A stretch of 64,000 bases of DNA from an uncultured Desulfobacterales bacterium (GTDB lineage: Bacteria > Desulfobacterota > Desulfobacteria > Desulfobacterales > JAHEIW01), in NCBI GenBank assembly GCA_947259495.1, contig CAMYLV010000024.1:1-64000 (forward strand), in the 5' to 3' direction. Position 1 is the stretch's first letter. Each line of letters begins with the position of its first letter. The position numbers were made by a program, and so were the translations under genes. The notes beneath the pieces are model-generated. The model saw only the letters and a program-made list of their open reading frames with translations. It was not told the origin of the DNA and searched no databases. This document shows positions 1 through 64,000 of the stretch, one piece after another.

Positions 1-97
1 GATCACCCCGATTGCGATGGAAAAAGAGCTGCGTTTTGCGGTGCGCGAAGGCGGTCGTACCGTTGGTGCCGGTGTGGTCAGCGATATTATTGAATAA
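1..97 (+). CDS. tuf: Elongation factor Tu, 3' end (copy 1, cut by window edge)
   Basis: This is the last 31 sense codons and the stop of an elongation factor Tu gene; EF-Tu delivers aminoacyl-tRNA to the ribosome. Reading from base 2, the protein ends in the typical EF-Tu domain 3 tail, finishing GVVSDIIE before TAA. The bases are identical to the end of the complete tuf gene at 14117-15310, and the identity runs two bases past the stop codon before the two copies diverge. Position just upstream of rpmG, tRNA-Trp, secE and nusG is the classic place for a second tuf copy. The rest of the gene lies before the window. Confidence 0.97.
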
Positions 98-115
98 CGC
101 CATAGGAGTCGAACG

Positions 116-265
116 GTGAGAATAATTGTTACCCTTGCATGTACGGAATGCAAAAGAAGAAACTATACAACCACAAAAAACAAGCAGTCGACGCCAGATA
201 AACTGGAATTCAACAAATATTGCCGTTTTTGTCGCAAGCATACACCTCACCGGGAAACGAAATAA
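116..265 (+). CDS. rpmG: 50S ribosomal protein L33
   Basis: A 49-residue open frame starting at GTG, preceded by AGGAG at 104-108, encodes ribosomal protein L33 of the large subunit. It has the two CxxC zinc-ribbon pairs of the C+ type (CTEC near residue 9 and CRFC near residue 36) and the usual ending HTPHRETK. Length matches the family. It starts 18 bases after the tuf stop and is probably co-transcribed with it. Confidence 0.93.
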
Positions 266-337
266 ACGCTTCCGGTTGGCATCGGCTGAGGCGCGCTTGA
301 TAACTGAAAGCATAAGCGGAGACATCGGTCGGCCGTT

Positions 338-360
338 AAAATCGCAAAAGATTTTTTTTT
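338..360 (+). terminator. Weak hairpin with T-run after rpmG
   Basis: AAAATC at 338-343 can pair with GATTTT at 350-355, followed by a run of T to 360. The stem is short and A/T-rich, so this is at best a weak or partial terminator before tRNA-Trp. Confidence 0.3.
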
Positions 361-391
361 AATGGACTGATTTAACCAATTTTAAGGATGC

Positions 392-467
392 AGGCCAGTA
401 GCTCTAACGGTAGAGCATCGGACTCCAAATCCGGCGGTTGGGGGTTCGAATCCCTCCTGGCCTGCCA
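392..467 (+). tRNA. trnW: tRNA-Trp (CCA anticodon)
   Basis: The 76-base sequence folds as a cloverleaf. The acceptor stem is AGGCCAG (392-398) with CTGGCCT (457-463), then discriminator G and an encoded CCA (465-467). The anticodon loop reads CTCCAAA with anticodon CCA, which decodes tryptophan UGG. The T-loop GGTTCGAATCC is canonical. A tRNA-Trp between tuf/rpmG and secE is a conserved bacterial arrangement. Confidence 0.97.
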
Positions 468-559
468 TCTCCTTTTTAAGGCTCAGAGTTTGAAGGTCAG
501 GGAACTATGGGATTCCTCATATCTTTGATGCTTTGAGCTTTCAACATTTTAGGAGTCAT

Positions 560-967
560 ATGGGACGGCTACAACGCAAAAAAACCTCTGGCGCCAAGAA
601 AAAGAAGAAAAAAACGGCCGAATCCGCTGCAACCAAAAAGGGTCAGAGGGCCGCTGATTTGAGCACGAAAAAGACGGCCCGCACCGCAACGCCGAGCAAA
701 GAGAGCCAGGCGGCAAAATCGGCAGCAAGCCAGAAGCAATCTCAGATGGTCAGCGCCGCGGCGGTGAAACCAAAGACGAACTTTTTTCAATCGGCGATCC
801 AATTTTTAAGAGAGGTCAAAATAGAGCTCAAAAAAGTGACCTGGCCATCGCGCAAACAAACGATCGGCTCCACCGCAGTTGTCATTGCATTGGTTGTAAT
901 TATTTCACTTTTTCTCGGATTCGTTGATATCGGTTTATCCAATCTGATCCGTGTAGTTTTGCAATAA
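560..967 (+). CDS. secE: Preprotein translocase subunit SecE with long Lys/Ala-rich N-terminus
   Basis: SecE is the small membrane subunit that clamps SecY in the SecYEG protein-conducting channel. The conserved part is residues 73-135: an amphipathic helix with the FLREVKIELKKVTWPSR signature, then one membrane span (about 105-130). The first 72 residues are an unusual basic, low-complexity extension rich in Lys, Ala, Ser and Thr. I chose ATG 560 because AGGAG lies at 551-555; an upstream in-frame start at 533 has no ribosome binding site. It is followed 17 bases later by nusG, as in most bacteria. Confidence 0.93.
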   Translation: MGRLQRKKTSGAKKKKKKTAESAATKKGQRAADLSTKKTARTATPSKESQAAKSAASQKQSQMVSAAAVKPKTNFFQSAIQFLREVKIELKKVTWPSRKQTIGSTAVVIALVVIISLFLGFVDIGLSNLIRVVLQ

Positions 968-984
968 AAGGAGGAGGAAAACGC

Positions 985-1515
985 TTGGCGCTTAAATGGT
1001 ATATCATCCACGTATATTCAGGCTTTGAAAATAAAGTTAAAGTCAGTTTGGGGGAACGCATTGCCTCTTCTCAACATGCTGATAAATTCGGCGAGATCGT
1101 CGTGCCAACCGAAGAAATTGTTGAACTTGTTAAAGGCAAACGTAAAACGTCGGCACGTAAGTTTTATCCGGGTTATATATTGGTCCAGATGGATCTAAAT
1201 GATGAAACTTGGCATATCGTCAATGACACGGCTAAGGTAACCGGGTTTTTAGGCGGTCGGCGTAAGCCTACACCGCTTTCTGAGGATGAGGCGGCTCGAA
1301 TTTTAAATCGCATGGAAGCCGGCAAACTCAAGCCCCAGCCGAAATATTTTTTTGAATCCGGAGACGAGATCCGTGTCATTGATGGGCCTTTTACCAATTT
1401 CAATGGGACGGTTCAGGAGGTCAATCCTGAAAAGGGAAAGATCAAGGTGCTGGTCAGCATCTTTGGTCGTTCGACACCGGTTGAATTGGAGTTTGTTCAG
1501 GTTCAAAAACTTTAG
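985..1515 (+). CDS. nusG: Transcription elongation/antitermination factor NusG
   Basis: NusG binds the beta-prime clamp helices of RNA polymerase and couples transcription to Rho and to ribosomal S10. The 176-residue protein has an N-terminal NGN domain beginning ALKWYIIHVYSGFENKV and a C-terminal KOW domain containing DGPFTNFNGTVQEV. The start is TTG at 985, with a strong AAAAGGAGGAGG just upstream; no ATG fits the conserved N-terminus. It lies directly after secE. Confidence 0.96.
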   Translation: MALKWYIIHVYSGFENKVKVSLGERIASSQHADKFGEIVVPTEEIVELVKGKRKTSARKFYPGYILVQMDLNDETWHIVNDTAKVTGFLGGRRKPTPLSEDEAARILNRMEAGKLKPQPKYFFESGDEIRVIDGPFTNFNGTVQEVNPEKGKIKVLVSIFGRSTPVELEFVQVQKL

Positions 1516-1560
1516 TCGGTGTTAGGCGTCATTCGGAAAAATTTCAAATACTTATTTTTC

Positions 1561-1643
1561 ACTACGGAGCGCACAGAGCACACAGAGAAAAGCGCTTTAA
1601 GTTTTGAGTTCAAATTCTGCGATCTCTGTGGTCTCTGTGGTAA
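1561..1643 (+). repeat. Inverted degenerate repeat (CACAGAG words) in nusG-rplK spacer
   Basis: The 210-base nusG-rplK spacer contains a left arm of repeated CACAGAG-like words (1561-1590) and a right arm of CTCTGTGG words (1621-1643). The arms are imperfect reverse complements and could form a long hairpin. No gene is visible in this spacer. Other spacers in the window share the architecture with different words. Confidence 0.7.
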
Positions 1644-1725
1644 AAGAAATACGAGTTGCGAAGATGCAATAACCGAATATTTAACTTTTGTATAAGTTTA
1701 ATCGAACGAGGAGCGGAAAAAGCAA

Positions 1726-2148
1726 ATGGCAAAAAAAGTATTGGCAATGATCAAATTGCAGGTAGAAGCTGGAAAAGCCAATCCATCGCCACCCATTGGC
1801 CCTGCTCTGGGCCAACATGGCGTCAATATTATGGACTTTTGCAAGGCCTTTAATGCCAAAACAGCCAATGATGAAGGCATGATCATACCGGCTGTCATAA
1901 CGGTTTATCAGGATCGGTCCTTTTCGTTTATTACCAAAACACCGCCCGCGGCGGTCCTGCTAAAGAAGGCTGCCCAAATAGCCAAAGGGGCCGCAGACCC
2001 CAAGCGAGAGCAAGTTGGGTCCGTCTCACGGCAGCAAGTCGAAGAAATTGCCAAGCTAAAAATGGTCGATTTAAACGCCAATGATTTGGACGCAGCCTGC
2101 AAGATCATAGCAGGAACAGCGCGAAGCATGGGCATAGAAGTTAGCTAA
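1726..2148 (+). CDS. rplK: 50S ribosomal protein L11
   Basis: L11 forms the base of the L7/L12 stalk and the GTPase-associated centre with 23S rRNA. The 140-residue product has the conserved N-terminal [22 protein letters not shown] segment (shown in part) and the RNA-binding C-terminal domain ending [11 protein letters not shown]. Full-length for the family. Start ATG 1726 follows GAGGAGCGG. It begins the usual rplK-rplA-rplJ-rplL cluster. Confidence 0.97.
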
Positions 2149-2247
2149 AAATTACCGTTGCGAGATGCGGTTGTGGAATGGGTGCTAAAAAGCTTTTCCA
2201 CCCGCAAGCTGAAACGCGCAGCGCGATTGAGGGAGATGGTTAGAAAG

Positions 2248-2952
2248 ATGCCGAAACGGGGAAAAAAATATCTAGATTCCAAAAAAAGAATCGAATCAGA
2301 GGGTGTCAGCAGTTTCAATGATGCCGTTAAAATGACCTTGGATTCATCGTTTGCCAAGTTTGACGAAACGGTTGATTTGGCTGTACGTTTGGGTGTTGAT
2401 CCAAGGCATGCTGATCAGATGGTCAGGGGCAGCGTGGTACTGCCGCATGGAACCGGCAAGGATATCAAGGTGTTGGTCTTTGCTAAAGGCGAAAAAGAAA
2501 AAGAGGCCACCGATGCCGGAGCCGACTTCGTCGGCAATGACGATTTGATTGAAAAAATAAAAGGTGGCTGGTTTGGGTTTGACAAAGCCGTTGCTACACC
2601 GGACATGATGGGGTCCGTCGGAAAGATCGGAAAGCTGCTGGGGCCCCGCGGACTGATGCCTAACGCCAAAACCGGAACCGTTACATTCGAGGTGGTACGG
2701 GCCATCCAGGACCTTAAAGCCGGGAAAATTGACTTTAGAGTTGAAAAAGCCGGAATTGTGCACGTGCCGATGGGAAAAGTATCGTTCGGCGTCGATAAGA
2801 TTGTTCAAAACATGGCGGCTTTTTTTGACACTATCATGCGTCTCAAGCCGGCTTCCAGTAAAGGTACCTATCTTAAAGGCATTGCGATTTCGACCACTAT
2901 GGGACCCGGCCTTAAGGTCGATGCGGTTCTGGTCAAAGACCTGTTAAAATAG
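2248..2952 (+). CDS. rplA: 50S ribosomal protein L1
   Basis: L1 binds the mobile L1 stalk of 23S rRNA, helps release deacylated tRNA, and in many bacteria represses its own mRNA. Starting at ATG 2248 gives [16 protein letters not shown], the family N-terminus, and 234 residues, the normal length. The frame is open further upstream (to 2158), but that extension has no family similarity. The conserved [16 protein letters not shown] block is present near the middle. The gene follows rplK by 99 bases. Confidence 0.95.
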
Positions 2953-3035
2953 CAAGAAGCCATAAACCTGATTAGGCGTTTTTTGCGCAATCGGGGTATT
3001 CGCGTCGATAGCGGCGCTCAAAAAAAAGAAAGCAT

Positions 3036-3114
3036 CTGTCAAAGACCGTAGGTTCACAGGTACAGCGCGTTGCTGTGATTGTGTTTAATCGGCACTGCCG
3101 GCCTGCCGAGACAG
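3036..3114 (+). promoter_or_regulatory. L10 leader (autoregulatory mRNA structure)
   Basis: The rplA-rplJ spacer holds a structure matching the known ribosomal L10 leader. CTGTC (3036-3040) pairs with GACAG (3110-3114). An internal AAAGACC segment follows in the kink-turn position, then GTAGG pairs with CCTGC. In known cases the L10(L7/L12)4 complex binds this RNA and represses translation of rplJL. The remaining spacer up to 3239 shows no gene. Confidence 0.8.
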
Positions 3115-3239
3115 TTGTATGATTCCTGTTTCTGCCCAGCTCTGCGCGGCGCAGGAACTTGCTGTCGTCAATTGCAAATCGGCAATATTCACTCCTCCGG
3201 TTTTGTCAGAAAGGAATGGAAAGGAGGTGTAACGTACTC

Positions 3240-3761
3240 GTGAATTTAGAAGAGAAAAAAAGAATTACACAGGATTTAAATGAACGATTTACAAAGGCTG
3301 CTGTTGTATTTGTAACTGATTACAAGGGTCTTGATGTCGCTGCCGTAAATGATCTGCGTCGCAAGCTCAGAGAAGAAGAAGTCGAATATCAGGTCGCAAA
3401 AAACTCCCTTCTGATTAGAGCCTCGGAAGGAACAGATGTGGCCTTGATCAAGGACACGTTTAAAGGTCCCAGTGCCATAGCAATGAGCTATGGCGATCCG
3501 GTTTCGCCGGCAAAAGTATTAACCGACTTTGCCAAAGACTACAAAGTGTTTGAAATCAAAGTCGGGGTCATGGATGGCAAGGTTCTTGACAACAATCAGA
3601 TCAAAGCCCTTGCGGCCCTGCCGTCCCAGGAAGTTTTGTTGGGCATGTTCGTTTCCACATTGAACAATGTGCCAACCGGATTTGTGAGAATGCTGGCAGA
3701 AATTCCCAGAAAATTGCTCAATGTCTTACAGGCCGTGAAAGATCAAAAAGAAGCAGCCTAA
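3240..3761 (+). CDS. rplJ: 50S ribosomal protein L10
   Basis: L10 anchors the L7/L12 dimers on the ribosomal stalk. I place the start at GTG 3240 because AAAGGAGGTG at 3220-3229 precedes it and the product then begins NLEEKKRITQDLNERF, the typical L10 start. This gives 173 residues, normal for the family; a longer reading from 3159 would add a non-homologous leader. The C-terminal helix that binds L7/L12 (from about residue 135) is present. rplL follows. Confidence 0.94.
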   Translation: MNLEEKKRITQDLNERFTKAAVVFVTDYKGLDVAAVNDLRRKLREEEVEYQVAKNSLLIRASEGTDVALIKDTFKGPSAIAMSYGDPVSPAKVLTDFAKDYKVFEIKVGVMDGKVLDNNQIKALAALPSQEVLLGMFVSTLNNVPTGFVRMLAEIPRKLLNVLQAVKDQKEAA

Positions 3762-3818
3762 TTTACTAAACGAATAAACCATCAAATGATGATGGCGTTA
3801 ATGAAACTGGAGGAAAAA

Positions 3819-4208
3819 ATGGCGAAAGAGAGTGTTACCAAAGAAGATGTAATTGAATTTGTGGCAAATATGTCGGTGCTTGAGCTCAGCGAGCTGATTA
3901 AGGAAATGGAAGAAAAATTTGGCGTGTCTGCAGCGGCTCCGGTCGCGATGATGGCCGCCGGGCCCGCCCAGGGTGAGGCTGCGGCCGCAGAGGAAAAGAC
4001 CGAATTTGATGTTATTATTTTAGCCACTGGAGACAAGAAAATTGCGGTTATCAAGGAAGTTCGGGCCATCACCGGTCTGGGGTTAAAAGATGCCAAAGCT
4101 TTGGTTGATGAAGTCCCCAAACCTGTCAAAGAGGGTGTGGCCAAAGATGAAGCTGAAAAAATTAAATCCCAACTTGAAGAAGTTGGCGCCCAGGTGGAGG
4201 TCAAGTAA
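3819..4208 (+). CDS. rplL: 50S ribosomal protein L7/L12
   Basis: L7/L12 is the flexible stalk protein that recruits translational GTPases. The 129-residue product has the N-terminal dimerisation region (to about residue 35), an Ala/Gly/Pro hinge (about 40-60) and the globular C-terminal domain with KTEFDVIIL and the [14 protein letters not shown] motif. Start ATG 3819 follows GGAGGAAAAA; the frame extends 11 codons upstream to 3786 without a matching N-terminus. High acidic content is typical. Confidence 0.96.
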
Positions 4209-4228
4209 ATTCACCTGAAAATAAATGG

Positions 4229-4269
4229 GCAAGGGGGGGACACATCGGAAACGGTGATGGCCCCCTTGC
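4229..4269 (+). promoter_or_regulatory. Hairpin in rplL-rpoB spacer
   Basis: GCAAGGGGG (4229-4237) pairs with CCCCCTTGC (4261-4269), a 9-bp GC-rich stem without a following T-run. Its place matches the rplL-rpoB attenuator or RNase III processing site known in other bacteria. That role here is inferred from position. Confidence 0.65.
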
Positions 4270-4347
4270 TTGGTGCTGGCAAAGCTATTGTTTATCCTAA
4301 TCACTCAGCGCCAACAAATCATAACCCCAACCAACAGTGGAGATGCC

Positions 4348-7300
4348 ATGTCTAAACGCACTTTGGCACCAAAACGGATTCGGAAAAATTTTGGAAAGAT
4401 AAAACAGATCGTGGGAATCCCTGATCTTATCGGGATGCAACGCGAGTCTTTTCAGCGGCTTTTACAAAGAGATATTCCCCCGGAAAAACGTGAGGACATC
4501 GGCTTGCAGACCGTTTTTAAATCTGTTTTTCCGATTAAGGATTTTACCGGTAGTGCATCCCTTGAATTCGTTTCTTACCGGTTCGGTGAGATGAAGCACA
4601 GTATTGAGGAATGTGTTCACCGCGGAATGACATACGAAATCCCGGTTCGGATTACCGTCCGACTGGTGGTCTATGAAATTGATAATGATACCGGTGTTTC
4701 AAACATCCGCGACATCAAGGAGCAGGAAATATATTTTGGTACCATACCCTTGATGACCGAAAAAGGGACCTTCATTATTAATGGAACCGAGCGTGTTGTG
4801 GTCAGCCAGCTGCATCGCTCTTCCGGAGTGTTTTTTGATCATGACAAAGGTAAAAGCCATTCCAGCGGGAAAATTATTTACAGCTCTCGAATTATACCGG
4901 TTCGCGGTTCCTGGATCGATATGGAAGTTGATCCTAAGGATATTGTCTACATTCGTATCGATCGCCGCCGCAAGTTTCCGGTCACGTTGTTGTTTAAAGC
5001 TTTTGGTTACACAACCGAAGATCTGCTGAGCTACTTTTATCAAACCGAAAAAATCGTTGTAAAGGGCAAACGCTATTTTAAAGAGTTCAATGAAGCATTT
5101 CTAAGAGGCAAACGGGCCAGCAAAGATGTGCGCGACGCCAAAAGCGGAGATGTCGTTGTGAAAAAAGGCCGTGTGTTTTCCATCAAGGCCATTAATCATC
5201 TCAAATCCATTCGTGCGAAGTTGATTCCGATCAATGTGGAGGAGATTATCGATCGTGCTTTCGCCAGTACCGTTGTTGATGCAAAGGACGGGCAACCGAT
5301 CGTGAAGGTCGCTGAGATGATCGAAGAGGACACATTGACCAAACTCAGTGATAGTGGTGTCACGGAATTTGATCTGCTGTATGTCGATTCGGCGAGCAAC
5401 AGCGACTCTATTCGCAAAACGCTGCTACTGGATAAAGTTGAAACTAAAGAAGAAGCCCTGATTGAGATCTATCGACGGCTGAGACCGGGGAATCCGGCGA
5501 CACCGGAAGTCGCGCAGGATTTTATCGATAATTTGTTTTTTAGATCGACCTATTATGACCTTTCCGGTGTCGGAAGACTAAAAATCAATCAGCGCCTGGG
5601 TATCGGCAGTGAAATCAATTTAAACATCTTGCGCAAAGAAGATATATTGCTTACGGCCAAAGCCTTAATCCAGTTGCGAGATACGCAAGGTGTTGTGGAT
5701 GATATCGACCACCTGGGCAACCGTCGGGTTCGCGCAGTGGGAGAATTGCTCGAAAATCAATATCGCATCGGGCTCGTACGAATGGAGCGGGCGATTAAAG
5801 AACGCATGAGTCTTCAGGAGGTCGATGCGCTCATGCCGCACGATCTGGTAAATCCCAAGCCGGTATCTGCGGTGGTTAAAGAATTTTTCGGCACCAGCCA
5901 GCTTTCTCAGTTTATGGATCAGACCAACCCGCTTTCTGAAACGACGCACAAGCGGCGCTTAAGTGCACTGGGGCCCGGCGGCCTTACGCGGGAGCGAGCG
6001 GGGTTTGAGGTGCGCGATGTCCACCCTTCGCATTATGGACGCATTTGCCCTATCGAAACTCCGGAAGGGCCTAACATCGGTCTGATCGTGTCTTTGAGCA
6101 CTTATGCGCGTGTCAATCCCTATGGCTTCATAGAAACGCCTTACCGTGTGGTGGCCAGTGCTAAAGTCACCGAGGAGGTCAAATTTCTCGATGCATTTGA
6201 AGAAAAAGATCACCCCATCGCCCAGGCCAACGCGCTCATCGACAAAAAGGGAGCATATGTCAATCCCTTGGTTACCTCACGGGTGGCCGGGGAATTTATG
6301 ATGGTCGAAAAACAAAATATCGACCTGATGGATATTTCGCCCAATCAGCTGGTCAGTGTCTCAGCCTCTTTGATTCCTTTTCTGGAAAACGATGATGCCA
6401 ACCGGGCACTGATGGGTTCCAACATGCAACGCCAGGCCGTGCCGCTGTTGATAAATTCCGCTCCTCTGGTCGGGACCGGAATTGAAGGGGTGGTGGCCAG
6501 GGATTCCGGAGTTGCTGTGGTTGCCAAGCGGGATGCTCAAGTGGTCCACGCTGATGCCGCTCGGATCGTGCTAAAGCATCATCCGGCCGAAACCCCTTCT
6601 GGAAAAGACGTTACCATTTATAATCTTTCAAAATTCATTCGGTCCAATCAGAACACCTGCTTCAACCATCGTCCCATCGTTCTCAAAGGCGAATTTGTTG
6701 AGGCCGGGCAGATCATTGCCGATGGTCCGGCAACCGATCAGGGTGAGCTGGCTTTGGGAAAGAATGTCACGGTGGCTTTTATGCCCTGGGGCGGATATAA
6801 CTTTGAGGATTCAATTTTGGTAAGCGAAAGACTGGTACGCGACGGTGTTTACACCTCGGTTCATATTGAAGAATTTGAAGTCGTCGCCAGAGATACCAAA
6901 CTGGGAAAAGAAGAAATTACGCGTGATATTCCCAATGTGGGAGAAGAAGCCTTAAAAAATCTGGATGACAGCGGAATTATTCATTTGGGTGCCGAGGTGC
7001 AGCAGGGCGATATTCTTGTGGGTAAAATTACGCCCAAAGGTGAGACCCAGCTTTCTCCTGAAGAGAAACTGCTGCGTGCCATTTTCGGTGAAAAGGCCGG
7101 TGATGTCAAAGATACATCCTTGCGGGTGCCACCAGGAGTCCAGGGCATTGTTATTGATGCCAAAGTATTTTCAAGACGCGGTATTGACAAAGATGACCGT
7201 ACGCGCCTGATTGAAGATGAAGAAATTGCTTCCCTCGAAAAGGACCACGACGATGAACTGGCGGTGGTCGAAGAAGTTGTTCGTACTCAGCTGGCTGATT

Positions 7301-8475
7301 TGCTGATCGGCAAAAAAGCCATGGCAGCGCTGAAAAAGGGCAGGAAGGTCTATATCGAAAACGGTGCCAAGATTACTGCAGATATTTTGGCACAGATCCC
7401 GCTGGCGCAGCTGGAGGGACTTGTTCTCAAAGACCCCAAAGTAAGCCAGCAGGTTCATGAGATTTTAGAGCGCTACCGGGACCAACGTGAACTCTGTCGG
7501 CTGGCTTTCGAGCAGCAGGTCAGTCGTTACGAAAAAGGCGATGATCTTCCGCCGGGCGTTATTAAAATGGTTAAAGTTTATGTGGCCATGAAACGCAAAC
7601 TGTCCGTGGGAGACAAAATGGCTGGCCGTCACGGCAACAAAGGGGTTGTATCCCGGATTTTACCCATTGAGGATCTGCCCTATTTCGAAGACGGTTCACC
7701 GGTTGACATGGTGCTTAATCCGCTGGGTGTTCCTTCGCGGATGAATGTCGGCCAGATCTTGGAAATTCATCTGGGCCTGGCTGCCAAGGGGCTTGGCGAT
7801 CAATTGAATGCGCTGGTCCAGGATCAAAAATACAAAGCGTTACGCGATAAAATGAAAAAGATTTTTGCAGTTCCTGTGCAGCGAAAAGCCATCGACAGTT
7901 TGAACGAAAAGCAGCTGGTCGATTTTGCGAGCTTTTATAATGACGGGGTTCACATGGCCACGCCGGTTTTTGACGGTGCTAAGGAAGATGAAATAAAAGC
8001 ACTGCTGAAAGAAGCCGGGCTGGATGAAAGCGGTCAGGCAATTCTCTTCGATGGTCGCAGCGGTGAGCCATTTGATGATAAGGTCACCGTGGGGACGATG
8101 TATGTCATGAAGCTTCATCATCTGGTCGACGACAAGATTCACGCCCGTTCGATTGGCCCATACTCGCTGGTGACGCAACAACCCCTGGGCGGAAAGGCCC
8201 AGTTCGGCGGCCAGCGTCTGGGGGAAATGGAAGTTTGGGCAATGGAAGCTTACGGGGCGGCTTATGCGCTCCAGGAATTTTTAACCGTTAAATCCGATGA
8301 CATGGCAGGCCGGACGCGCATGTATGAGAAAATTGTCAAAGGTCAAAATGTTTTGGAGCCCGGGATTCCTGAATCTTTCCGGGTCATGACCAAAGAATTA
8401 CAGGCGCTGGGGCTGGATATTGCGCTCCTGGAAGAAAGCGAGCTGGAAGCCAAAAGGCCACAACGTCATCGATAG
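4348..8475 (+). CDS. rpoB: DNA-directed RNA polymerase subunit beta
   Basis: The beta subunit forms one side of the RNA polymerase cleft and part of the catalytic centre. The 1375-residue product starts at ATG 4348 after TGGAG and begins [18 protein letters not shown]. The rifampicin-pocket block reads [18 protein letters not shown], then [20 protein letters not shown], so the classic resistance positions carry sensitive-type residues. The C-terminal [18 protein letters not shown] block that binds beta-prime is intact. An in-frame extension upstream to 4270 lacks similarity. It is followed by rpoC after 53 bases. Confidence 0.98.
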
Positions 8476-8528
8476 GTATGTTGGCGGGGTAGATTTTTCA
8501 ACTCAACCAAAAAATATAGGAATTCGCA

Positions 8529-11500
8529 ATGGAAACTCTTTACGATTTTTTTGCCAAACCGACTGATCCAAGAAAGTACTTCGGTATTCGGATTGCACTG
8601 GCTTCGCCGGAACAAATTCGTAAATGGTCGCATGGTGAGATTAAAAAGCCGGAAACCATCAATTACCGAACCTTTAAACCCGAGCGGGATGGGCTATTTT
8701 GTGCCAAAATTTTTGGGCCCACTAAAGATTATGAGTGTAATTGCGGTAAATACAAGCGCATGAAGCATCGAGGTGTCATTTGCGAAAAATGCGGCGTCGA
8801 GGTCATTCAATCCAAAGTCCGGCGTGAGCGCATGGCGCATATCGAGCTGGCCACACCGGTCTCACATATCTGGTTTTTAAAAAGCCTGCCCAGCAAAATT
8901 GGTAACCTGCTGGATTTAACCCTCAAGAACATGGAAAAGGTTCTTTATTTTGACAGCTACATCGTGCTGGACCCCAAAAATACGCCGCTGGCCAAAGGTC
9001 AATTGCTTTCGGATGAAAAGTATATGGAGGCTCTGGAAGAATATGGTCCCAAGTTCGAGGCCGGCATCGGTGCCGAAGCGGTTAAAACGCTGCTGCAAAA
9101 CATTAATCTGGAGGAATTATACACGGAGCTGAAAGCCGACATTAAAGCGACTGGATCGGTTGCCAAACGACAGAAGCTATCCAAACGGCTGAAGATTGTC
9201 GATGCCTTTCGCAAATCAGGCGTTGATCCGATCTGGATGATTATGGATGTCATTCCGGTCCTTCCTCCCGATTTGAGACCACTGGTACCTTTGGAGGGGG
9301 GTCGCTTTGCGACATCCGACCTCAATGACCTGTATCGTCGTGTGATCAACCGCAACAATCGCCTCAAACGCCTGATTGATCTTAAGGCACCGGAAATCAT
9401 CGTGCGCAATGAAAAGCGCATGCTCCAGGAATCCGTTGACGTCCTGTTTGACAACGGGCGCCATGGCCGGGTGATCACCGGTACCAATAAGCGGCCCTTA
9501 AAGTCATTGAGTGACACTTTAAAAGGCAAGCAGGGCCGATTTCGGCAGAACCTGCTTGGCAAACGCGTGGATTATTCCGGACGTACCGTTATTACCGTCG
9601 GACCGGATTTAAGGTTACACCAGTGCGGGTTGCCCAAAAAGATGGCGCTCGAACTCTTTAAACCGTTTCTTTATTTTCGATTAGAACAAAAAGGCCTTGT
9701 CTCAACTGTTAAAAGTGCCAAGAAAATGGTGGAACGCGAAATCCCGGAAGTCTGGGATACACTGGATGAGGTGGTCAAAGAATATCCGGTGATGTTGAAC
9801 CGAGCACCGACGCTGCACCGGCTCGGTATTCAAGCGTTTGAGCCCATTTTGATCGAAGGAAAAGCAATTCAGCTGCATCCGCTGGTGTGTACGGCCTTCA
9901 ACGCAGACTTTGACGGTGATCAGATGGCGGTGCATGTTCCACTTTCGGTTGAATCACAGATTGAGGCCCGGGTGCTGATGCTTTCGAGCAACAACATCTT
10001 ATCGCCAGCCAACGGAAGCCCCATTATTGTGCCGAGCCAGGATATTGTGTTGGGCACCTATTATATGACCCGGGGGGTTGATAATCGCAAGGGCGAAGGC
10101 AAAATTTTTGCGAATGTTGATGAGGTTCAAACGGCCTTCGATGCTAAAGAAGTTGATTTGCACGCCAAAATCACGGTGCGCATGCACGGGCAACGCTATG
10201 AAACAACAGTAGGACGGGTACTTTTATGGGAGATCATCCCTCAGGTGGATATTTTGGAGTTAAGCCACATCCAGGTAGACTCTGAAGAGACGGCCAGCGA
10301 GGTTTTGGCTAAGATCAATGCCGGCCGAAAGTTTGCCAATCTTGTGAAAAAATATTCCCAGAGCCCGGATAAGAAAAATAAAGGGCTGCTCGGAAAACTC
10401 AGCTTTAACGAATTTCGCAGTGTTTTCGCATGTCGGGAAGCGGATATTGAGACCTTATTTTCGCTTAAGGCCGGCAATACCGGTGATATCATATTTGCCA
10501 ATGATGTCTATCACATTTTTGGAATTATTTCCAAGGAACCGGCCATTCCCTTTGATATTGTCAATGAGGTGATGGATAAAAAGATGCTGCGCCAGCTGGT
10601 AGATTACGTTTATCGCAATCTGGGGCCCAAAGCTACCGTTATTCTTTCAGATCGGCTCAAAGATGTCGGGTACAAGTATTCCACTCAAGGCGGACTGTCC
10701 ATTGCCATAGACGATATGATTATTCCGGCGGCTAAATGGGACATCTTAAAAAAGGCTGAAAGCCAGGTTTCAGAGATCGGTCGTCAGTATACCGAGGGTT
10801 TGATCACCCAGGGAGAGAAATATAATAAGGTCGTCGATATCTGGGCCAAAGCGACCGATGATGTTGCCAATGAAATGATGGAATCCATGAAACTGGAACG
10901 CGCCTTTGATTCAGGCAAGCCGGCAGCAGCTAAGAAAAAGAAGCCGGTTTATGCTGAAAGTTTCAATCCCATTTTTATGATGGCGGACTCCGGGGCGCGG
11001 GGCAGCAAAGATCAGATGCGACAGCTTGCCGGGATGCGGGGACTGATGGCCAAACCGTCTGGCGAAATTATTGAAACACCCATCAGCGCCAATTTCCGGG
11101 AAGGCCTCTCTGTACTTCAATACTTCATTTCAACCCACGGCGCACGGAAAGGTCTGGCAGATACGGCTCTGAAGACAGCCAATTCCGGTTATCTGACCCG
11201 CCGACTTGCCGATGTTGCACAGGATTGTGTGGTCTCCGAGTTCGACTGTGGCACCACTCTGGGGGTTGAAGTAGAACCCTTGATGGAAGGTGGTGAGATC
11301 ATTCAGCGGCTGGGTGAACGCATTTTAGGACGAACCTTGCTGGAAGATATTCATGATCCGTACACAGATGAAGTTGTGGCCCAAAACGGAGATGATATTG
11401 ATGAAGCCGCGGTCCAAAATATAGAAGAAACCGGCATCACCAATATCAAGATCCGTTCGGTTCTGACCTGCAAATCCAATAGAGGTGTGTGCAGCAAATG

Positions 11501-12926
11501 CTATGGACGCGATCTATCCCATGGCAGGCCTGTGGAAATTGGTCAGGCAGTCGGGATTCTGGCGGCTCAGTCCATTGGTGAACCGGGCACTCAGTTGACG
11601 ATGCGCACGTTTCATATTGGCGGTACGGCCAGCCGGCGGGTAGAACAAGCCGATATTCGGGCGCGCACTGACGGCACCGTTAAATATGTAGATCTTAGTG
11701 TCGCCAAAAATTCCGAAGGCCAGCTAGTCGTCATGAACCGGCGCGGCGGCAAATTTACCATTGTCAGCAAAACCGGGCGTGAACTTGAAACCTTTCCGGT
11801 TATCTATGGTGCGCACATTAAGGTCAAGGATAGCGCAAAAGTCAAAGTCGGCGATCTGCTGGCAACCTGGGATCCGTTTACGACCCCGATCATCGCCGAG
11901 GTTAACGGCACCGTAAAATTCGGTGATATTATCGCCGGTCAAACCATGCAGGAAAAAGTAGATCCGATAACCGGTAAATCGAGTAAAACCATCATCGAAT
12001 CCAGGAGCGGTGACGAGCGACCGCGGATCTCGATTAAAGACAAAAACAGTAAAACCGCCAAGCTTCCCGGATCATCGGCAATGGCCCGCTACATTTTACC
12101 GGTCAATGCCATTTTACTTGTCGAGGAAACCGGAGCGGTCAAAGCCGGCGATGTGGTTGCCAAACTGCCCAGAGCCACAACCAAGACCAAAGATATTACC
12201 GGTGGTTTACCCCGTGTGGCCGAGCTTTTTGAAGTTCGCAAACCCAAAGAGGTAGCGGTATTAAGTGAAATTGATGGGTATGTATCGATCGCAAAAAGCA
12301 CCAAAAAAGGCAAACAAAAGGTCACCATCTCCCCGGTTGATGTCGGTGATAAGAAGGAATATCTGATTCCACGGGGCAAACACATTAATGTATACGAAGG
12401 TGATTATATTCGCGCCGGTGAACCGCTCATTGGCGGGTCAGCGATCCCACAGGACATCTTGAGCATTAAGGGGGAGGTCCCGCTTGCGCGTTATCTGGTC
12501 GACGAAGTCCAGGAAGTCTATCGTCTGCAGGGTGTGCGCATCAACGATAAACACATCGAGGTCATTGTTCGGCAGATGATGCGGCGGGTGAAGATATTAA
12601 ATGTGGGCGATACCGATTTTATTACCGAGGAACAGGTCGATCGCATCAGATTTGAATTAACCAATAAAGCCGTGATTGAAAAAGGCGGCAAACCGGCAAC
12701 AGCCGAGCCGTTGATTCTGGGTATCACCAAGGCCTCGTTGAGTACAGACAGCTTTATTTCAGCAGCTTCATTCCAGGAAACAACCAAGGTTCTCACAGAT
12801 GCCAGTGTCGCCGGTGCGGTGGACGATTTGAGAGGGCTGAAGGAAAACGTCATCATGGGCCGGCTGATTCCAGCCGGAACGGGCTTAAAGGATTACGGAA
12901 TTGTTTCTGTTGAAAGGACTGAATAA
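8529..12926 (+). CDS. rpoC: DNA-directed RNA polymerase subunit beta-prime, with inserted PpiC-like domain
   Basis: Beta-prime carries the catalytic Mg site of RNA polymerase. The 1465-residue product has the N-terminal zinc ribbon (CNCGKY and CEKCGV), the active-site NADFDGD at residues 458-464, the second zinc site (VCSKCYG), the bridge-helix and trigger-loop regions ([16 protein letters not shown]) and a long insertion after the trigger-loop start, as in other Proteobacteria. The oddity is about 96 residues (575-670) with parvulin-type prolyl isomerase similarity, inserted between [13 protein letters not shown] and [10 protein letters not shown]. These flanks are contiguous in E. coli beta-prime. 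Without the insert the length would be ordinary. Start ATG 8529 follows ATAGGAATTCGC. Confidence 0.97.
10251..10538 (+). other. PpiC/parvulin-like domain inserted in RpoC (residues 575-670)
   Basis: Read in frame, this segment begins [18 protein letters not shown] and continues [18 protein letters not shown], as parvulins begin with ..SHILV.., E(E)A, AG..FA.LA..YS. It closes with the YHI motif (His 662) and SKE. The first conserved His (580) and the last His are kept. The usual GGDLG turn reads KGLLGKL, and the Cys/Asp after YS is Ser. The fold is therefore well supported, while catalytic activity is uncertain. It looks like an in-frame domain insertion, not a frameshift artefact, because both flanks stay in register. 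Confidence 0.88.
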
Positions 12927-12942
12927 TCTTCAGCGTTTCTGG

Positions 12943-12967
12943 CTGCGTATTTTTTAAGCAGTTTTTT
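12943..12967 (+). terminator. Possible weak terminator after rpoC
   Basis: CTGC (12943-12946) can pair with GCAG (12958-12961) with partial extension inward, followed by six T (12962-12967). The stem is short, so at best this is a partial terminator. A promoter follows immediately. Confidence 0.35.
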
Positions 12968-12977
12968 AACAAAATGC

Positions 12978-13006
12978 TTGACAATAGACGGTTTGCTGTA
13001 TAAATA
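12978..13006 (+). promoter_or_regulatory. Sigma-70-type promoter for rpsL
   Basis: A perfect -35 TTGACA lies at 12978-12983. A -10 region TATAAATA lies at 12999-13006, preceded by TG. Spacing is 15 bp to TATAAA or 17 bp to TAAATA. It sits 55 bases upstream of the rpsL start and probably drives the str/S10 genes independently of rpoBC. Confidence 0.75.
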
Positions 13007-13060
13007 CGGACATTTTACCAGATTCGTAATCTAAGAAGCAAAAAGGATAACCACGAGCTT

Positions 13061-13432
13061 ATGCCAACTATCAATCAACTCGTTCGCAAAGGCCGAAAGA
13101 CGGTCAAACAGAAGGTTACCACGCCGGCTCTTAAAGGAGCACCCCAGAAGCGCGGCGTGTGCACCCGGGTATACACATCGACCCCCAAAAAACCGAATTC
13201 GGCATTGCGCAAGGTTGCGCGTGTGAGATTGACGACCGGAGCTGAGGTCACCGCCTATATTCCTGGCATCGGGCACAATCTTCAGGAACATTCGGTGGTT
13301 TTGGTGCGCGGCGGCCGTGTCAAAGACCTGCCCGGTGTTCGCTATCATATTGTTCGGGGCACACTGGACACCCTTGGTGTCGAAGACCGCAAACAGGGCC
13401 GCTCCAAATACGGTGCCAAGAAACCCAAATAA
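13061..13432 (+). CDS. rpsL: 30S ribosomal protein S12
   Basis: S12 sits at the decoding centre and controls accuracy. The 123-residue product carries [18 protein letters not shown] and [12 protein letters not shown], the two loops where streptomycin-resistance changes occur in other bacteria; both have the ordinary sensitive-type lysines. Full length, ends [10 protein letters not shown]. It has its own promoter upstream and is followed by rpsG. Confidence 0.97.
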
Positions 13433-13445
13433 TTTTTGTTATTCC

Positions 13446-13533
13446 TTATTGGTTATCAGTTATTAGAGTAGCATTGAGTCATCGATAGTATTTGGATTTT
13501 TAATAACCAATAACGATTAACCAATAACTGACA
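13446..13533 (+). repeat. Inverted degenerate repeat (AATAACC words) in rpsL-rpsG spacer
   Basis: The left arm TTATTGGTTATCAGTTATT (from 13446) is an imperfect reverse complement of two tandem AATAACCAATAAC-like words at 13500-13533, which run up to the rpsG ribosome binding site. The whole 112-base spacer could fold as one long A/T-rich hairpin. Confidence 0.7.
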
Positions 13534-13544
13534 ATGGAGTATTT

Positions 13545-14015
13545 ATGCCCAGACGGAGAGAAATTCCGGAGCGGGATACTGCCCCGGATTCCAAATATAA
13601 CAGTGTCTTAGTCGCCAAGTTTGTCAATTGTATTATGCGTGATGGGAAAAAAAGCGTGGCAGAATCAACCCTGTATCATGCGCTGGATGTCATCGGTAAA
13701 AAGTCCAACGAACCTCCGCTGAAAATGTTTGAACAAGCTGTGGATAATGTGCGACCTTTGATTGAAGTAAAGTCCCGGCGCGTGGGAGGTTCAACGTATC
13801 AGGTTCCAACCGAAATACGCCCCTCCCGCAGAACCGCATTGGGCATTCGATGGATTATTACATACGCTCGCCAGCGTCCTGAGAAAGGTATGGCCAATAA
13901 GCTGGCCGCGGAGCTACTGGATGCAGCCAACAGAAGAGGCGCTTCCGTTAAGAAAAAGGAAGACACTCATAAAATGGCCGAAGCCAACAAGGCCTTTGCC
14001 CATTTCCGCTGGTAG
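13545..14015 (+). CDS. rpsG: 30S ribosomal protein S7
   Basis: S7 nucleates assembly of the 30S head and contacts E-site tRNA. The 156-residue protein has the normal beginning [11 protein letters not shown] and the conserved [16 protein letters not shown] block near residues 81-96. Length is standard. In most bacteria fusA would follow; here a 101-base spacer leads straight to tuf. Confidence 0.97.
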
Positions 14016-14044
14016 GCTAAAACCCAACTCACCATGGGCTAATT

Positions 14045-14079
14045 GCATAGCAATGAAAGATATTGACGGTGTGCTATGC
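14045..14079 (+). promoter_or_regulatory. Hairpin upstream of tuf
   Basis: GCATAGCA (14045-14052) and TGCTATGC (14072-14079) are perfect reverse complements with a 19-base loop, lying in the rpsG-tuf spacer. There is no T-run. It may be an mRNA processing or stability element, or a scar at the place where fusA is usually found. Confidence 0.55.
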
Positions 14080-14116
14080 GTGCTGCCCGTGCATGTTTAA
14101 TTGGGAGGATGAGAAG

Positions 14117-15310
14117 ATGTCGAAGGAGAAGTTTGAGCGAACCAAGCCGCATGTAAATGTGGGCACCATTGGGCACATTGATCATGGTAAGACGACCCTG
14201 ACGGCGGCGATCACCAAGCATTTAGGCAAGAAGGGCTTGGCGGATTTTATACCGTTTGATCAGATTGACAAGGCGCCGGAGGAAAAAGAGCGTGGAATTA
14301 CCATTGCCACAGCGCATGTGGAGTATCAGACCGCGAATCGTCATTATGCGCACGTGGACTGTCCGGGTCATGCGGACTACATTAAGAACATGATCACCGG
14401 GGCAGCGCAGATGGACGGCGCGATTTTGGTTGTGGGCGCCGATGATGGTCCGATGCCGCAGACGCGCGAGCACATTTTGTTGGCGCGCCAGGTGGGAGTT
14501 CCGCGGATTGTGGTATTTTTAAACAAAACCGACATGGTTGATGATGAGGAGTTAATCGAGTTGGTGGAATTGGAGTTGCGGGAGTTATTGGACAAGTATG
14601 AATTTCCCGGCGATGATACGCCCATTGTCAAGGGTTCGGCGCTTAAGGCGTTGGAGTCAGATGATAGCGACGGAGAAGAGGCCAAGTGTGTATTTGAATT
14701 AATGGAGGCGATTGATGCATATATTCCGGAGCCCGAGCGCGATGTGGACAAGCCGTTTTTGATGCCGATTGAGGATGTATTTAGCATTTCGGGTCGGGGT
14801 ACGGTGGTAACGGGTCGCGTGGAGCGTGGGATCATCCATGTGGGCGATGATGTGGAGATTGTGGGGATTCGTCCGACGTTAAAGACGGTGTGCACCGGCG
14901 TGGAGATGTTTCGCAAGCTGTTGGATGAGGGTCGTGCGGGCGACAACATTGGCGTGTTGCTGCGTGGCACCAAGCGCGATGAAGTTGAGCGTGGTCAGGT
15001 GGTGGCGATACCGGGCACGATCACCCCGCACACCAAGTTCAAGGCCGAGGTGTACATATTGAGCAAGGAAGAAGGGGGTCGTCACACGCCGTTTTTCAGT
15101 GGCTATCGGCCGCAGTTTTATTTTCGCACCACCGATGTAACGGGCATATTGACGTTGCCCGAGGGTGTGGAGATGGTGATGCCGGGCGACAATGTAGCGA
15201 TTGAGGCGGAGCTGATCACCCCGATTGCGATGGAAAAAGAGCTGCGTTTTGCGGTGCGCGAAGGCGGTCGTACCGTTGGTGCCGGTGTGGTCAGCGATAT
15301 TATTGAATAA
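14117..15310 (+). CDS. tuf: Elongation factor Tu (copy 2)
   Basis: EF-Tu is the GTPase that carries aminoacyl-tRNA to the ribosomal A site. The 397-residue product shows the P-loop GHIDHGKT (19-26), the switch [10 protein letters not shown] and the NKTD base-recognition motif, followed by domains 2 and 3. Start ATG 14117 follows GGGAGGA at 14103-14109; the frame is open upstream to 14063 but without homology. Its 3' end is identical to the copy at the window start. Its stop codon overlaps the only nearby in-frame start of rpsJ. Confidence 0.98.
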
Positions 15311-15596
15311 CGGACTCAAGGCTTACGATCACAAATTACTTGACCAGTCTGCATACGACATCGTTGATACCGCGACAAAAACCGGAGCTAAAGTGGTCGG
15401 GCCGATACCGCTGCCCACACGAATTAAAAAATATACGGTTTTGCGATCTCCACATGTTGATAAAAAATCGAGAGAACAATTCGAGATGAGAACCCACAAG
15501 CGACTCATGGATATCGTGGAACCCACCCAGCAGACAGTGGATGCCTTGATGAAACTGGACCTGTCGCCGGGTGTCGATGTGGAGATTAAGCTATAG
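15303..15596 (+). CDS. rpsJ: 30S ribosomal protein S10 with abnormal 5' end
   Basis: S10 is part of the 30S head and, as NusE, a partner of NusB/NusG in antitermination. From [11 protein letters not shown] onward the product matches the family to its end DVEIKL. The usual N-terminal strand (of the form KIRIRLKAY) is missing: only NNG precedes LKAY. The nearest in-frame start is TTG 15303, which overlaps the tuf stop by 8 bases and has no ribosome binding site. Other in-frame starts are deeper in tuf (TTG 15225). Initiation by coupling to tuf, a 5' deletion, or an assembly error at the tuf repeat are all possible. Confidence 0.8.
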
Positions 15597-15605
15597 CCCA
15601 GATCT

Positions 15606-15668
15606 AAATTAGGGATTCAGGTTATATAAACAAATTTGAGCTGATTGTTTGCCCTGTATCCCTAATTT
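15606..15668 (+). repeat. Long inverted repeat in rpsJ-rplC spacer
   Basis: AAATTAGGGATTCAGG (15606-15621) and CCTGTATCCCTAATTT (15653-15668) are reverse complements with one mismatch, followed by a short T-run. It could act as a partial terminator or stability hairpin inside the S10 operon. Confidence 0.75.
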
Positions 15669-15738
15669 TTTGACCCATCGGCCACCGAAATATGATGTTT
15701 TATACCGCATTTTGGATGTCGATCAAAAGGTGAGCGCA

Positions 15739-16383
15739 ATGAGTAAAGGATTAATTGGGAAAAAAATGGGAATGAGCGGGCTTTTCTTGCCTGACGGCCG
15801 GTATGTACCGGTAACCGTTATTGAAGCCGGCCCATGCGTGGTCACCCAGATAAAGACTGCCGGAAAGGATGGATATAATGCGCTTCAGCTGGGCTTTGGT
15901 GAGAAAAATGAATCTCGGGTCAACAAACCGCTCAAAGGGCATTTCAGTAAAGGGGCGTCCGGGGCATTTGACACGCTTAAAGAATTCGCGGTAGCCGATC
16001 CGGGCGAATACAATCTGGGTCAGCAAATTACCCTGGAGATGTTTAACATCGGAGAACGGGTGGATGTGATCGGCACCACGAAAGGACGTGGATTTTCAGG
16101 TGTTATGAAACGCCATGGATTTGCTGGCGGTCGCAAAACACATGGCAGCCACAGCCATCGTATTCCCGGATCCGTGGGCTGCAGCGCATCGCCTTCAAAA
16201 ATTATTAAAGGCAAGAAGATGCCCGGTCATTATGGGAATGACCGCCGTACCGCGCGTAATCTGGAAGTTGTTGATATCCGACCTGACGATAACATTATTC
16301 TTATTAGAGGTGCGGTGCCGGGTGCCAAATCCGGACTGGTCACGATCAACAAGCTCAAATTTAAGAAAGATAAAGTGTCATAA
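15739..16383 (+). CDS. rplC: 50S ribosomal protein L3
   Basis: L3 is an early assembly protein near the peptidyl-transferase centre. Start ATG 15739 follows AAGGTGAG and gives [16 protein letters not shown] and 214 residues, the family length; the open frame upstream to 15649 is not homologous. The [19 protein letters not shown] loop, which reaches toward the catalytic centre, is present. Confidence 0.96.
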
Positions 16384-16452
16384 ATTTTATGGTTTAAGAG
16401 CAGGTTTTTGAAAGACACGAACCTGCTTGAATTCCCGCAAACGGGGGATACT

Positions 16453-17076
16453 ATGCCGGTTGTAGATGTTCGTAATACCAAAGGGAAAAAAGTGAAAACA
16501 GTCGACCTGGCTGAAAGCATCTTCAATGTTCCTGTAAAGCCAAGTTTGCTGCATGAGGTTGTCACGATGCAACTGGCCAATCGCCGGGCAGCCACCGCTG
16601 CGGTAAAGCATCGCAGCGATGTGAAGGGCAGCCGGCGCAAATTATTCCGCCAGAAGGGTACCGGCAGAGCACGGCGTGGTGACATTAAATCTCCTTTGCT
16701 CAGGGGCGGCGGAGTTGTTTTTGGACCCGATGGCCGTAATTATGCTTTCAGGGCACCCAAAAAAGTCCGTAAATTAGCGTTGAAGATGGCCTTGAGCACC
16801 AAGCTGGGCGCCAGTGAACTCATGGTGCTGGATGAATTAGAGCTCAAGCAAATAAAAACCAAAGATTTTGTTGGGATTTTAAAAAGCCTGAAGCTGACCA
16901 ACACGCTGATTGTTGCTGATACGAAAAATCAAAACTTGGAGCTGTCTTCGCGAAACGTGCCGAATGTAAAAGTGCTTCGCGCGGAAGGTCTGAATGTCTA
17001 CGATATCCTTAAATACGAGACGTTAGTTTTGCTGGAGCCAGCAATAAAGTATATCGAAAGGAGGCTGGCCGCATGA
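16453..17076 (+). CDS. rplD: 50S ribosomal protein L4
   Basis: L4 lines the peptide exit tunnel and in some bacteria regulates its own operon. Start ATG 16453 gives [14 protein letters not shown] and 207 residues, the family length; an upstream TTG at 16408 would add an unrelated leader. The tunnel loop with [20 protein letters not shown] (part shown) is conserved. Its end overlaps rplW by four bases. Confidence 0.95.
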
Positions 17077-17360
17077 TGGAATCTGAGATCGTCAAGCGAC
17101 CCGTGATCACTGAAAAAACCAATATTCAGAAAGAGATCGCCAATCAGCTGACATTTGAAGTCGATCGACGCGCTAATCGCATTGAAATAAAACGGGCGAT
17201 TGAAACTGCTTTTAAAGTCAAAGTTACCAGCGTTAAGACCATGCAGGTTAAGGGCAAAGTCAAACGCAGAGGGCGAAATATCGGCAAACGCCGGGATTGG
17301 AAAAAAGCAATCGTTACTTTGATGCCCGGCGAGCGCATCGATTTTTTTGAAGGAGCTTAG
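17073..17360 (+). CDS. rplW: 50S ribosomal protein L23
   Basis: L23 sits at the exit of the peptide tunnel and docks trigger factor and SRP. The 95-residue product has [14 protein letters not shown] and the [17 protein letters not shown] core. The first ATG overlaps the rplD stop (ATGATG), so initiation may be at 17073 or 17076; coupling to rplD is likely. Confidence 0.95.
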
Positions 17361-17375
17361 CAGCAGGAGCACAAC

Positions 17376-18197
17376 ATGATTACGAAGAAGGTTAAACCGA
17401 CGTCACCCGGAAGGCGTTTTCAGACATATACGTCACTTGATGAGATTACGCGAACGACTCCGGAAAAACGGCTGTTAAAGTCACTTAAAAAATGCAGTGG
17501 CCGCAATGCCCATGGACGCATTACCATCAGGCGTCGCGGTGGTGGTCATAAACGACATTACCGGATAATCGACTTTAAGCGGGATAAAACCGGAATTCCA
17601 GCCAAAGTGGCTGCCATCGAATACGATCCCAATCGCTCTGCGCGAATCGCTCTGTTGCATTACGCCGATGGGGATAAGCGCTATATCCTGGCACCTGTCG
17701 GTCTTAAGGTTGATGATATCGTAGAGTCCGGACCCGATGCGGATATCAAACCCGGCAATACGTTGCCGTTGAGTCATATCCCGCTGGGTACTCAGATTCA
17801 TAATATCGAAATGCGTCTGGGCAAGGGCGGACAAATGGTTCGTAGTGCCGGCACCTACGCCCAACTGATGGCCAAAGAGGATGCGTACGCATTGATTAAA
17901 ATGCCCTCCGGGGAAGTCCGTATGGTGCTTTTGAAATGCAAAGCCACCATCGGGCAAATCGGCAATGTCGCGCATGAAAATAAATCATTGGGCAAAGCGG
18001 GTCGCAAACGCTGGTTGGGACGTCGCCCAAAAGTTCGCGGGGTCGCTATGAATCCGGTTGACCATCCAATGGGCGGTGGTGAAGGTCGTTCGTCTGGCGG
18101 ACGACATCCCTGTAGTCCGTGGGGTTGGCCCACCAAAGGCTTTAAGACGCGTCACAAACGAAAAAGCGACCGTTTGATTGTCAAAAAACGCAAATAG
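17376..18197 (+). CDS. rplB: 50S ribosomal protein L2
   Basis: L2 is required for subunit joining and peptidyl-transferase activity. The 273-residue product is full length, starts [18 protein letters not shown] and has the C-terminal block [20 protein letters not shown] with the conserved histidine. It follows rplW by 15 bases. Confidence 0.97.
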
Positions 18198-18206
18198 CAA
18201 CCGTCA

Positions 18207-18282
18207 TCTGTTATACGTTATTTGGCGGTTCGATGACCCACTGTGAACAATAACTAATAACCATTAACTATTAACCAATACC
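18207..18282 (+). repeat. Degenerate AATAACC-type repeat in rplB-rpsS spacer
   Basis: The spacer has a left segment with GTTAT words (18207-18230) and a right segment of tandem AATAACTAATAACCATTAAC-like words (18247-18282). They are partial reverse complements, ending just before the rpsS ribosome binding site. No gene is visible in the spacer. Confidence 0.6.
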
Positions 18283-18298
18283 TAATTTTGGAGTATTT

Positions 18299-18577
18299 AT
18301 GCCACGTTCGCTTAAAAAGGGTCCTTTTATCGATGAGCGCCTGCTCCAAAGAGTTAACGAAGCGCAGGCATCTCGCAGCAGCCAGGTCGTTAAAACCTGG
18401 TCGCGACGTTCCACGATAGTTCCGGAGATGGTCGGTATTACATTGGCCGTCCATAACGGCAGAAAATTTATACCGGTATTTGTTTCAGAGAACATGGTGG
18501 GTCACAAACTGGGTGAATTTTCTCCGACCCGGACCTTTTACGGACATGCTGGCGCTAAAAAATCGCGATTAAAATAA
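18299..18577 (+). CDS. rpsS: 30S ribosomal protein S19
   Basis: S19 binds with S13 in the 30S head near the A-site tRNA. The 92-residue product starts [16 protein letters not shown] and ends with the normal [13 protein letters not shown]-type basic tail. TTTGGAG precedes the ATG. Standard position between rplB and rplV. Confidence 0.97.
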
Positions 18578-18632
18578 CTAGCCAATTGAGCGATTTGCGC
18601 TCAATCAGAGCGACTTAAAGGTTTGTAAACCG

Positions 18633-18974
18633 ATGGAAGTCAAAGCTTCTGCTAAGTACATGCGAATATCGCCCCGTAAAGTTCATAAATTGATCGGGGC
18701 TGTCAAGGGTAAGCCAGTTGAAACGGCCTTAAATACCCTTAAATTTATGCCCCAGAAAGCTGCGGGGATTTTGGAAAAAGTCATCCGTTCAGCGGTCGCC
18801 AATGCCGATCAGAATCCGGATGTCGACATCGATCTGCTGGTGATTCGCAATGTTGTCGCCGATCAAGGTCCCACGCTGAAACGCTGGCGGGCCAGGGCGC
18901 GGGGCAGAGGAACCCGGATTTTAAAGCGAACCAGTCACATTACTGTTATTTTAAGCGAAAAATCTTCGGTTTAA
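18633..18974 (+). CDS. rplV: 50S ribosomal protein L22
   Basis: L22 lines the exit tunnel opposite L4. The 113-residue protein has the [16 protein letters not shown] start and the tunnel beta-hairpin with [18 protein letters not shown]. Length is normal. It is followed after 16 bases by rpsC. Confidence 0.96.
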
Positions 18975-18990
18975 CAAAGGAGGTAAAAGC

Positions 18991-19644
18991 TTGGGCCAGA
19001 AAGTTAATCCAATCGGGTTGAGATTGGGAATCGTCAAAACGTGGGAATCACGATGGTTCGGTGGGAAGAATTACGCCGAATATATTTTGGAAGACTACCG
19101 ATTGAGAAAGTTTGTTAAAGAAAAACTCTACCACGCAGGCGTTTCCAGAATTGAAATTGAGCGATCGTCCAAGCGTGTGCGTTTGCGCATTTATACTTCC
19201 AGGCCTGGAATTGTTATCGGTAAAAAGGGCTCTGAGATATCGATGCTTAAAAAAGAGATTGAAAAGATGACGGACCGTGAGATTTTAATTGATATCCAGG
19301 AAGTCCGCAAACCGGAGATCGATGCCCAACTGGTTGCCGAAAATGTAGCGCTTCAAATTGAAAGACGGGTGGCGTTTCGGCGGGCCATGAAACGCGGTGT
19401 CTCCTCTGCGATGCGCTTTGGTGCCCTGGGGGTGAAGATTATCTGTTCTGGCCGTCTGGGTGGCGCCGAGATGGCCCGAACGGAATGGTATCGTGAAGGA
19501 CGGGTTCCTTTGCACACCTTGCGGGCGGATATTGATTATGGCTTTATCGAAGCCCGAACCACCTATGGCGCTATCGGTGTCAAAGTATTTATTTTCAAAG
19601 GGGAAATATTGAAAAAGGATGAAACCGAGCTCGCTGAAGCTTAG
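18991..19644 (+). CDS. rpsC: 30S ribosomal protein S3
   Basis: S3 forms the mRNA entry channel with S4 and S5. The 217-residue protein begins [19 protein letters not shown] and contains the KH-domain loop [13 protein letters not shown]. The start is TTG 18991 after a strong AAAGGAGG; no ATG or GTG would preserve the family N-terminus. Confidence 0.96.
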
Positions 19645-19713
19645 TGCTTAAGACTTAATCGACGCACACCATTAGACATTTAGACACCATAAGCAACCGG
19701 CAATTTTTGTGCA

Positions 19714-19763
19714 TTACGTGTTGCGGGGCATAAACGAAAAACGCGAAACTCGGAACCCGTAAC
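19714..19763 (+). repeat. Inverted degenerate repeat in rpsC-rplP spacer
   Basis: TTACGTGTTGCGGGG (19714-19728) resembles the reverse complement of ACTCGGAACCCGTAAC (19748-19763). The right arm consists of repeated CGAAAC-like words and runs toward the rplP ribosome binding site. The rest of the 133-base spacer shows no gene. Confidence 0.5.
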
Positions 19764-19777
19764 AGGGGTAATTAAAC

Positions 19778-20191
19778 ATGCTAAGTCCCAAAAAAGTAAA
19801 ATATCGCAAACAGCAAAAAGGTCGAATGCGGGGAGTTGCACGTCGGGGCAGTAATTTGAATTTTGGAGAATACGGCTTGCAGGCCACTGGCTGCGGCAGT
19901 ATCAGCGCCAAACAAATTGAGGCCGCTCGAATCGCAATGACGCGTCACATAAAAAGAGGCGGTCGCATCTGGATTCGGATTTTCCCCGATAAGCCCTTTA
20001 CCAAAAAGCCGGCTGAAGTCCGAATGGGAAAGGGCAAAGGTGCCCCGGAAGGCTGGGTGGCGGTGGTTCGCCCTGGCAGAATTCTTTATGAAATGCAAGG
20101 CGTGGATAAAGCGACCGCCAAGGAAGCATTCCGCCTGGCAGGCCATAAGCTTTCGGTTAAAACCCGGTTTGTTGAGAGGAGCGAGGTCTGA
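19778..20191 (+). CDS. rplP: 50S ribosomal protein L16
   Basis: L16 helps position the A-site tRNA acceptor. The 137-residue product starts [19 protein letters not shown] and has the conserved [20 protein letters not shown] block. Its stop overlaps the rpmC start by one base (TGATG), suggesting translational coupling. Confidence 0.97.
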
Positions 20192-20400
20192 TGAAAGCCA
20201 GTGAAATAAGAGAGATGAATCTTGATGAAATGCAGCGTAAAGTCAGCGACCTGAAAGAGGAGTTGTTTAACCTGCGATTTCAGCACGAAATCGGCCAGCT
20301 TGAAAACCCCAATAAAATGAAACAGACCCGAAGAGATATTGCCCAGGTAAAAACCAGTATTCGTGAAGTTGAATTGAAAAACAAGACGGTTGAAGAATAA
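20191..20400 (+). CDS. rpmC: 50S ribosomal protein L29
   Basis: L29 is a small two-helix protein near the tunnel exit. The 69-residue product has the LKEELFNLRFQHEIGQLENP core typical of the family. It overlaps rplP by one base, and rpsQ follows after eight bases. Confidence 0.94.
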   Translation: MKASEIREMNLDEMQRKVSDLKEELFNLRFQHEIGQLENPNKMKQTRRDIAQVKTSIREVELKNKTVEE

Positions 20401-20408
20401 ATAATGTC

Positions 20409-20666
20409 ATGAGAAAACAAGGATTGAAAAGACAATTGATGGGGACTGTCGTTAGCAACAAAATGGATAAAACCGTGATCGTCTCGGTTGAGCGGCTGGT
20501 TAAGCATAAATTTTACCACAAGTATATCCGACGACGGGCCAAGTTTGCTGCCCACGATCAAGGCAATACCTGTCAGATTGGTGATAAGGTCATGCTGACA
20601 GAGTGCCGCCCACTCAGTCGATCAAAAAGGTGGCGTGTCAGTAAAATCGTCGAAAAAGCGGTTTAA
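20409..20666 (+). CDS. rpsQ: 30S ribosomal protein S17
   Basis: S17 is an early-binding OB-fold protein of the 30S body. The 85-residue product contains MGTVVSNKMDKTVIVSVER and the C-terminal RPLSRSKRWRVSKIVEKA. Length is standard. Confidence 0.96.
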   Translation: MRKQGLKRQLMGTVVSNKMDKTVIVSVERLVKHKFYHKYIRRRAKFAAHDQGNTCQIGDKVMLTECRPLSRSKRWRVSKIVEKAV

Positions 20667-20684
20667 TCCCAAGGGAACAATACC

Positions 20685-21053
20685 ATGATTCAGTCAGAAA
20701 CGAGGCTAACTGTAGCCGACAATTCCGGGGCCAAGGTCTTGTATTGTATAAAAGTGCTGGGAGGCTCGCGTCGACGATATGCCAGGGTCGGGGATATCAT
20801 TGTTGTGGCCGTCAAAGAAGCGCTGCCGAATGCTAAGGTTAAAAAAGGCGATGTATTAAAAGCGGTTGTGGTTCGAACGAAAAAAGAGATCCGTCGGCCG
20901 GATGGTTCCTACATCCGGTTTGATGATAATTCTGCTGTTTTGGTGAACGCATCGCGAGAGCCGATTGGCACCCGAATTTTTGGGCCTGTGGCAAGAGAAT
21001 TGCGAGCCAAACGATTCATGAAAATAATTTCGTTAGCACCTGAGGTGTTGTAG
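20685..21053 (+). CDS. rplN: 50S ribosomal protein L14
   Basis: L14 takes part in an intersubunit bridge. The 122-residue protein starts [17 protein letters not shown] and has the usual [11 protein letters not shown] near the end. Full length and standard position. Confidence 0.97.
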
Positions 21054-21057
21054 CTTT

Positions 21058-21139
21058 TAGTTATTCGTTTATATTTATTAACGATTCGCAGTGTTCGCCG
21101 AATTGCCAGCAACAAATAACAGAAAACAGATAACAAACA
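21058..21139 (+). repeat. Degenerate AATAAC-type repeat in rplN-rplX spacer
   Basis: Left TTATTCGTTTATATTTATT words (21061 onward) and right AACAAATAACAGAAAACAG words (21110-21139) are partial reverse complements spanning most of the 101-base spacer. No coding sequence is apparent. Confidence 0.55.
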
Positions 21140-21154
21140 CATGGAAACCCAGAC

Positions 21155-21484
21155 ATGCTCCAAACCAAAATACTGATAAAAAAGGACGATAAGGTCAAGG
21201 TTATCGCCGGTAAGGACAAGGGTAAAATCGGCAAAGTGCTCAAAGTTGATCGCAAAAAGAACCACTTGCTCATCGAAAAGATCAACCTGATCAAGCGCCA
21301 TACAAGGGCCAGTGCAAAAAACAGACAGGGCGGCATTGTGGAGGGTGAGGCGCCAATTCGTATCTCCAATGTAATGATTATGTGCAATAAATGCATTCAT
21401 CCTACCCGCGTTAAGATGCAGCGCCTGGAAGATGGGAAAAAAATACGGCTTTGTGTAAAGTGCGGCGAAGCAATCGACACCTAA
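21155..21484 (+). CDS. rplX: 50S ribosomal protein L24
   Basis: L24 initiates 50S assembly. The 109-residue product has the KOW motif [17 protein letters not shown] near the start and a C-terminal zinc-ribbon-like pair of CxxC motifs (CNKC, CVKC). Standard length; 22 bases to rplE. Confidence 0.96.
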
Positions 21485-21506
21485 ACCCGGCGCGCGGAGG
21501 AAGGCG

Positions 21507-22046
21507 ATGTCACAGTTGAAAAATATTTATGAAAACGAAGTTGTGCCCAAGCTCATGGACACGTTTAATTATAAAAACAAGATGCAGGTTCCCAGATTGG
21601 ACAAGATTGTTCTCAATATGGGCCTGGGAGAAGCCATCCAAAATATAAAAGTGCTGGATACCGCATCCGAGGAACTCAAGGCGATCGCAGGGCAAAAGCC
21701 GGTGATCACCCGTGCCAAAAAGTCCATTGCCGCCTTTAAGCTCAGAGAAGGGATGCCGATCGGCTGCATGGTTACGCTACGACATCTCCGCATGTATGAT
21801 TTTTACTACAAACTGGTCAATATTGCTCTTGCGCGTGTGAGAGATTTTAGAGGTGTTTCCGCTAAAGCATTTGACGGCCGGGGCAATTACTCTCTAGGAA
21901 TAAAAGAGCATATCATTTTCCCGGAGATTGATTACGACAAAATTGATAAGATAAAAGGTCTCAATATCAGTATTGTGACGACAGCCCAGACAGATGATGA
22001 GGGAAGGCAGTTATTGAGTTTTATGGGCATGCCGTTTAAAAATTAG
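21507..22046 (+). CDS. rplE: 50S ribosomal protein L5
   Basis: L5 binds 5S rRNA. The 179-residue product includes [18 protein letters not shown] and the central [20 protein letters not shown] stretch of the family. Length is normal. Confidence 0.97.
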
Positions 22047-22056
22047 GGAGGGAGAT

Positions 22057-22242
22057 TTGGCCAAAAAAGCACTTCGAAATAAAGCAATGCGCAAGCCCAA
22101 GTTTGAGGTTCGGCAGTACAATCGTTGTCCGGTCTGCGGACGACCCAGGGGATATCTGAGAAAGTTTGGACTTTGTCGTATTTGCTTCCGGGTTTTTGCA
22201 TCCGAAGGCAAACTCCCAGGAGTTGTAAAATCAAGTTGGTAA
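22057..22242 (+). CDS. rpsN: 30S ribosomal protein S14, zinc-binding type
   Basis: The 61-residue length and the CPVC plus CRIC zinc-ribbon pairs identify the short zinc-dependent form of S14. It begins [18 protein letters not shown]. The start is TTG 22057 after AGGGAGGGAG. It directly follows rplE, as expected in the spc operon. Confidence 0.95.
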
Positions 22243-22246
22243 TTTT

Positions 22247-22352
22247 GGAAACTGGAAACTCGAAACTGGAAATTCGTTAAACCAAGTTCATATCCTCGTT
22301 TTACCAGCGGATCTAAACCTGGGCTCAAATTACAAGTTTCAAGTATCAAAAC
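22247..22352 (+). repeat. Inverted degenerate repeat (GGAAACT words) in rpsN-rpsH spacer
   Basis: Tandem GGAAACT-like words (22247-22277) face AGTTTCAAGT-like words (about 22330-22352) in the reverse-complement sense, spanning the 122-base spacer. The middle is unremarkable and no gene is visible. Confidence 0.55.
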
Positions 22353-22364
22353 TAGGAGAAGATA

Positions 22365-22763
22365 ATGGCCGTAAGCGATCCGATAGCCGATATGTTGACC
22401 CGTATTCGCAATGGCGTCAAAGCCAGGTTTAACAGTGTTGATGTGCCAGGATCTAAACTGAAAACAGACATTGCCCGGATTTTAAAGGATGAAGGTTTTA
22501 TAAAGAATTACAAATTCCTTAAAGATGGCAAACAGGGTATTTTGCGAATTTACCTCAAGTACGGTCCGGGGCAGTCTAATGTTGTTTATGGGTTAAAGCG
22601 CATCAGTAAACCCAGTTGTCGAGTTTATGTAAAAAGTAATGAAATCAAACTGGTCTATAATGGTATGGGGATTGCCATTTTATCCACATCCAAAGGCCTT
22701 ATGACAGACAAAAAGGCACGACAAGAAAAGGTTGGTGGCGAGATCCTTTGCAATGTATGGTAG
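22365..22763 (+). CDS. rpsH: 30S ribosomal protein S8
   Basis: S8 binds the central domain of 16S rRNA and, in E. coli, represses the spc operon. The 132-residue protein starts [19 protein letters not shown] and ends with the [20 protein letters not shown] block. GGAG precedes the ATG. Confidence 0.96.
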
Positions 22764-22770
22764 CAATTTG

Positions 22771-22876
22771 AGCAGTCAGTAAGCTGTAAGGAGCGAGCGG
22801 TAGATCAAAACGAATGCAGCATTCAGCCAAATGCAGAATGAAAAATGCGTACTGCTTACCGCATACTGCTTACTAA
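22771..22876 (+). repeat. Inverted degenerate repeat (GCTTAC words) in rpsH-rplF spacer
   Basis: AGCAGTCAGTAAGCTGTAAG (22771-22790) resembles the reverse complement of the GTACTGCTTACC and CATACTGCTTACT words at 22850-22876. An inner ATGCAG/AATGCAG pair lies between. No gene is visible in the 127-base spacer. Confidence 0.5.
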
Positions 22877-22890
22877 GATGGGAGTAACAG

Positions 22891-23436
22891 ATGTCTCGAG
22901 TCGGAAAAAAACCGGTACCCATTCCAGAAAAAACCAAAGTGTCATATGAAAACAGGGTCCTTACTGTTCAAGGCGAAAAAGGCAAACTGATGCGATCGAT
23001 CCATCCTGACGTGGAATTAAAAATTGAAGACAGTGTCTTGAACGTGGTGCCGCTTGAAGATAAAAGGACCAGCCGGGCGCTGCAGGGGTTGACCAGAAGC
23101 TTGGTTGCAAATATGATTGCCGGCGTCAACCAGGGATTTGAGCGCACACTGATCATCAATGGCATCGGATATCGGGCTGAAATGAAAGGAAACGCCATTA
23201 TATTAAATGTTGGTTATTCGAATCCGGTTCAGTTCAATTTACCGGAAGGCGTTGTCGCCTCAATTGAGCGCAACACCATTATCAAATTATCCAGTATCGA
23301 CAAGGAAAAATTGGGTCTGACTGCTGCGGCTATTCGTAAAATAAGGCCTCCGGAGCCTTATAAAGGTAAAGGCATAAAATATGCTGAGGAGCGCATTCGC
23401 CGGAAGGCCGGTAAAGCGGGCACCGCGGTTCAGTAA
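22891..23436 (+). CDS. rplF: 50S ribosomal protein L6
   Basis: L6 lies near the sarcin-ricin loop. The 181-residue product begins SRVGKKPVPIPEKTKVS and has the conserved RKIRPPEPYKGKGIKYA near the C-terminus. Length is normal. Confidence 0.97.
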   Translation: MSRVGKKPVPIPEKTKVSYENRVLTVQGEKGKLMRSIHPDVELKIEDSVLNVVPLEDKRTSRALQGLTRSLVANMIAGVNQGFERTLIINGIGYRAEMKGNAIILNVGYSNPVQFNLPEGVVASIERNTIIKLSSIDKEKLGLTAAAIRKIRPPEPYKGKGIKYAEERIRRKAGKAGTAVQ

Positions 23437-23505
23437 AATTTAATTTTTCAGAAGCGGGTGTAAATCAACCAGCTTGATACCCGCCGTAAAAACAGGCATC
23501 AGAAA

Positions 23506-23874
23506 ATGGGAACGCTTAATTTAAAAACGCAAGCACGGCTAAAACGGAAAAAAAGAATACGCAAAAAATTGGTTGGCTCAGCCAATCGGCCCAGACTCTG
23601 CGTGTTTAGAAGTGCCAGGCACATTTATGCTCAGATAATCGACGATTCTTCGGGTCAAACCCTTGCTGCAGCGTCAAGTACAGAAAAGACCGTTCGGGAA
23701 AAGACGAAAGTGAAGAATAAAGTCACCGACGCCAATATGGTGGGTGAGATAATCGGGCAACGCGCTATGGAAAAAGGCGTCAAACAGGTCGTGTTTGACC
23801 GTAACGGATTTCTGTACCACGGCAGGATAAAGGCCGTATCGAAAGGTGCGCGGGAGGCCGGTTTGAAATTTTAA
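23506..23874 (+). CDS. rplR: 50S ribosomal protein L18
   Basis: L18 binds 5S rRNA together with L5 and L25. The 122-residue protein contains [18 protein letters not shown] and ends [12 protein letters not shown]. The start ATG lies directly after GAAA and has only a weak ribosome binding site. Confidence 0.95.
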
Positions 23875-23932
23875 TTCTCGCTTTTACCAAGTTAACATCT
23901 CTGTAGGTTGTGACATCAAAGGAGGCAGGCTT

Positions 23933-24436
23933 TTGTTCAAACGAGAAATAGAGGATACGCAGTTTATCGACAAAGTGGTCCACATCAATCGAGTGGCCAA
24001 AGTCGTTAAGGGGGGTCGTCGATTTAGTTTCAGTGCAATTGTTGTCGTAGGCGATGGGCAAGGCTCAGTTGGAATTGGTCTCGGTAAGGCCGGAGAAGTC
24101 CCTGAGGCGATCCGCAAGGGTGTAGAAAAGGCAAAAAAGAACATGATTTTAGTGCCCTTGCTTGAAGGTACGATTCCTTATGAAATTATCGGTCGCTTCG
24201 GAGGCGGCAAAGTTTTGCTTAAACCGGCTGCGCCGGGCACGGGCGTGATTGCCGGAGGCGCTGTAAGGGCAGTTCTGGAAGCCGTCGGCGTCCAAAATAT
24301 ATTAACAAAGTGTCTCGGATCTCATAACCCTCACAATCTGGTGAAGGCAACGATAAACGGTCTTGAAAGGCTTGAGAGTCGTGAAATGGTGGCTGCCAGA
24401 AGGGGAATTTCAGTGGAAGATCTTCAGGGTTCGTGA
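23933..24436 (+). CDS. rpsE: 30S ribosomal protein S5
   Basis: S5 helps fidelity and mRNA unwinding at the entry channel. The 167-residue protein has the double-stranded RNA-binding domain with [19 protein letters not shown] and the conserved [15 protein letters not shown]. The start is TTG 23933 after AAAGGAGG; no ATG is available near the conserved N-terminus. Confidence 0.96.
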
Positions 24437-24486
24437 GGCAAGGCCGAATGCAGCACAGGAACGGGATTATCAAAAGGATCAGATAA

Positions 24487-24666
24487 ATGGCCGCAACGAT
24501 AAAAGTAAAGCTGATTCGAAGCATGATTGGCAGACCTGCAAAGCAACGTAAGGTTTTGCGGGGGATGGGATTAACGCGCTTAAACAAAACAGTTGAGCTC
24601 AAAGATACGCCGGAACTTCGGGGCATGATCAACAAAGTTTCGCATCTTGTTAGCACGGAGGAGTAG
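24487..24666 (+). CDS. rpmD: 50S ribosomal protein L30
   Basis: A 59-residue frame between rpsE and rplO encodes L30: it reads AATIKVKLIRSMIGRPAKQR and continues with GLTRLNKTVELKDTPELRGM, both typical of the family. AAAGGATC precedes the ATG. Its last codons carry GGAGGAG, which serves as the ribosome binding site for rplO. Confidence 0.95.
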   Translation: MAATIKVKLIRSMIGRPAKQRKVLRGMGLTRLNKTVELKDTPELRGMINKVSHLVSTEE

Positions 24667-24670
24667 GTCG

Positions 24671-25111
24671 ATGAAGCTTCATGAACTATCGCGGCCCTCA
24701 AAGTCGCGCAAATCCAGTCGACGCCTGGGGCGTGGTGTTGGAACCGGCCGGGGCAAAACCGCCGGTCGAGGCAGCAATGGTTTCAACAGCCGGTCTGGCG
24801 GCGGGGTCAGACCCGGGTATGAAGGCGGGCAAATGCCGATTCAACGGCGTCTTCCGAAAGGCGGTTTTACCAATATTTTTAAAAAACAGATTGCCGCCAT
24901 CAATGTCAGAGATTTATTGAGATTCGAGAGTGGCAGTTTGGTCGATAAGGCAGCGCTTGTGGAAGCAGGGCTTGTCAAGGGCCGGAAAGACGGGATTAAA
25001 CTACTGGGACACGGTGATATCAAAGTCGCCCTTAATGTCAAAATCAATCATGTCAGCAAAGCTGCCCGAGAAAAGATTGAAGCTGCTGGCGGCACTGTAG
25101 AGGTCATATAA
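24671..25111 (+). CDS. rplO: 50S ribosomal protein L15
   Basis: L15 is a late assembly protein of the large subunit. From ATG 24671 the 146-residue product has [17 protein letters not shown], then the glycine-rich [20 protein letters not shown] stretch. An in-frame start further upstream (24647) falls inside rpmD and is unlikely. Its stop overlaps the secY start by one base. Confidence 0.96.
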
Positions 25112-26430
25112 TGATCGGTAGCGGGTTTCAAAATGTATTTAAAATACCCGAGCTAAAAAAGCGCATTCTCTTTACGTTTGGTTTGCTAATCGTTTACCGG
25201 ATCGGTGTTCATGTTCCCGTCCCGGGTATCGATTCTTCAGCACTTGCATCTTTTTTCGCCAGGGCGGAAGGCACCATATTTGGTATTTTCAATATGTTTT
25301 CAGGGGGAGCCCTAGAAAGACTGTCGGTTTTTGCTCTTGGGATTATGCCCTATATCAGTGCCTCCATTATATTGCAGTTATTAACGGTTGTTATACCGCA
25401 TCTGGAACAGCTCAAAAAAGAAGGTGAGCAGGGGCGCAAAAAAATCACGCAATACACCCGCTATGGTACTGTCTTCTTAAGTATTGTTCAAGGCTTCGGC
25501 ATCAGTGTGGGGCTGGAAAGTATGAGCTCCCCGGGCGGGGCACCGGTTGTTTTATTCCCGGGTTGGGCATTCAGACTGCTGACGGTGATTACGCTGACAG
25601 CCGGTACGGCCTTTATCATGTGGCTGGGTGAGCAGATTACCGAACGGGGTATCGGCAATGGTATTTCGCTCATTATTTTCGCCGGTATTGTTGCTCGGCT
25701 GCCAACTGCCGGCGGAAATACGTTTCGCCTATTGTCCACCGGAGAAATGGGAATTTTTGTTGCGCTGATTTTGATCATTTTTATGGTGCTTGTGGTCGGA
25801 TGTATCATCTTTGTCGAACAGGGGCAGCGCCGTATTCCGGTTCAATATGCCAAACGGGTGGTGGGGCGAAAAATGTATGGTGGTCAGAGCACGCATCTGC
25901 CATTGAAAATTAATACCTCCGGCGTGATTCCACCGATTTTTGCTTCATCGATCATCATGTTTCCGGCCACCATTGCCAATTTTATTAATATCCCCTGGAT
26001 TAAAACAATCGGCGAAAGCATGCGGCCAGGCAATGCCGTTTATGAGTTACTGTTCGTTGGGTTTATTTTCTTTTTCTGCTATTTCTATACGGCGGTTACT
26101 TTTAATCCAGTCGACGTTGCCGAAAATATGAAAAAACAGGGTGGTTACATCCCGGGTATCCGACCCGGAAAACGAACTGCGGACTATATTGACAAGGTGT
26201 TAACTCGCATTACGCTGGGCGGTGCTATTTACGTTTCGGCTGTCTGTGTGCTGCCCTCTATCTTAATAACTCGTTTTGACGTCCCATTTTATTTTGGTGG
26301 TACGGCTCTACTGATTGTGGTGGGTGTGGCTATAGATACCGTTGCCCAGATCGAGTCGCATATGCTGAGCCGGCATTACGAAGGATTTTTAAAGCGTGGT
26401 GGCGGCGCACGATTAAAAGGTCGCCATTAG
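25111..26430 (+). CDS. secY: Preprotein translocase subunit SecY
   Basis: SecY is the channel subunit of the SecYEG translocon in the inner membrane. The 439-residue protein shows about ten membrane spans, the plug-region segment [20 protein letters not shown] and the cytoplasmic loop [19 protein letters not shown]. It overlaps rplO by one base (TAATG). adk and map, often placed after secY, are absent; infA follows. Confidence 0.98.
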
Positions 26431-26474
26431 CCGTTTAGAATTTGTCAATTTAGACCTGCAAACAGGAGTTACCT

Positions 26475-26693
26475 GTGGCCAAAGAAGAACCGATTGTTGT
26501 TGAAGGTGTTGTTCTGGAAACATTGCCCAACGCGATGTTCAAGGTCGAATTGGAGAACAAGCATCAGGTGTTAGCCCATATCTCGGGTAAAATGCGAATG
26601 CATTTCATCAAAATTCTTCCCGGAGATAAGGTCACGGTTGAATTATCTCCTTACGACCTGACGCGTGGCCGAATCACCTATCGATCAAAGTAA
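26475..26693 (+). CDS. infA: Translation initiation factor IF-1
   Basis: IF-1 occupies the ribosomal A site during initiation. The 72-residue OB-fold protein reads [20 protein letters not shown] and ends [12 protein letters not shown]. The start is GTG 26475 after CAGGAG. Length is exact for the family. Confidence 0.97.
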
Positions 26694-26783
26694 AACTGGG
26701 AATTTGGTTTTGGATCCAAATCTGAATTTTTATTGTTCGGCTTTTACCATAACTCAATACCCGATACCCAATTCCCAGTTTTA
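26691..26783 (+). repeat. Long inverted repeat in infA-rpmJ spacer
   Basis: TAAAACTGGGAATTTGG begins at the infA stop codon (26691-26707). CCAATTCCCAGTTTTA (26768-26783) is its near-exact reverse complement and ends just before the rpmJ ribosome binding site. The arms thus bracket the whole spacer. Confidence 0.75.
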
Positions 26784-26798
26784 CAAGGAGCATAAATT

Positions 26799-26912
26799 AT
26801 GAAGGTTCGAGCATCAGTCAAAAAAGTTTGCCCCAAATGTAAAATTGTACGTCGCAAAGGCGTTGTGCGGGTGATCTGCGAAAACAAACGGCATAAGCAG
26901 CGGCAAGGATAA
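26799..26912 (+). CDS. rpmJ: 50S ribosomal protein L36
   Basis: A 37-residue frame, [20 protein letters not shown] then [17 protein letters not shown], is the zinc-binding form of L36 with Cys 11, Cys 14, Cys 27 and His 32. AAGGAG precedes the ATG. Standard position between infA and rpsM. Confidence 0.96.
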
Positions 26913-26925
26913 AGGAGGATAAACA

Positions 26926-27312
26926 TTGGCAAGAATCGCAGGCGTTGACCTACCCAAAAATAAACGAATTGAGATTGGTCTGACTTATATTTATGGGATC
27001 GGCAGGTCCTCTTCCCGGCGCATCCTGGAAAAACTAGCTATTGATATGGAGACCAAGACCGATCAGCTGACAGAAGATCAAGTCAGCGACATCCGTAAAG
27101 TAATCGACAATGAATATAAAGTTGAGGGTACACTGCGTACGGAAGTCTCGATGAATATCAAGCGGCTGATGGATTTGGGTTGCTACCGCGGATTGCGTCA
27201 TCGCAAGTCGCTGCCGGTGCGTGGACAGCGCACGAGCACCAATGCCAGAACGCGCAAGGGGCCCAAGCGGGCAGCTGTGAAAAAGAAAGGCGCTATCAAA
27301 CAGAAAAAATAA
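26926..27312 (+). CDS. rpsM: 30S ribosomal protein S13
   Basis: S13 contacts the P-site tRNA and 50S L5. The 128-residue protein starts [20 protein letters not shown] and has the basic tail with [17 protein letters not shown]. The start is TTG 26926 after AAAGGAGG. Confidence 0.96.
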
Positions 27313-27428
27313 AATAGTTGCTATAATTAACTGTTGTCTGTCGCCCCATTGAACATTTGAAGAACCTTAACCAGAAATAGAATAATCGATCGGCAATAGA
27401 AAAGCATTACGCATACGAGGCAAAATCG

Positions 27429-27815
27429 ATGGCCAAAAAAGTCCGTACCAAGAAAAAAGTAAAGAAAAATATTGCGAATGGCGTTGTTCATATTCAATCG
27501 ACCTTTAACAATACGATTGTGACCATAACCGACTCAGGCGGAAATGTTGTTTCCTGGTCGAGTGCCGGAGTACAGGGCTTTAAAGGATCCCGCAAGAGCA
27601 CACCTTTTGCGGCCCAGTTGGCTGCTGAAGACGCAGCAAAAAAGGCGATGGAAAATGGTATGAAAACCGTAGAAGTATATGTTAAAGGGCCCGGTCCCGG
27701 CAGAGAATCCGCTTTACGTGCCCTGCAGGCTACCGGATTCAATGTCACGATGATAAAAGACGTTACGCCCATACCCCACAATGGGTGTCGTCCACCCAAG
27801 AGAAGAAGAGTATAA
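27429..27815 (+). CDS. rpsK: 30S ribosomal protein S11
   Basis: S11 forms the platform near the E site. The 128-residue product contains [20 protein letters not shown] and ends [18 protein letters not shown]. The 116-base spacer upstream shows no gene and no clear repeat. Confidence 0.97.
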
Positions 27816-27905
27816 TCGTTATTCGGGATAATATTACTCGCCAAGCAATTGGATGCAGTATCAATAACAAATAACAGGTAACCCATAACTAATAACCAAT
27901 AACCA
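27816..27905 (+). repeat. Degenerate AATAACC-type repeat in rpsK-rpsD spacer
   Basis: Right after rpsK a GTTATTCGGG word is followed by tandem AATAACAAATAACAGGTAAC and TAATAACCAATAACC words (27862-27905) that are partly complementary to it. The array ends just before the rpsD ribosome binding site. Confidence 0.6.
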
Positions 27906-27920
27906 AATCGGGAGGATCTT

Positions 27921-28550
27921 TTGTCAAGATATAAAGATTCAGTTTGCCGGCATTGCCGGCGTGAAAACCTTAAATTGTATCTCAAAGGAGATCGCTGCTA
28001 TTCGGATAAATGCGCCTTTGACAGACGCTCTTATCCGCCGGGTGAGCATGGAGAGCGGCGTGGCCGGAAAATTTCTGATTACGGAATTCAGCTACGGGAA
28101 AAGCAGAAAGTCAAAAGAATGTACGGACTTTCTGAAAAACAGTTTCACCTGTTTTTTGAAAGGGCTGAGGGTCAAAGAGGCGTTACCGGTACCAATCTGC
28201 TTGTGTTGCTGGAATGCCGTCTTGATAATGTCGTGTATCGCCTTGGCTTTGCGAATTCTCGGACACAGGGACGTCAATTCGTTCTGCATAATCATTTTCT
28301 GGTCAACGGAAAGAAGGTCAACATTCCCTCTTTTTTGGTCAAAAGAGGCGATTCCGTTGAGGTTAAAGAGAAAAGCAAAAAGATTGCGGCTATTTCGGAC
28401 TCCTTAGAGGCGGTTGTCCGCAGAGGTATACCCCAATGGCTAGAGCTTGAAAAAGAAAAGCACAAAGGTGTCGTGACCGGATTTCCGGTGCGAGAAGACC
28501 TTACAATGCCCATTCAGGAGCAGTTGGTTGTCGAGCTTTATTCCAAATAG
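27921..28550 (+). CDS. rpsD: 30S ribosomal protein S4
   Basis: S4 nucleates 30S assembly and, in some bacteria, represses the alpha operon. The 209-residue protein has zinc-type cysteines near the N-terminus (CRHC near residue 9 and further Cys near 26 and 31) and the S4 RNA-binding domain with [20 protein letters not shown]. The start is TTG 27921 after CGGGAGGA. Confidence 0.96.
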
Positions 28551-28633
28551 CAGTGCTGCTGAATTATATTTATGGTCGGCGAGCCCGGCTTTGGTTGAAT
28601 CATCTAAAACCTTTTCAATTTGGAGATTAGAAA

Positions 28634-29653
28634 ATGTCATCCGATGAACTGATGTATGTTAACTGGCAGCAAATGATTAGGCCAGAAAGAGTTCAGGTTA
28701 CCAGCAATCCATCCTATGGCAAGTTCGTTTGTGAGCCGTTAGAAAGGGGTTTCGGAATTACGATCGGTAATTCATTAAGGCGGATTGTGCTGTCATCGTT
28801 ATACGGTGCGGCCATTACATCGGTAAAGCTTGACGGCGTTATGCACGAATTCAGTGTCATTCCCGGAGTTCTGGAAGACGTTTCTGAAATTATTCTAAAC
28901 CTCAAAGAAGTGCGCTTTAAGGTTTCCGACGCTGAACCCAAAACCGTCAGACTCGAAGCTTCCGGCGAAGGTGAAATCACCGCCGGCGATATTTTGAGTG
29001 ATGACGGCAAATGTGAAGTGCTGAATCCCAAACACCACATTGCGGGCCTTGCGAAAAAAGGGAAGCTGAATTTAACCATGACCGTTAAATACGGGAAAGG
29101 CTACTCTCTGTCCGAAGCGAACAAAGATGAAGACGCACCTACCGGCACGATACCGATTGATGCTGTTTTTTCGCCTATCAGACGCGTCAATTTTGTGGTC
29201 GGCAATGCCCGGGTCGGCCAAAGAACAGATTACGATAAACTCACAATGGAAATCTGGACCGATGGAAGTATTCTGCCTGAAGATGCGGTAGCTTATGCAG
29301 CCAAGATTTTAAAGGAGCAGATGACGGTGTTTATCAACTTTGATGAAGAAATGGAACCCGCGCCTGAAGAAATTGCCACGAATAAGGAAAAACCAAAGTT
29401 TAATGAAAATTTGTATCGCAGTGTTGAAGAACTTGAATTATCTGTGCGCAGTGCCAATTGTCTGAAAAATGCAGATATCAATCAGATCTGGCAGCTGGTC
29501 AGCAAGACTGAAGCGGAGATGCTCAAAACGAAAAATTTCGGCCGCAAATCATTGAATGAGATTAAAGAAGTATTATCTGAAATGGGGTTGTCACTCGGCA
29601 TGAAACTCGAAGGTTTTAAGCCTCCTGCAGATGATAAGGAAGAAGAGGAGTAA
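28634..29653 (+). CDS. rpoA: DNA-directed RNA polymerase subunit alpha
   Basis: Alpha dimerises to scaffold RNA polymerase and contacts upstream promoter DNA and activators. The 339-residue protein has the N-terminal domain with [20 protein letters not shown] and the C-terminal domain with [18 protein letters not shown] and [15 protein letters not shown]. Full length; followed by rplQ after eight bases. Confidence 0.98.
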
Positions 29654-29661
29654 TTGACCAT

Positions 29662-30336
29662 ATGCGACATCGAAAAGCCAGCTTGAAACTCAATCGAACC
29701 ACAAGTCATCGCACTGCGATGTTCCGAAATATGGTCACGTCCTTATTTAAACACGAGCGTATTCGGACCACGGGCGTTAAAGCCAAAGAACTGCGACGCT
29801 GGGCTGATCATCTCATCACGCTGGCCAAACGGGGTGACCTGCACGCCAGGCGACAGGCCCTCTCGATTATCAGGGAAAAACGCGTGGTGCACAAGCTGTT
29901 TGCAGAAGCCAACGAAAAATTTGGTAATTCTGCCGGAGGATACACGCGCATTGTTAAGTTGGGTCGACGAGCCGGGGATGCGGCACCCATGTCTTTGATT
30001 GAACTGGTGGTTCTTGAAACTGGGGATAAGAAAAAATCCAAAAAGAAGGCCGCTAAAAAAGGCACTGCAAAAGTCAAAGCGGGTGCTGAAAAGAAGACCG
30101 CTGCGGAAGCCAAGAAAAAATCAGAACCGAAGAAAAAAGGTGTGGAAAAGAAAAAAGAAGAAACATCCGGGCCTAAAAAAGCCGCCAAGAAAAAATCTGA
30201 AACTCAAAAAGCTGAAACCAAGCCAAAAAAGGCGGCAAAAACAAAATCAGCAGCAGCAAAAAAAGAAAAAGCATCCGAAGATAAACCCAAGCGCGCTTCA
30301 AAAAAGAAAGCTGAAAAGGACGAAAAGAAGTCCTGA
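29662..30336 (+). CDS. rplQ: 50S ribosomal protein L17 with long Lys-rich C-terminal tail
   Basis: L17 lies near the tunnel exit. Residues 1-120 are a normal L17 ([20 protein letters not shown] through [17 protein letters not shown]). Residues 121-224 are a highly charged Lys/Ala/Glu tail without recognisable fold, almost doubling the usual length. The style resembles the basic N-terminal extension of SecE in this window. It ends the alpha operon and is followed by a strong terminator. Confidence 0.94.
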
Positions 30337-30382
30337 AATAACCCGGCAATTTTTAGTTTACATAATATAACATCAAACCTTT

Positions 30383-30416
30383 AAAAGGCCCTGTCATTTT
30401 TGACAGGGCCTTTTTT
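30383..30416 (+). terminator. Rho-independent terminator of the ribosomal super-cluster
   Basis: AAAAGGCCCTGTCA (30383-30396) and TGACAGGGCCTTTT (30401-30414) form a perfect 14-bp stem with a four-base loop, followed by Ts. It closes the long + strand translation cluster. Confidence 0.95.
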
Positions 30417-30618
30417 CGGTTTCATTGGCGTCATTGGACATGTTCAGTTTTCAACGATGGGAATCGTCAAAAATAAGCGTCAATTCTGATTCTACAGCCG
30501 ATATTCAACCTAAATACCGATAAAATTTAAATCATCGCCCTTGACTTTGAGCACGCGTTAAATTAATGATTGAATTAAAGCATTTTAATTTATTGTTCTT
30601 TCAACCCTGGGAGAACGA

Positions 30619-31485
30619 ATGCAATCAAAACGATGGAAACCTTGGGCCCTTTTATCCCCGGCGCTCAGCGCTGTATTTCTTTTATTGGTCGTGCCCGTAT
30701 GCTTCATCGTCGTTTACAGCTTCTGGTTGAGATCTCCTACCGGAGCCGACATTGCCGCCTTTCAGTTCGGCAATTACGCTAAATTCTTTGCTGACTATTT
30801 CTATCCTTCAATCCTATTGAGAACCATTCGGGTTTCGCTAGAAAGCGTAGCCTTGTGTCTTGTGTTGGGATATATCCCTGCTTATTTTTTTTACCGCAGC
30901 GAAACCCGTTTCAAATCGGTCCTTATTTTGTTGATTATGCTTCCCTTCTGGATCAGTTTCATCATCCGCACCATGAGTTGGATCAACATTCTTGGTGATA
31001 CGGGACTGATCAATCATTATCTGATCAAGTTTGGCATTTTATCTGAACCCCTGGGCATGCTTTACAATGAGGGATCCGTCCTGATGGGTCTGATTCAGTA
31101 TCTTCTCCCATTTATGATTCTGAATATTTATGTGAGTCTGGAGGGTATTGACAAAAGTTTGCTGGAGGCGGCTCGCAGCATGGGCTGTACCGAATGGCAA
31201 GCTTTTAAGGAGGTAACACTGCCGCTCAGCCTTCCAGGTTTAAGTGCGGGCAGTCTTTTAGTATTTGTTTTAACCGCCGGGACCTACCTGCCGCCCATGA
31301 TCCTGGGCGGTCCGAAAAATGAGATGATTGCCAACCTGATTTTTAAACGTGTTATCGGTACATTGGATTGGCCCTTTGGTTCAGCGATCAGCGTGGTTTT
31401 ACTGGGTCTGTTGTTAATTATCGTCTGGACGTATAATCGTTATCTGGGCATCAACCAGATATTTAAAAGTCTCCAGGGAGAATAA
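30619..31485 (+). CDS. ABC transporter permease, spermidine/putrescine (PotB) type
   Basis: One of two inner-membrane permeases of an ABC importer. The 288-residue protein has about six membrane spans and the EAA coupling motif EAARSMGCTEWQAFKEVTLP (around residues 185-205), which contacts the ATPase. GGGAGAA precedes the ATG. The next permease follows after four bases, and a binding protein and ATPase complete the system. The family includes importers for polyamines and for other cationic or opine-like solutes, so the substrate is not fixed. Confidence 0.9.
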   Translation: MQSKRWKPWALLSPALSAVFLLLVVPVCFIVVYSFWLRSPTGADIAAFQFGNYAKFFADYFYPSILLRTIRVSLESVALCLVLGYIPAYFFYRSETRFKSVLILLIMLPFWISFIIRTMSWINILGDTGLINHYLIKFGILSEPLGMLYNEGSVLMGLIQYLLPFMILNIYVSLEGIDKSLLEAARSMGCTEWQAFKEVTLPLSLPGLSAGSLLVFVLTAGTYLPPMILGGPKNEMIANLIFKRVIGTLDWPFGSAISVVLLGLLLIIVWTYNRYLGINQIFKSLQGE

Positions 31486-31489
31486 GTGC

Positions 31490-32281
31490 ATGCCAAAAAT
31501 ATCGGGCTGGTCTTTGATTCGCTTTTATACCATTTTGGTCTACGCGTTCATGTTCGCCCCTATTGTCGTGGTCGTCGTCCTGTCCTTCAACCCGGAACAA
31601 TTCGGCAGCTTTCCGATGAAGGGCTTCAGCTTCAGATGGTTTATCAAACTGGCACAAAATCAAACCATATTGATTGCCTTTAAAAATTCACTGATTCTGG
31701 GCTCACTGACCGCCGTCGTTTCAACGGCTGTCGGCATTATGGCATCCATGGCATTCGTGCGGTATAACTTTCCGGGCAAGAACACGCTCAATACATTGCT
31801 GTTAGCGCCCATCATGATTCCCGAAGTCATATTGGGGGTGGCCCTTCTGCTGTTCATCCGCTGGCTTCAGCAACCCAAAAGTTTTGCACTGCTGGTTATC
31901 GGGCATGTGGTGTTGACTCTGCCTTACGTTCTTTTAATCGTTCAGGCCCGGCTGGGCGGGATCAAAAAGGAATATGAGGAAGCGGCCCAATCACTGGGAG
32001 CAAATGGCTTGCAAACCTTCAAGGAGGTGACCTTACCGCTGCTGACACCGGCCATATTGGCCGGGATGCTGTTTTCTTTCACGATATCCTTTGACGATAT
32101 CACTGCTACGCTGTTCTGGGCGACGGCCCAAAATCAAACCGTGCCAGTTAAAATATTTGGTATGCTAAGAAACTCCATCAGTCCCGAAATCAATGCACTG
32201 GGCACGGTTATGATCGTTCTGACGATTGCTACGCCTTTGCTGGCCGGCTATTTGTCCCGCAAACTCTCCAGAGGGTCTTAG
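31490..32281 (+). CDS. ABC transporter permease, spermidine/putrescine (PotC) type
   Basis: The second permease of the importer, 263 residues with about six spans and the EAA motif EAAQSLGANGLQTFKEVTLP. FTISFDDITATLFW is a PotC-type stretch. It starts four bases after the first permease; translational coupling is likely. Confidence 0.9.
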   Translation: MPKISGWSLIRFYTILVYAFMFAPIVVVVVLSFNPEQFGSFPMKGFSFRWFIKLAQNQTILIAFKNSLILGSLTAVVSTAVGIMASMAFVRYNFPGKNTLNTLLLAPIMIPEVILGVALLLFIRWLQQPKSFALLVIGHVVLTLPYVLLIVQARLGGIKKEYEEAAQSLGANGLQTFKEVTLPLLTPAILAGMLFSFTISFDDITATLFWATAQNQTVPVKIFGMLRNSISPEINALGTVMIVLTIATPLLAGYLSRKLSRGS

Positions 32282-32307
32282 CGTTTCTAAAACAGGGAGA
32301 ATCTAAA

Positions 32308-32514
32308 ATGCCGATGATCGAGTTGGCGGACAAGGATGGAAATACAAGATGGATTACCGTGTTCCCGTTTAATTCCCTTGAACTGGCGCGGTCCTATGTC
32401 GCAAAATCTTCGGTTGCTTTGAAGATCATCAAAGGCGAATTGCCCGTATATTGGGTCTGCAACCCGGAGGATACAGAATGGGCCAAAAAATGCGGGTATC
32501 AGGAGGTTAGATGA
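32308..32514 (+). CDS. Small protein of unknown function in the ABC transporter operon
   Basis: A 68-residue frame with a good ribosome binding site (GGGAGA before the ATG) lies between the second permease and the binding protein. It has no signal peptide or membrane span, is mixed alpha/beta in character, and holds two Cys in its C-terminal part (VYWVCNPED and KKCGYQEV). I do not recognise a family. Its placement suggests a cytoplasmic accessory or regulatory role for the transporter. Confidence 0.7.
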   Translation: MPMIELADKDGNTRWITVFPFNSLELARSYVAKSSVALKIIKGELPVYWVCNPEDTEWAKKCGYQEVR

Positions 32515-32557
32515 GGAAAGGACTGAAAAACAAAAACTTTTTAAAAGGAGGTATGGT

Positions 32558-33715
32558 ATGAAGCACGATCTGCAAGAGAAATTGGATCGATTGTTTGAAA
32601 AGTATATGAATGGAGAAATTGGCAGGAGGGACTTTCTAAAATTTCTGGGCATTGCCGGCGCAGCGGTAGGCATGGTGGGCGGTCCATTCGGATTTTGCGG
32701 ACCTGCTTATGCAGCCAAATCCATTCGTTTCGATGGATGGGGTGGGGTTGTCTCCGAAGCTTTTCGCGAACACGCTTTTCAGCCCTTTACAAAGGCCACC
32801 GGCGTCAAGGTCATCGATGGAGAGTTTGGTGACATGGACACCTACCTGACACGGGTCAAAGCCTCTTTCCCACCCGGCGGGGAGTTCAATCTGGCGCATT
32901 TGAGCGGCGTCTTTGATTACGCCAGATATGCAGGCCTCAAATTCAATGTCGTCCTGGATGAAAGCAAAATTCCGAATCTCAAAAATGTGATGACCGCCAT
33001 GATAGAGCCTTACCGGGCAATTACAAACGGGACGCTCTCGGCTGTTCCATACGATTATGGCCAGACCGGCATTGCCTACAACACCAAGCATATTCCAAAG
33101 GATACGGCTGAAAAACTGGGGGCTTCATTGTTGTGGGATAAAGCCGTCAAAGGGAAACTGGGCAGCTGGGGAGACTGGCGCACCAACATCTGGTATGCGG
33201 CTCTGCATACCGGACAGAATCCAAACAAAATATCCGACATGAAAGCCGTCTGGAGCGCATTAGAGCAACAGGTCCCGATGGTGAAAAAGTACTGGGGATC
33301 GGGCGCAGAGCTCATGAGCTTGCTGGCCAATGAGGAGATTTATGCCACCGTTGCCTGGTCGGGCCGCGTGGCTGCCCTTCAAGCCCAGGGGCACCCCATC
33401 GGATTCCTATCTCCGCATAACTGTTATTCATGGCAGGAGTGTATTTTTGTCACGAAGGGAACCGATCTGGATGTAGCCCAAACGCTGCTCAATTTCATGC
33501 TGGAACCCAAAGCGGCCATTGCGGTGGCTGTCGGGCAGAAATATCCGTCAAGCCTGGATCCCACAAAGGTTCCGATGCCCGAGGCAGTCAAGAAGCTGCC
33601 GGCATTTGATCCGACCGGTAAGTTGGAAGGGTACCTGTTCGCTGATCCTGCTTTCTGGAACAGTCATCAGGTTGAATTCGCCGAGAAGTGGGATCGTATC
33701 AAAGCGGGTGGATAA
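32558..33715 (+). CDS. Periplasmic substrate-binding protein, PotD-like, Tat-exported
   Basis: The 385-residue protein is the extracytoplasmic binding component of the ABC importer. Its N-terminus has a twin-arginine signal (GRRDFLKFLGIAGAAVGMV, residues about 22-40) ending at AYA, so it is probably exported folded through Tat. The body has the PotD-like pattern with NTKHIPKDTAEK and TVAWSGRVAALQAQG. AAAAGGAGG precedes the start. The ligand is unknown; polyamines, opines or betaine-like compounds are possible for this family. Confidence 0.88.
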   Translation: MKHDLQEKLDRLFEKYMNGEIGRRDFLKFLGIAGAAVGMVGGPFGFCGPAYAAKSIRFDGWGGVVSEAFREHAFQPFTKATGVKVIDGEFGDMDTYLTRVKASFPPGGEFNLAHLSGVFDYARYAGLKFNVVLDESKIPNLKNVMTAMIEPYRAITNGTLSAVPYDYGQTGIAYNTKHIPKDTAEKLGASLLWDKAVKGKLGSWGDWRTNIWYAALHTGQNPNKISDMKAVWSALEQQVPMVKKYWGSGAELMSLLANEEIYATVAWSGRVAALQAQGHPIGFLSPHNCYSWQECIFVTKGTDLDVAQTLLNFMLEPKAAIAVAVGQKYPSSLDPTKVPMPEAVKKLPAFDPTGKLEGYLFADPAFWNSHQVEFAEKWDRIKAGG

Positions 33716-33783
33716 TACAAGGATGGTGCCGGTCGCTTCAGAAGAGCGGCCGGCAATCCATTGACACTAAAAGAGGGTAGACC

Positions 33784-34914
33784 GTGGAAAACAAATCGAC
33801 TTCCCCTGCGGTTCAGCTGAAAGGGGTGTATAAACGATTCGGCAAAGTCGTGGCGGTGCAGAAGATGGACCTTGACTTTGAAGAAGGCTCTCTGGTGACG
33901 CTTCTGGGACCATCGGGTTGTGGCAAGACCACGATTTTAAGAATGATAGCCGGGCTGGAAGCCCCAACGGAAGGGGAAATCTATATCAAAGGCAAACGGG
34001 TCAACGATATTCCGATCCACAAGCGCAACCTGGGCATGATTTTCCAAAATTATGCCCTTTTTCCGCATAAGACTATTTTTGACAATGTCGCTTTTGGGTT
34101 AAAATATCGGAATGTTGCCAAAGGTGAAATGCAAGCAAAGGTCACAAAGGCACTGGAAATGGTGCGACTTCCCGGTGTTGAGGGCCGCATGCCATCGCAG
34201 CTGTCCGGTGGTCAGCAGCAGCGCATTGCCATGGCCCGTGCCATTGTCATTGAACCTGATGTCCTTTTGATGGATGAGCCGCTGTCGGCCCTGGACGAGA
34301 ATCTTCGCGAGGAGATGCGCCGGGAAATAGACAATTTGCAACAGATGCTGGGTGTCACGACCCTTTTTGTCACTCATGATCAGCGCGAAGCGCTCTCCAT
34401 GTCCGATAAAATCGTCGTGATGAAAGATGGTCTCAAGCAGCAGGAAGGCAGCCCTGAGGAAGTATACAACTATCCCCGCAACCATTTTGTATCGGATTTT
34501 CTGGGGCATTCCAATTTCTTTGGTGGTGTCATTGCGGGCTTGGAAGACGAAGGGGTCAGTGTCAAGTTGCAGGATGGAAATGAATTCAGAGTCGAGCATC
34601 CGGGAGATTGGGCAAATAATGCGGCGGTCGAGTTGGTCATACGTGCTCAAAAATTTGAACTGACTTATCTGGATGAGGCGCCGCCCGAACCCGACATGAA
34701 CACATTTGATGGTACCATCAAAGATCGTAGCTACATGGGTGGCGAGGTCAGTTATTTCGTGGAATTGGAGAGCGGCACGATGGTGCATGTTATCGGCATC
34801 GCCAAATTGACCCCCTTTAAAAAAGGGGAAAAAATCCGGCTTCACGTGGCGCCCCGGCATTGTGGTTTGCTTCAGAAAGATAAAGCTGGCGGGGATGCAC
34901 GGCCTGCAAAATAG
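33784..34914 (+). CDS. ABC transporter ATP-binding protein, PotA-like
   Basis: The 376-residue ATPase powers the importer. It has Walker A GPSGCGKTT (about residues 40-48), the signature LSGGQQQR, Walker B VLLMDEP, the switch His in FVTHDQ, and a C-terminal TOBE-type regulatory domain from about residue 245. The start is GTG 33784. It follows the binding protein by 68 bases. Confidence 0.93.
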   Translation: MENKSTSPAVQLKGVYKRFGKVVAVQKMDLDFEEGSLVTLLGPSGCGKTTILRMIAGLEAPTEGEIYIKGKRVNDIPIHKRNLGMIFQNYALFPHKTIFDNVAFGLKYRNVAKGEMQAKVTKALEMVRLPGVEGRMPSQLSGGQQQRIAMARAIVIEPDVLLMDEPLSALDENLREEMRREIDNLQQMLGVTTLFVTHDQREALSMSDKIVVMKDGLKQQEGSPEEVYNYPRNHFVSDFLGHSNFFGGVIAGLEDEGVSVKLQDGNEFRVEHPGDWANNAAVELVIRAQKFELTYLDEAPPEPDMNTFDGTIKDRSYMGGEVSYFVELESGTMVHVIGIAKLTPFKKGEKIRLHVAPRHCGLLQKDKAGGDARPAK

Positions 34915-35026
34915 TATCAACACATTGGCTAGCCATCATGACCCACCCCAAGTAACTTTAATGCTAAATTTTAATAAAGTTTGCTCCCATTTTGGGAGGT
35001 GGTATTGGTTTGCCAGGGGATTTTCA

Positions 35027-36064
35027 ATGGAATTCGCTAACAGAGTACAAACGATCAAAAATATTTTTCCAGATCGGATCATCACAATTGATTCGCACAC
35101 TGCAGGGGAACCAACCCGTCTGATTGTCGGTGGGGTCGGTCCGGTGCCTGGGGAGACCATGCAGGAAAAACGCGTTTTCTTCATGGAACGCTATGACTAC
35201 ATTCGCCAGCAACTGACGCGCGAACCCCGCGGTCATCGCGACATGCTGGCCGCATGCGTCACCGAACCCGTATCACCCGGTGCGCGGTTAGGTCTGATCT
35301 ACATGGATGCATGCCGCTATCCTTATCTCTGTGGTCATGCGACCATGGGTGCAGTCATGACCCTGATCGAGGCGGGTGTTATTGACGCAGACAAAGACGT
35401 ACTTCAGGTTGTTGTCGACACGCCTTCCGGCCCCATGCAAACAACGGCCTACATGCAGAACGGCAAGGTTGAATCAATTGCGATCCAGATGGTGCCATCG
35501 TTCGTTTACCGGGATAATGAAACCCTATCAATTGCGGAGACCGGCCGGCTGAAGGTCGCAACCGTCTGTGTGGGTGGGTTCTTCATCATGGTTTCATCAG
35601 ATCAGATCGGCCTTGATTTATCGCCGCCCAATAGAAACCGTTTAATCAAATTGGGGATGAAGCTCATTCAAGCAGCGAATCAACAATTGACGGTACGCCA
35701 TCCCACCCGAACGGAAGTCAATACAGTGGATGTAACCGAATTTTATGATCCATCACTGGACGCTGAGGGCAAAGGAAAGAGTATTGTTATTTATGGCGAA
35801 GAACATATGGATCGCTCTCCTTGCGGCACCGGTACTGCTGCCAAAATGACCCTGCTCCATCACCGGGGCCAGCTGGGCCTCAAGGAAACCTTCATTAACA
35901 AGAGCCCGCTGGGGACGACTTTTGAGGGCCGCCTCGTGGAAGAAACTCGGCTGGGGGATAAAAAAGCGGTTGTCGCAGAAGTCCGTGGAAACGCCCAGAT
36001 TACCGGCATACACGAATTCATCATCGATTCGAAAGACCCATTTCAGAAAGGATTTTTGCTATGA
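35027..36064 (+). CDS. Proline racemase / 4-hydroxyproline epimerase family enzyme
   Basis: This family inverts or dehydrates proline-like substrates with two catalytic cysteines. Both are present: Cys 102 in LCGHATMG and Cys 266 in DRSPCGTGT, so a racemase or epimerase is more likely than a dehydratase, which has Ser or Thr at the first site. I chose ATG 35027 (after AGGGGA), giving IDSHTAGEPTRLIVGG in the normal place and 345 residues. The frame is open upstream into the ATPase gene but without homology. It overlaps the following amidohydrolase by four bases. Confidence 0.9.
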   Translation: MEFANRVQTIKNIFPDRIITIDSHTAGEPTRLIVGGVGPVPGETMQEKRVFFMERYDYIRQQLTREPRGHRDMLAACVTEPVSPGARLGLIYMDACRYPYLCGHATMGAVMTLIEAGVIDADKDVLQVVVDTPSGPMQTTAYMQNGKVESIAIQMVPSFVYRDNETLSIAETGRLKVATVCVGGFFIMVSSDQIGLDLSPPNRNRLIKLGMKLIQAANQQLTVRHPTRTEVNTVDVTEFYDPSLDAEGKGKSIVIYGEEHMDRSPCGTGTAAKMTLLHHRGQLGLKETFINKSPLGTTFEGRLVEETRLGDKKAVVAEVRGNAQITGIHEFIIDSKDPFQKGFLL

Positions 36065-37701
36065 CCCCGGGCGCATCTTTGCCAGATCTCATTTTGTTGA
36101 ATGGCAACATCCGTACAATGGACGCTCAAAGAGCATATACTCAGGCAATGGCCATCAAGGCCGGCCGTATTACTGCTGTCGGAGAAAATGACGAAATCAG
36201 TGTTTTAGCGGGTTCCAAAACAAAGCGTGTCAACCTCAATGGGCGTCTGGGAATTCCGGGGATGATGGATTCTCATTTCCATTTCTATGATTGGGCCATG
36301 GGGCGACAGCAACTTGATTTAGCGCACGTCAGATCCCTGGATGAATGTCTCAGCCAGGTTGCCCAAGCAGCCGGTAAGTTACCGCAGGCGAACTGGATTT
36401 TAGGTCAGGGCTGGAATGAATCCGACTGGCCCGAACATATCATGCCCGGCCGGGATCATCTGGATGGTGTTTCCCCGGCCCATCCGATCGCCCTCTGGCG
36501 CTGTGATCTGCATCTGGTTTCAGTTAACTCCCGTGCCCTGGAACTGGCCGGAATCGATGAAACAACCCCGAATCCCCCCGACGGTGTAATTGAAAAGGAT
36601 TCAACCGGGCGTCCCACCGGCATTTTACGGGAATTGGCGCCCAACCTGGTCAAAGCGGTTATCCCGACACCCAGCACTGATGATATTGTGACGGCGATGC
36701 GAGACGGCATTTCACATTTACATACGTTAGGACTGACCGGTCTTCACGATGTGCGCCTCATGGGGGGGGTGGAAGGCCCAGCTGCTTTAAAGGCCTGGCA
36801 GTTTTTAAACGAAAAAGGTCAGCTTGAATTACGGTGTTGGGTGAGCCTTGCCGGTGAACGTCTGGAGGAGGCGATTGCTCTGGGACTTCGAACCGGGCTC
36901 GGTGATGAACGCCTTCACATTGGCCACCTCAAATATTTTGCGGACGGCGGTATGGGCGCCCGCACCGCCTGGATGCTGGAGCCCTATCTGGATGCCGAAT
37001 ACGGTATGCCGCTCGGCTCTATGGAGGAGCTGGCCAATAAGATCGCAGCGGCAGAAAAGGCAGGGCTGGCCGTGATCGTCCATGCCATCGGGGATCGAGC
37101 GAATCGCGAGGTCATTACCATCCTGGAGGAACTGGCGAAGTTGCGCAGTGCGGCCCGAAAACGATCTTTTGTGCCAGCGGCGCTGCCCCATCGCATCGAG
37201 CATACTCAGATGATTCGATCCGAAGACATCCAACGCCTGGCCAAACTCAAAGTAGCTGCCTGTGTCCAGCCGCACAACATGATTCTGGACATCAACATGA
37301 TCGACGAATCCGTCGGGCCCCGAGGCCGTTGGACCTATGCCTATAAAGAAATGATCGATGCGGGCATTCCGGTGCTGCTCAGTTCCGATGCGCCGGTCTG
37401 TGATCCCAGCCCGCTGGTGGGAATTCATGCTGCCGTTACTCGACAAAGGCGCGATGGCACTCCGGCGGGGGGCTGGTATCCCGAACAGCGAATCAGTGTG
37501 GAAGATGCCGTTCGGGGTTATACGACTTTGCCGGCCGCTTTTTATGGTCAGTCGCGGGATATGGGCACGCTAACACCCGGAAAGTGGGCTGACATGATCG
37601 TTTTAGACCGTGATATTTTTCAGGTGGACCCGATGGAGATTGCCGACGCCCGGGTGGAAATGACCATTTTTGACGGTCGGATTGTCTATCGATCCGATTA
37701 A
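36061..37701 (+). CDS. Amidohydrolase, YtcJ-like family
   Basis: A 546-residue metal-dependent hydrolase of the amidohydrolase superfamily. It has the metal-binding HxH of the first strand (DSHFHFY, His 72 and His 74), further conserved segments HLKYFADGGMGARTAW, IVHAIGDRANREV and LPHRIEHTQMI, and the final SSDAPVCDPSPL. The family hydrolyses amide or related bonds; the substrate is unknown. The ATGA overlap with the racemase gene implies co-translation, and both likely act on the solute imported by the upstream ABC system. Confidence 0.9.
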   Translation: MTPGASLPDLILLNGNIRTMDAQRAYTQAMAIKAGRITAVGENDEISVLAGSKTKRVNLNGRLGIPGMMDSHFHFYDWAMGRQQLDLAHVRSLDECLSQVAQAAGKLPQANWILGQGWNESDWPEHIMPGRDHLDGVSPAHPIALWRCDLHLVSVNSRALELAGIDETTPNPPDGVIEKDSTGRPTGILRELAPNLVKAVIPTPSTDDIVTAMRDGISHLHTLGLTGLHDVRLMGGVEGPAALKAWQFLNEKGQLELRCWVSLAGERLEEAIALGLRTGLGDERLHIGHLKYFADGGMGARTAWMLEPYLDAEYGMPLGSMEELANKIAAAEKAGLAVIVHAIGDRANREVITILEELAKLRSAARKRSFVPAALPHRIEHTQMIRSEDIQRLAKLKVAACVQPHNMILDINMIDESVGPRGRWTYAYKEMIDAGIPVLLSSDAPVCDPSPLVGIHAAVTRQRRDGTPAGGWYPEQRISVEDAVRGYTTLPAAFYGQSRDMGTLTPGKWADMIVLDRDIFQVDPMEIADARVEMTIFDGRIVYRSD

Positions 37702-37709
37702 TCTGAATT

Positions 37710-37726
37710 TTGCATGAAAATTAATG
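37710..37726 (+). repeat. Dispersed word TTGCATGAAAATTAATG
   Basis: This 17-base word follows the amidohydrolase gene. It recurs as the exact reverse complement at 57880-57896 and with one change at 46603-46619. The remaining convergent spacer up to 37843 shows no gene and no clear terminator. Confidence 0.6.
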
Positions 37727-37843
37727 AGAATCTTAAAATACCATTAAATTACATCAGGTTGAGACAACTGGAGCCGTGAAGCCTCCGACTCGTGCAAAAT
37801 CCAGATAACAATCCCGGATGGGTCTTTATCCTGCGCTGGCCTA

Positions 37844-40321
37844 TCAAGCCATAAAAAAACCGCCGGTATTGATAAGATCTTCAATCGCAAGGATTGGATG
37901 ACCATCAGCGTCGACACTGACGTGCGGCGGCCAGTCGTAAGTCGAATCCATGCCTCTGAAATAGTCCAACCGATAGGGCAGCAGTTTCAACGACATCTGC
38001 CCGTTTTCTTCAGACAGCTTCGATGTAAGGCCAAAATCGACTTCGCCCAATTCCGTCAGGATGATATAGCGCGGTATTTCTCGGCCGCTGCCGTTTCTTC
38101 GGACCCGGGTTGCAATGTCGATGACAGTGGCAATGTCGAGGGGGTGTTTCTGACTCCAATCTTTTTGCAGGGGCAAACCGGCAACATATAAATGGTGAAA
38201 TTCGAGGCCGATCTTTCGGCAGCTGTATGCCAGGCGGTGTATTTCTTCTGCATGGTCATTGATGTTGGCCAAAAGGGGCGTGTTATTATAAACGGTAATG
38301 CCTTTATTGTGTAAGGCCTTTACCCGCTCAGCATGGACCGGTTCGATTTCACAGGAATGCAGAAATTGCGTCTCGATTTCCAGTCTCAAGGGATTGACGA
38401 CCGCCAGGCGGTTGAGCTCGCCCAGTCGATCAATCACAGCCCGGGTATAAGCCGCGGGTACATAGTTGAACTTTAGACTCCGCAACCGGACCGCGTTGAC
38501 ATGATGAATTTCCCGCAGATGACCGATCAGCTTTCCTATGCGATAAAGGTGCTCTACTGCATCTTGCTCAGATGATATGACGATGTCGGTGATGCGCTTG
38601 TCTTTTCGAATATAATCCAGGTCTTTATCGTTGGCTGTGGCATCGATTTCTACTCGCGTTTCGTGTGTCCTGCAGAGGGTTGCAGATGCAGTCGAGACAA
38701 TTGAGCCGCCCAATCGCTGATCTTTTATGGTCAGCGCCTGCATTTGTTTTAGGGCTTGTTGATCGGTCTCATTTGCTTTTGCAGGCACGGCATTGCGGGA
38801 ACCAATGAATATCGAATCATCTCCGGTTTCTGCCATAAAACGTGCATCCAGTGTGCCTTCCGAATTGACCCGCACGACATCCAACTGTTCGACCTTCTGG
38901 GCAAAGTCCTTAAAATAGTCCGGGGTATAGGGCGTTCTGACCCAGAAAAAATGATCATCCTGCGCATCCTTTTCAACCGCCCAGCCGCTTGAGTGCCAGT
39001 CTATTTTGCCGATGGGTGTGGCCGTACAAATTCGTGGCATGATTCGATCCGATAAATGGGCCCGCAGATATCGAGTTGCTTCTAAACCCTTTGAGATCGG
39101 CGACCAATAGACGCTGTTGCCCTGTATCGGGCTACAGGGGATATAGATATAGTGAAGCTCAGCTCCCGCGCCCCTTAAGAGACTGAAGAGCCTTGTCAGT
39201 TCGGGTCCTTCATCGTTGCAGTTGTTCAGAAAAGGCGTCTGGACATAAACGCTGATGCCGTTTTTAACAAGCGTCGAAATGATATCCAGGCTGTCCAGGG
39301 AAATCTCATCGGGATGGATAAAATGGGTGGCAACCTCCAAGCGTTTTCCCAGCTGCTGCAGTTCCAGGTTCTTCATCTTGATCGTGTTTAGCCAGAAGGA
39401 ATTGTCTTTGTAGAAAAGATGCGGGTAGTAGGAAATGGAACGTGTTGCCAGTCGAAGGGTCTGAACGTGCGAAATCTCTTTCAAACCGTCAATGGCCGTT
39501 AGCATGTTTTTTTTGTTCAAAAAGGGGTCCCCACCGGTGATGACAATTTCCTTGATATTGGGAGAATCTCCCACATAATCTACGGCCTGCCGCACATCTG
39601 CCGCCGTTGGATTGGTCTGGTTTCTGGAATCCTTATGTTTTCTGAAGCAGAAACGACAGTAGACCGGGCAGCTCATGTTCAGTAAAAAGATAACCCGGTT
39701 GCGATACATTTGTTCTAAAAGCCCCTGGTGGAATTGGCCAACCCAGGTATTGATCTGTCCGACCGGGTCCAGTTCCTCGATAAACGGCGCATACTGATAG
39801 GCGACGCTTTTTGAAATCCGCATCTGTCGAAGGGTATGCATCGAGAGCCTGACCGGATAGGTCTCGATGACTTCCTGCAGTGCATTGCGCTCTGATTCAC
39901 CAACCGTTATATTGGTCAGTTTTTCAAATCGGCTCACATCCCGAACCGAGATGAAGCGGTTGTCCGGTATGATTTTTTCCAGGATGGACAAAACGAAAAG
40001 GTTGGGCAGGTCAACACCGCTAATGTTCAGCGGATCACCGTTTGCACTGTTGGCTGTGCCCAGTTTTTCGGTCATTTCTAAAAAAAAGCCCTGCGGGTTA
40101 TTGGCATACCCGGCAGCACTTAACAGCCGGTGAAATTTCGTTTGGCCGTCGCCTTCACCAATGATTTCGTAAAAGACGCTTCCCAAAAGGTATTCTTCTC
40201 CATAATGTTCAAGGAAATCAGCAGCATCAGATGTGAGCGTGGCAAGGGCGACATCTGTCTGTTCCCCGGAGTTGACAAATTCCACCTGATAGACTGTATC
40301 TTCAAGATTCATTTTAGCCAC
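37844..40321 (-). CDS. KamA-family radical SAM protein with duplicated barrel
   Basis: The 825-residue protein has an N-terminal region without recognisable family (about 1-180), then a lysine-2,3-aminomutase-like radical SAM barrel with CxxxCxxC at Cys 218/222/225, TGGDP at 262-266 and a candidate PLP lysine 439 (ATPIGKIDW). From about residue 545 a second copy of the same barrel follows, aligning segment by segment (NGISVYVQTPFLNNCND with KGITVYNNTPLLANIND). It keeps only one of the three cysteines, has SSEQD in place of TGGDP, and lacks the lysine. The second lysine-recognition Asp of KamA also seems replaced in the first copy, so the substrate is uncertain. An AblB-like acetyltransferase lies upstream. 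Confidence 0.85.
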   Translation of the reverse strand: MAKMNLEDTVYQVEFVNSGEQTDVALATLTSDAADFLEHYGEEYLLGSVFYEIIGEGDGQTKFHRLLSAAGYANNPQGFFLEMTEKLGTANSANGDPLNISGVDLPNLFVLSILEKIIPDNRFISVRDVSRFEKLTNITVGESERNALQEVIETYPVRLSMHTLRQMRISKSVAYQYAPFIEELDPVGQINTWVGQFHQGLLEQMYRNRVIFLLNMSCPVYCRFCFRKHKDSRNQTNPTAADVRQAVDYVGDSPNIKEIVITGGDPFLNKKNMLTAIDGLKEISHVQTLRLATRSISYYPHLFYKDNSFWLNTIKMKNLELQQLGKRLEVATHFIHPDEISLDSLDIISTLVKNGISVYVQTPFLNNCNDEGPELTRLFSLLRGAGAELHYIYIPCSPIQGNSVYWSPISKGLEATRYLRAHLSDRIMPRICTATPIGKIDWHSSGWAVEKDAQDDHFFWVRTPYTPDYFKDFAQKVEQLDVVRVNSEGTLDARFMAETGDDSIFIGSRNAVPAKANETDQQALKQMQALTIKDQRLGGSIVSTASATLCRTHETRVEIDATANDKDLDYIRKDKRITDIVISSEQDAVEHLYRIGKLIGHLREIHHVNAVRLRSLKFNYVPAAYTRAVIDRLGELNRLAVVNPLRLEIETQFLHSCEIEPVHAERVKALHNKGITVYNNTPLLANINDHAEEIHRLAYSCRKIGLEFHHLYVAGLPLQKDWSQKHPLDIATVIDIATRVRRNGSGREIPRYIILTELGEVDFGLTSKLSEENGQMSLKLLPYRLDYFRGMDSTYDWPPHVSVDADGHPILAIEDLINTGGFFMA

Positions 40322-40495
40322 CTTTGCCGATTTAAAAAAGTTTCGGCTTTGAGCTTTCTTAACGAATGGCGGTCACGAGAGTAGCATTACGGGTCTTCGC
40401 TTCTTTAGCGGCCAATATACCATGGCCAAATTGATTGTCAAATGCAACATGCAAAGTAATGATTGGAAAAGAAGTTCGAACCCTCATTTGATGCC

Positions 40496-41347
40496 TTACA
40501 GGTTTTTGTACCAGATGTTCATGCTTTCGATCCGTCCGGCAATATGGGTATTGTTGCCCAACGTACCGCCGTATTGGTAGCCGTTTTTGACGAATGTAAT
40601 ATTCATTCCCGCTGACAGTGATCTGGCAATACTGTAGGCTGTTTGCAGGCCCTGTTGAGTCATCTCAGTGTCCATTGCTTGCAGCAGGCAATTGGCCATC
40701 CCCTGCCGGCGGTGTTCGGAAAGGGTTGCAAAGTCTGTCATTTCTGCAGCCAGGTTATCAGGGTCCATTTCAGCTGCAGCCAGAGCCACAATGCGATTGT
40801 CCCTGCGGATACAAAAATAGGTTACATGGCTATTGATCGATTCGATCAGATAATGCGGGTCGAAGACCGGAAACGGGTATGTTTTAAAAACCGTTTTGTA
40901 CAATCGACTCATCTCAGCGGCATCGTTCGGCTGGCATATTTGTACGCCAAAGCGATCATCTGTATTGGGCGATCGGGTAGGTTCGTATCTTTGTGCCACC
41001 GAAAGCACTTCAATTATATCTTGACGGTCGTTGACTTGCCTGCGGTTTGGGGAGAAATATTTGGCCATGAATACCGCGTCCTCTCGACCTTTAAAATAAT
41101 GCGGAATGATTGCCTCCTGATCATATCCTGCTTGTGCAAATCCATCTTTGTGGCGCGCGGGCGCCTTAACGAAAATCTTCTCATAGCCCTTGTCGCGGGC
41201 AAGATGCTCTAAGGCAGTTACAATTGATGGCATATCGCGCTCATCGAGTTTCATCAGATAAACGCGCCCGTTAATGGGGCCGTGCTGAACGATTGAATGA
41301 TTTAGTTTTTCGATGACATCGGGCATTTTTCGATATTCTTTTGCCAA
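40496..41347 (-). CDS. ablB: Putative beta-lysine N-acetyltransferase (AblB-like, GNAT)
   Basis: A 283-residue GNAT acetyltransferase. The N-terminal part with GRVYLMKLDERDMPSIVTAL and the C-terminal GNAT core with MTDFATLSEHRRQGMANCLL (acetyl-CoA loop RRQGMA) match the family that acetylates beta-lysine to the compatible solute N-epsilon-acetyl-beta-lysine. It is upstream of the KamA-like gene on the same strand, separated by 174 bases, which is the usual ablA-ablB partnership in a different order. The product assignment rests on similarity and context. Confidence 0.82.
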   Translation of the reverse strand: MAKEYRKMPDVIEKLNHSIVQHGPINGRVYLMKLDERDMPSIVTALEHLARDKGYEKIFVKAPARHKDGFAQAGYDQEAIIPHYFKGREDAVFMAKYFSPNRRQVNDRQDIIEVLSVAQRYEPTRSPNTDDRFGVQICQPNDAAEMSRLYKTVFKTYPFPVFDPHYLIESINSHVTYFCIRRDNRIVALAAAEMDPDNLAAEMTDFATLSEHRRQGMANCLLQAMDTEMTQQGLQTAYSIARSLSAGMNITFVKNGYQYGGTLGNNTHIAGRIESMNIWYKNL

Positions 41348-41713
41348 TTTTAATTCATATGCACTTCTGTTGCTTTGTTCGAATGAGCTGTCTCATTGAG
41401 GAGAGAATCCTGGCGGCTAAATTTTCTATGAGAACTGTAGCACCGGCATTTTCTGAGCGTCAAGTTTTAAACCCGAAAACTTCACGATTGTCATAATAGG
41501 AAAGATTTGAATTTCGCCGAATTTGGGAGTGACAAAACCAATTGCCGGTAAAAATTTATCGCTTCCGCTTGAAAAAGAGAAGAAAAAACACTATCAATTA
41601 CCTATATTGAGCAATTGTTGAGGTTGAAGGTCCGCCTGAGGCGGATAAAGATCATTTTAAGTCTTGATAACATTTATTCATTGCTTGTCGGGAAAAACGA
41701 AAAAGGGGGCCAA
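41348..41713. other. Divergent intergenic region with small palindrome
   Basis: This 366-base stretch separates the minus-strand ablB from the plus-strand aminotransferase and must hold both promoters, though I see no convincing -35/-10 pair. A perfect palindrome TCCGCC-TGA-GGCGGA lies at 41631-41645. The aminotransferase frame is open from 41615 but its homology begins after 41714. Confidence 0.5.
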
Positions 41714-42895
41714 GTGAAGCCGCTTTCTCAAATCACAAATAAATTTACCGAATCTGTTATTCGCGAGATGACGCGAGTATGCATGGCCGAGGGTGGGGTA
41801 AATTTAGCGCAGGGATTTCCGGATTTTGATCCGCCGCAGGAGCTCAAACAAGCGGCCATTGAGGCTATTGAAACGGGTTGTAATCAGTATTCGATCACCT
41901 TTGGCGAGCCCGATTTGAGGGGGGCTATTGCTGCCAAAGCACTTCGCTACAATCAGATTGACTATGATCCGGGCTCTGAGATAACGGTCACCTGTGGTGC
42001 GACTGAAGCCATGATCGCCACGCTCAAGGCCATCGTGAATCCCGGCGATGAAATCATCATTTTTGAGCCCTACTATGAAAATTACGGTCCGGATGCCATC
42101 CTGTCCGGTGCCCGACCCCGTTACGTCACGTTGCGGCCTCCGGATTGGCGGTATGACCCAAGCGAACTGGCCGAAGCCTTCAATTCCAACACTAAGGCCG
42201 TCATCATCAACACGCCCAACAACCCGACCGGCAAGGTTTTTTCCAGGATGGAGCTTGAAGATATCGCCAGACTTTGTATCCAGTGGAATTGCCTGGCCAT
42301 AACGGATGAAATTTACGAACATATCATCTATGATAACGAAAGGCATATTTCCATTGCTGCCTTGGAGGGCATGGCAGACCGCACGGTAACCATCAATTCC
42401 CTTTCCAAAACCTATTCCGTCACAGGGTGGCGCGTGGGTTGGGCGTTGGCACATAAAAATATTACCCATCGCATCCGCAAAGTTCACGACTTTCTGACTG
42501 TGGGTGCGCCCACCCCTTTTCAAAAGGCCGGCGTCTGCGCTCTGAATTTGGAGGAGACATATTATGAAAAGTTGCAAAGCCGCTATACGCAAGCGCGAGA
42601 TCGGATCTGTGATGCATTATTGGATGCCGGATTCAATCTCAGGTCTCCCAAAGGCGCCTACTACATCATGGCCGATGCGGACCGTTTGATGGATCAGTTG
42701 GGGGCAGACGGTGCCGATGCTTTCAGCCTGAAATTGATTCATTTGGCCGGTATTGCGACGGTACCGGGCACGGCCTTTTATCATATGGAAGAAATGGGGA
42801 ACCACCAGGTGAGATTCTGTTTTGCCAAGTCCGCGGCAACACTCGACGAAATATGCTTAAGGCTCGATAAAGTTAAGCAGATGGTGAAAGCATGA
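41714..42895 (+). CDS. PLP-dependent aminotransferase, class I/II
   Basis: A fold-type I aminotransferase of 393 residues. It has the substrate/PLP motifs NLAQGFPDF, NTPNNPTGKVF, TDEIYEHIIYD and the Schiff-base lysine in NSLSKTYSVTGWRVGW, close to aspartate- and kynurenine/methionine-type aminotransferases. The start is GTG 41714 after AAGGGGG; an upstream ATG at 41615 would add an unrelated leader. Substrate unknown. It converges on the thioredoxin-like gene with a one-base gap. Confidence 0.9.
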   Translation: MKPLSQITNKFTESVIREMTRVCMAEGGVNLAQGFPDFDPPQELKQAAIEAIETGCNQYSITFGEPDLRGAIAAKALRYNQIDYDPGSEITVTCGATEAMIATLKAIVNPGDEIIIFEPYYENYGPDAILSGARPRYVTLRPPDWRYDPSELAEAFNSNTKAVIINTPNNPTGKVFSRMELEDIARLCIQWNCLAITDEIYEHIIYDNERHISIAALEGMADRTVTINSLSKTYSVTGWRVGWALAHKNITHRIRKVHDFLTVGAPTPFQKAGVCALNLEETYYEKLQSRYTQARDRICDALLDAGFNLRSPKGAYYIMADADRLMDQLGADGADAFSLKLIHLAGIATVPGTAFYHMEEMGNHQVRFCFAKSAATLDEICLRLDKVKQMVKA

Positions 42896-42896
42896 A

Positions 42897-43862
42897 TCAA
42901 GGCCTTACTTTATCTAACGCTTCTTGCGCAGCTTCTTTGACTTCTTGAGCAAAGTCTCCGTTCAATACTTTTTCCAGTCGAGGAGCTATTTCAATTTGCT
43001 CTGTTTGGCCAAATATGTAAAGCAGATCTCCTTTTACCCGGTCGTCAACTTTGTAAAATTGCTGCCACAGCGGTTCTATGGTTTGAAGGGCAAGATCAAG
43101 ATTTTTTTCAATAAGCTCATCCATGACCACCATCGCACCCAGGCGAACCGGCCACTTTGGATGAATTAAAAGTTTATAGAAGGCCGGAAAAATTTGCGTT
43201 TTTTCCAGCATCATTTCCGCCAGCTGCCCGGCGTTGCCCTCTTTGAGCATCATTTCCAGCGAAAGCGGTCCTAAAGCGCCGGGGTCGCGCTTTGCCATGA
43301 TCTCAACGATTTCGTCGGTCTGAAATGTTCCGGTCCAGCGGAATTGATCTTCTAAAATCAAAGTCGGTAGGGATTGAAGGTTGTCTTTTTCTGCCAGTTC
43401 GGGAAAAGTCATGGCGTCGATGACCGTCAGGCGAATATGTCGGTTTGCAGAAAGCAGCGGCAGCAGCTGGCGCACGGCTTGAGAACAGAATTTGCATTGC
43501 GGCGCAACATACAGGACCAGATGGGTCGGTAGATCAATAACTGCCAGTTGAGTTGATAGGCCTTCATCCATCTGCGCTGATTCTGAGGCTGCCATTTGAA
43601 GAGCTTCGACGAAAGGTGCGATCTCGGTGCCCGAGGGAACCGCCTGATACGATAGCCCGGCATGAATTTGAATGGCGGGCATTTCATCCGAATCACCCGT
43701 TTCCTTCTGGACACGGATTTTGGGCACCTGTTGACTGAGACTGTCGCAAAATTGCTCAATGGGAGCGCTTTGCGCATGGTCGGTGTGCAGGCACTTGATC
43801 TGAATTTTTTTCGATAATTTTTTATTAAGGGTCGCGATCTGTTTTTTTTCCGCTGGTGTCAT
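42897..43862 (-). CDS. Thioredoxin-fold protein with C-terminal helical repeats
   Basis: The product of 321 residues seems to have two thioredoxin folds, like the PDO/glutaredoxin-like family. The first has no CxxC. The second has VAPQCKFCSQAVRQL (CKFC) and the cis-proline segment LQSLPTLILEDQ. A C-terminal helical region from about residue 200 resembles HEAT-like repeats (HPKWPVRLGAMVVMDEL). I start it at ATG 43862 because a further upstream ATG (43889) lies within a GAACC repeat array. Likely a disulfide or redox relay protein; partner unknown. Confidence 0.75.
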   Translation of the reverse strand: MTPAEKKQIATLNKKLSKKIQIKCLHTDHAQSAPIEQFCDSLSQQVPKIRVQKETGDSDEMPAIQIHAGLSYQAVPSGTEIAPFVEALQMAASESAQMDEGLSTQLAVIDLPTHLVLYVAPQCKFCSQAVRQLLPLLSANRHIRLTVIDAMTFPELAEKDNLQSLPTLILEDQFRWTGTFQTDEIVEIMAKRDPGALGPLSLEMMLKEGNAGQLAEMMLEKTQIFPAFYKLLIHPKWPVRLGAMVVMDELIEKNLDLALQTIEPLWQQFYKVDDRVKGDLLYIFGQTEQIEIAPRLEKVLNGDFAQEVKEAAQEALDKVRP

Positions 43863-43872
43863 CGTTCGCCGG

Positions 43873-43965
43873 GTTGAGAGGTTCAGCATTCAGGGTTCAG
43901 GGTTCGGAAGTTCAGTATTCTTCGATTCTTGATTCTTAACCTTTGAACCGTGAACCTTTGAACCT
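43873..43965 (+). repeat. Inverted degenerate repeat (GGTTCA/TGAACC words)
   Basis: Words GGTTCAGCATTCAGGGTTC (43880 onward) on the left face AACCTTTGAACCGTGAACC words (43939-43965) on the right as imperfect reverse complements, in the divergent spacer between the thioredoxin-like gene and a receiver gene. The rest of the spacer to 44172 shows only the ribosome binding site AAAGGAG. Confidence 0.7.
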
Positions 43966-44172
43966 AAAATAGGGACCTTTAGTACAGGCCAGCCTGCTAT
44001 GCAAGTTAAAATCAATCATATCGGCTTATATTCTTCAAATAAAAAATGGTAGGTTGATATTTGCAAATCGAGGCATATCTTGACTTGTTGTTTTTTAAAG
44101 TGATATACGAAAAACAATGCCTCCGGCCTTTCGGCCTATCGCAGGCTTTTGCAGAAAGGAGAATTCAAGATT

Positions 44173-44661
44173 ATGGATCCGGCAACCCTGTTGAAAGATA
44201 AAATTGTATTGACCGTCGATGATGAGGTCGATGTTACCGATACCGTAGCAGAGGTTTTGGACATGTGTTTGGTGCGCAAAGCCAATGATTATGATACGGC
44301 GCATCAATTGCTGCTCGGATATACGTTTGATATTGTCATTCTGGATATCATGGGTGTAAATGGCTTCGACCTTTTAAAAACCTCCGTAAAGCGTGGGTTT
44401 CCCACGGTAATGCTGACGGCCTACGCCCTGACGCCTGAAGCATTGGAAAAATCCATTAAGCTGGGAGCCGTTTCCTTCCTGCCTAAAGAAAAAATGAGCA
44501 ACCTGGACGAATTTATAGCCGATGTCGTACTCAAAGGGGGTCAACCCGTCTGGGAGAAGCTTTTTGACAAACTGGGTGGTTTTTTTAACAAACGTTTTGG
44601 GCCGGATTGGAAAAAACGCAACCAATTTTTTGACGATTTCGAAAAATCCATCAAATCGTGA
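44173..44661 (+). CDS. Stand-alone response regulator receiver protein with RFGPDW tail (1)
   Basis: A 162-residue protein made of one CheY-like receiver: acidic pair Asp 16-Asp 17, phospho-acceptor Asp 58 in VILDIMG, Thr 82 and Lys 105 in LPKEK. There is no DNA-binding output. Instead a short C-terminal tail reads WEKLFDKLGGFFNKRFGPDW. A paralogue with the same tail lies at 49986-50543. Start ATG 44173 follows AAAGGAG. It precedes the CoA-transferase genes. No kinase is adjacent; the kinases near 55-58 kb could be partners. Confidence 0.88.
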   Translation: MDPATLLKDKIVLTVDDEVDVTDTVAEVLDMCLVRKANDYDTAHQLLLGYTFDIVILDIMGVNGFDLLKTSVKRGFPTVMLTAYALTPEALEKSIKLGAVSFLPKEKMSNLDEFIADVVLKGGQPVWEKLFDKLGGFFNKRFGPDWKKRNQFFDDFEKSIKS

Positions 44662-44723
44662 CACTAGGCCGAATTCGAACCATCGTAGTTCCATTTTGAA
44701 TTTGAAGCTGGAGGTTGCCCAAG

Positions 44724-45635
44724 TTGCCAGAGGCCAAACTGCTGCCCCTTTCCGAAGCCATTGACCGCTTCGTGCCCAACGGCAGCTCAATTGCCATGGG
44801 CCTTGCCCAGGAAACGCTCATTCCGTTTGCCGCCGGGCATCAACTCATCCGCCAGAACAAGCAGGATCTGACTTTAATCGGACCGATATCGGACATCTTG
44901 TTTGATCAAATCATCGGCGCGGGATGTGTCCACAAAATTCGGGCCGCCTGGGTGGGCAATGTTATTACGGGGTCCGGCTATAATTTTCGAAGGGCGGTTG
45001 AGGCCGGCACTCTGGAAATGGAAGACCATTCGAATCTAACCCTGGCCATGGCCTTACGGGCCGGCGCCATGGGGGTTCCCTTCATGCCTGCCCGCACGGC
45101 GCTGGGCAGCGATCTTTTCAAAACCAATGCCAACCTGAAAACCATGAACTGCCCGTTTAGCGATGATACGTTGACCGCCGTGGCAGCCTTGAAACCCGAT
45201 GCGTCCATCGTTCACCTTCAGCGGGCGGATGTGTTCGGCAACGCTCATGCCTGGGGTAATCTGGGTCTAATCCGTGACGCCTGTCTGGCGAGCCGCCACA
45301 TCATTATTACGGCCGAGGAGATTGTGGAACCGGACGTCATTAGCCGCGACCCCAATCGGGTGATTACACCGGGATTTCGGGTCAGTGCCGTTGCGCATGC
45401 GCCCTGGGGCGGCCATCCCTCGCCAGTGCCCGGTTATTATAACCGGGATCACCAGGGATTTATTGATTATCAAGCCGAAAGCAAAACGCAGGAAACCTTT
45501 CTCGAATGGCAAAGACAGTGGGTAGACAGCGTGCATAGCTGGCAGGATTATACAAAGTTGTTGGGCGCTAAGCGCATGGCGGATTTGGCCATAAAACACC
45601 ATGATCTTTCGGAACCCGTTGATTATGGGTATTAA
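44724..45635 (+). CDS. CoA-transferase family I, alpha subunit (glutaconate CoA-transferase-like)
   Basis: The 303-residue product is similar along its length to GctA, the alpha subunit of glutaconate CoA-transferase, which moves CoA between carboxylates. Visible family segments include NGSSIAMGLAQETLIPFAA, FRRAVEAGTLEMEDHSN, AGAMGVPFMPARTALGSDL and GGHPSPVPGYY. GGAGG at 44710-44714 fits TTG 44724 better than the nearer TTG 44715. The beta subunit follows after a repeat-bearing spacer. Context with a glutaryl-CoA dehydrogenase suggests a C4-C6 dicarboxylate substrate. Confidence 0.86.
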   Translation: MPEAKLLPLSEAIDRFVPNGSSIAMGLAQETLIPFAAGHQLIRQNKQDLTLIGPISDILFDQIIGAGCVHKIRAAWVGNVITGSGYNFRRAVEAGTLEMEDHSNLTLAMALRAGAMGVPFMPARTALGSDLFKTNANLKTMNCPFSDDTLTAVAALKPDASIVHLQRADVFGNAHAWGNLGLIRDACLASRHIIITAEEIVEPDVISRDPNRVITPGFRVSAVAHAPWGGHPSPVPGYYNRDHQGFIDYQAESKTQETFLEWQRQWVDSVHSWQDYTKLLGAKRMADLAIKHHDLSEPVDYGY

Positions 45636-45639
45636 GCAT

Positions 45640-45759
45640 AGGTTCTGGGTTCATACGTTTAGGCCTCTTGTTTCTGACGGCTACCGTGAACTGTTCTAAG
45701 TTCTTATTTTGATTCGTCTTTTAACCTCTGAACGTTGAACCTTGAACCTCTGAACCCTG
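45640..45759 (+). repeat. Inverted degenerate repeat (GGTTC/GAACC words) between CoA-transferase genes
   Basis: AGGTTCTGGGTTC (45640-45652) faces tandem AACCTCTGAACGTTGAACC words (45723-45759) as imperfect reverse complements. It uses the same word class as the array near 43.9 kb. It separates two subunit genes that would normally be adjacent. Confidence 0.7.
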
Positions 45760-45822
45760 TCGCTGACCTCTGGGATTTCATAGGTTTAGAATAAAAACGT
45801 AAACTTATTGTAAACAATATTT

Positions 45823-46593
45823 ATGCCGAATATGTCTTACACTTTACCCCAGTTGATGGTCACGGCTGCGGCCCGTGAAATTGCAGACGGCGAAGTCGTT
45901 TTTGTCGGTATGCGGCTGCCGTTACTTGGCTTTTTACTGGCCAAAAGTACGCATGCGCCCGAGGCCGTGGGAATTTACGAACTGGGGATCGTGCGCGATA
46001 CACTGGCGCCCGAGCCCATACTGACCATGGGCGATTTGCCCAATCTCTATCGGGCGCGGTGGCTGGCCGATACGGCCGATATGATGGGGTTGCTGCAACA
46101 GGGGCGGGTGGATGTCAGCTTCATCGGCGGTGCCCAGGTGGATCGATTCGGCAACCTCAATACCAGTTACATCGGCGGGGTGACAAATGTCACCACGCGC
46201 TTACCGGGTAGCGGCGGTGCGTGTGATCTGGCCAGCCTGGCGCAACGGCACATTATTATCATGAATCATGAAAAGCGCCGTTTCGTGCCGCGGGTCGATT
46301 ACATTACATCGCCCGGGTTTGGCGCTGGTGCCGGCTGGCGCAGGAAAGTCGGGCTGCCGCGCGGAGGGCCGGCTACGGTGATTACCACTCTGGGGGTTTT
46401 GCGATTTGACGCCCAAAGCTGTGAGGTCATGCTCGTTTCGGTCCATCCGGGTGTCAGCGTTGAAACGGTTCGGGACAACACGGGCTGGCCGCTTCAGATC
46501 GCTGATCAGCTCACAGAAACACCAAAACCAACCGAGAAAGAATTGGATATGCTGCAGCGTTTTGATCCCCAGCAATACTGGACAGGCAATTAA
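45823..46593 (+). CDS. CoA-transferase family I, beta subunit (glutaconate CoA-transferase-like)
   Basis: A 256-residue partner of the alpha subunit. Glu 53 in GIYELGIV aligns with the catalytic glutamate of GctB that forms the CoA thioester. SFIGGAQVDRFGNLNTSYIG and the glycine-rich PGSGGACDLASLA segment are typical of the family. The ATG 45823 has no clear ribosome binding site; a second in-frame ATG lies three codons later. Probable function: activation of a dicarboxylate to its CoA ester. Confidence 0.86.
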   Translation: MPNMSYTLPQLMVTAAAREIADGEVVFVGMRLPLLGFLLAKSTHAPEAVGIYELGIVRDTLAPEPILTMGDLPNLYRARWLADTADMMGLLQQGRVDVSFIGGAQVDRFGNLNTSYIGGVTNVTTRLPGSGGACDLASLAQRHIIIMNHEKRRFVPRVDYITSPGFGAGAGWRRKVGLPRGGPATVITTLGVLRFDAQSCEVMLVSVHPGVSVETVRDNTGWPLQIADQLTETPKPTEKELDMLQRFDPQQYWTGN

Positions 46594-46934
46594 ACCTGAA
46601 TCTTGCATGAAAATGAATGAACGTATGAAATCCTGCGACACATGCAACTTACAGGTAAACCATGCAGCAATAATCTGATTTTAGGGAATGGCTGTCCGAT
46701 GGTCATAAATTCTCAGATATCTGATCGTAATTCGTCTTTATATTAATTGGGTTTTAACGATTGAGTCCTTGTCAATGCTTATGTGATATGCACTTAGAAA
46801 AATTGACATTCCAATTTAACCCAATATTTTTACTTGACAATAGTCCGAATAGCTGTGATATAGCTATCGAATCATCTTTGGCAAATGAATGAAGTTTAGA
46901 AATTAAAGGCATACAGCCAACAAAGGAGGTACCA
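46594..46934 (+). other. Intergenic region upstream of TRAP operon
   Basis: No gene is visible in these 341 bases. It begins with a copy of the dispersed word TTGCATGAAAATGAATG (46603-46619), is A/T-rich, and ends with AAAGGAGG at 46922-46929, the ribosome binding site of the TRAP binding-protein gene. Confidence 0.7.
46834..46862 (+). promoter_or_regulatory. Probable promoter of the TRAP operon
   Basis: A perfect -35 TTGACA at 46834-46839 is followed after 17 bases by GATATA (46857-46862) within TGTGATATAG. The -10 is imperfect but has an upstream TG. It lies about 75 bases before the dctP start. Confidence 0.5.
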
Positions 46935-48017
46935 ATGCATTTAAAAAGACTGACTTTCTGCGCGACGCTATTTCTCATTGTTTTTGGTTTGCTCATCAGC
47001 CCGGCACTCGCCAAAGGACCCTCCCTGGAAAAATGGAAACCCGCCTTCGATCCATCAGGGGCCAAATATAAGCTTATCGTTTCGAATGTCTCGCATCCGG
47101 TTTTAAAAGGGGTCTACACCGGATTTGCCATCCGGGATGAATTGTGGAAACGAACAAACGGCCAAATGTACCTGGACTATAAACCCTTTTCCATGCTGGG
47201 GGGTGAGGTGGAAGTTCTCAACCAGCTGCAAATGGGCGCGATTCAGGGTATGGCAGTCAGTTCGGTGGCAGCCACCAATCTGGGTCCCAGATTTGGTATC
47301 GTCAACCTTCCGTTTTTAGTCGATTCCTTTGAAAAACTCGATAAATTCGTCAACAGTGGAAAGCTCTTTGATCATTTCCTGATGAGCATGGATCACCAGG
47401 GGATCATGGGTGTGAGCATTGCAAGTTACGGTAATTACGGCTGGGCCACGACCGTGCCGGTTAAAACAATTGCCGATGCCAAGCAGGTGAAATTTCGAAT
47501 TGCCGAGGCGGCGGTCAACAAGCTGACTTACAAGGCGTGGGGATTCAACCCGGTCGTGATGCCCTGGCCGGATGTGCCGGTGGCCTTGAAGCAGGGTGTC
47601 ATCACCGGCTTGGATCACACCCTCACCGTGTGCAGTATTACCAAAAAATTCGAGGTGGCCAAATATTTTACCGAATTGAACTACGCCCAGGGTCTTTTTA
47701 TCTGGTTGTTCAACAAGGCGTGGTACAACAGTTTGCCGGCCGACCTGCAAAAGACGCTGGTTGAGACAGTGCGCGACATGTGTGCCGAAGCGCGCGTGGC
47801 CGCCAAAGCGCAGGAACTGGAACAGCGCAAAGCCGCCATGGGCAAGGGTATCGAATTCTTTCAGCTGTCCGGCAAAGAGATGGGCATCCTTAAAAATGAG
47901 GCCAACTCCGTGCATCTAAAATTTGCGCCTGAAATCAACAAACTCCAGTCCGGCGACAAATATCGTCCGGATAATTACCTGATGGAAGTCCAAAAATATA
48001 TGGGCTATACAAAATAA
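46935..48017 (+). CDS. dctP: TRAP transporter solute-binding protein (DctP family)
   Basis: The periplasmic receptor of a TRAP importer, 360 residues. A Sec signal peptide (residues 1-26, ending SPALA) precedes the mature protein. Family features include FRIAEAAVNKLTYKAWGFNP, where the Arg binds the substrate carboxylate, and PVALKQGVITGLDHTL. AAAGGAGG lies upstream. The substrate is probably an organic acid; neighbouring genes favour a dicarboxylate. A terminator hairpin separates it from the membrane genes. Confidence 0.92.
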   Translation: MHLKRLTFCATLFLIVFGLLISPALAKGPSLEKWKPAFDPSGAKYKLIVSNVSHPVLKGVYTGFAIRDELWKRTNGQMYLDYKPFSMLGGEVEVLNQLQMGAIQGMAVSSVAATNLGPRFGIVNLPFLVDSFEKLDKFVNSGKLFDHFLMSMDHQGIMGVSIASYGNYGWATTVPVKTIADAKQVKFRIAEAAVNKLTYKAWGFNPVVMPWPDVPVALKQGVITGLDHTLTVCSITKKFEVAKYFTELNYAQGLFIWLFNKAWYNSLPADLQKTLVETVRDMCAEARVAAKAQELEQRKAAMGKGIEFFQLSGKEMGILKNEANSVHLKFAPEINKLQSGDKYRPDNYLMEVQKYMGYTK

Positions 48018-48045
48018 CTTGATTATTTTTTTACCAGGCTCTAAT

Positions 48046-48080
48046 AAAGGGGCTTCGGTCTGACCGAAGCCCCTTTTATT
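48046..48080 (+). terminator. Intra-operon terminator between dctP and dctQ
   Basis: AAAGGGGCTTCGGT (48046-48059) and ACCGAAGCCCCTTT (48063-48076) form a perfect 14-bp stem with a three-base loop, followed by a short T-rich tail. It likely lets much more binding protein than membrane protein be made. Confidence 0.9.
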
Positions 48081-48107
48081 AATTTCCGGACGATGAGGTA
48101 GAATCCC

Positions 48108-48611
48108 ATGTTTGGAAAGATTCTGAATTTTCTGGACAAGGTGTTGAGCTTTTTTGAAGAGTGGACTCTGTTTGTCAGTGTGCTGGTCGCTTTGATCGCG
48201 CTTTTTTTCAATGTTGTTCTGCGCTACGGCTTCAACTATTCACTGGCCTGGTCTGAAGAATTGGTACGCGAGGTCATCATTTATACCACCTTTATCGGCT
48301 GCTGTGCCGCTGTTAAAAATCGTTCGCTGATTAAAATTGATGCCTCCGTCCAGATTTTTCCCAAGCTAAAAGTCCCCTTAACTTTTTTCAGTAATTTTGT
48401 CGTCATGATTTTTGCGGTCATGATGATCTATTATGGTTGGCTGATAGCGGCCCTTCAGGTGCGCACTCAGCAAAAGACCATTATCATGCAAATTCCGCTG
48501 GTCTATCTTTATGCAATCCTGCCGTTGATGGGCGTGCTGATGCTGATACGGGTCATTCAGGTGTTCTACGAGGATATCCAGGAACAGTTGGCCAAGAAGA
48601 CCCAGGATTAA
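48108..48611 (+). CDS. dctQ: TRAP transporter small permease (DctQ family)
   Basis: A 167-residue membrane protein with four predicted spans and the DctQ-type stretch NYSLAWSEELVREVIIYTTF. It is the small subunit paired with DctM, and follows dctP after the terminator. Confidence 0.9.
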   Translation: MFGKILNFLDKVLSFFEEWTLFVSVLVALIALFFNVVLRYGFNYSLAWSEELVREVIIYTTFIGCCAAVKNRSLIKIDASVQIFPKLKVPLTFFSNFVVMIFAVMMIYYGWLIAALQVRTQQKTIIMQIPLVYLYAILPLMGVLMLIRVIQVFYEDIQEQLAKKTQD

Positions 48612-48648
48612 TTTTTCGATTTCAGCAGAGATAAGGAGAACCGGACTT

Positions 48649-49944
48649 ATGGAAACCAGCCACTTCGTCATCCTGGCGATTCTCTTAGGGTGCATGGCGA
48701 CCTATATTCCCGTTTACATGTGTCTGTTTTTCACCGCCGTATTAGGCTTCATTTTTTTTACCGACCTGCCCATTCTCCTTTTGGCCCAGACCCTGTTCCG
48801 CAGTATGGACAACTTTGCCCTGGTGGTGGTTCTCTTTTTTATTCTGTGCGGCAATATCATGACAGCCGGCACCATTGTGGAAAAGCTGATTAAGATGGCA
48901 AATGCACTTGTCAGCTGGCTTCCGGGTGGCCTCGGGATGGCCGGGGTTCTGGCCTGTGGGCTGTTCGGCGCCATTTCAGGGTCCACGGTGGCCACCGTGG
49001 TGGCGCTCGGGGGATTTATGATTCCGGCCCTGATCGATAACGGGTATCCGCAAAAGTATACCCTGGGTGTGATGACCACATCACCCAACCTGGGCGTCAT
49101 CATTCCGCCCAGTATCGGTATGATTCTATACAGCATGATCAGCAACGTGTCCCTTGAAGGTCTTTTTTTGACCGGATTTTTACCGGGGGTTTTGATCATG
49201 TTCGGGGTTTGCCTCTACACATATTTTGTTTTTCGCAAGAAAAAAGAAATTGTGCGTAAACCGATCCCCAGGCCGGCCGAGCTTTTCGCTGTTTTTAAGG
49301 AGTGTTTCTGGGCCTTGATGCTGCCGGTGATCATTTTCGGCGGAATCTTTTCGGGTGCTTTTACCGCCAATGAAGCGGCAGTGGTTGCCTGCGTGTATGC
49401 CTTTATTGTGGAGCTTTTTATTCACCGCTCGATGAAATTTTCAGACGTCAAGAAAGTGACCGTCAGCTCTGCGGTGACCTCGGCCACGTTGTTGATCATT
49501 GTCGCCGGTGCGGTCTGTTTCGGCCGTTTGCTGACACTGGAAAATATTCCGGGTAAAATCACCGAAGCGGTTTTAGGCGCAATCGAATCGCCTTACATTT
49601 TCCTTCTGGCCATGAACACGCTGCTTCTTTTTGTCGGCATGTTTATGGATATTATTTCGGCAACCATGATCCTGGGACCGGTGTTTTTGCCGATGTTGGA
49701 TGCCTTTGATATCAGCTGGATGCATTTTGGTCTGATTCTGACGGTAAACCTGGCCATCGGATACTGCACACCACCCATGGGTGTCAGTCTATACATCACC
49801 GGTGCGATTGCCAATAAGGATCTGATTTATATAAGCAAAGCCGTAATTCCGTTTATCATCATTCAAATGATCGTTCTTTTTATCATAACTTACATACCGG
49901 ATGTTGTTTTGTGGCTACCGCGAGCGATGGGTTTTTTGGAGTAG
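48649..49944 (+). CDS. dctM: TRAP transporter large permease (DctM family)
   Basis: The 431-residue large subunit with about twelve spans. It has the GAISGSTVATVVALGGFMIP and GVIIPPSIGMILY motifs and the C-terminal NLAIGYCTPPMGVSLY motif of the DctM/ion-transporter superfamily. It uses a sodium or proton gradient, not ATP. Confidence 0.93.
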   Translation: METSHFVILAILLGCMATYIPVYMCLFFTAVLGFIFFTDLPILLLAQTLFRSMDNFALVVVLFFILCGNIMTAGTIVEKLIKMANALVSWLPGGLGMAGVLACGLFGAISGSTVATVVALGGFMIPALIDNGYPQKYTLGVMTTSPNLGVIIPPSIGMILYSMISNVSLEGLFLTGFLPGVLIMFGVCLYTYFVFRKKKEIVRKPIPRPAELFAVFKECFWALMLPVIIFGGIFSGAFTANEAAVVACVYAFIVELFIHRSMKFSDVKKVTVSSAVTSATLLIIVAGAVCFGRLLTLENIPGKITEAVLGAIESPYIFLLAMNTLLLFVGMFMDIISATMILGPVFLPMLDAFDISWMHFGLILTVNLAIGYCTPPMGVSLYITGAIANKDLIYISKAVIPFIIIQMIVLFIITYIPDVVLWLPRAMGFLE

Positions 49945-49985
49945 AAAGATGGCAGGGCAGCATTCGATTTTAGGAGGCGCTTTAC

Positions 49986-50543
49986 ATGACTGGTGATGAA
50001 TCTTTACTCAAGGGCAAGCATATCCTGGCTGTAGATGATGAAGAGGATATACTGGAAACTATCGGCGATCTGCTGGATGAGTCGGTCATTGATACGGCGC
50101 GGGATTATGAGAGCGCTTCCCAGAAAATAAAAAAAGGGCGGTATGATCTGGCCATTTTAGACATTATGGGGGTCAACGGGCTAAAGCTACTCGAGGAGTC
50201 CGTTGATCGCGGCATCCCGACGGTCATGCTCACGGCACATGCCGTCAGCCGCGAAACCCTTATAGAATCCATTCAAAAAGGGGCCATTTCCTATCTGCCC
50301 AAAGAAAAGCTTTCCGAGCTGGATGAGCTGCTGAATGCGATCTTGGGGGCCTACAAGCGCGGTGAACCGCCCTGGAAGCTGCTATTTGAAAAATTGGGCG
50401 ACTATTTTGACCGACGCTTCGGCCCCGATTGGAAGAAAAAGGATCAGGAATTCTGGTCGGAATTCAGCCGAAATTATTCCATCGGAAAAGGGATCCAGGA
50501 GCGTCTCAAGCGTGATAAAAACATCCGCGACAAGGGAATCTAA
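49986..50543 (+). CDS. Stand-alone response regulator receiver protein with RFGPDW tail (2)
   Basis: A 185-residue CheY-like receiver paralogous to the protein at 44173-44661. Asp 17-Asp 18 form the acidic pocket, Asp 59 in AILDIMG is the acceptor, and the PTVMLTA and LPKEK motifs follow. The tail again reads LFEKLGDYFDRRFGPDWKKK and then runs on in a charged segment. AGGAGG precedes the ATG. It lies between the TRAP genes and the acyl-CoA dehydrogenase, so it probably belongs to the same regulon as the first copy. Confidence 0.88.
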   Translation: MTGDESLLKGKHILAVDDEEDILETIGDLLDESVIDTARDYESASQKIKKGRYDLAILDIMGVNGLKLLEESVDRGIPTVMLTAHAVSRETLIESIQKGAISYLPKEKLSELDELLNAILGAYKRGEPPWKLLFEKLGDYFDRRFGPDWKKKDQEFWSEFSRNYSIGKGIQERLKRDKNIRDKGI

Positions 50544-50727
50544 CGTTTGTTTGCCGGCCGCTAAAATAGCCCGTATAAACGGGTCTTAGTTGATGCCGTC
50601 CGTCCGTTCAAATTGATTGACCCACCCGTTTGTATCCCGTGAGATTCACCTTTCCGATGAAGCTGAATTGAAAACGCCGGCTCGACTGAAATGCGCGTTA
50701 TTCATCCGTTTTTTGTCGCTTTCTTTC

Positions 50728-50756
50728 TTGACACCAATGGTGCCTTCCTCTATAGT
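50728..50756 (+). promoter_or_regulatory. Sigma-70 promoter of the acyl-CoA dehydrogenase gene
   Basis: TTGACA (50728-50733), a 17-base spacer and TATAGT (50751-50756) form a near-consensus promoter, 71 bases before the start codon. The rest of the spacer from 50544 shows no gene. Confidence 0.85.
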
Positions 50757-50826
50757 TCATCTTTTGTGCTGAAGATGTATACAGTATACGAAGTTGCCAT
50801 CTAACATCAGTTTCAGGAGGAAAAAA

Positions 50827-51990
50827 ATGGACTTTAGCCTGCCGGAAGAGCTTGAAATACTACGAAGTACGGTGCGTGATTTTGCCGATGAAAAAATTGC
50901 ACCGTTTGCCGATGAATGGGATGAAAAGCATTATTTCCCGTACGAAGAGGCTGTTAAGCCGATGGGCGAACTCGGTTTGTTCGGTACGGTTATCTCAGAG
51001 GCATATGGTGGATCCGAAATGGGCTGGCTGGCAGCCATGATCATCACTGAAGAGATTGCACGCGCATCAAGTTCCCTGAGGGTCCAGATCAACATGCAGA
51101 CTCTGGGATGTGCCTACACCATCGAAAAATATGGGAGTCAGGAATTATCAAAAAAATATATTCCCAAACTTGTTAGCGCCGAATACATGGGCGGATTTGC
51201 AATGACCGAACCGGATGCAGGCTCCGATGTAATGGCCATAAAATCCCGGGCCGAAGACAAGGGTGACCACTGGCTCTTAAACGGATCCAAGACCTGGATC
51301 TCCAATGCTGATGTGGGCGATATCGTCATTTATTATGCTTATACGGATCGGGATGCGGGTTCAAAGGGACTATCGGCGTTTGTGGTGGAGCTAAAAAATT
51401 TTAACGATGTCCGCACAACCGCACTGGACAAATTGGGATCCCGATCTTCACCCACCGGAGAAATCTATCTGACGGATACCAGAGTGCCCAAGGAAAATAT
51501 TCTCGGCAAACCCGGTGATGGTGCTAAAATCCTTTTCGGATCCCTGAATCAAACACGGCTTTCTGCTGCAGCCGGGGCGGTAGGCGTGGCCCAGGCCTGC
51601 CTGGATGTAGCCGTCAAATATGCCACCGAGCGCAAGCAATTCGGTAAGGCCATCGGTGAGTTCCAGATGAACCAGGATCTCATTGCCCAGATGTCAGCCG
51701 AAATTGAAGCTGCCCGACTGCTGGTATACAAGGCCGGTTGGGCCAAGGATCAGGGAAGATTGAATAATGGTCTGGATGTGGCCCAGGCCAAATATTTTGC
51801 GGGTGAGGTGGTAACCAAATGCGCCAATTATGCGATGCGGATTCTGGGCGCCTACGGCTATTCGACCGAATATTCCGTGGCGCGCTATTTCCGTGATGCG
51901 CCGACCTACACCATGGTGGAAGGGTCCGCCAATATCTGCAAATGGATTATTGCGCTGGATCAGTTAGGGATTCGCAAAGCAAACCGCTAA
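50827..51990 (+). CDS. Acyl-CoA dehydrogenase, nondecarboxylating glutaryl-CoA dehydrogenase type
   Basis: A 387-residue FAD enzyme of the acyl-CoA dehydrogenase family. It has MTEPDAGSDVMAIKSRAEDK, NGSKTWISNADVGD, the flavin segment RKQFGKAIGEFQMNQ and the catalytic Glu in MVEGSANICKWI. From memory of the family, its sequence closely resembles the nondecarboxylating glutaryl-CoA dehydrogenase of Desulfococcus multivorans, which makes glutaconyl-CoA. Start ATG 50827 follows CAGGAGG; an upstream ATG at 50794 lacks support. It has its own promoter, and EtfBA lie downstream as electron acceptor. Confidence 0.88.
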   Translation: MDFSLPEELEILRSTVRDFADEKIAPFADEWDEKHYFPYEEAVKPMGELGLFGTVISEAYGGSEMGWLAAMIITEEIARASSSLRVQINMQTLGCAYTIEKYGSQELSKKYIPKLVSAEYMGGFAMTEPDAGSDVMAIKSRAEDKGDHWLLNGSKTWISNADVGDIVIYYAYTDRDAGSKGLSAFVVELKNFNDVRTTALDKLGSRSSPTGEIYLTDTRVPKENILGKPGDGAKILFGSLNQTRLSAAAGAVGVAQACLDVAVKYATERKQFGKAIGEFQMNQDLIAQMSAEIEAARLLVYKAGWAKDQGRLNNGLDVAQAKYFAGEVVTKCANYAMRILGAYGYSTEYSVARYFRDAPTYTMVEGSANICKWIIALDQLGIRKANR

Positions 51991-52088
51991 AACTGACTTT
52001 AAAACCATTATCTTTTGCCCGAGGGCTGTGTTATCCAGGATAAATGGATTACAACCTATTTTTACAAACACTAAGGTGTGCATAAATC

Positions 52089-52136
52089 CGATTCAAAATG
52101 CTCGCGTACTATCATGTACGCTCCACTTTCGAATCG
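52089..52136 (+). repeat. Palindromic element between acyl-CoA dehydrogenase and etfB
   Basis: CGATTC..GCGTAC (52089-52109) and GTACGC..CGAATCG (52116-52136) form an imperfect hairpin of about 21 bp with a six-base loop. It lies in the 268-base spacer; no T-run follows. It resembles a dispersed palindromic repeat more than a terminator. Confidence 0.7.
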
Positions 52137-52258
52137 AATTTCGTCTTGCCCTCGAACAAAATCTAACAATTTTAAAGTTAGTTTACGGTTCACATTATAT
52201 TTGAAATTTCGTACTGATTCAGAAATAAAGCATTTATATTAGTAGAAAGGAGTCGAAT

Positions 52259-53047
52259 ATGGACATAGTGGTTTTGGTGAAACAGGTGCCGGATACCGAA
52301 TCGCTGGTGCAGGTTGCAGATGATGGTGTTTCCATTAAAAAGCAAGATATTAAATGGATCATGAACCCTTACGACGAGCTGGCTGTCGAAGCAGCCCTGC
52401 AAATCAAAGAAGCCCAGGGTGGTACGGTAACCATTTTATCGCTTGGACCGGAAAAGGCGATTGAAACCATCCGAACAGCGCTGGCCATGGGGGCCGACCA
52501 GGGCGTGCACATCAATGATCCCGCCGCCGAAGGCAGCGATTCGCTAGCCACTGCAAAATTGCTGGCCGCAGCTTTGAAGGATATTCCGTATGAATTGATC
52601 ATTGCAGGGCATCGGGCCGTAGATGAAGACAACTATCAGGTCGCATCGGCTGTTGCCGAATTGCTGGGGATTCCCCAGGTGTCCATGGTCAACAAAGTTG
52701 AATTAACCGATGGCAAAATTACCTGTCACCGCACGATTGAAGGCGGCACTGTTGTCGTGGAAGCATCACTGCCGGCACTGTTTACCACCCAGCGTGGACT
52801 CAACGAACCGCGCTATGCGTCTTTACCCGGTATCATGAAAGCCAAGAAAAAACCTGTGGATGTAAAGACCGTTGCCGATCTGGGCGTCGATGCCGCCCTG
52901 GTGGGCGCAGCCAACCGCAAGGTAAAGATAAAATCGCTGAGATTGCCCCCTGAAAGGCAGACCGTTAAAATGATCGAGGGCGAAGCGGCATCCGATAAGG
53001 CAACTGCCCTGGTAAAGATCCTACATGAGGAAACCAAAATTATTTAG
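52259..53047 (+). CDS. etfB: Electron transfer flavoprotein beta subunit
   Basis: EtfB binds AMP and, with EtfA, accepts electrons from acyl-CoA dehydrogenases. The 262-residue product begins MDIVVLVKQVPDTE and has NPYDELAVEAALQIKE and the C-terminal LPGIMKAKKKPVD recognition-loop segment. AAAGGAG precedes the start. etfA follows after 12 bases, forming an operon. Confidence 0.96.
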   Translation: MDIVVLVKQVPDTESLVQVADDGVSIKKQDIKWIMNPYDELAVEAALQIKEAQGGTVTILSLGPEKAIETIRTALAMGADQGVHINDPAAEGSDSLATAKLLAAALKDIPYELIIAGHRAVDEDNYQVASAVAELLGIPQVSMVNKVELTDGKITCHRTIEGGTVVVEASLPALFTTQRGLNEPRYASLPGIMKAKKKPVDVKTVADLGVDAALVGAANRKVKIKSLRLPPERQTVKMIEGEAASDKATALVKILHEETKII

Positions 53048-53059
53048 AGGAGATCGAAA

Positions 53060-54025
53060 ATGGCACAAGGTGTTTTTGCGATAACAGAGCAAAGAGATGG
53101 AGAACTCCGAAAAGTAAGCTTTGAGACTGTGAGTGAAGGGCGGCGGGTGGCCGATGGTCTGGGAACCGAGCTGACGGCCGTCTTGCTGGGATCCGGTGTC
53201 GACGGCCTTGCAGAAGAGCTCAAAAAGTACGGTCCGGACAAGATACTGGTTGCCGATGACGCGGGCCTGGCGGAGTATACCACCGATGCGTACAGCAACG
53301 TACTGGCCGAACTGATTCAATCTTCGGATCCGGCAGTTATTATAATGGGCGCGTCGGCACAGGGCAAAGATCTGGCGGGACGCCTGGCAGCCAAACTGGA
53401 TGCCGGTGTGGCCATGGATTGTGTCAAGGTCCAGCTGGAAAATGGCAATTTAACTTACACCCGGCCGATGTTTGGCGGGAAAATAAATGCAGATGTTGAA
53501 ATTGAAGGCGCCCCTCAAATCGTTGCCATTCGGCCTAATGTGATGGACATTACGGAAGCAGCCAAAAACAGCGCCATTGAAAAGCCGGCTGTACAACTCG
53601 GTGAGGTCAAAACCGCGATCGTCGAAAAGAAAATGGAAACCGACGATAAAGTCGAGCTGACTGAAGCCGATATCATTGTCTCCGGTGGACGCGGCACCGG
53701 CGGTGATTATGCCGGTATTGAAGCGTTGGCCGATGCCTTGGGCGCTGCTGTCGGGGCTTCGCGGTCGGCAGTCGATGAGGGCTGGCGGCCTCACAGTGAC
53801 CAGGTGGGCCAGACCGGTAAAACGGTGTCCCCGACCCTGTATGTTGCCTGTGGTATTTCAGGCGCCATCCAGCATCTTGCCGGTATGTCGACCTCCAAGT
53901 ATATCGTGGCCATCAATAAGGATGAAGAAGCGCCGATTTTTTCAAAAGCTGATTTTGGTATTGTCGGCGATCTATTTGAACTTGTCCCGGCGATAACCGA
54001 AGAGGTTAAGAAAGTAAAAGAATAA
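53060..54025 (+). CDS. etfA: Electron transfer flavoprotein alpha subunit
   Basis: EtfA carries the FAD of the heterodimer. The 321-residue protein has the C-terminal FAD domain with [60 protein letters not shown] and [26 protein letters not shown] lies before the ATG. With the dehydrogenase upstream it would pass electrons to the quinone pool via a separate ETF dehydrogenase not in this window. Confidence 0.97.
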
Positions 54026-54070
54026 GCACTGATTCTGATAATGGCCTGCAAACTGCATCGGTTATTTAGG

Positions 54071-54169
54071 GCTTGTCCAAAAAGCGTTGCGGTATTCAAC
54101 TGTTTTTTCTACTATCCCTTATGCCGTGCTTCCGTGTTGCGGGACATCACTATGGAAAGCGGTATAAAA
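54071..54169 (+). repeat. Dispersed repeat A, copy 1
   Basis: About 100 bases downstream of etfA closely match 55294-55394. Shared words include GGTATTCAA, TTTTTTCTAC, CCCTTATGCCG, GACAT and TATGGAAAGCGGTATAAA. No gene is encoded. Confidence 0.75.
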
Positions 54170-54180
54170 CTGCAATTTTG

Positions 54181-54215
54181 ATCAGCCCTGCTATGTCGGC
54201 AGGGCTGATTGTTTT
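54181..54215 (+). terminator. Terminator after etfA
   Basis: ATCAGCCCTGC (54181-54191) and GCAGGGCTGAT (54199-54209) form a perfect 11-bp stem, followed by a T-rich tail GTTTTT. It separates etfBA from the following small gene. Confidence 0.9.
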
Positions 54216-54234
54216 TGAATGAAAGGGCAAACTT

Positions 54235-54627
54235 ATGTCGACCGATATCATTGAAAAAACAAAAAAAACGGCGGAACTCTACTTTAAAGGTGTTCAGGGA
54301 GAAAGGCCCTTTGATCTCTGGCGTTCCTTTGACAGGGATCTGGCCAAAGATCTGTCCCTTTTTATCACCGGTCAGATGTATGCCCGCGAAAAAATTTCGC
54401 ATCCGACCCGACAGCTCATAACGGTTGCTGCCCTGACGGTGCTCTCGCGTCTGGAGGAATTAGAGCTTCATATCCATGCTGCTCTGAATGTCGGCTGCAC
54501 ACCGCAGGAAATTGCCGAGGTGATTTTCCAAACAGCCATTTACGGGGGTGTGCCGGCGACCAATCAGGCGTTAAAGGCCCTGAGGTCGGTACTGGAGGAA
54601 AAAGGCCTCTGGCCGCTGCAGGGATAA
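54235..54627 (+). CDS. Carboxymuconolactone decarboxylase (AhpD-like) family protein
   Basis: A 130-residue helical protein. LHIHAALNVGCTPQEIAEVI and QTAIYGGVPATNQALKALRS are the family's characteristic stretch. It lacks the CxxC of AhpD peroxidases, so a decarboxylase-like or unknown role is more likely. GAAAGGG precedes the ATG. It stands alone after the etfA terminator; function in this context is unknown. Confidence 0.85.
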   Translation: MSTDIIEKTKKTAELYFKGVQGERPFDLWRSFDRDLAKDLSLFITGQMYAREKISHPTRQLITVAALTVLSRLEELELHIHAALNVGCTPQEIAEVIFQTAIYGGVPATNQALKALRSVLEEKGLWPLQG

Positions 54628-54789
54628 ATTTAACCGGGTGTACGGGGTTTTTACCATATCATCTCTGACGTAAAACCAAGATGCCGGGCACCGGTTGACA
54701 GCAGGGCGCCTTTACTTATAGTCTAATTGAGTACAAAGACACTTAATTTTATCATAATGTTGATTTCTTATTCGTTAGGGGGGGCTCTG

Positions 54790-55239
54790 ATGAGTTTAAA
54801 ACTGAAACAGATCGTCGTATCCATTGAAAATGCGCCCGGCCGACTGCACGAGGTCACCGAAGCGCTCGGCAGCGCCGGGATCAATCTGCGTGCGCTCAAC
54901 CTTGTTGACACCGGCGCTTTTGGCCAGCTGAGACTGCTGGTTTCGGATGTGGCGACCGCCCGGAAGATTTTAATGAAAATGCAGATTCCGGCATATGTCA
55001 ATGAAGTCGTTGCGGCCGAAATCGAGGATAAACCCGGCAGTCTGGCAGACCTGCTCAAGCCGTTGACGCAAGCAGGTGTAACGGTCATATTCATGTATGC
55101 TTTTATTACCTTTGCCCAGGGAAATGCGATTATGATTTTCCGCTTTAGCGACAATGACAGGGCCATCGAGGTTTTGAAGGCCAGTGGCATCAATTTGTTG
55201 GATGCAGAAGCATTCGGGATTCTTGAAAACAAAAGCTAA
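54790..55239 (+). CDS. Tandem ACT-domain protein
   Basis: From ATG 54790, after a run of G that serves as ribosome binding site, a 149-residue protein has two ACT domains. The first is KQIVVSIENAPGRLHEVTEA and on to about residue 70; the second begins VAAEIEDKPGSLADLLKPL. ACT pairs bind amino acids or similar ligands and often sit near CoA-ligase or aromatic-acid genes in anaerobes. An upstream ATG at 54727 would add an unrelated leader. Probably a small-molecule sensor. Confidence 0.82.
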   Translation: MSLKLKQIVVSIENAPGRLHEVTEALGSAGINLRALNLVDTGAFGQLRLLVSDVATARKILMKMQIPAYVNEVVAAEIEDKPGSLADLLKPLTQAGVTVIFMYAFITFAQGNAIMIFRFSDNDRAIEVLKASGINLLDAEAFGILENKS

Positions 55240-55293
55240 AATATCGTTGAATGCAGATGACGACTATTTATTACACGGGCAATGTGGTTATAT

Positions 55294-55394
55294 AGGGATT
55301 GTCAAAATAACGTTCCGGTATTCAAACGTTTTTTTCTACAGCCCCTTATGCCGCACTTCCGGTTTTTCAGACATTATTATGGAAAGCGGTATAA
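55294..55394 (+). repeat. Dispersed repeat A, copy 2
   Basis: This is the second copy of the repeat at 54071-54169, in the same orientation. It abuts the histidine kinase start directly: the repeat's final TATAAA is immediately followed by the kinase ATG region. Confidence 0.75.
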
Positions 55395-57779
55395 ATGACA
55401 CCTCGCAGACCCAAAAATCCTACCACCAAATCGTCAAGGCGCAAGGCCGGAAATTCATCCGCGGCAAAAGCCGTGAAGCGTGAAACAACGCAAATTCAAA
55501 AAGAGCGCTATCGCGTCCTGATAGAGGATGTTGCCGACGGTTTCTACGAAGTTGATCTAAAAGGCAATTTCTTATTTTTTAACAACGCGCTCTGTCGCAT
55601 ATTCGGTTACTCCCGCCGCAAAATTAAAAACAGCAACTTCCGTACATTTATGGATGAGATGAATGCGACAATTGCCTTGGAGGCTTTCAACCAAATCTAT
55701 CACACCGGCAAGGGTGTGGTAGATATCAATTGGGAAATCATTCGCAAGGACGGTGAAAGGCGACATCTGGAAATCTCCGCTAGCCTGATCAAGAATAACG
55801 ATGGTGAGTCGGTCGGCTTCAGGGGCATTGCCAGAGATGTGACCGATAAAGTCATAGCCCAGCAGGCATTGAGCGAGTCCGAAACCTGCGCGCTGGAGCT
55901 ATCCCAGCAAAGTCGGCGTGCCGAGCAGCGTTATCGGGCATTTTTAAGGTTTCTGCCCATTCCCGTATTCGTATTTAATCTGGATAATACGGTGTCCTAT
56001 TTGAACCCGGCTTTCGAAAATGTTTTTGGCTGGCGCTTCCAGGAGCTGCAGGGCAAGAAAATACCTTTTGTCCCCGAAAATTTTAAGGAACAGACCATTG
56101 AGGGTATCCGGCGTTTGCACCAGGATAAGATTATTCGTGGATTTGAAACCAAACGGCTGACCAAAGACGGGCGGCTACTGGATATCATTGTCGACGGTGC
56201 GATTTTTTATGACGAGCAAAATCAGCCTGCCGGCCAGGTCGTCACCCTGCGGGATGTGACCGAGGAAAAGCGCAATGCGCGTTTCAACCGGGCCCTTTTT
56301 CGTATTGCCCGCGCCATGTATCAGTATCGGGGCCTGGACCAGCGTCTGGCGCTGATAACCAAGGAAATTCAAGATTTGCTGGGCGTCGAAGGCGCCATGG
56401 TTATTTTGCTGGACGAAGCAAATCATGAATTTTTTTTCCGAGAAGCCGTCTTTGATAGAACCGAAACCGGCACCAACTTTAAAGAGATCCGCTACCCGGC
56501 GGACAAAGGCATTGCCGGATTGGTATATCGTACCGGTAAGCCGCAGATTATAAAAGACGCTTATCAGAGCCCGTATTTCGCGCGCGAGGTTGATCTTAAG
56601 GCCAAATATCGTACGCGCAACATGCTGGATGTGCCGTTGATGCTTGAGGGGCGCATGATCGGCGTGTTGTGCGCCGTCAACAAAAAAGAGAGCGAGTTTG
56701 ACCAGTCCGATATTGAACTGTTGACGACCGTCGGCAATCTGGTGGCACTGCCGATTGAAAATGCCGGCATCAATGAAGAGCTCAAACGCTCTTACGAAGA
56801 TGTCAAAAGCTTGAACCGCACCAAAGACCGCGTGATTCACCATCTGTCCCATGAATTAAAAACCCCGGTTTCTATCTTATCGGCATCATTGAATCTTCTG
56901 AAAAAACGCTTCGCCGAAATGGCGGATCAGGGATGGGAACCCATTTTTGACCGCGCCCAAAGAAATTTACAGCGTCTGCTGGAGATGCAGTATCAATTGG
57001 AAGACATCCTGCGCGAAAAGGATTACAAAGCCTTTTATATGCTCTCCGCCCTGCTGGACGCGTGTGTGGATGAACTGGAGGCATCGATATCCCTGGAGCT
57101 GGGAGAAAAAGACATCATTCAAAAGATCCGCCGGCACATTGAAGATATCTATGGACCCCGTATAGCCAAATCAGAGGTGATTGAGCTGGGGCCGTTCGTA
57201 AAGGACAAAATAAACGCCCTGCGTCCCAGGTTTGCGCATCGCAAGTGCCGTTTGAGAACATATGCATCGCAGACCGCACATGTCTACCTTCCGCCGGACG
57301 TTTTAGGAAAAGTTGTCGAAGGTCTGGTTCGCAACGCCGTTGAAAACACACCCGATGGCGCAAAGATATCTGTAAAGGTGCGCAAAGGTGAAATGGGCCC
57401 TGAATTGGAAGTCAAAGATAATGGTATCGGCATCAGCAAAGAAAATCTGCGATTGATTTTCGAAAATTATTTTACCTCCTATGACACCATGCAGTATTCT
57501 ACCCGGCAGCCCTATGATTTTAAAGCCGGTGGAAAAGGCTTTGATTTGCTGCGCATGAAAATATTTTCAGAAAGGTATAACTTCAAAATAAAGATGACAT
57601 CTCAGCTCTGTAAATTGGTCAATGCAAAGGGGTGTGAATGCCCGGGCAATGTAGCGGATTGCACACCGGACGCTGAAACCAAAGATTGCCACAACAGCGG
57701 TGGAACAACGGTGACGGTGCAGTTTTACCCGGCCGAGCGATTTAGCAAAAGAAAGCCATCCGGCCAGGGTAAAAGATAA
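55395..57779 (+). CDS. PAS-PAS-GAF sensor histidine kinase with Cys-rich insert
   Basis: A 794-residue soluble kinase with no membrane spans. A basic N-terminus is followed by PAS 1 (about 35-150), PAS 2 (about 175-290) and GAF (about 305-455). A HisKA domain follows with His 486 in HLSHELKTPVSIL, then a HATPase domain with Asn 647 (VRNAVENTPDG) and DNGIGI (675-680). Near the end of the ATPase domain five cysteines occur within 27 residues (739-765), suggesting a metal or cluster site. The start abuts a dispersed repeat and has only a weak ribosome binding site. No response regulator is adjacent. Confidence 0.92.
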   Translation: MTPRRPKNPTTKSSRRKAGNSSAAKAVKRETTQIQKERYRVLIEDVADGFYEVDLKGNFLFFNNALCRIFGYSRRKIKNSNFRTFMDEMNATIALEAFNQIYHTGKGVVDINWEIIRKDGERRHLEISASLIKNNDGESVGFRGIARDVTDKVIAQQALSESETCALELSQQSRRAEQRYRAFLRFLPIPVFVFNLDNTVSYLNPAFENVFGWRFQELQGKKIPFVPENFKEQTIEGIRRLHQDKIIRGFETKRLTKDGRLLDIIVDGAIFYDEQNQPAGQVVTLRDVTEEKRNARFNRALFRIARAMYQYRGLDQRLALITKEIQDLLGVEGAMVILLDEANHEFFFREAVFDRTETGTNFKEIRYPADKGIAGLVYRTGKPQIIKDAYQSPYFAREVDLKAKYRTRNMLDVPLMLEGRMIGVLCAVNKKESEFDQSDIELLTTVGNLVALPIENAGINEELKRSYEDVKSLNRTKDRVIHHLSHELKTPVSILSASLNLLKKRFAEMADQGWEPIFDRAQRNLQRLLEMQYQLEDILREKDYKAFYMLSALLDACVDELEASISLELGEKDIIQKIRRHIEDIYGPRIAKSEVIELGPFVKDKINALRPRFAHRKCRLRTYASQTAHVYLPPDVLGKVVEGLVRNAVENTPDGAKISVKVRKGEMGPELEVKDNGIGISKENLRLIFENYFTSYDTMQYSTRQPYDFKAGGKGFDLLRMKIFSERYNFKIKMTSQLCKLVNAKGCECPGNVADCTPDAETKDCHNSGGTTVTVQFYPAERFSKRKPSGQGKR

Positions 57780-57847
57780 GATGGCAGCGCGGACGGTTAA
57801 ACCTTTGAATTGAAAATAATATTGGTAAAAAAGTAATTTGTCATCTG

Positions 57848-57900
57848 ATTATTGCATGAGTCTGAGGTTTTTATATACGCATTAATTTTCATGCAATAAT
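57848..57900 (+). repeat. Perfect 12-bp inverted repeat containing dispersed word C
   Basis: ATTATTGCATGA (57848-57859) and TCATGCAATAAT (57889-57900) are exact reverse complements with a 29-base loop. The right arm overlaps CATTAATTTTCATGCAA, the reverse complement of the word at 37710. It lies downstream of the kinase gene and may be a short mobile or processing element. Confidence 0.7.
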
Positions 57901-57967
57901 TAGAAGCCATTTCAAAACCCCGTTTCAGCCGATTTGCGGCTTTTGCAAAGCGCTAAGCTTGTTGCAC

Positions 57968-58012
57968 TAAATCTTAAAAACTCGGGCTAAAGCCCTCAAA
58001 CAATTCAAGATT
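57968..58012 (+). repeat. Structured intergenic hairpin
   Basis: AAATCTT (57968-57974) pairs with AAGATTT (58006-58012), and inside it GGGCT (57983-57987) pairs with AGCCC (57990-57994). The element occupies the spacer just before the short kinase gene. Confidence 0.6.
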
Positions 58013-58056
58013 TTACGCTCCACTAAAAATTTTTCAGAGATATTGAAATTGAATTT

Positions 58057-58782
58057 TTGGTCCATGAACTCAAAGATCCCATTGCAATTATTGAAACCGG
58101 TCTGCGAACCCTGCTCGAGCGCCAGGATAAATTCGGGGCTTTATCCACGCGTCAGGAAAATACATTAAAGCGTACCTTGCGGAACTCGAAAAAAGCCCGG
58201 GAGTTGCTCCACAACATGTTGGAGATTGGCCGGGCCGAAGCTGGGTGCTTTCTCGGTGAGCGCTTCCGTCCGGCAAAATCAATCTTACAGGCGTTGGAAG
58301 ATGCTCTTGAATCCAATGCCTGGGGAGTTTTTGAAAAGTATGTTGGCTATCATAATACGCCTGAAGCCCTTGAATATTTAAAAACCCGTGGCATAGTTGT
58401 GGATATTTCGCCCCAGATGAATGATCTGGAAATGTTTCAGGATGAGGTTAAGTTTCGCCAGATTGTCGGCAATCTGATGAAAAACGCGCTTCATCATCGG
58501 CAGCAGCGTGTCGAGGTCCGACTCGAAAGGGATGGCAATGATCTGGTGGTGGCGGTCGGCGATGATGGACCCGGCATTGAGCCGGAACATCATGAAATGG
58601 TATTTCAACGCTATGCCCAGGTCAAAGAATGCGCGATTGTCTCCCGCAAAGGACATGGTCTGGGGTTGGCCGGGGCTAACATTATCTCCCGCTGCCTGGG
58701 GGGTAAGCTCAAGCTGGAAAGCGAGAAAGGCAAGGGGGCTACCTTTCGATTAACGATACCGTTGAGTCTTGACAGTGAGTAG
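58057..58782 (+). CDS. Short sensor histidine kinase, possibly 5'-truncated
   Basis: The 241-residue frame starts almost at the phospho-acceptor (MVHELKDPIAIIE), followed by the dimerisation helices, then HATPase with Asn in VGNLMKNALHH, DDGPGIEPEHHE and GHGLGLAGANIIS. No sensor domain is present. The start is TTG 58057 with no clear ribosome binding site; the frame is closed by a TAA about 30 bases upstream. It may be a stand-alone kinase core or the remainder of a longer gene whose sensor part was lost. Confidence 0.75.
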   Translation: MVHELKDPIAIIETGLRTLLERQDKFGALSTRQENTLKRTLRNSKKARELLHNMLEIGRAEAGCFLGERFRPAKSILQALEDALESNAWGVFEKYVGYHNTPEALEYLKTRGIVVDISPQMNDLEMFQDEVKFRQIVGNLMKNALHHRQQRVEVRLERDGNDLVVAVGDDGPGIEPEHHEMVFQRYAQVKECAIVSRKGHGLGLAGANIISRCLGGKLKLESEKGKGATFRLTIPLSLDSE

Positions 58783-58799
58783 GTTGCAATCCGTTTAAT

Positions 58800-58979
58800 T
58801 TATGGTGGACCAATCTGTCGTTGATTTTTGTTGATCTTAAACAAATAGGGGCAAGAGTCAAAAGCAGACTTGAACCCTTTCAGCTCTCTAAGAACTGGTA
58901 CGATAAATTCATTGACGATTCGATTTGCTTTGTCGATTTTACCCCTTTGAAATTCAACAATGACAACTCTTGAGTACAT
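58800..58979 (-). pseudogene. Fragment resembling an antibiotic-biosynthesis-monooxygenase (ABM) protein
   Basis: A 59-residue frame begins YSRVVIVEFQRGKIDKANRI and reaches ELKGFKSAF, as ABM-fold proteins of about 100 residues do. The expected second half is missing: it ends in an unrelated Lys/Asn-rich stretch. A good ribosome binding site (GGAGG) precedes the ATG, so it may still be translated. Most likely a truncated remnant; similarity is modest. Confidence 0.45.
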
Positions 58980-59019
58980 AGTTTTTCCTCCTTTCAATCC
59001 ATCGTATTTTCAAATCTGG

Positions 59020-59150
59020 TGTCAAACAATGGGCTTGAAAAATATGGTCGCCGGAAAAAAAAGGGAAAATCCATAGGCTCGGATTCACCCTTCTGAGTTG
59101 TGATTTCAATCGAATATCCAAACAATTTTCAGATTTGATATCTACCGAAT
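59020..59150 (+). repeat. Dispersed repeat B, copy 1
   Basis: This stretch matches 62335-62462 in direct orientation. The core shared words are ATCCATAGGCTCGGATTCAC, CTGAGTTGTGATT, ATCGAATATC and AATTTTCAGA followed by TTGATAT. No gene is visible between 58980 and 59250. Confidence 0.8.
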
Positions 59151-59250
59151 CGTTGGCCCAAAGGTTTTAGAACTGCAAAGATAGCGGTGTTAAATATCAG
59201 TAGAACCACCTATGAGTTCAATTATTTAAACTGAACCAAATAAAATACCA

Positions 59251-60621
59251 TCACTTCAATCCCGTCCTCCGCAGGCTGTCATGTAGGTGCTCTAACACCG
59301 CTTGATTTTTATAGGGAAGCCTCTGTCTCAGAGCCTGCAGGGAGGCCTGTGGATTTACTCTCACGAGCTCTTCCACCTCAGCCCGAGCCTCTTCCTCCCT
59401 TCCTATCTCATTGTAACTGGCAGCCAAAAAGACATGGGCAGGCATAAAATTCGAGTTGCGGTCCAGGACTCTTTTGAGTGTTTCAATCGCCTCTACGTAG
59501 CGACCTGTTAAGAAATAGGCATGGCCCAATTCCCATAAGTAATAGACTGGATACATTGGGTTGAGCCGCATCGCTTTCTTTACCAACGCGATAGCTTTCT
59601 CTGGTCTTCCAGCAAAATTTAGAATATACCCCAGCCCCACAAGGTTATCAGCATTGTTGGGACTGAGAGCGATAGCCTTCTCATGCTGTTTTTTCCATAA
59701 ATAGACTTTGCCCAATAGGTGGTGGCCTAAAGGTAGTGAGTCATCCAGGTCTAATGTTTTTTGAGCAAGTTCAAGGGCACGCTCGAGAGACCGGGGGTCT
59801 TGACCCCAGCCGAGGGTCCAATCATGGAAATAGGTGAAACCCAATGCTGAATAAGCTATTGCAAACTCGGGGTCCAGATCAACGGCTCGCTTAAACAGTT
59901 GCCGTGCCCGGGCATTAGCTTCTTTCGTAAAGCGATTTTGATACTCCATCCCTTGCAAAGAGAAGTCATAGGCCTGCATGTTGTCGGTGTATTTGCTTAG
60001 CAGACGCTCTTGTTCATCCTCCGTCAATTTCACTTCCAGAGCGGCTACTATCTTCTGCGCCACCTCGTCTTGTAGTGCAAAAATGTCTTTTAAGTCCCGG
60101 TCATACCGCTCGGCCCAAAGGTGCCCCTCCGTGGTTGTATCCACCAGTTGTGCTGTGATCCGAACCCTGCCATTCGCCTTGCGGACACTGCCTTCCAGTA
60201 CATGCCTTACCCCAAGTTCCTTTCCCACTTCCGTTATTTTGATTGCCTTGCCCTTATAGGTAAAGACAGAGTGGCGGGCGATGACAAACAGGCCTGATAT
60301 CTTAGAAAGATCAGTGATAATATCCTCGGTTATCCCATCGCTAAAATAATCTTGCTCTGGATCGCCACTCAGGTTTTCGAATGGGAGCACGGCAATGGAT
60401 GGCTTGTCGGGCAGGGAAAAACCCATTATATCCGAGGAAGCCGGTTCTATCTGCGCTGCTTGACGGTGGTGTAGGTACCAGCCTATGAATCCCCCTGCGA
60501 CAACTATCAGAACAATAATTGCAGATAGCGCCGCCTTTCTCCAGGTTTTTCTTTTAATTTTATTATCCGCGATAACTTTCCGGGCAGTTTCAGGTTTCAT
60601 TAAAATACTATAAACGCGCAC
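59251..60621 (-). CDS. TolB-like/TPR protein, remnant of an adenylate cyclase-TPR fusion
   Basis: The 456-residue frame has a membrane span (about 30-50), a TolB/FlgO-like domain with KPSIAVLPFENLSGDPEQDY and GLFVIARHSVFTYKG, then TPR repeats (about 200-430). This is the C-terminal half of a common class III cyclase-TPR family. The frame continues open upstream of GTG 60621: RYEYDGEQTVKNIKEP, the cyclase-domain end, precedes it. An in-frame TGA at 60769-60771 closes it and no cyclase domain follows. Likely decayed, or restarted as a TPR-only protein. Confidence 0.75.
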   Translation of the reverse strand: MRVYSILMKPETARKVIADNKIKRKTWRKAALSAIIVLIVVAGGFIGWYLHHRQAAQIEPASSDIMGFSLPDKPSIAVLPFENLSGDPEQDYFSDGITEDIITDLSKISGLFVIARHSVFTYKGKAIKITEVGKELGVRHVLEGSVRKANGRVRITAQLVDTTTEGHLWAERYDRDLKDIFALQDEVAQKIVAALEVKLTEDEQERLLSKYTDNMQAYDFSLQGMEYQNRFTKEANARARQLFKRAVDLDPEFAIAYSALGFTYFHDWTLGWGQDPRSLERALELAQKTLDLDDSLPLGHHLLGKVYLWKKQHEKAIALSPNNADNLVGLGYILNFAGRPEKAIALVKKAMRLNPMYPVYYLWELGHAYFLTGRYVEAIETLKRVLDRNSNFMPAHVFLAASYNEIGREEEARAEVEELVRVNPQASLQALRQRLPYKNQAVLEHLHDSLRRTGLK

Positions 60622-60932
60622 TGGCTCTTTGATATTCTTGACTGTCTGCTCGCCATCGTATTCGTACCTGAGAGGATTGTAATTAAAGTCATCCTTTTCT
60701 ATCGATAAATCGCAGTGAGGTCCAGTGACAATGATTGAATCAATATCATCAGGTAGCTTGCCTGAAACTCAAGCATACTTGCATTATGGATAAGTCCCGC
60801 CATAGTTAACCATATGGATGGTATTCAAAAGTTGAAAAAAAGTAGGAGCCGTGGACATCAACATATTGTGATTGGAGCTTAGGGCAAAAAATGTATGGTT
60901 GAGAATACATGCATTTTTGAGATAGGGTATAG
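60622..60932. other. Degraded 5' region of the cyclase-TPR gene and spacer
   Basis: Read on the minus strand, 60622-60768 stays open in frame with the TPR gene and encodes the last residues of a cyclase linker. The part from 60772 to 60932 shows no recognisable coding sequence. Confidence 0.6.
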
Positions 60933-62117
60933 CTAGTCTAACGGCAAGCGCCGAAAGTATCCGGGGTTTTCCGGATTATAATAATGATCCATTGGGCCAT
61001 TTTTCCGGTAATCCTGATGCCAGTGATTGAAGGCATCCTGATCCAGCGTCACTCCGAGACCGGGACCTTCCGGCACATCCACCACATTGTTTCGCGGTTT
61101 AAAAGGACCTCCCTGGATGACATCGCCGATTTGCCAGCGCTTTAAAGATTGACTGGGTTCGTGTATCCATTGCGTGGCGGCGGTTACATGCAAGTAGGCA
61201 GCCGTACAGATCCCCGCGTCACCGCTATAACACCAGAAACCGATACCCATGGCCTCACATGCTCCGATGAATCGAATCGCCCGATTAATGCCACCCAGTA
61301 CGGCGAAATTGGTGACAAATGCATCCGGAACCCCCAACGCCACAGCCCGTCGAATGTCGGGTACGTGGGAGGAAAATGGAATGCTTGAGTGCTGGCGCAG
61401 CGACGCCATTTCTTCAAAGGTGGCCACGGGGTCTTCATAGTTACGGATGTTATAGGGTTCAATTTCACGCAATATCTGGCGGGCAGCAGACAGTGACCAC
61501 GACATGTTCGAATCGAGCCGGATCATCACTTCTGCACCGAGTTTTTCACGCAGGCATTTAACCGTAGCAACTTCAAGGTGAGGATCACCGAGGCTCAGCT
61601 TGCCTTCAAACATGGTGGATTTATGCTCTTCCTGCATTTTGACACAATAGTCGGCAACCGCCTCAGGAGTTACTTCTCCGCCATGTCCTTCCTTTGCCAC
61701 CCTGAAAGCAAAGTATTCGGTAAATGGAATTTTCTTGCGTACGGCGCCTCCGAGCAATTCGTACAGCGGTTGGTTCCATGCTTTGCCCCGTATATCCCAA
61801 AGCGCAATCTCAATGCCGCCGAATGCCTTGACAACCGAAGCGTCATCTGTATTCTGGACCACACACCACTCCGGTAAGCATCGCATCTCACAGCCGGCGA
61901 TATCGATGGGATCATGGCCGATTAACCGGGGCCCCATATGGTTATTGATCACCTCGGCACAATCTCCCGACGGCGACTCCCCGAGTCCAACAATCCCTTC
62001 ATCGGTTTCAACTTCAATGATCGTTTTCGTTGTACCCGGATAAGATCCGACCGACCAGTAAAAAGGAGCCTCAAGGGGAATGTTGACCGGTGTGGCACGC
62101 ACTTGCGAAATTTTCAT
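60933..62117 (-). CDS. Enolase-superfamily dehydratase/racemase (mandelate racemase/muconate lactonizing type)
   Basis: A 394-residue enzyme that abstracts a proton alpha to a carboxylate with Mg. The N-terminal lid domain (KISQVRATPVNIPLEAPFYW) is followed by a barrel with a Lys in FEGKLSLGD. Metal-ligand acids are in IRLDSNMSW and RNYEDPVA, and a catalytic His candidate is in SSHVPD. It is closest in style to glucarate- or galactarate-dehydratase-like members, but the substrate cannot be assigned. I use ATG 62117, preceded by AAAGGAGG, rather than the upstream ATG at 62171. Confidence 0.88.
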   Translation of the reverse strand: MKISQVRATPVNIPLEAPFYWSVGSYPGTTKTIIEVETDEGIVGLGESPSGDCAEVINNHMGPRLIGHDPIDIAGCEMRCLPEWCVVQNTDDASVVKAFGGIEIALWDIRGKAWNQPLYELLGGAVRKKIPFTEYFAFRVAKEGHGGEVTPEAVADYCVKMQEEHKSTMFEGKLSLGDPHLEVATVKCLREKLGAEVMIRLDSNMSWSLSAARQILREIEPYNIRNYEDPVATFEEMASLRQHSSIPFSSHVPDIRRAVALGVPDAFVTNFAVLGGINRAIRFIGACEAMGIGFWCYSGDAGICTAAYLHVTAATQWIHEPSQSLKRWQIGDVIQGGPFKPRNNVVDVPEGPGLGVTLDQDAFNHWHQDYRKNGPMDHYYNPENPGYFRRLPLD

Positions 62118-62846
62118 TTCAAGTCCTCCTTTCCTGGTTGCGGTCCAAATTATACCTACAACCCATATCATAATTAACGTAAATTGAGGGTTCCAGCAGG
62201 TGGTGATACCATATCAGACAACCAAATATCATCCGATCGTGAGATATTGAATATGTCAAGATATCAGGCTTTCTAAAATTATTGCAGATACAAAAGCGAT
62301 ATGTGAAACTTATCGGATTTGGGTGATTGATGTCAAATCATGGTTCCGAAAAATACGGCTTTGCGACAATAAAAAGGCAAATCCATAGGCTCGGATTCAC
62401 CCCTCTGAGTTGTGATTAAAATCGAATATCACAGGAATTTTCAGAATTGATATTTGCCGTTTGGAGGTATATGCATAAAATCATGGCCAGAGATATATGG
62501 TTCTTTTAGTGATATCCATAATAAGGGCAGGGCCGTTATGACCCTGCGCGGGCTATTACATCTATAAAAGTTTAAATCTAATATTCAATTCAAGGTATCC
62601 CGACAGCAGCTAAACTCGTGTTGGGCTCTTAGCCTGGCTGATAAGGCTATGTTCCAGATAAAGCAAACTAGTGAAATCTATTCGGCATCACCAAATATAT
62701 TATGATCCTTTGGGTTTATTGAGGTGATCCCCAAATAATTTGCTTTGACTTCTACTTTTTTGTGATTAAGGTTTTTTGAATAATTATATTGAACTTTGAG
62801 CGTTTTGGGGTAAAACCGGTCATACCGATTTCTGGAAGGAGAAAAA
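62118..62846. other. Large intergenic region upstream of mscS
   Basis: No credible gene is seen in 729 bases. It contains repeat B copy 2 (62335-62462) and a small GCAGGG/CCCTGC hairpin (62527-62547) without a T-run. It ends with GGAAGGAG before the mscS start. Both flanking genes read away from it, so it must hold two promoters. Confidence 0.6.
62335..62462 (+). repeat. Dispersed repeat B, copy 2
   Basis: This is the direct-orientation match to 59020-59150, with the same AAATCCATAGGCTCGGATTC core. Together the two copies bracket the cyclase-TPR remnant and the enolase-superfamily gene. Confidence 0.8.
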
Positions 62847-64000
62847 ATGAAATTGAAGCATGTTCTAAAAAACCAAAGGATTTTAAGTGCATTTATTATT
62901 TGGGCCATTATTTTGGTACCTTTCTCAGGTACTTTCGCTGAGAGTGATAAAAAACCAGAACCGACACCGTTGACAACGAATAATCCTAACATTTCGAAAG
63001 AAGAACTGGAATACCTTGTTGAACCACTGACAAAGGATGATCTTTCTGTGGAAGCCAATGGTTGGCTGCAAGTATTAAAAAAACATGTTGGGAAAGTAAG
63101 TGACACGCAAATCCAGATTCTGACAGCTAAAGGTGATGAGAAAACAAAATTGCTTGAAACTGTAAACAAGCTCAAAGAGGAACAGACTGCCTTAACCGAC
63201 CGTTTAAAAGTGGTGATAGAAGAATTAAAATCAAAACGGGGCGAAATTAAAGATTACGAATCATATATCACAGCAATAACCGGAGTTACGGTAGATGTTT
63301 CAGATGCGAGTGCAACCTGGACGGTAATTACGGGCTGGTTAAAATCAACCGAAGGCGGTATTCGTTGGGCTAAAAACCTTTCATTTTTTTTGGTTATCAT
63401 ATTGATTTCATGGATCTTGTCAAAGGTTGTTAGCAAAGCTGTTGAAAAAGCTGTCGCTAATATTAAAAGTGCTTCTGCGCTTTTGAAAGTATTTATTGTG
63501 AATATATGCCGAAAAGCAGTTTTCATAGTCGGTTTTGTCGTGGCCTTATCGATGCTGGAGGTCAACGTTGGACCTTTATTGGCTGCCATCGGTGCCGTGG
63601 GCTTTATCATGGGTTTTGCCCTTCAAGGCACTTTAAGTAATTTTGCTGCCGGTATCATGATACTGATTTATCGACCGTACGATGTCGGTGATTTCGTTGA
63701 TGTTGGTGGCGTCTTGGGGAAGGTAGATGCCATGACGATTGTATCAACAACGCTAAGAAAACCTGACAATCAAAAAGTCGTCGTGCCGAACAATAAGATT
63801 TGGGGAGATATCATCACCAATATAACCGGCACTTCTAAGCGTCGCGTTGATTTGGTGTTTGGTATTGGCTATAGTGATGACATCGGAAAGGCCCAAAAAA
63901 TATTGGAAAAAATTTTGGCAAATAATGAATCGATCCTAAAAGACCCCGAACCCGTCGTTAAAGTTCACGAATTAGCCGATTCTTCAGTTAACTTTGTGGT
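62847..64000 (+). CDS. Mechanosensitive channel, MscS family (runs off window)
   Basis: An open frame of 384 codons to the window edge, starting at ATG 62847 after GGAAGGAG. It has an N-terminal signal-type segment (residues about 12-31, ending FAES) and a periplasmic region with coiled-coil character (about 60-135). Membrane spans follow, then the MscS pore helix GAVGFIMGFALQGTLSNFAA and the beta domain IYRPYDVGDFVDVGG. The family opens under membrane tension to release osmolytes. The C-terminus lies beyond the window. Confidence 0.93.
   Translation, partial: MKLKHVLKNQRILSAFIIWAIILVPFSGTFAESDKKPEPTPLTTNNPNISKEELEYLVEPLTKDDLSVEANGWLQVLKKHVGKVSDTQIQILTAKGDEKTKLLETVNKLKEEQTALTDRLKVVIEELKSKRGEIKDYESYITAITGVTVDVSDASATWTVITGWLKSTEGGIRWAKNLSFFLVIILISWILSKVVSKAVEKAVANIKSASALLKVFIVNICRKAVFIVGFVVALSMLEVNVGPLLAAIGAVGFIMGFALQGTLSNFAAGIMILIYRPYDVGDFVDVGGVLGKVDAMTIVSTTLRKPDNQKVVVPNNKIWGDIITNITGTSKRRVDLVFGIGYSDDIGKAQKILEKILANNESILKDPEPVVKVHELADSSVNFV

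Follow-up and report, generated by a model that had tools for sequence, protein, structure and literature searches.

A KamA-type radical SAM barrel fused to a degenerate second barrel, in a gene cluster of anaerobic bacteria that may handle beta-lysine-type solutes

Lysine 2,3-aminomutase (KamA or AblA; EC 5.4.3.2; TIGR03820; PDB 2a5h) is a radical SAM/PLP barrel enzyme in which two aspartates, Asp293 and Asp330, hold the ammonium group of lysine. In the ablA-ablB pair it works with the acetyltransferase AblB, giving the osmolyte N-epsilon-acetyl-beta-lysine. Related enzymes include glutamate 2,3-aminomutase, in which the side-chain pocket is changed, arginine 2,3-aminomutase and EpmB (YjeK). 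The Bacillus kamA-yodPQRST genes bring together a KamA type, an AblB type, a deacylase, an aminotransferase and a CoA-transferase. Bacillus KamA (BSU19690) and YodT (BSU19740) are both assigned to SigE in PMC6522883. YjeK has the KamA barrel but lacks the C-terminal domain for multimerisation (PMC2821294), and N-epsilon-acetyl-beta-lysine is a common methanogen osmolyte (PMC1224877). Here we describe a fused, double-barrel KamA-like enzyme encoded in a 64,000-nucleotide stretch of DNA (the window) from an uncultured Desulfobacterales bacterium.

The protein (37844..40321, minus strand) is 825 aa as called. That it consists of a KamA-type radical SAM/PLP barrel and a degenerate second KamA barrel was confirmed by comparing profiles, by AlphaFold modelling and by aligning the models with the KamA structure. 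Translation probably starts at Met4 (40312), giving 822 aa; 62 of the 72 members of our non-redundant conservation set have M there, and AGGTGG lies 5' of this start. Fold, CxxxCxxC motif and PLP lysine place the protein in the KamA family, and its AlphaFold model matches 2a5h with Z 24.6 over 340 residues; among the matches listed, further radical SAM enzymes and proteins of barrel fold follow at weaker scores. Six KamA-type models each match in two stretches, with every score under the curated cut-off: 172.3 bits for the KamA family model TIGR00238 (cut-off 199.2), 162.8 for TIGR03820 (AblA; 525.4), 146.6 for TIGR04368 (glutamate 2,3-aminomutase; 650), 169.8 for TIGR04468 (arginine 2,3-aminomutase; 600) and 136.9 for TIGR03821 (EpmB; 369.3). 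Five relatives reached 167.2, 155.1, 159.4, 152.8 and 172.0 bits against TIGR00238, and all six fused members scanned fell under every named KamA-type cut-off. None of the NCBIfam and Pfam models searched covers the fused enzyme as such. A Pfam search of the protein gave no match to LAM_C (PF12544), a domain found in the canonical AblA of locus L160. The structural match to KamA begins with residue 110 on KamA residue 3; the extra N-terminal part is therefore about 110 residues long, shorter than the 180 or so estimated in a sequence-only reading of this DNA. This helical region (residues 1-110; 39992..40321, minus strand) is weakly conserved, with 36% mean identity to the window's protein across the 72-member set, and its best sequence match in the PDB (E 0.48) is at chance level.

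Barrel 1 (residues 200-500; 38822..39724, minus strand) is a complete radical SAM/PLP barrel according to the model, the structural alignment and conservation. Its catalytic residues are invariant across the 72 members, including the cluster motif C218/C222/C225 (39647..39670), from which an active barrel had been proposed at the outset, and the PLP lysine K439 (39005..39007), equivalent to KamA Lys337. The sequence-only reading had further noticed that an aspartate used for lysine recognition was gone; in fact both are. S397 (39131..39133; S in 69 members, H in 3) occupies the Asp293 position and T433 (39023..39025; T in 71, I in 1) approximately that of Asp330, equivalences assigned by alignment only, with a gap near Asp330. 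In the comparison panel, which comprises 20 KamA-type enzymes from the order with a single barrel, every member has aspartate at both positions. Two residues past the PLP lysine, D441 (38999..39001) is an acid in all 72 members (D in 65, E in 7), where the panel has P in 19 enzymes and R in one. As judged from these alignments, the protein appears to be a clean case of a lysine pocket rebuilt around an untouched catalytic core.

Barrel 2 (residues 536-825; 37847..38716, minus strand) aligns with barrel 1 in hhalign (99.6%, E 1.4e-23), and the sole PDB match to its profile at E up to 1 is KamA 2a5h (E 2.2e-13). Folded alone with AlphaFold (pLDDT 90.0, pTM 0.87), it is predicted to form a KamA barrel that superimposes on 2a5h with Z 19.6 over 232 residues (rmsd 2.6), the next entry having Z 11.3. 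The suggestion that the C-terminal half is a second barrel lacking the cluster is thus borne out, as are its SSEQD segment and the missing PLP lysine, replaced by E760 (38042..38044; GE for GK; E in 64, D in 8 of 72). The claim that this half has one Cys stands for the motif position only, since the second half of the window's protein has Cys 550, 657 and 701, matched by Cys in 6, 3 and 24 of the 72 members. With E or D at the PLP-lysine place in 72/72 members and no conserved Cys at these three positions, barrel 2 is a pseudo-enzyme domain, homologous to barrel 1 and without its catalytic residues. R551 and H553 (38663..38671), placed by eye close to where the cluster motif would lie, are invariant (72/72). 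A tree of both barrels and the panel, unrooted and with long branches, contains three groups (barrel 1, 92/87; barrel 2, 100/100; panel, 100/99), a pattern that would fit an internal duplication.

An AblB-type GNAT acetyltransferase (40496..41347, minus strand; 283 aa) is encoded 174 nt upstream of the double-barrel gene (183 nt from Met4); Met8 (41326) is its likelier start, judged by eye from the starts of relatives. Its assignment as AblB-like is upheld by 334.1 bits against TIGR03827 (cut-off 205.1; E 5.8e-100). It is the sole AblB match in its own genome, and a sequence search at E 0.01 found no relative of solved structure. A search of the same genome for another KamA-family gene found none; a separate AblA serving AblB there, which would have spoken against the proposed pairing, is therefore rejected. 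AblB also lies directly upstream of the fused gene, on the same strand, at L042/L137 (one genome), L136 (6 nt gap) and L147. A quick AblB tree has weak forks. A 109-aa protein (cluster family 6) considered as an AblB remnant was rejected (hhalign probability 0.1%).

The fused enzyme and AblB are one corner of a conserved cluster that includes an ABC importer, a proline-racemase-like enzyme, an amidohydrolase and an aminotransferase. On the plus strand of the window these are two Pot-type ABC permeases (30619..31485 and 31490..32281; cluster families 4 and 5, named by clustering and eye), a Tat-signal PotD-like substrate-binding protein 74% identical to that of the Desulfonatronum cluster (32558..33715; family 3), a PotA-like ABC ATPase (33784..34914; family 1, profile match and clustering), a proline-racemase-family enzyme (34862..36064; family 9, profile match), a PF07969 amidohydrolase (36061..37701; family 8, Pfam match) and a class I/II aminotransferase (41615..42895; family 12, profile match and clustering). 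Homology of the racemase-like protein begins at residue 72, so its called start is probably too early. An IclR or sigma-54 regulator is found among the cluster genes. The make-up of the cluster varies. We counted neighbours in two sets of 61 and 33 loci, which share at least 12 loci and in which many contigs end nearby: a Pot-type importer gene is present at 36/61 and 17/33, the racemase at 7/61 and 11/33, and AblB at 2/61 and 8/33. Another ABC class replaces the Pot-type importer at L057, L095, L130 and L133, with an SBP_bac_3 binding protein in L130. At L080, L082 and L084-L086 no neighbour recurs except an M23-like gene on the opposite strand, joined in L085 by one gene of a rare family; one query for the M23-like gene in the window's own genome, run without a positive control, gave no match. 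Rfam searches of the window and four loci revealed no riboswitch, the only RNA clue being a tRNA at 392-464.

One Desulfonatronum locus (L200) carries, on a single strand, the fused enzyme, a LuxR-type regulator, AblA (751 bits; cut-off 525), AblB (310 bits; cut-off 205), a Pot-type importer (two permeases, binding protein and ATPase), an ABC importer of glycine-betaine type (an OpuAC binding protein and a CBS ATPase, plus two permeases named by eye), the racemase and the amidohydrolase. AblA was seen inside the cluster in this genome only. Since AblA, AblB and both importers share this run, beta-lysine-type solutes are the probable business of the cluster, and the fused enzyme probably works alongside AblA instead of merely standing in for it.

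Across 291 genomes sampled from the order, 43 encode the fused enzyme: 18 of the 23 with AblB and 25 of the 268 others (Fisher 6e-13, a guide only because the genomes are related). The proposed partnership with AblB thus extends to co-occurrence. AblB adjoins the fused gene at several loci but is absent, at scores over the cut-off, from 25 of the 43 fused-enzyme genomes. Further members come from Desulfonatronum, Desulfuromusa, Spirochaetia and Muiribacteriota, and the fused enzyme recurs, with uptake genes, in many anaerobic bacteria. A phylum-wide search with barrel 2 (395 genomes, E 1e-20) returned the window's own genome only, a result that gives no count of absence as few candidates were scored per genome. 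Several AblB genomes of the order have KamA-type genes that narrowly miss the cut-off for AblA, among them those of G076 (505.5 bits), G273 (493.3), G181 (482.8), G071 (477.6) and G033 (467.7). Canonical AblA, AblB and the fused enzyme occur together in two genomes, in one run in G669 and on separate contigs in G674. The cultured Desulfospira joergensenii has AblB and two copies of the fused enzyme, with all four TIGR03820 matches inside the two fused frames; its AblB gene lies away from them, with no cluster families around it.

We tentatively favor, at slightly less than an even chance, an aminomutase-type enzyme in which a live KamA barrel is permanently tied to a pseudo-enzyme copy of itself and which serves a cluster for beta-lysine-type solutes, N-epsilon-acetyl-beta-lysine being an example. 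We infer the SAM/PLP chemistry and the amino shift from the KamA family. The solute would either be taken up by the Pot-type importer or be made by AblB, together with AblA in genomes that have it. In barrel 1, SAM would bind to the [4Fe-4S] cluster and the amino acid would form an aldimine with PLP, freeing K439; a 5'-deoxyadenosyl radical would then arise, and the amino group would migrate from C2 to C3 or back. The amidohydrolase, racemase and aminotransferase would connect the product to general metabolism, and together with the importer they suit import and turnover of a solute no less than its synthesis; the new osmolyte suggested in the sequence-only reading would be one candidate product. 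The exact substrate, the direction (synthesis, uptake or breakdown) and the role of barrel 2, for which that reading proposed dimerisation or allostery, are guesses on our part: without the Asp pair of KamA, the far end of the substrate may be neutral, for instance acetylated, or a cation held by D/E441, and barrel 2 would make no radical, its invariant polar residues suggesting the inner face of a pseudo-dimer or a ligand site.

In its sharp form, this explanation makes N-epsilon-acetyl-lysine or N-epsilon-acetyl-beta-lysine the substrate, interconverted between alpha and beta with the neutral amide in the Ser/Thr pocket, either in a synthesis that acetylates before it moves the amino group or to salvage the methanogen osmolyte after import. 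We consider this possible, if on the unlikely side. Replacement of both Asp by small hydroxyl residues points to it, as does the single run of fused enzyme, AblA, AblB, importer and amidohydrolase in L200, which adds weight here and removes it from a plain replacement of AblA. However, the invariant acid at 441 is left without explanation and the racemase without a clear place, and the cluster's binding protein, as we read its alignment against PotD, retains some of the acidic and some of the aromatic residues of the polyamine site. We think it rather unlikely that, beyond this, a live and dead barrel pair with a new far-end hold would interconvert acetylated alpha- and beta-lysine and thereby open an unrecognized route for anaerobes to the synthesis, scavenging or breakdown of beta-amino-acid osmolytes that methanogens also use. 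If the acetyl-beta-lysine link holds, turnover of a major methanogen osmolyte becomes testable in Desulfospira joergensenii, where AblB is present and the only KamA-family matches are the two fused copies.

The cluster could alternatively break down another imported amino-acid-like compound (ornithine, a proline-related compound or another), with AblB and AblA as guests in some genomes. The racemase, amidohydrolase, aminotransferase, regulator and exchangeable importer would suit such a pathway, as would the fused-enzyme genomes without AblB, yet AblA-AblB within the L200 run and the AblB co-occurrence statistics make it a fairly improbable account. We regard it as quite unlikely that the fused enzyme is the lineage's lysine 2,3-aminomutase, its ammonium recognition moved from Asp293/Asp330 to D/E441, with AblB then making N-epsilon-acetyl-beta-lysine as an osmolyte. 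The strong TIGR03827 score, AblB directly upstream at several loci, the acid at 441 in 72/72 members and the confinement of KamA-type matches to fused genes in the window's genome and Desulfospira joergensenii all agree with this. Against it, the panel enzymes keep both Asp residues that are lost here, G669 and G674 have the fused enzyme besides canonical AblA and AblB, the near-cut-off KamA-type genes of several AblB genomes could supply beta-lysine, and 25 fused-enzyme genomes have no AblB over the cut-off. A different radical reaction that retains SAM and PLP (elimination, epimerization or C-C cleavage) is suggested by the uniformly sub-threshold scores and the rebuilt substrate site; with all catalytic residues checked kept in the aminomutase half and no cluster gene calling for another reaction, we find it distinctly unlikely. 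The protein might also be an artefact, produced by a frameshift, by neighbouring genes read together or by a second half of unrelated origin. The gene split into two frames in G006 might speak for this, but the idea is refuted by single open frames with both halves conserved in 72 members and by the predicted KamA fold of both.

To our knowledge, no radical SAM aminomutase that carries a dead copy of its own barrel has been described, and a search of titles and abstract starts in the open-licence literature found no fused KamA. The protein shares with KamA/AblA the barrel fold, CxxxCxxC motif, PLP lysine, carboxylate arginine and GGD/GGE motif, and differs in its second barrel, the missing LAM_C match, the additional 110 N-terminal residues and the loss of both lysine-binding Asp. 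It belongs to the same superfamily as the glutamate and arginine 2,3-aminomutases but lies far under both cut-offs, and like EpmB it combines a KamA barrel with the lack of a C-terminal multimerisation domain, while scoring 137 of 369 bits. As in the ablA-ablB pair, an AblB-type GNAT adjoins a KamA-type enzyme, and a real pair is present in the L200 run; in the window, however, the fused enzyme takes the place of AblA amid importer, racemase, amidohydrolase and aminotransferase genes, and AblB is often missing from such clusters. The neighborhood shares with Bacillus kamA-yodPQRST a KamA type, an AblB type, a deacylase and an aminotransferase, and differs from it in having other classes of deacylase and aminotransferase, an importer and a fused aminomutase.

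The fused gene occupies 37844-40321 on the minus strand, next to a gene for an AblB-type GNAT protein (40496-41347, minus strand; 334 bits against the AblB model, cut-off 205). Its 825-residue product was matched by six KamA-type models over two stretches each, none of which reached its curated cut-off; five relatives likewise fell below, and Pfam detected the first radical SAM motif region only. Judging from the sequence, translation most likely starts at Met4 (40312), because Met is present at this position in 62 of 72 relatives and AGGTGG lies upstream. AlphaFold models the full-length protein with high confidence (pLDDT 88.9, pTM 0.92), and the top structural match of this model is KamA, lysine 2,3-aminomutase (PDB 2a5h) (Z 24.6 over 340 residues; next entry 14.4). 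The second half folded alone (pLDDT 90.0) also finds 2a5h first (Z 19.6 over 232 residues; next 11.3). Thus, the C-terminal half is indeed a barrel, as the sequence-only reading had proposed. Profile comparison matched the two halves to each other (99.6%, E 1.4e-23). The extra N-terminal region, previously put at about 180 residues, shrinks to about 110, since residue 110 is where the fold starts to align with KamA; the region is mostly helical in the AlphaFold model. It is also poorly conserved: mean identity to the window's protein is 36% here, whereas barrel 1 averages 67% and barrel 2 averages 52%.

Residue conservation was counted over 72 non-redundant members of the fused family and set against the functional residues Asp293, Asp330, Lys337 and Arg134 of KamA. 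In barrel 1 (residues 200-500), C218, C222, C225, R227 and K439 are invariant (72/72). Both Asp positions hold Asp in 20/20 single-barrel KamA-type enzymes of the same order, a panel picked from the order's genome search matches that contains no known glutamate enzyme. In the fused family, position 397 (KamA Asp293) is Ser in 69 members and His in 3, supporting the suspected replacement of the lysine-recognizing Asp, and the second site (433, approximately Asp330) is also changed, to Thr in 71/72. Two residues past the PLP lysine, all 72 members carry an acid (65 Asp, 7 Glu), at a position occupied in the panel by Pro (19/20) or Arg (1/20). The invariant Cys, Arg and Lys residues, the changed Asp pair and the new acid indicate, at the level of sequence, that barrel 1 retains intact catalytic machinery around a rebuilt site for the far end of lysine. 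Such a site could take a substrate with a neutral far end, or one whose ammonium the new acid holds. Barrel 2 (residues 536-825) lacks the cluster motif, Glu or Asp replaces its PLP lysine in 72/72, and the window's Cys positions hold Cys in at most 24 of the 72. Many of its polar residues are invariant in the same set and may mark an interface or a ligand site.

By manual count, 43 of 291 genomes of the order have a match above 300 bits, representing a fused-family gene in full or in large part; the same search returned many standard KamA-type genes, which are about 30% identical. Scanning species genomes yielded 63 loci, chiefly from Desulfobacterota, plus Spirochaetia and a Muiribacteriota; one of these, L096, proved not to be a family member. 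Source titles describe some as marine, saline or sediment, and most state no habitat. A divergent subfamily (L094, L144, L145; 42-46% identical to the window's protein where listed) has His at 397 and Glu at 441, and Desulfospira joergensenii carries its L094 copy besides a standard fused copy (L065). Another KamA fusion, L177:156-2537 (793 aa, with a near-identical frame in L178), consists of KamA radical SAM and LAM_C followed by a D-Ala-D-Ala-ligase-type ATP-grasp, perhaps for an amino-group shift and then ligation of the product.

The window contains a conserved cluster at 30.6-42.9 kb, with genes on both strands, comprising a Pot-type ABC importer, a proline-racemase-family enzyme, an amidohydrolase, the fused enzyme, AblB and an aminotransferase. 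We grouped neighbor genes by clustering across two overlapping sets of loci (n=61 and n=33); the counts are lower bounds because contig ends often lie close by and the flanks vary. The importer is found at at least 36/61 and 17/33 loci, an M23-like gene at at least 36/61 and 16/33, the racemase at at least 7/61 and 11/33, the amidohydrolase at at least 4/61 and 13/33, and AblB at at least 2/61 and 8/33. Three loci (L126, L127, L129) hold a single run of AblB, aminotransferase, amidohydrolase, racemase, ATPase, binding protein, two permeases and IclR that is oriented towards the fused gene, behind which lies the M23-like gene; L128 is similar, with some ORFs called on the opposite strand. Desulfobacula-type loci are ordered sigma-54 regulator, importer, 109-aa protein, fused gene and M23-like gene. 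At L057, L095, L130 and L133 an importer of another ABC class (SBP_bac_3 type in L130) takes the place of the Pot type. That the importer can be swapped suggests that the cluster's function includes taking up an amino-acid-like compound. A racemase or epimerase would need both Cys motifs; the first is present in 20/20 members of the racemase family and the second matched in 18/20.

The M23-like protein (L140:10380-11045 and relatives; 221 aa) falls below the Pfam cut-off, has conserved HLGxD and HxH motifs and may act on a small molecule; its gene comes after the fused gene, sharing its strand in 30/61 loci and lying on the opposite one in 5. The 109-aa protein (L079:5660-5989 and relatives) has no Pfam match and immediately precedes the fused gene in 22/61 loci; profile comparison ruled it out as an AblB remnant. 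Near the window's aminotransferase lies a CoA-transferase pair (44715-46593; PF01144), with genes for a TRAP transporter, an acyl-CoA dehydrogenase and ETF after it; by eye, the pair is outside the families that recur around the fused gene elsewhere. A mandelate racemase/muconate lactonizing enzyme family protein is encoded at 60933-62171.

AblB scored above cut-off in 23/291 genomes of the order, and the fused enzyme is present in 18 of these 23 versus 25 of the 268 without AblB (Fisher 6e-13, a guide only, as the genomes are related). The converse association fails, with no AblB above cut-off in 25 of the 43 fused-enzyme genomes; three of the 25 (G146, G255, G024) have partial AblB matches or fragments, and G088, from the same genus as the window's genome, has an 85% identical fused enzyme and no AblB above cut-off. 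This search did not find the fused enzyme in five AblB genomes: G214, G084, G121, G158 (81% complete) and G118 (73%). The AblB genes of G084 and G121 are L162 and L163; in L162 a nearby ABC permease gene is of the polar-amino-acid type also present at L057 and L130. Canonical AblA exceeded its cut-off in 15/291 genomes and coincided with AblB above cut-off only in G214, whose AblA and AblB genes lie side by side (L160). KamA-type genes scoring just below the AblA cut-off in several AblB genomes (G076 505.5, G273 493.3, G181 482.8, G071 477.6, G121 472.2 and G033 467.7 bits) may be lysine enzymes. The window's own genome (97.3% complete) yielded no KamA-family gene besides the fused one, and thus no separate standard ablA to serve its AblB.

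Twelve genomes were examined for both proteins, with AblA above cut-off in two and AblB in four. In a Desulfonatronum genome (G669, behind L081), a single-strand run begins with the fused enzyme, a LuxR-type regulator, canonical AblA (751 bits) and AblB (310 bits), continues with two Pot-type permeases and the Pot-type binding protein, which shares 74% identity with that of the window, then with a second ABC importer that includes a glycine-betaine-type (OpuAC) binding protein and an ATPase with a CBS domain, and ends with the Pot-type ATPase, racemase and amidohydrolase. A window-type cluster can therefore hold true AblA beside the fused enzyme. In a Spirochaetia genome (G674), AblA adjoins AblB and the fused gene is on a different contig. 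Desulfospira joergensenii (G677) has AblB, and all four of its KamA-family matches fall in its two fused genes; this AblB is set apart from them, with no cluster families in the 16 kb read.

By its gene content, the G669 run appears to link the cluster with beta-lysine, with acetyl-beta-lysine and with osmotic solutes. The fused enzyme may interconvert the acetylated alpha and beta forms of lysine; cells without AblA could in this way carry out synthesis with acetylation coming first, and cells without AblB could salvage imported solute. Uptake and turnover would then be the task of the importer, the amidohydrolase, the aminotransferase and the racemase. The fused enzyme could instead be a rewired lysine 2,3-aminomutase, with the new acid holding the ammonium, but it is probably not merely a further such enzyme, because AblA is also in the G669 run. 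Its substrate could be another imported compound, a reading that suits the exchangeable importers and sits less easily with AblA and AblB in that run. Other radical chemistry would fit the rebuilt site, and has the invariant KamA-type catalytic residues against it.

No description of a KamA joined to a dead copy of itself was found in the open-licence literature, judged by titles and abstract starts. The fused enzyme scores below membership for AblA, glutamate aminomutase, arginine aminomutase and EpmB. Its first half resembles KamA and, as far as sequence and fold tell, works like KamA.
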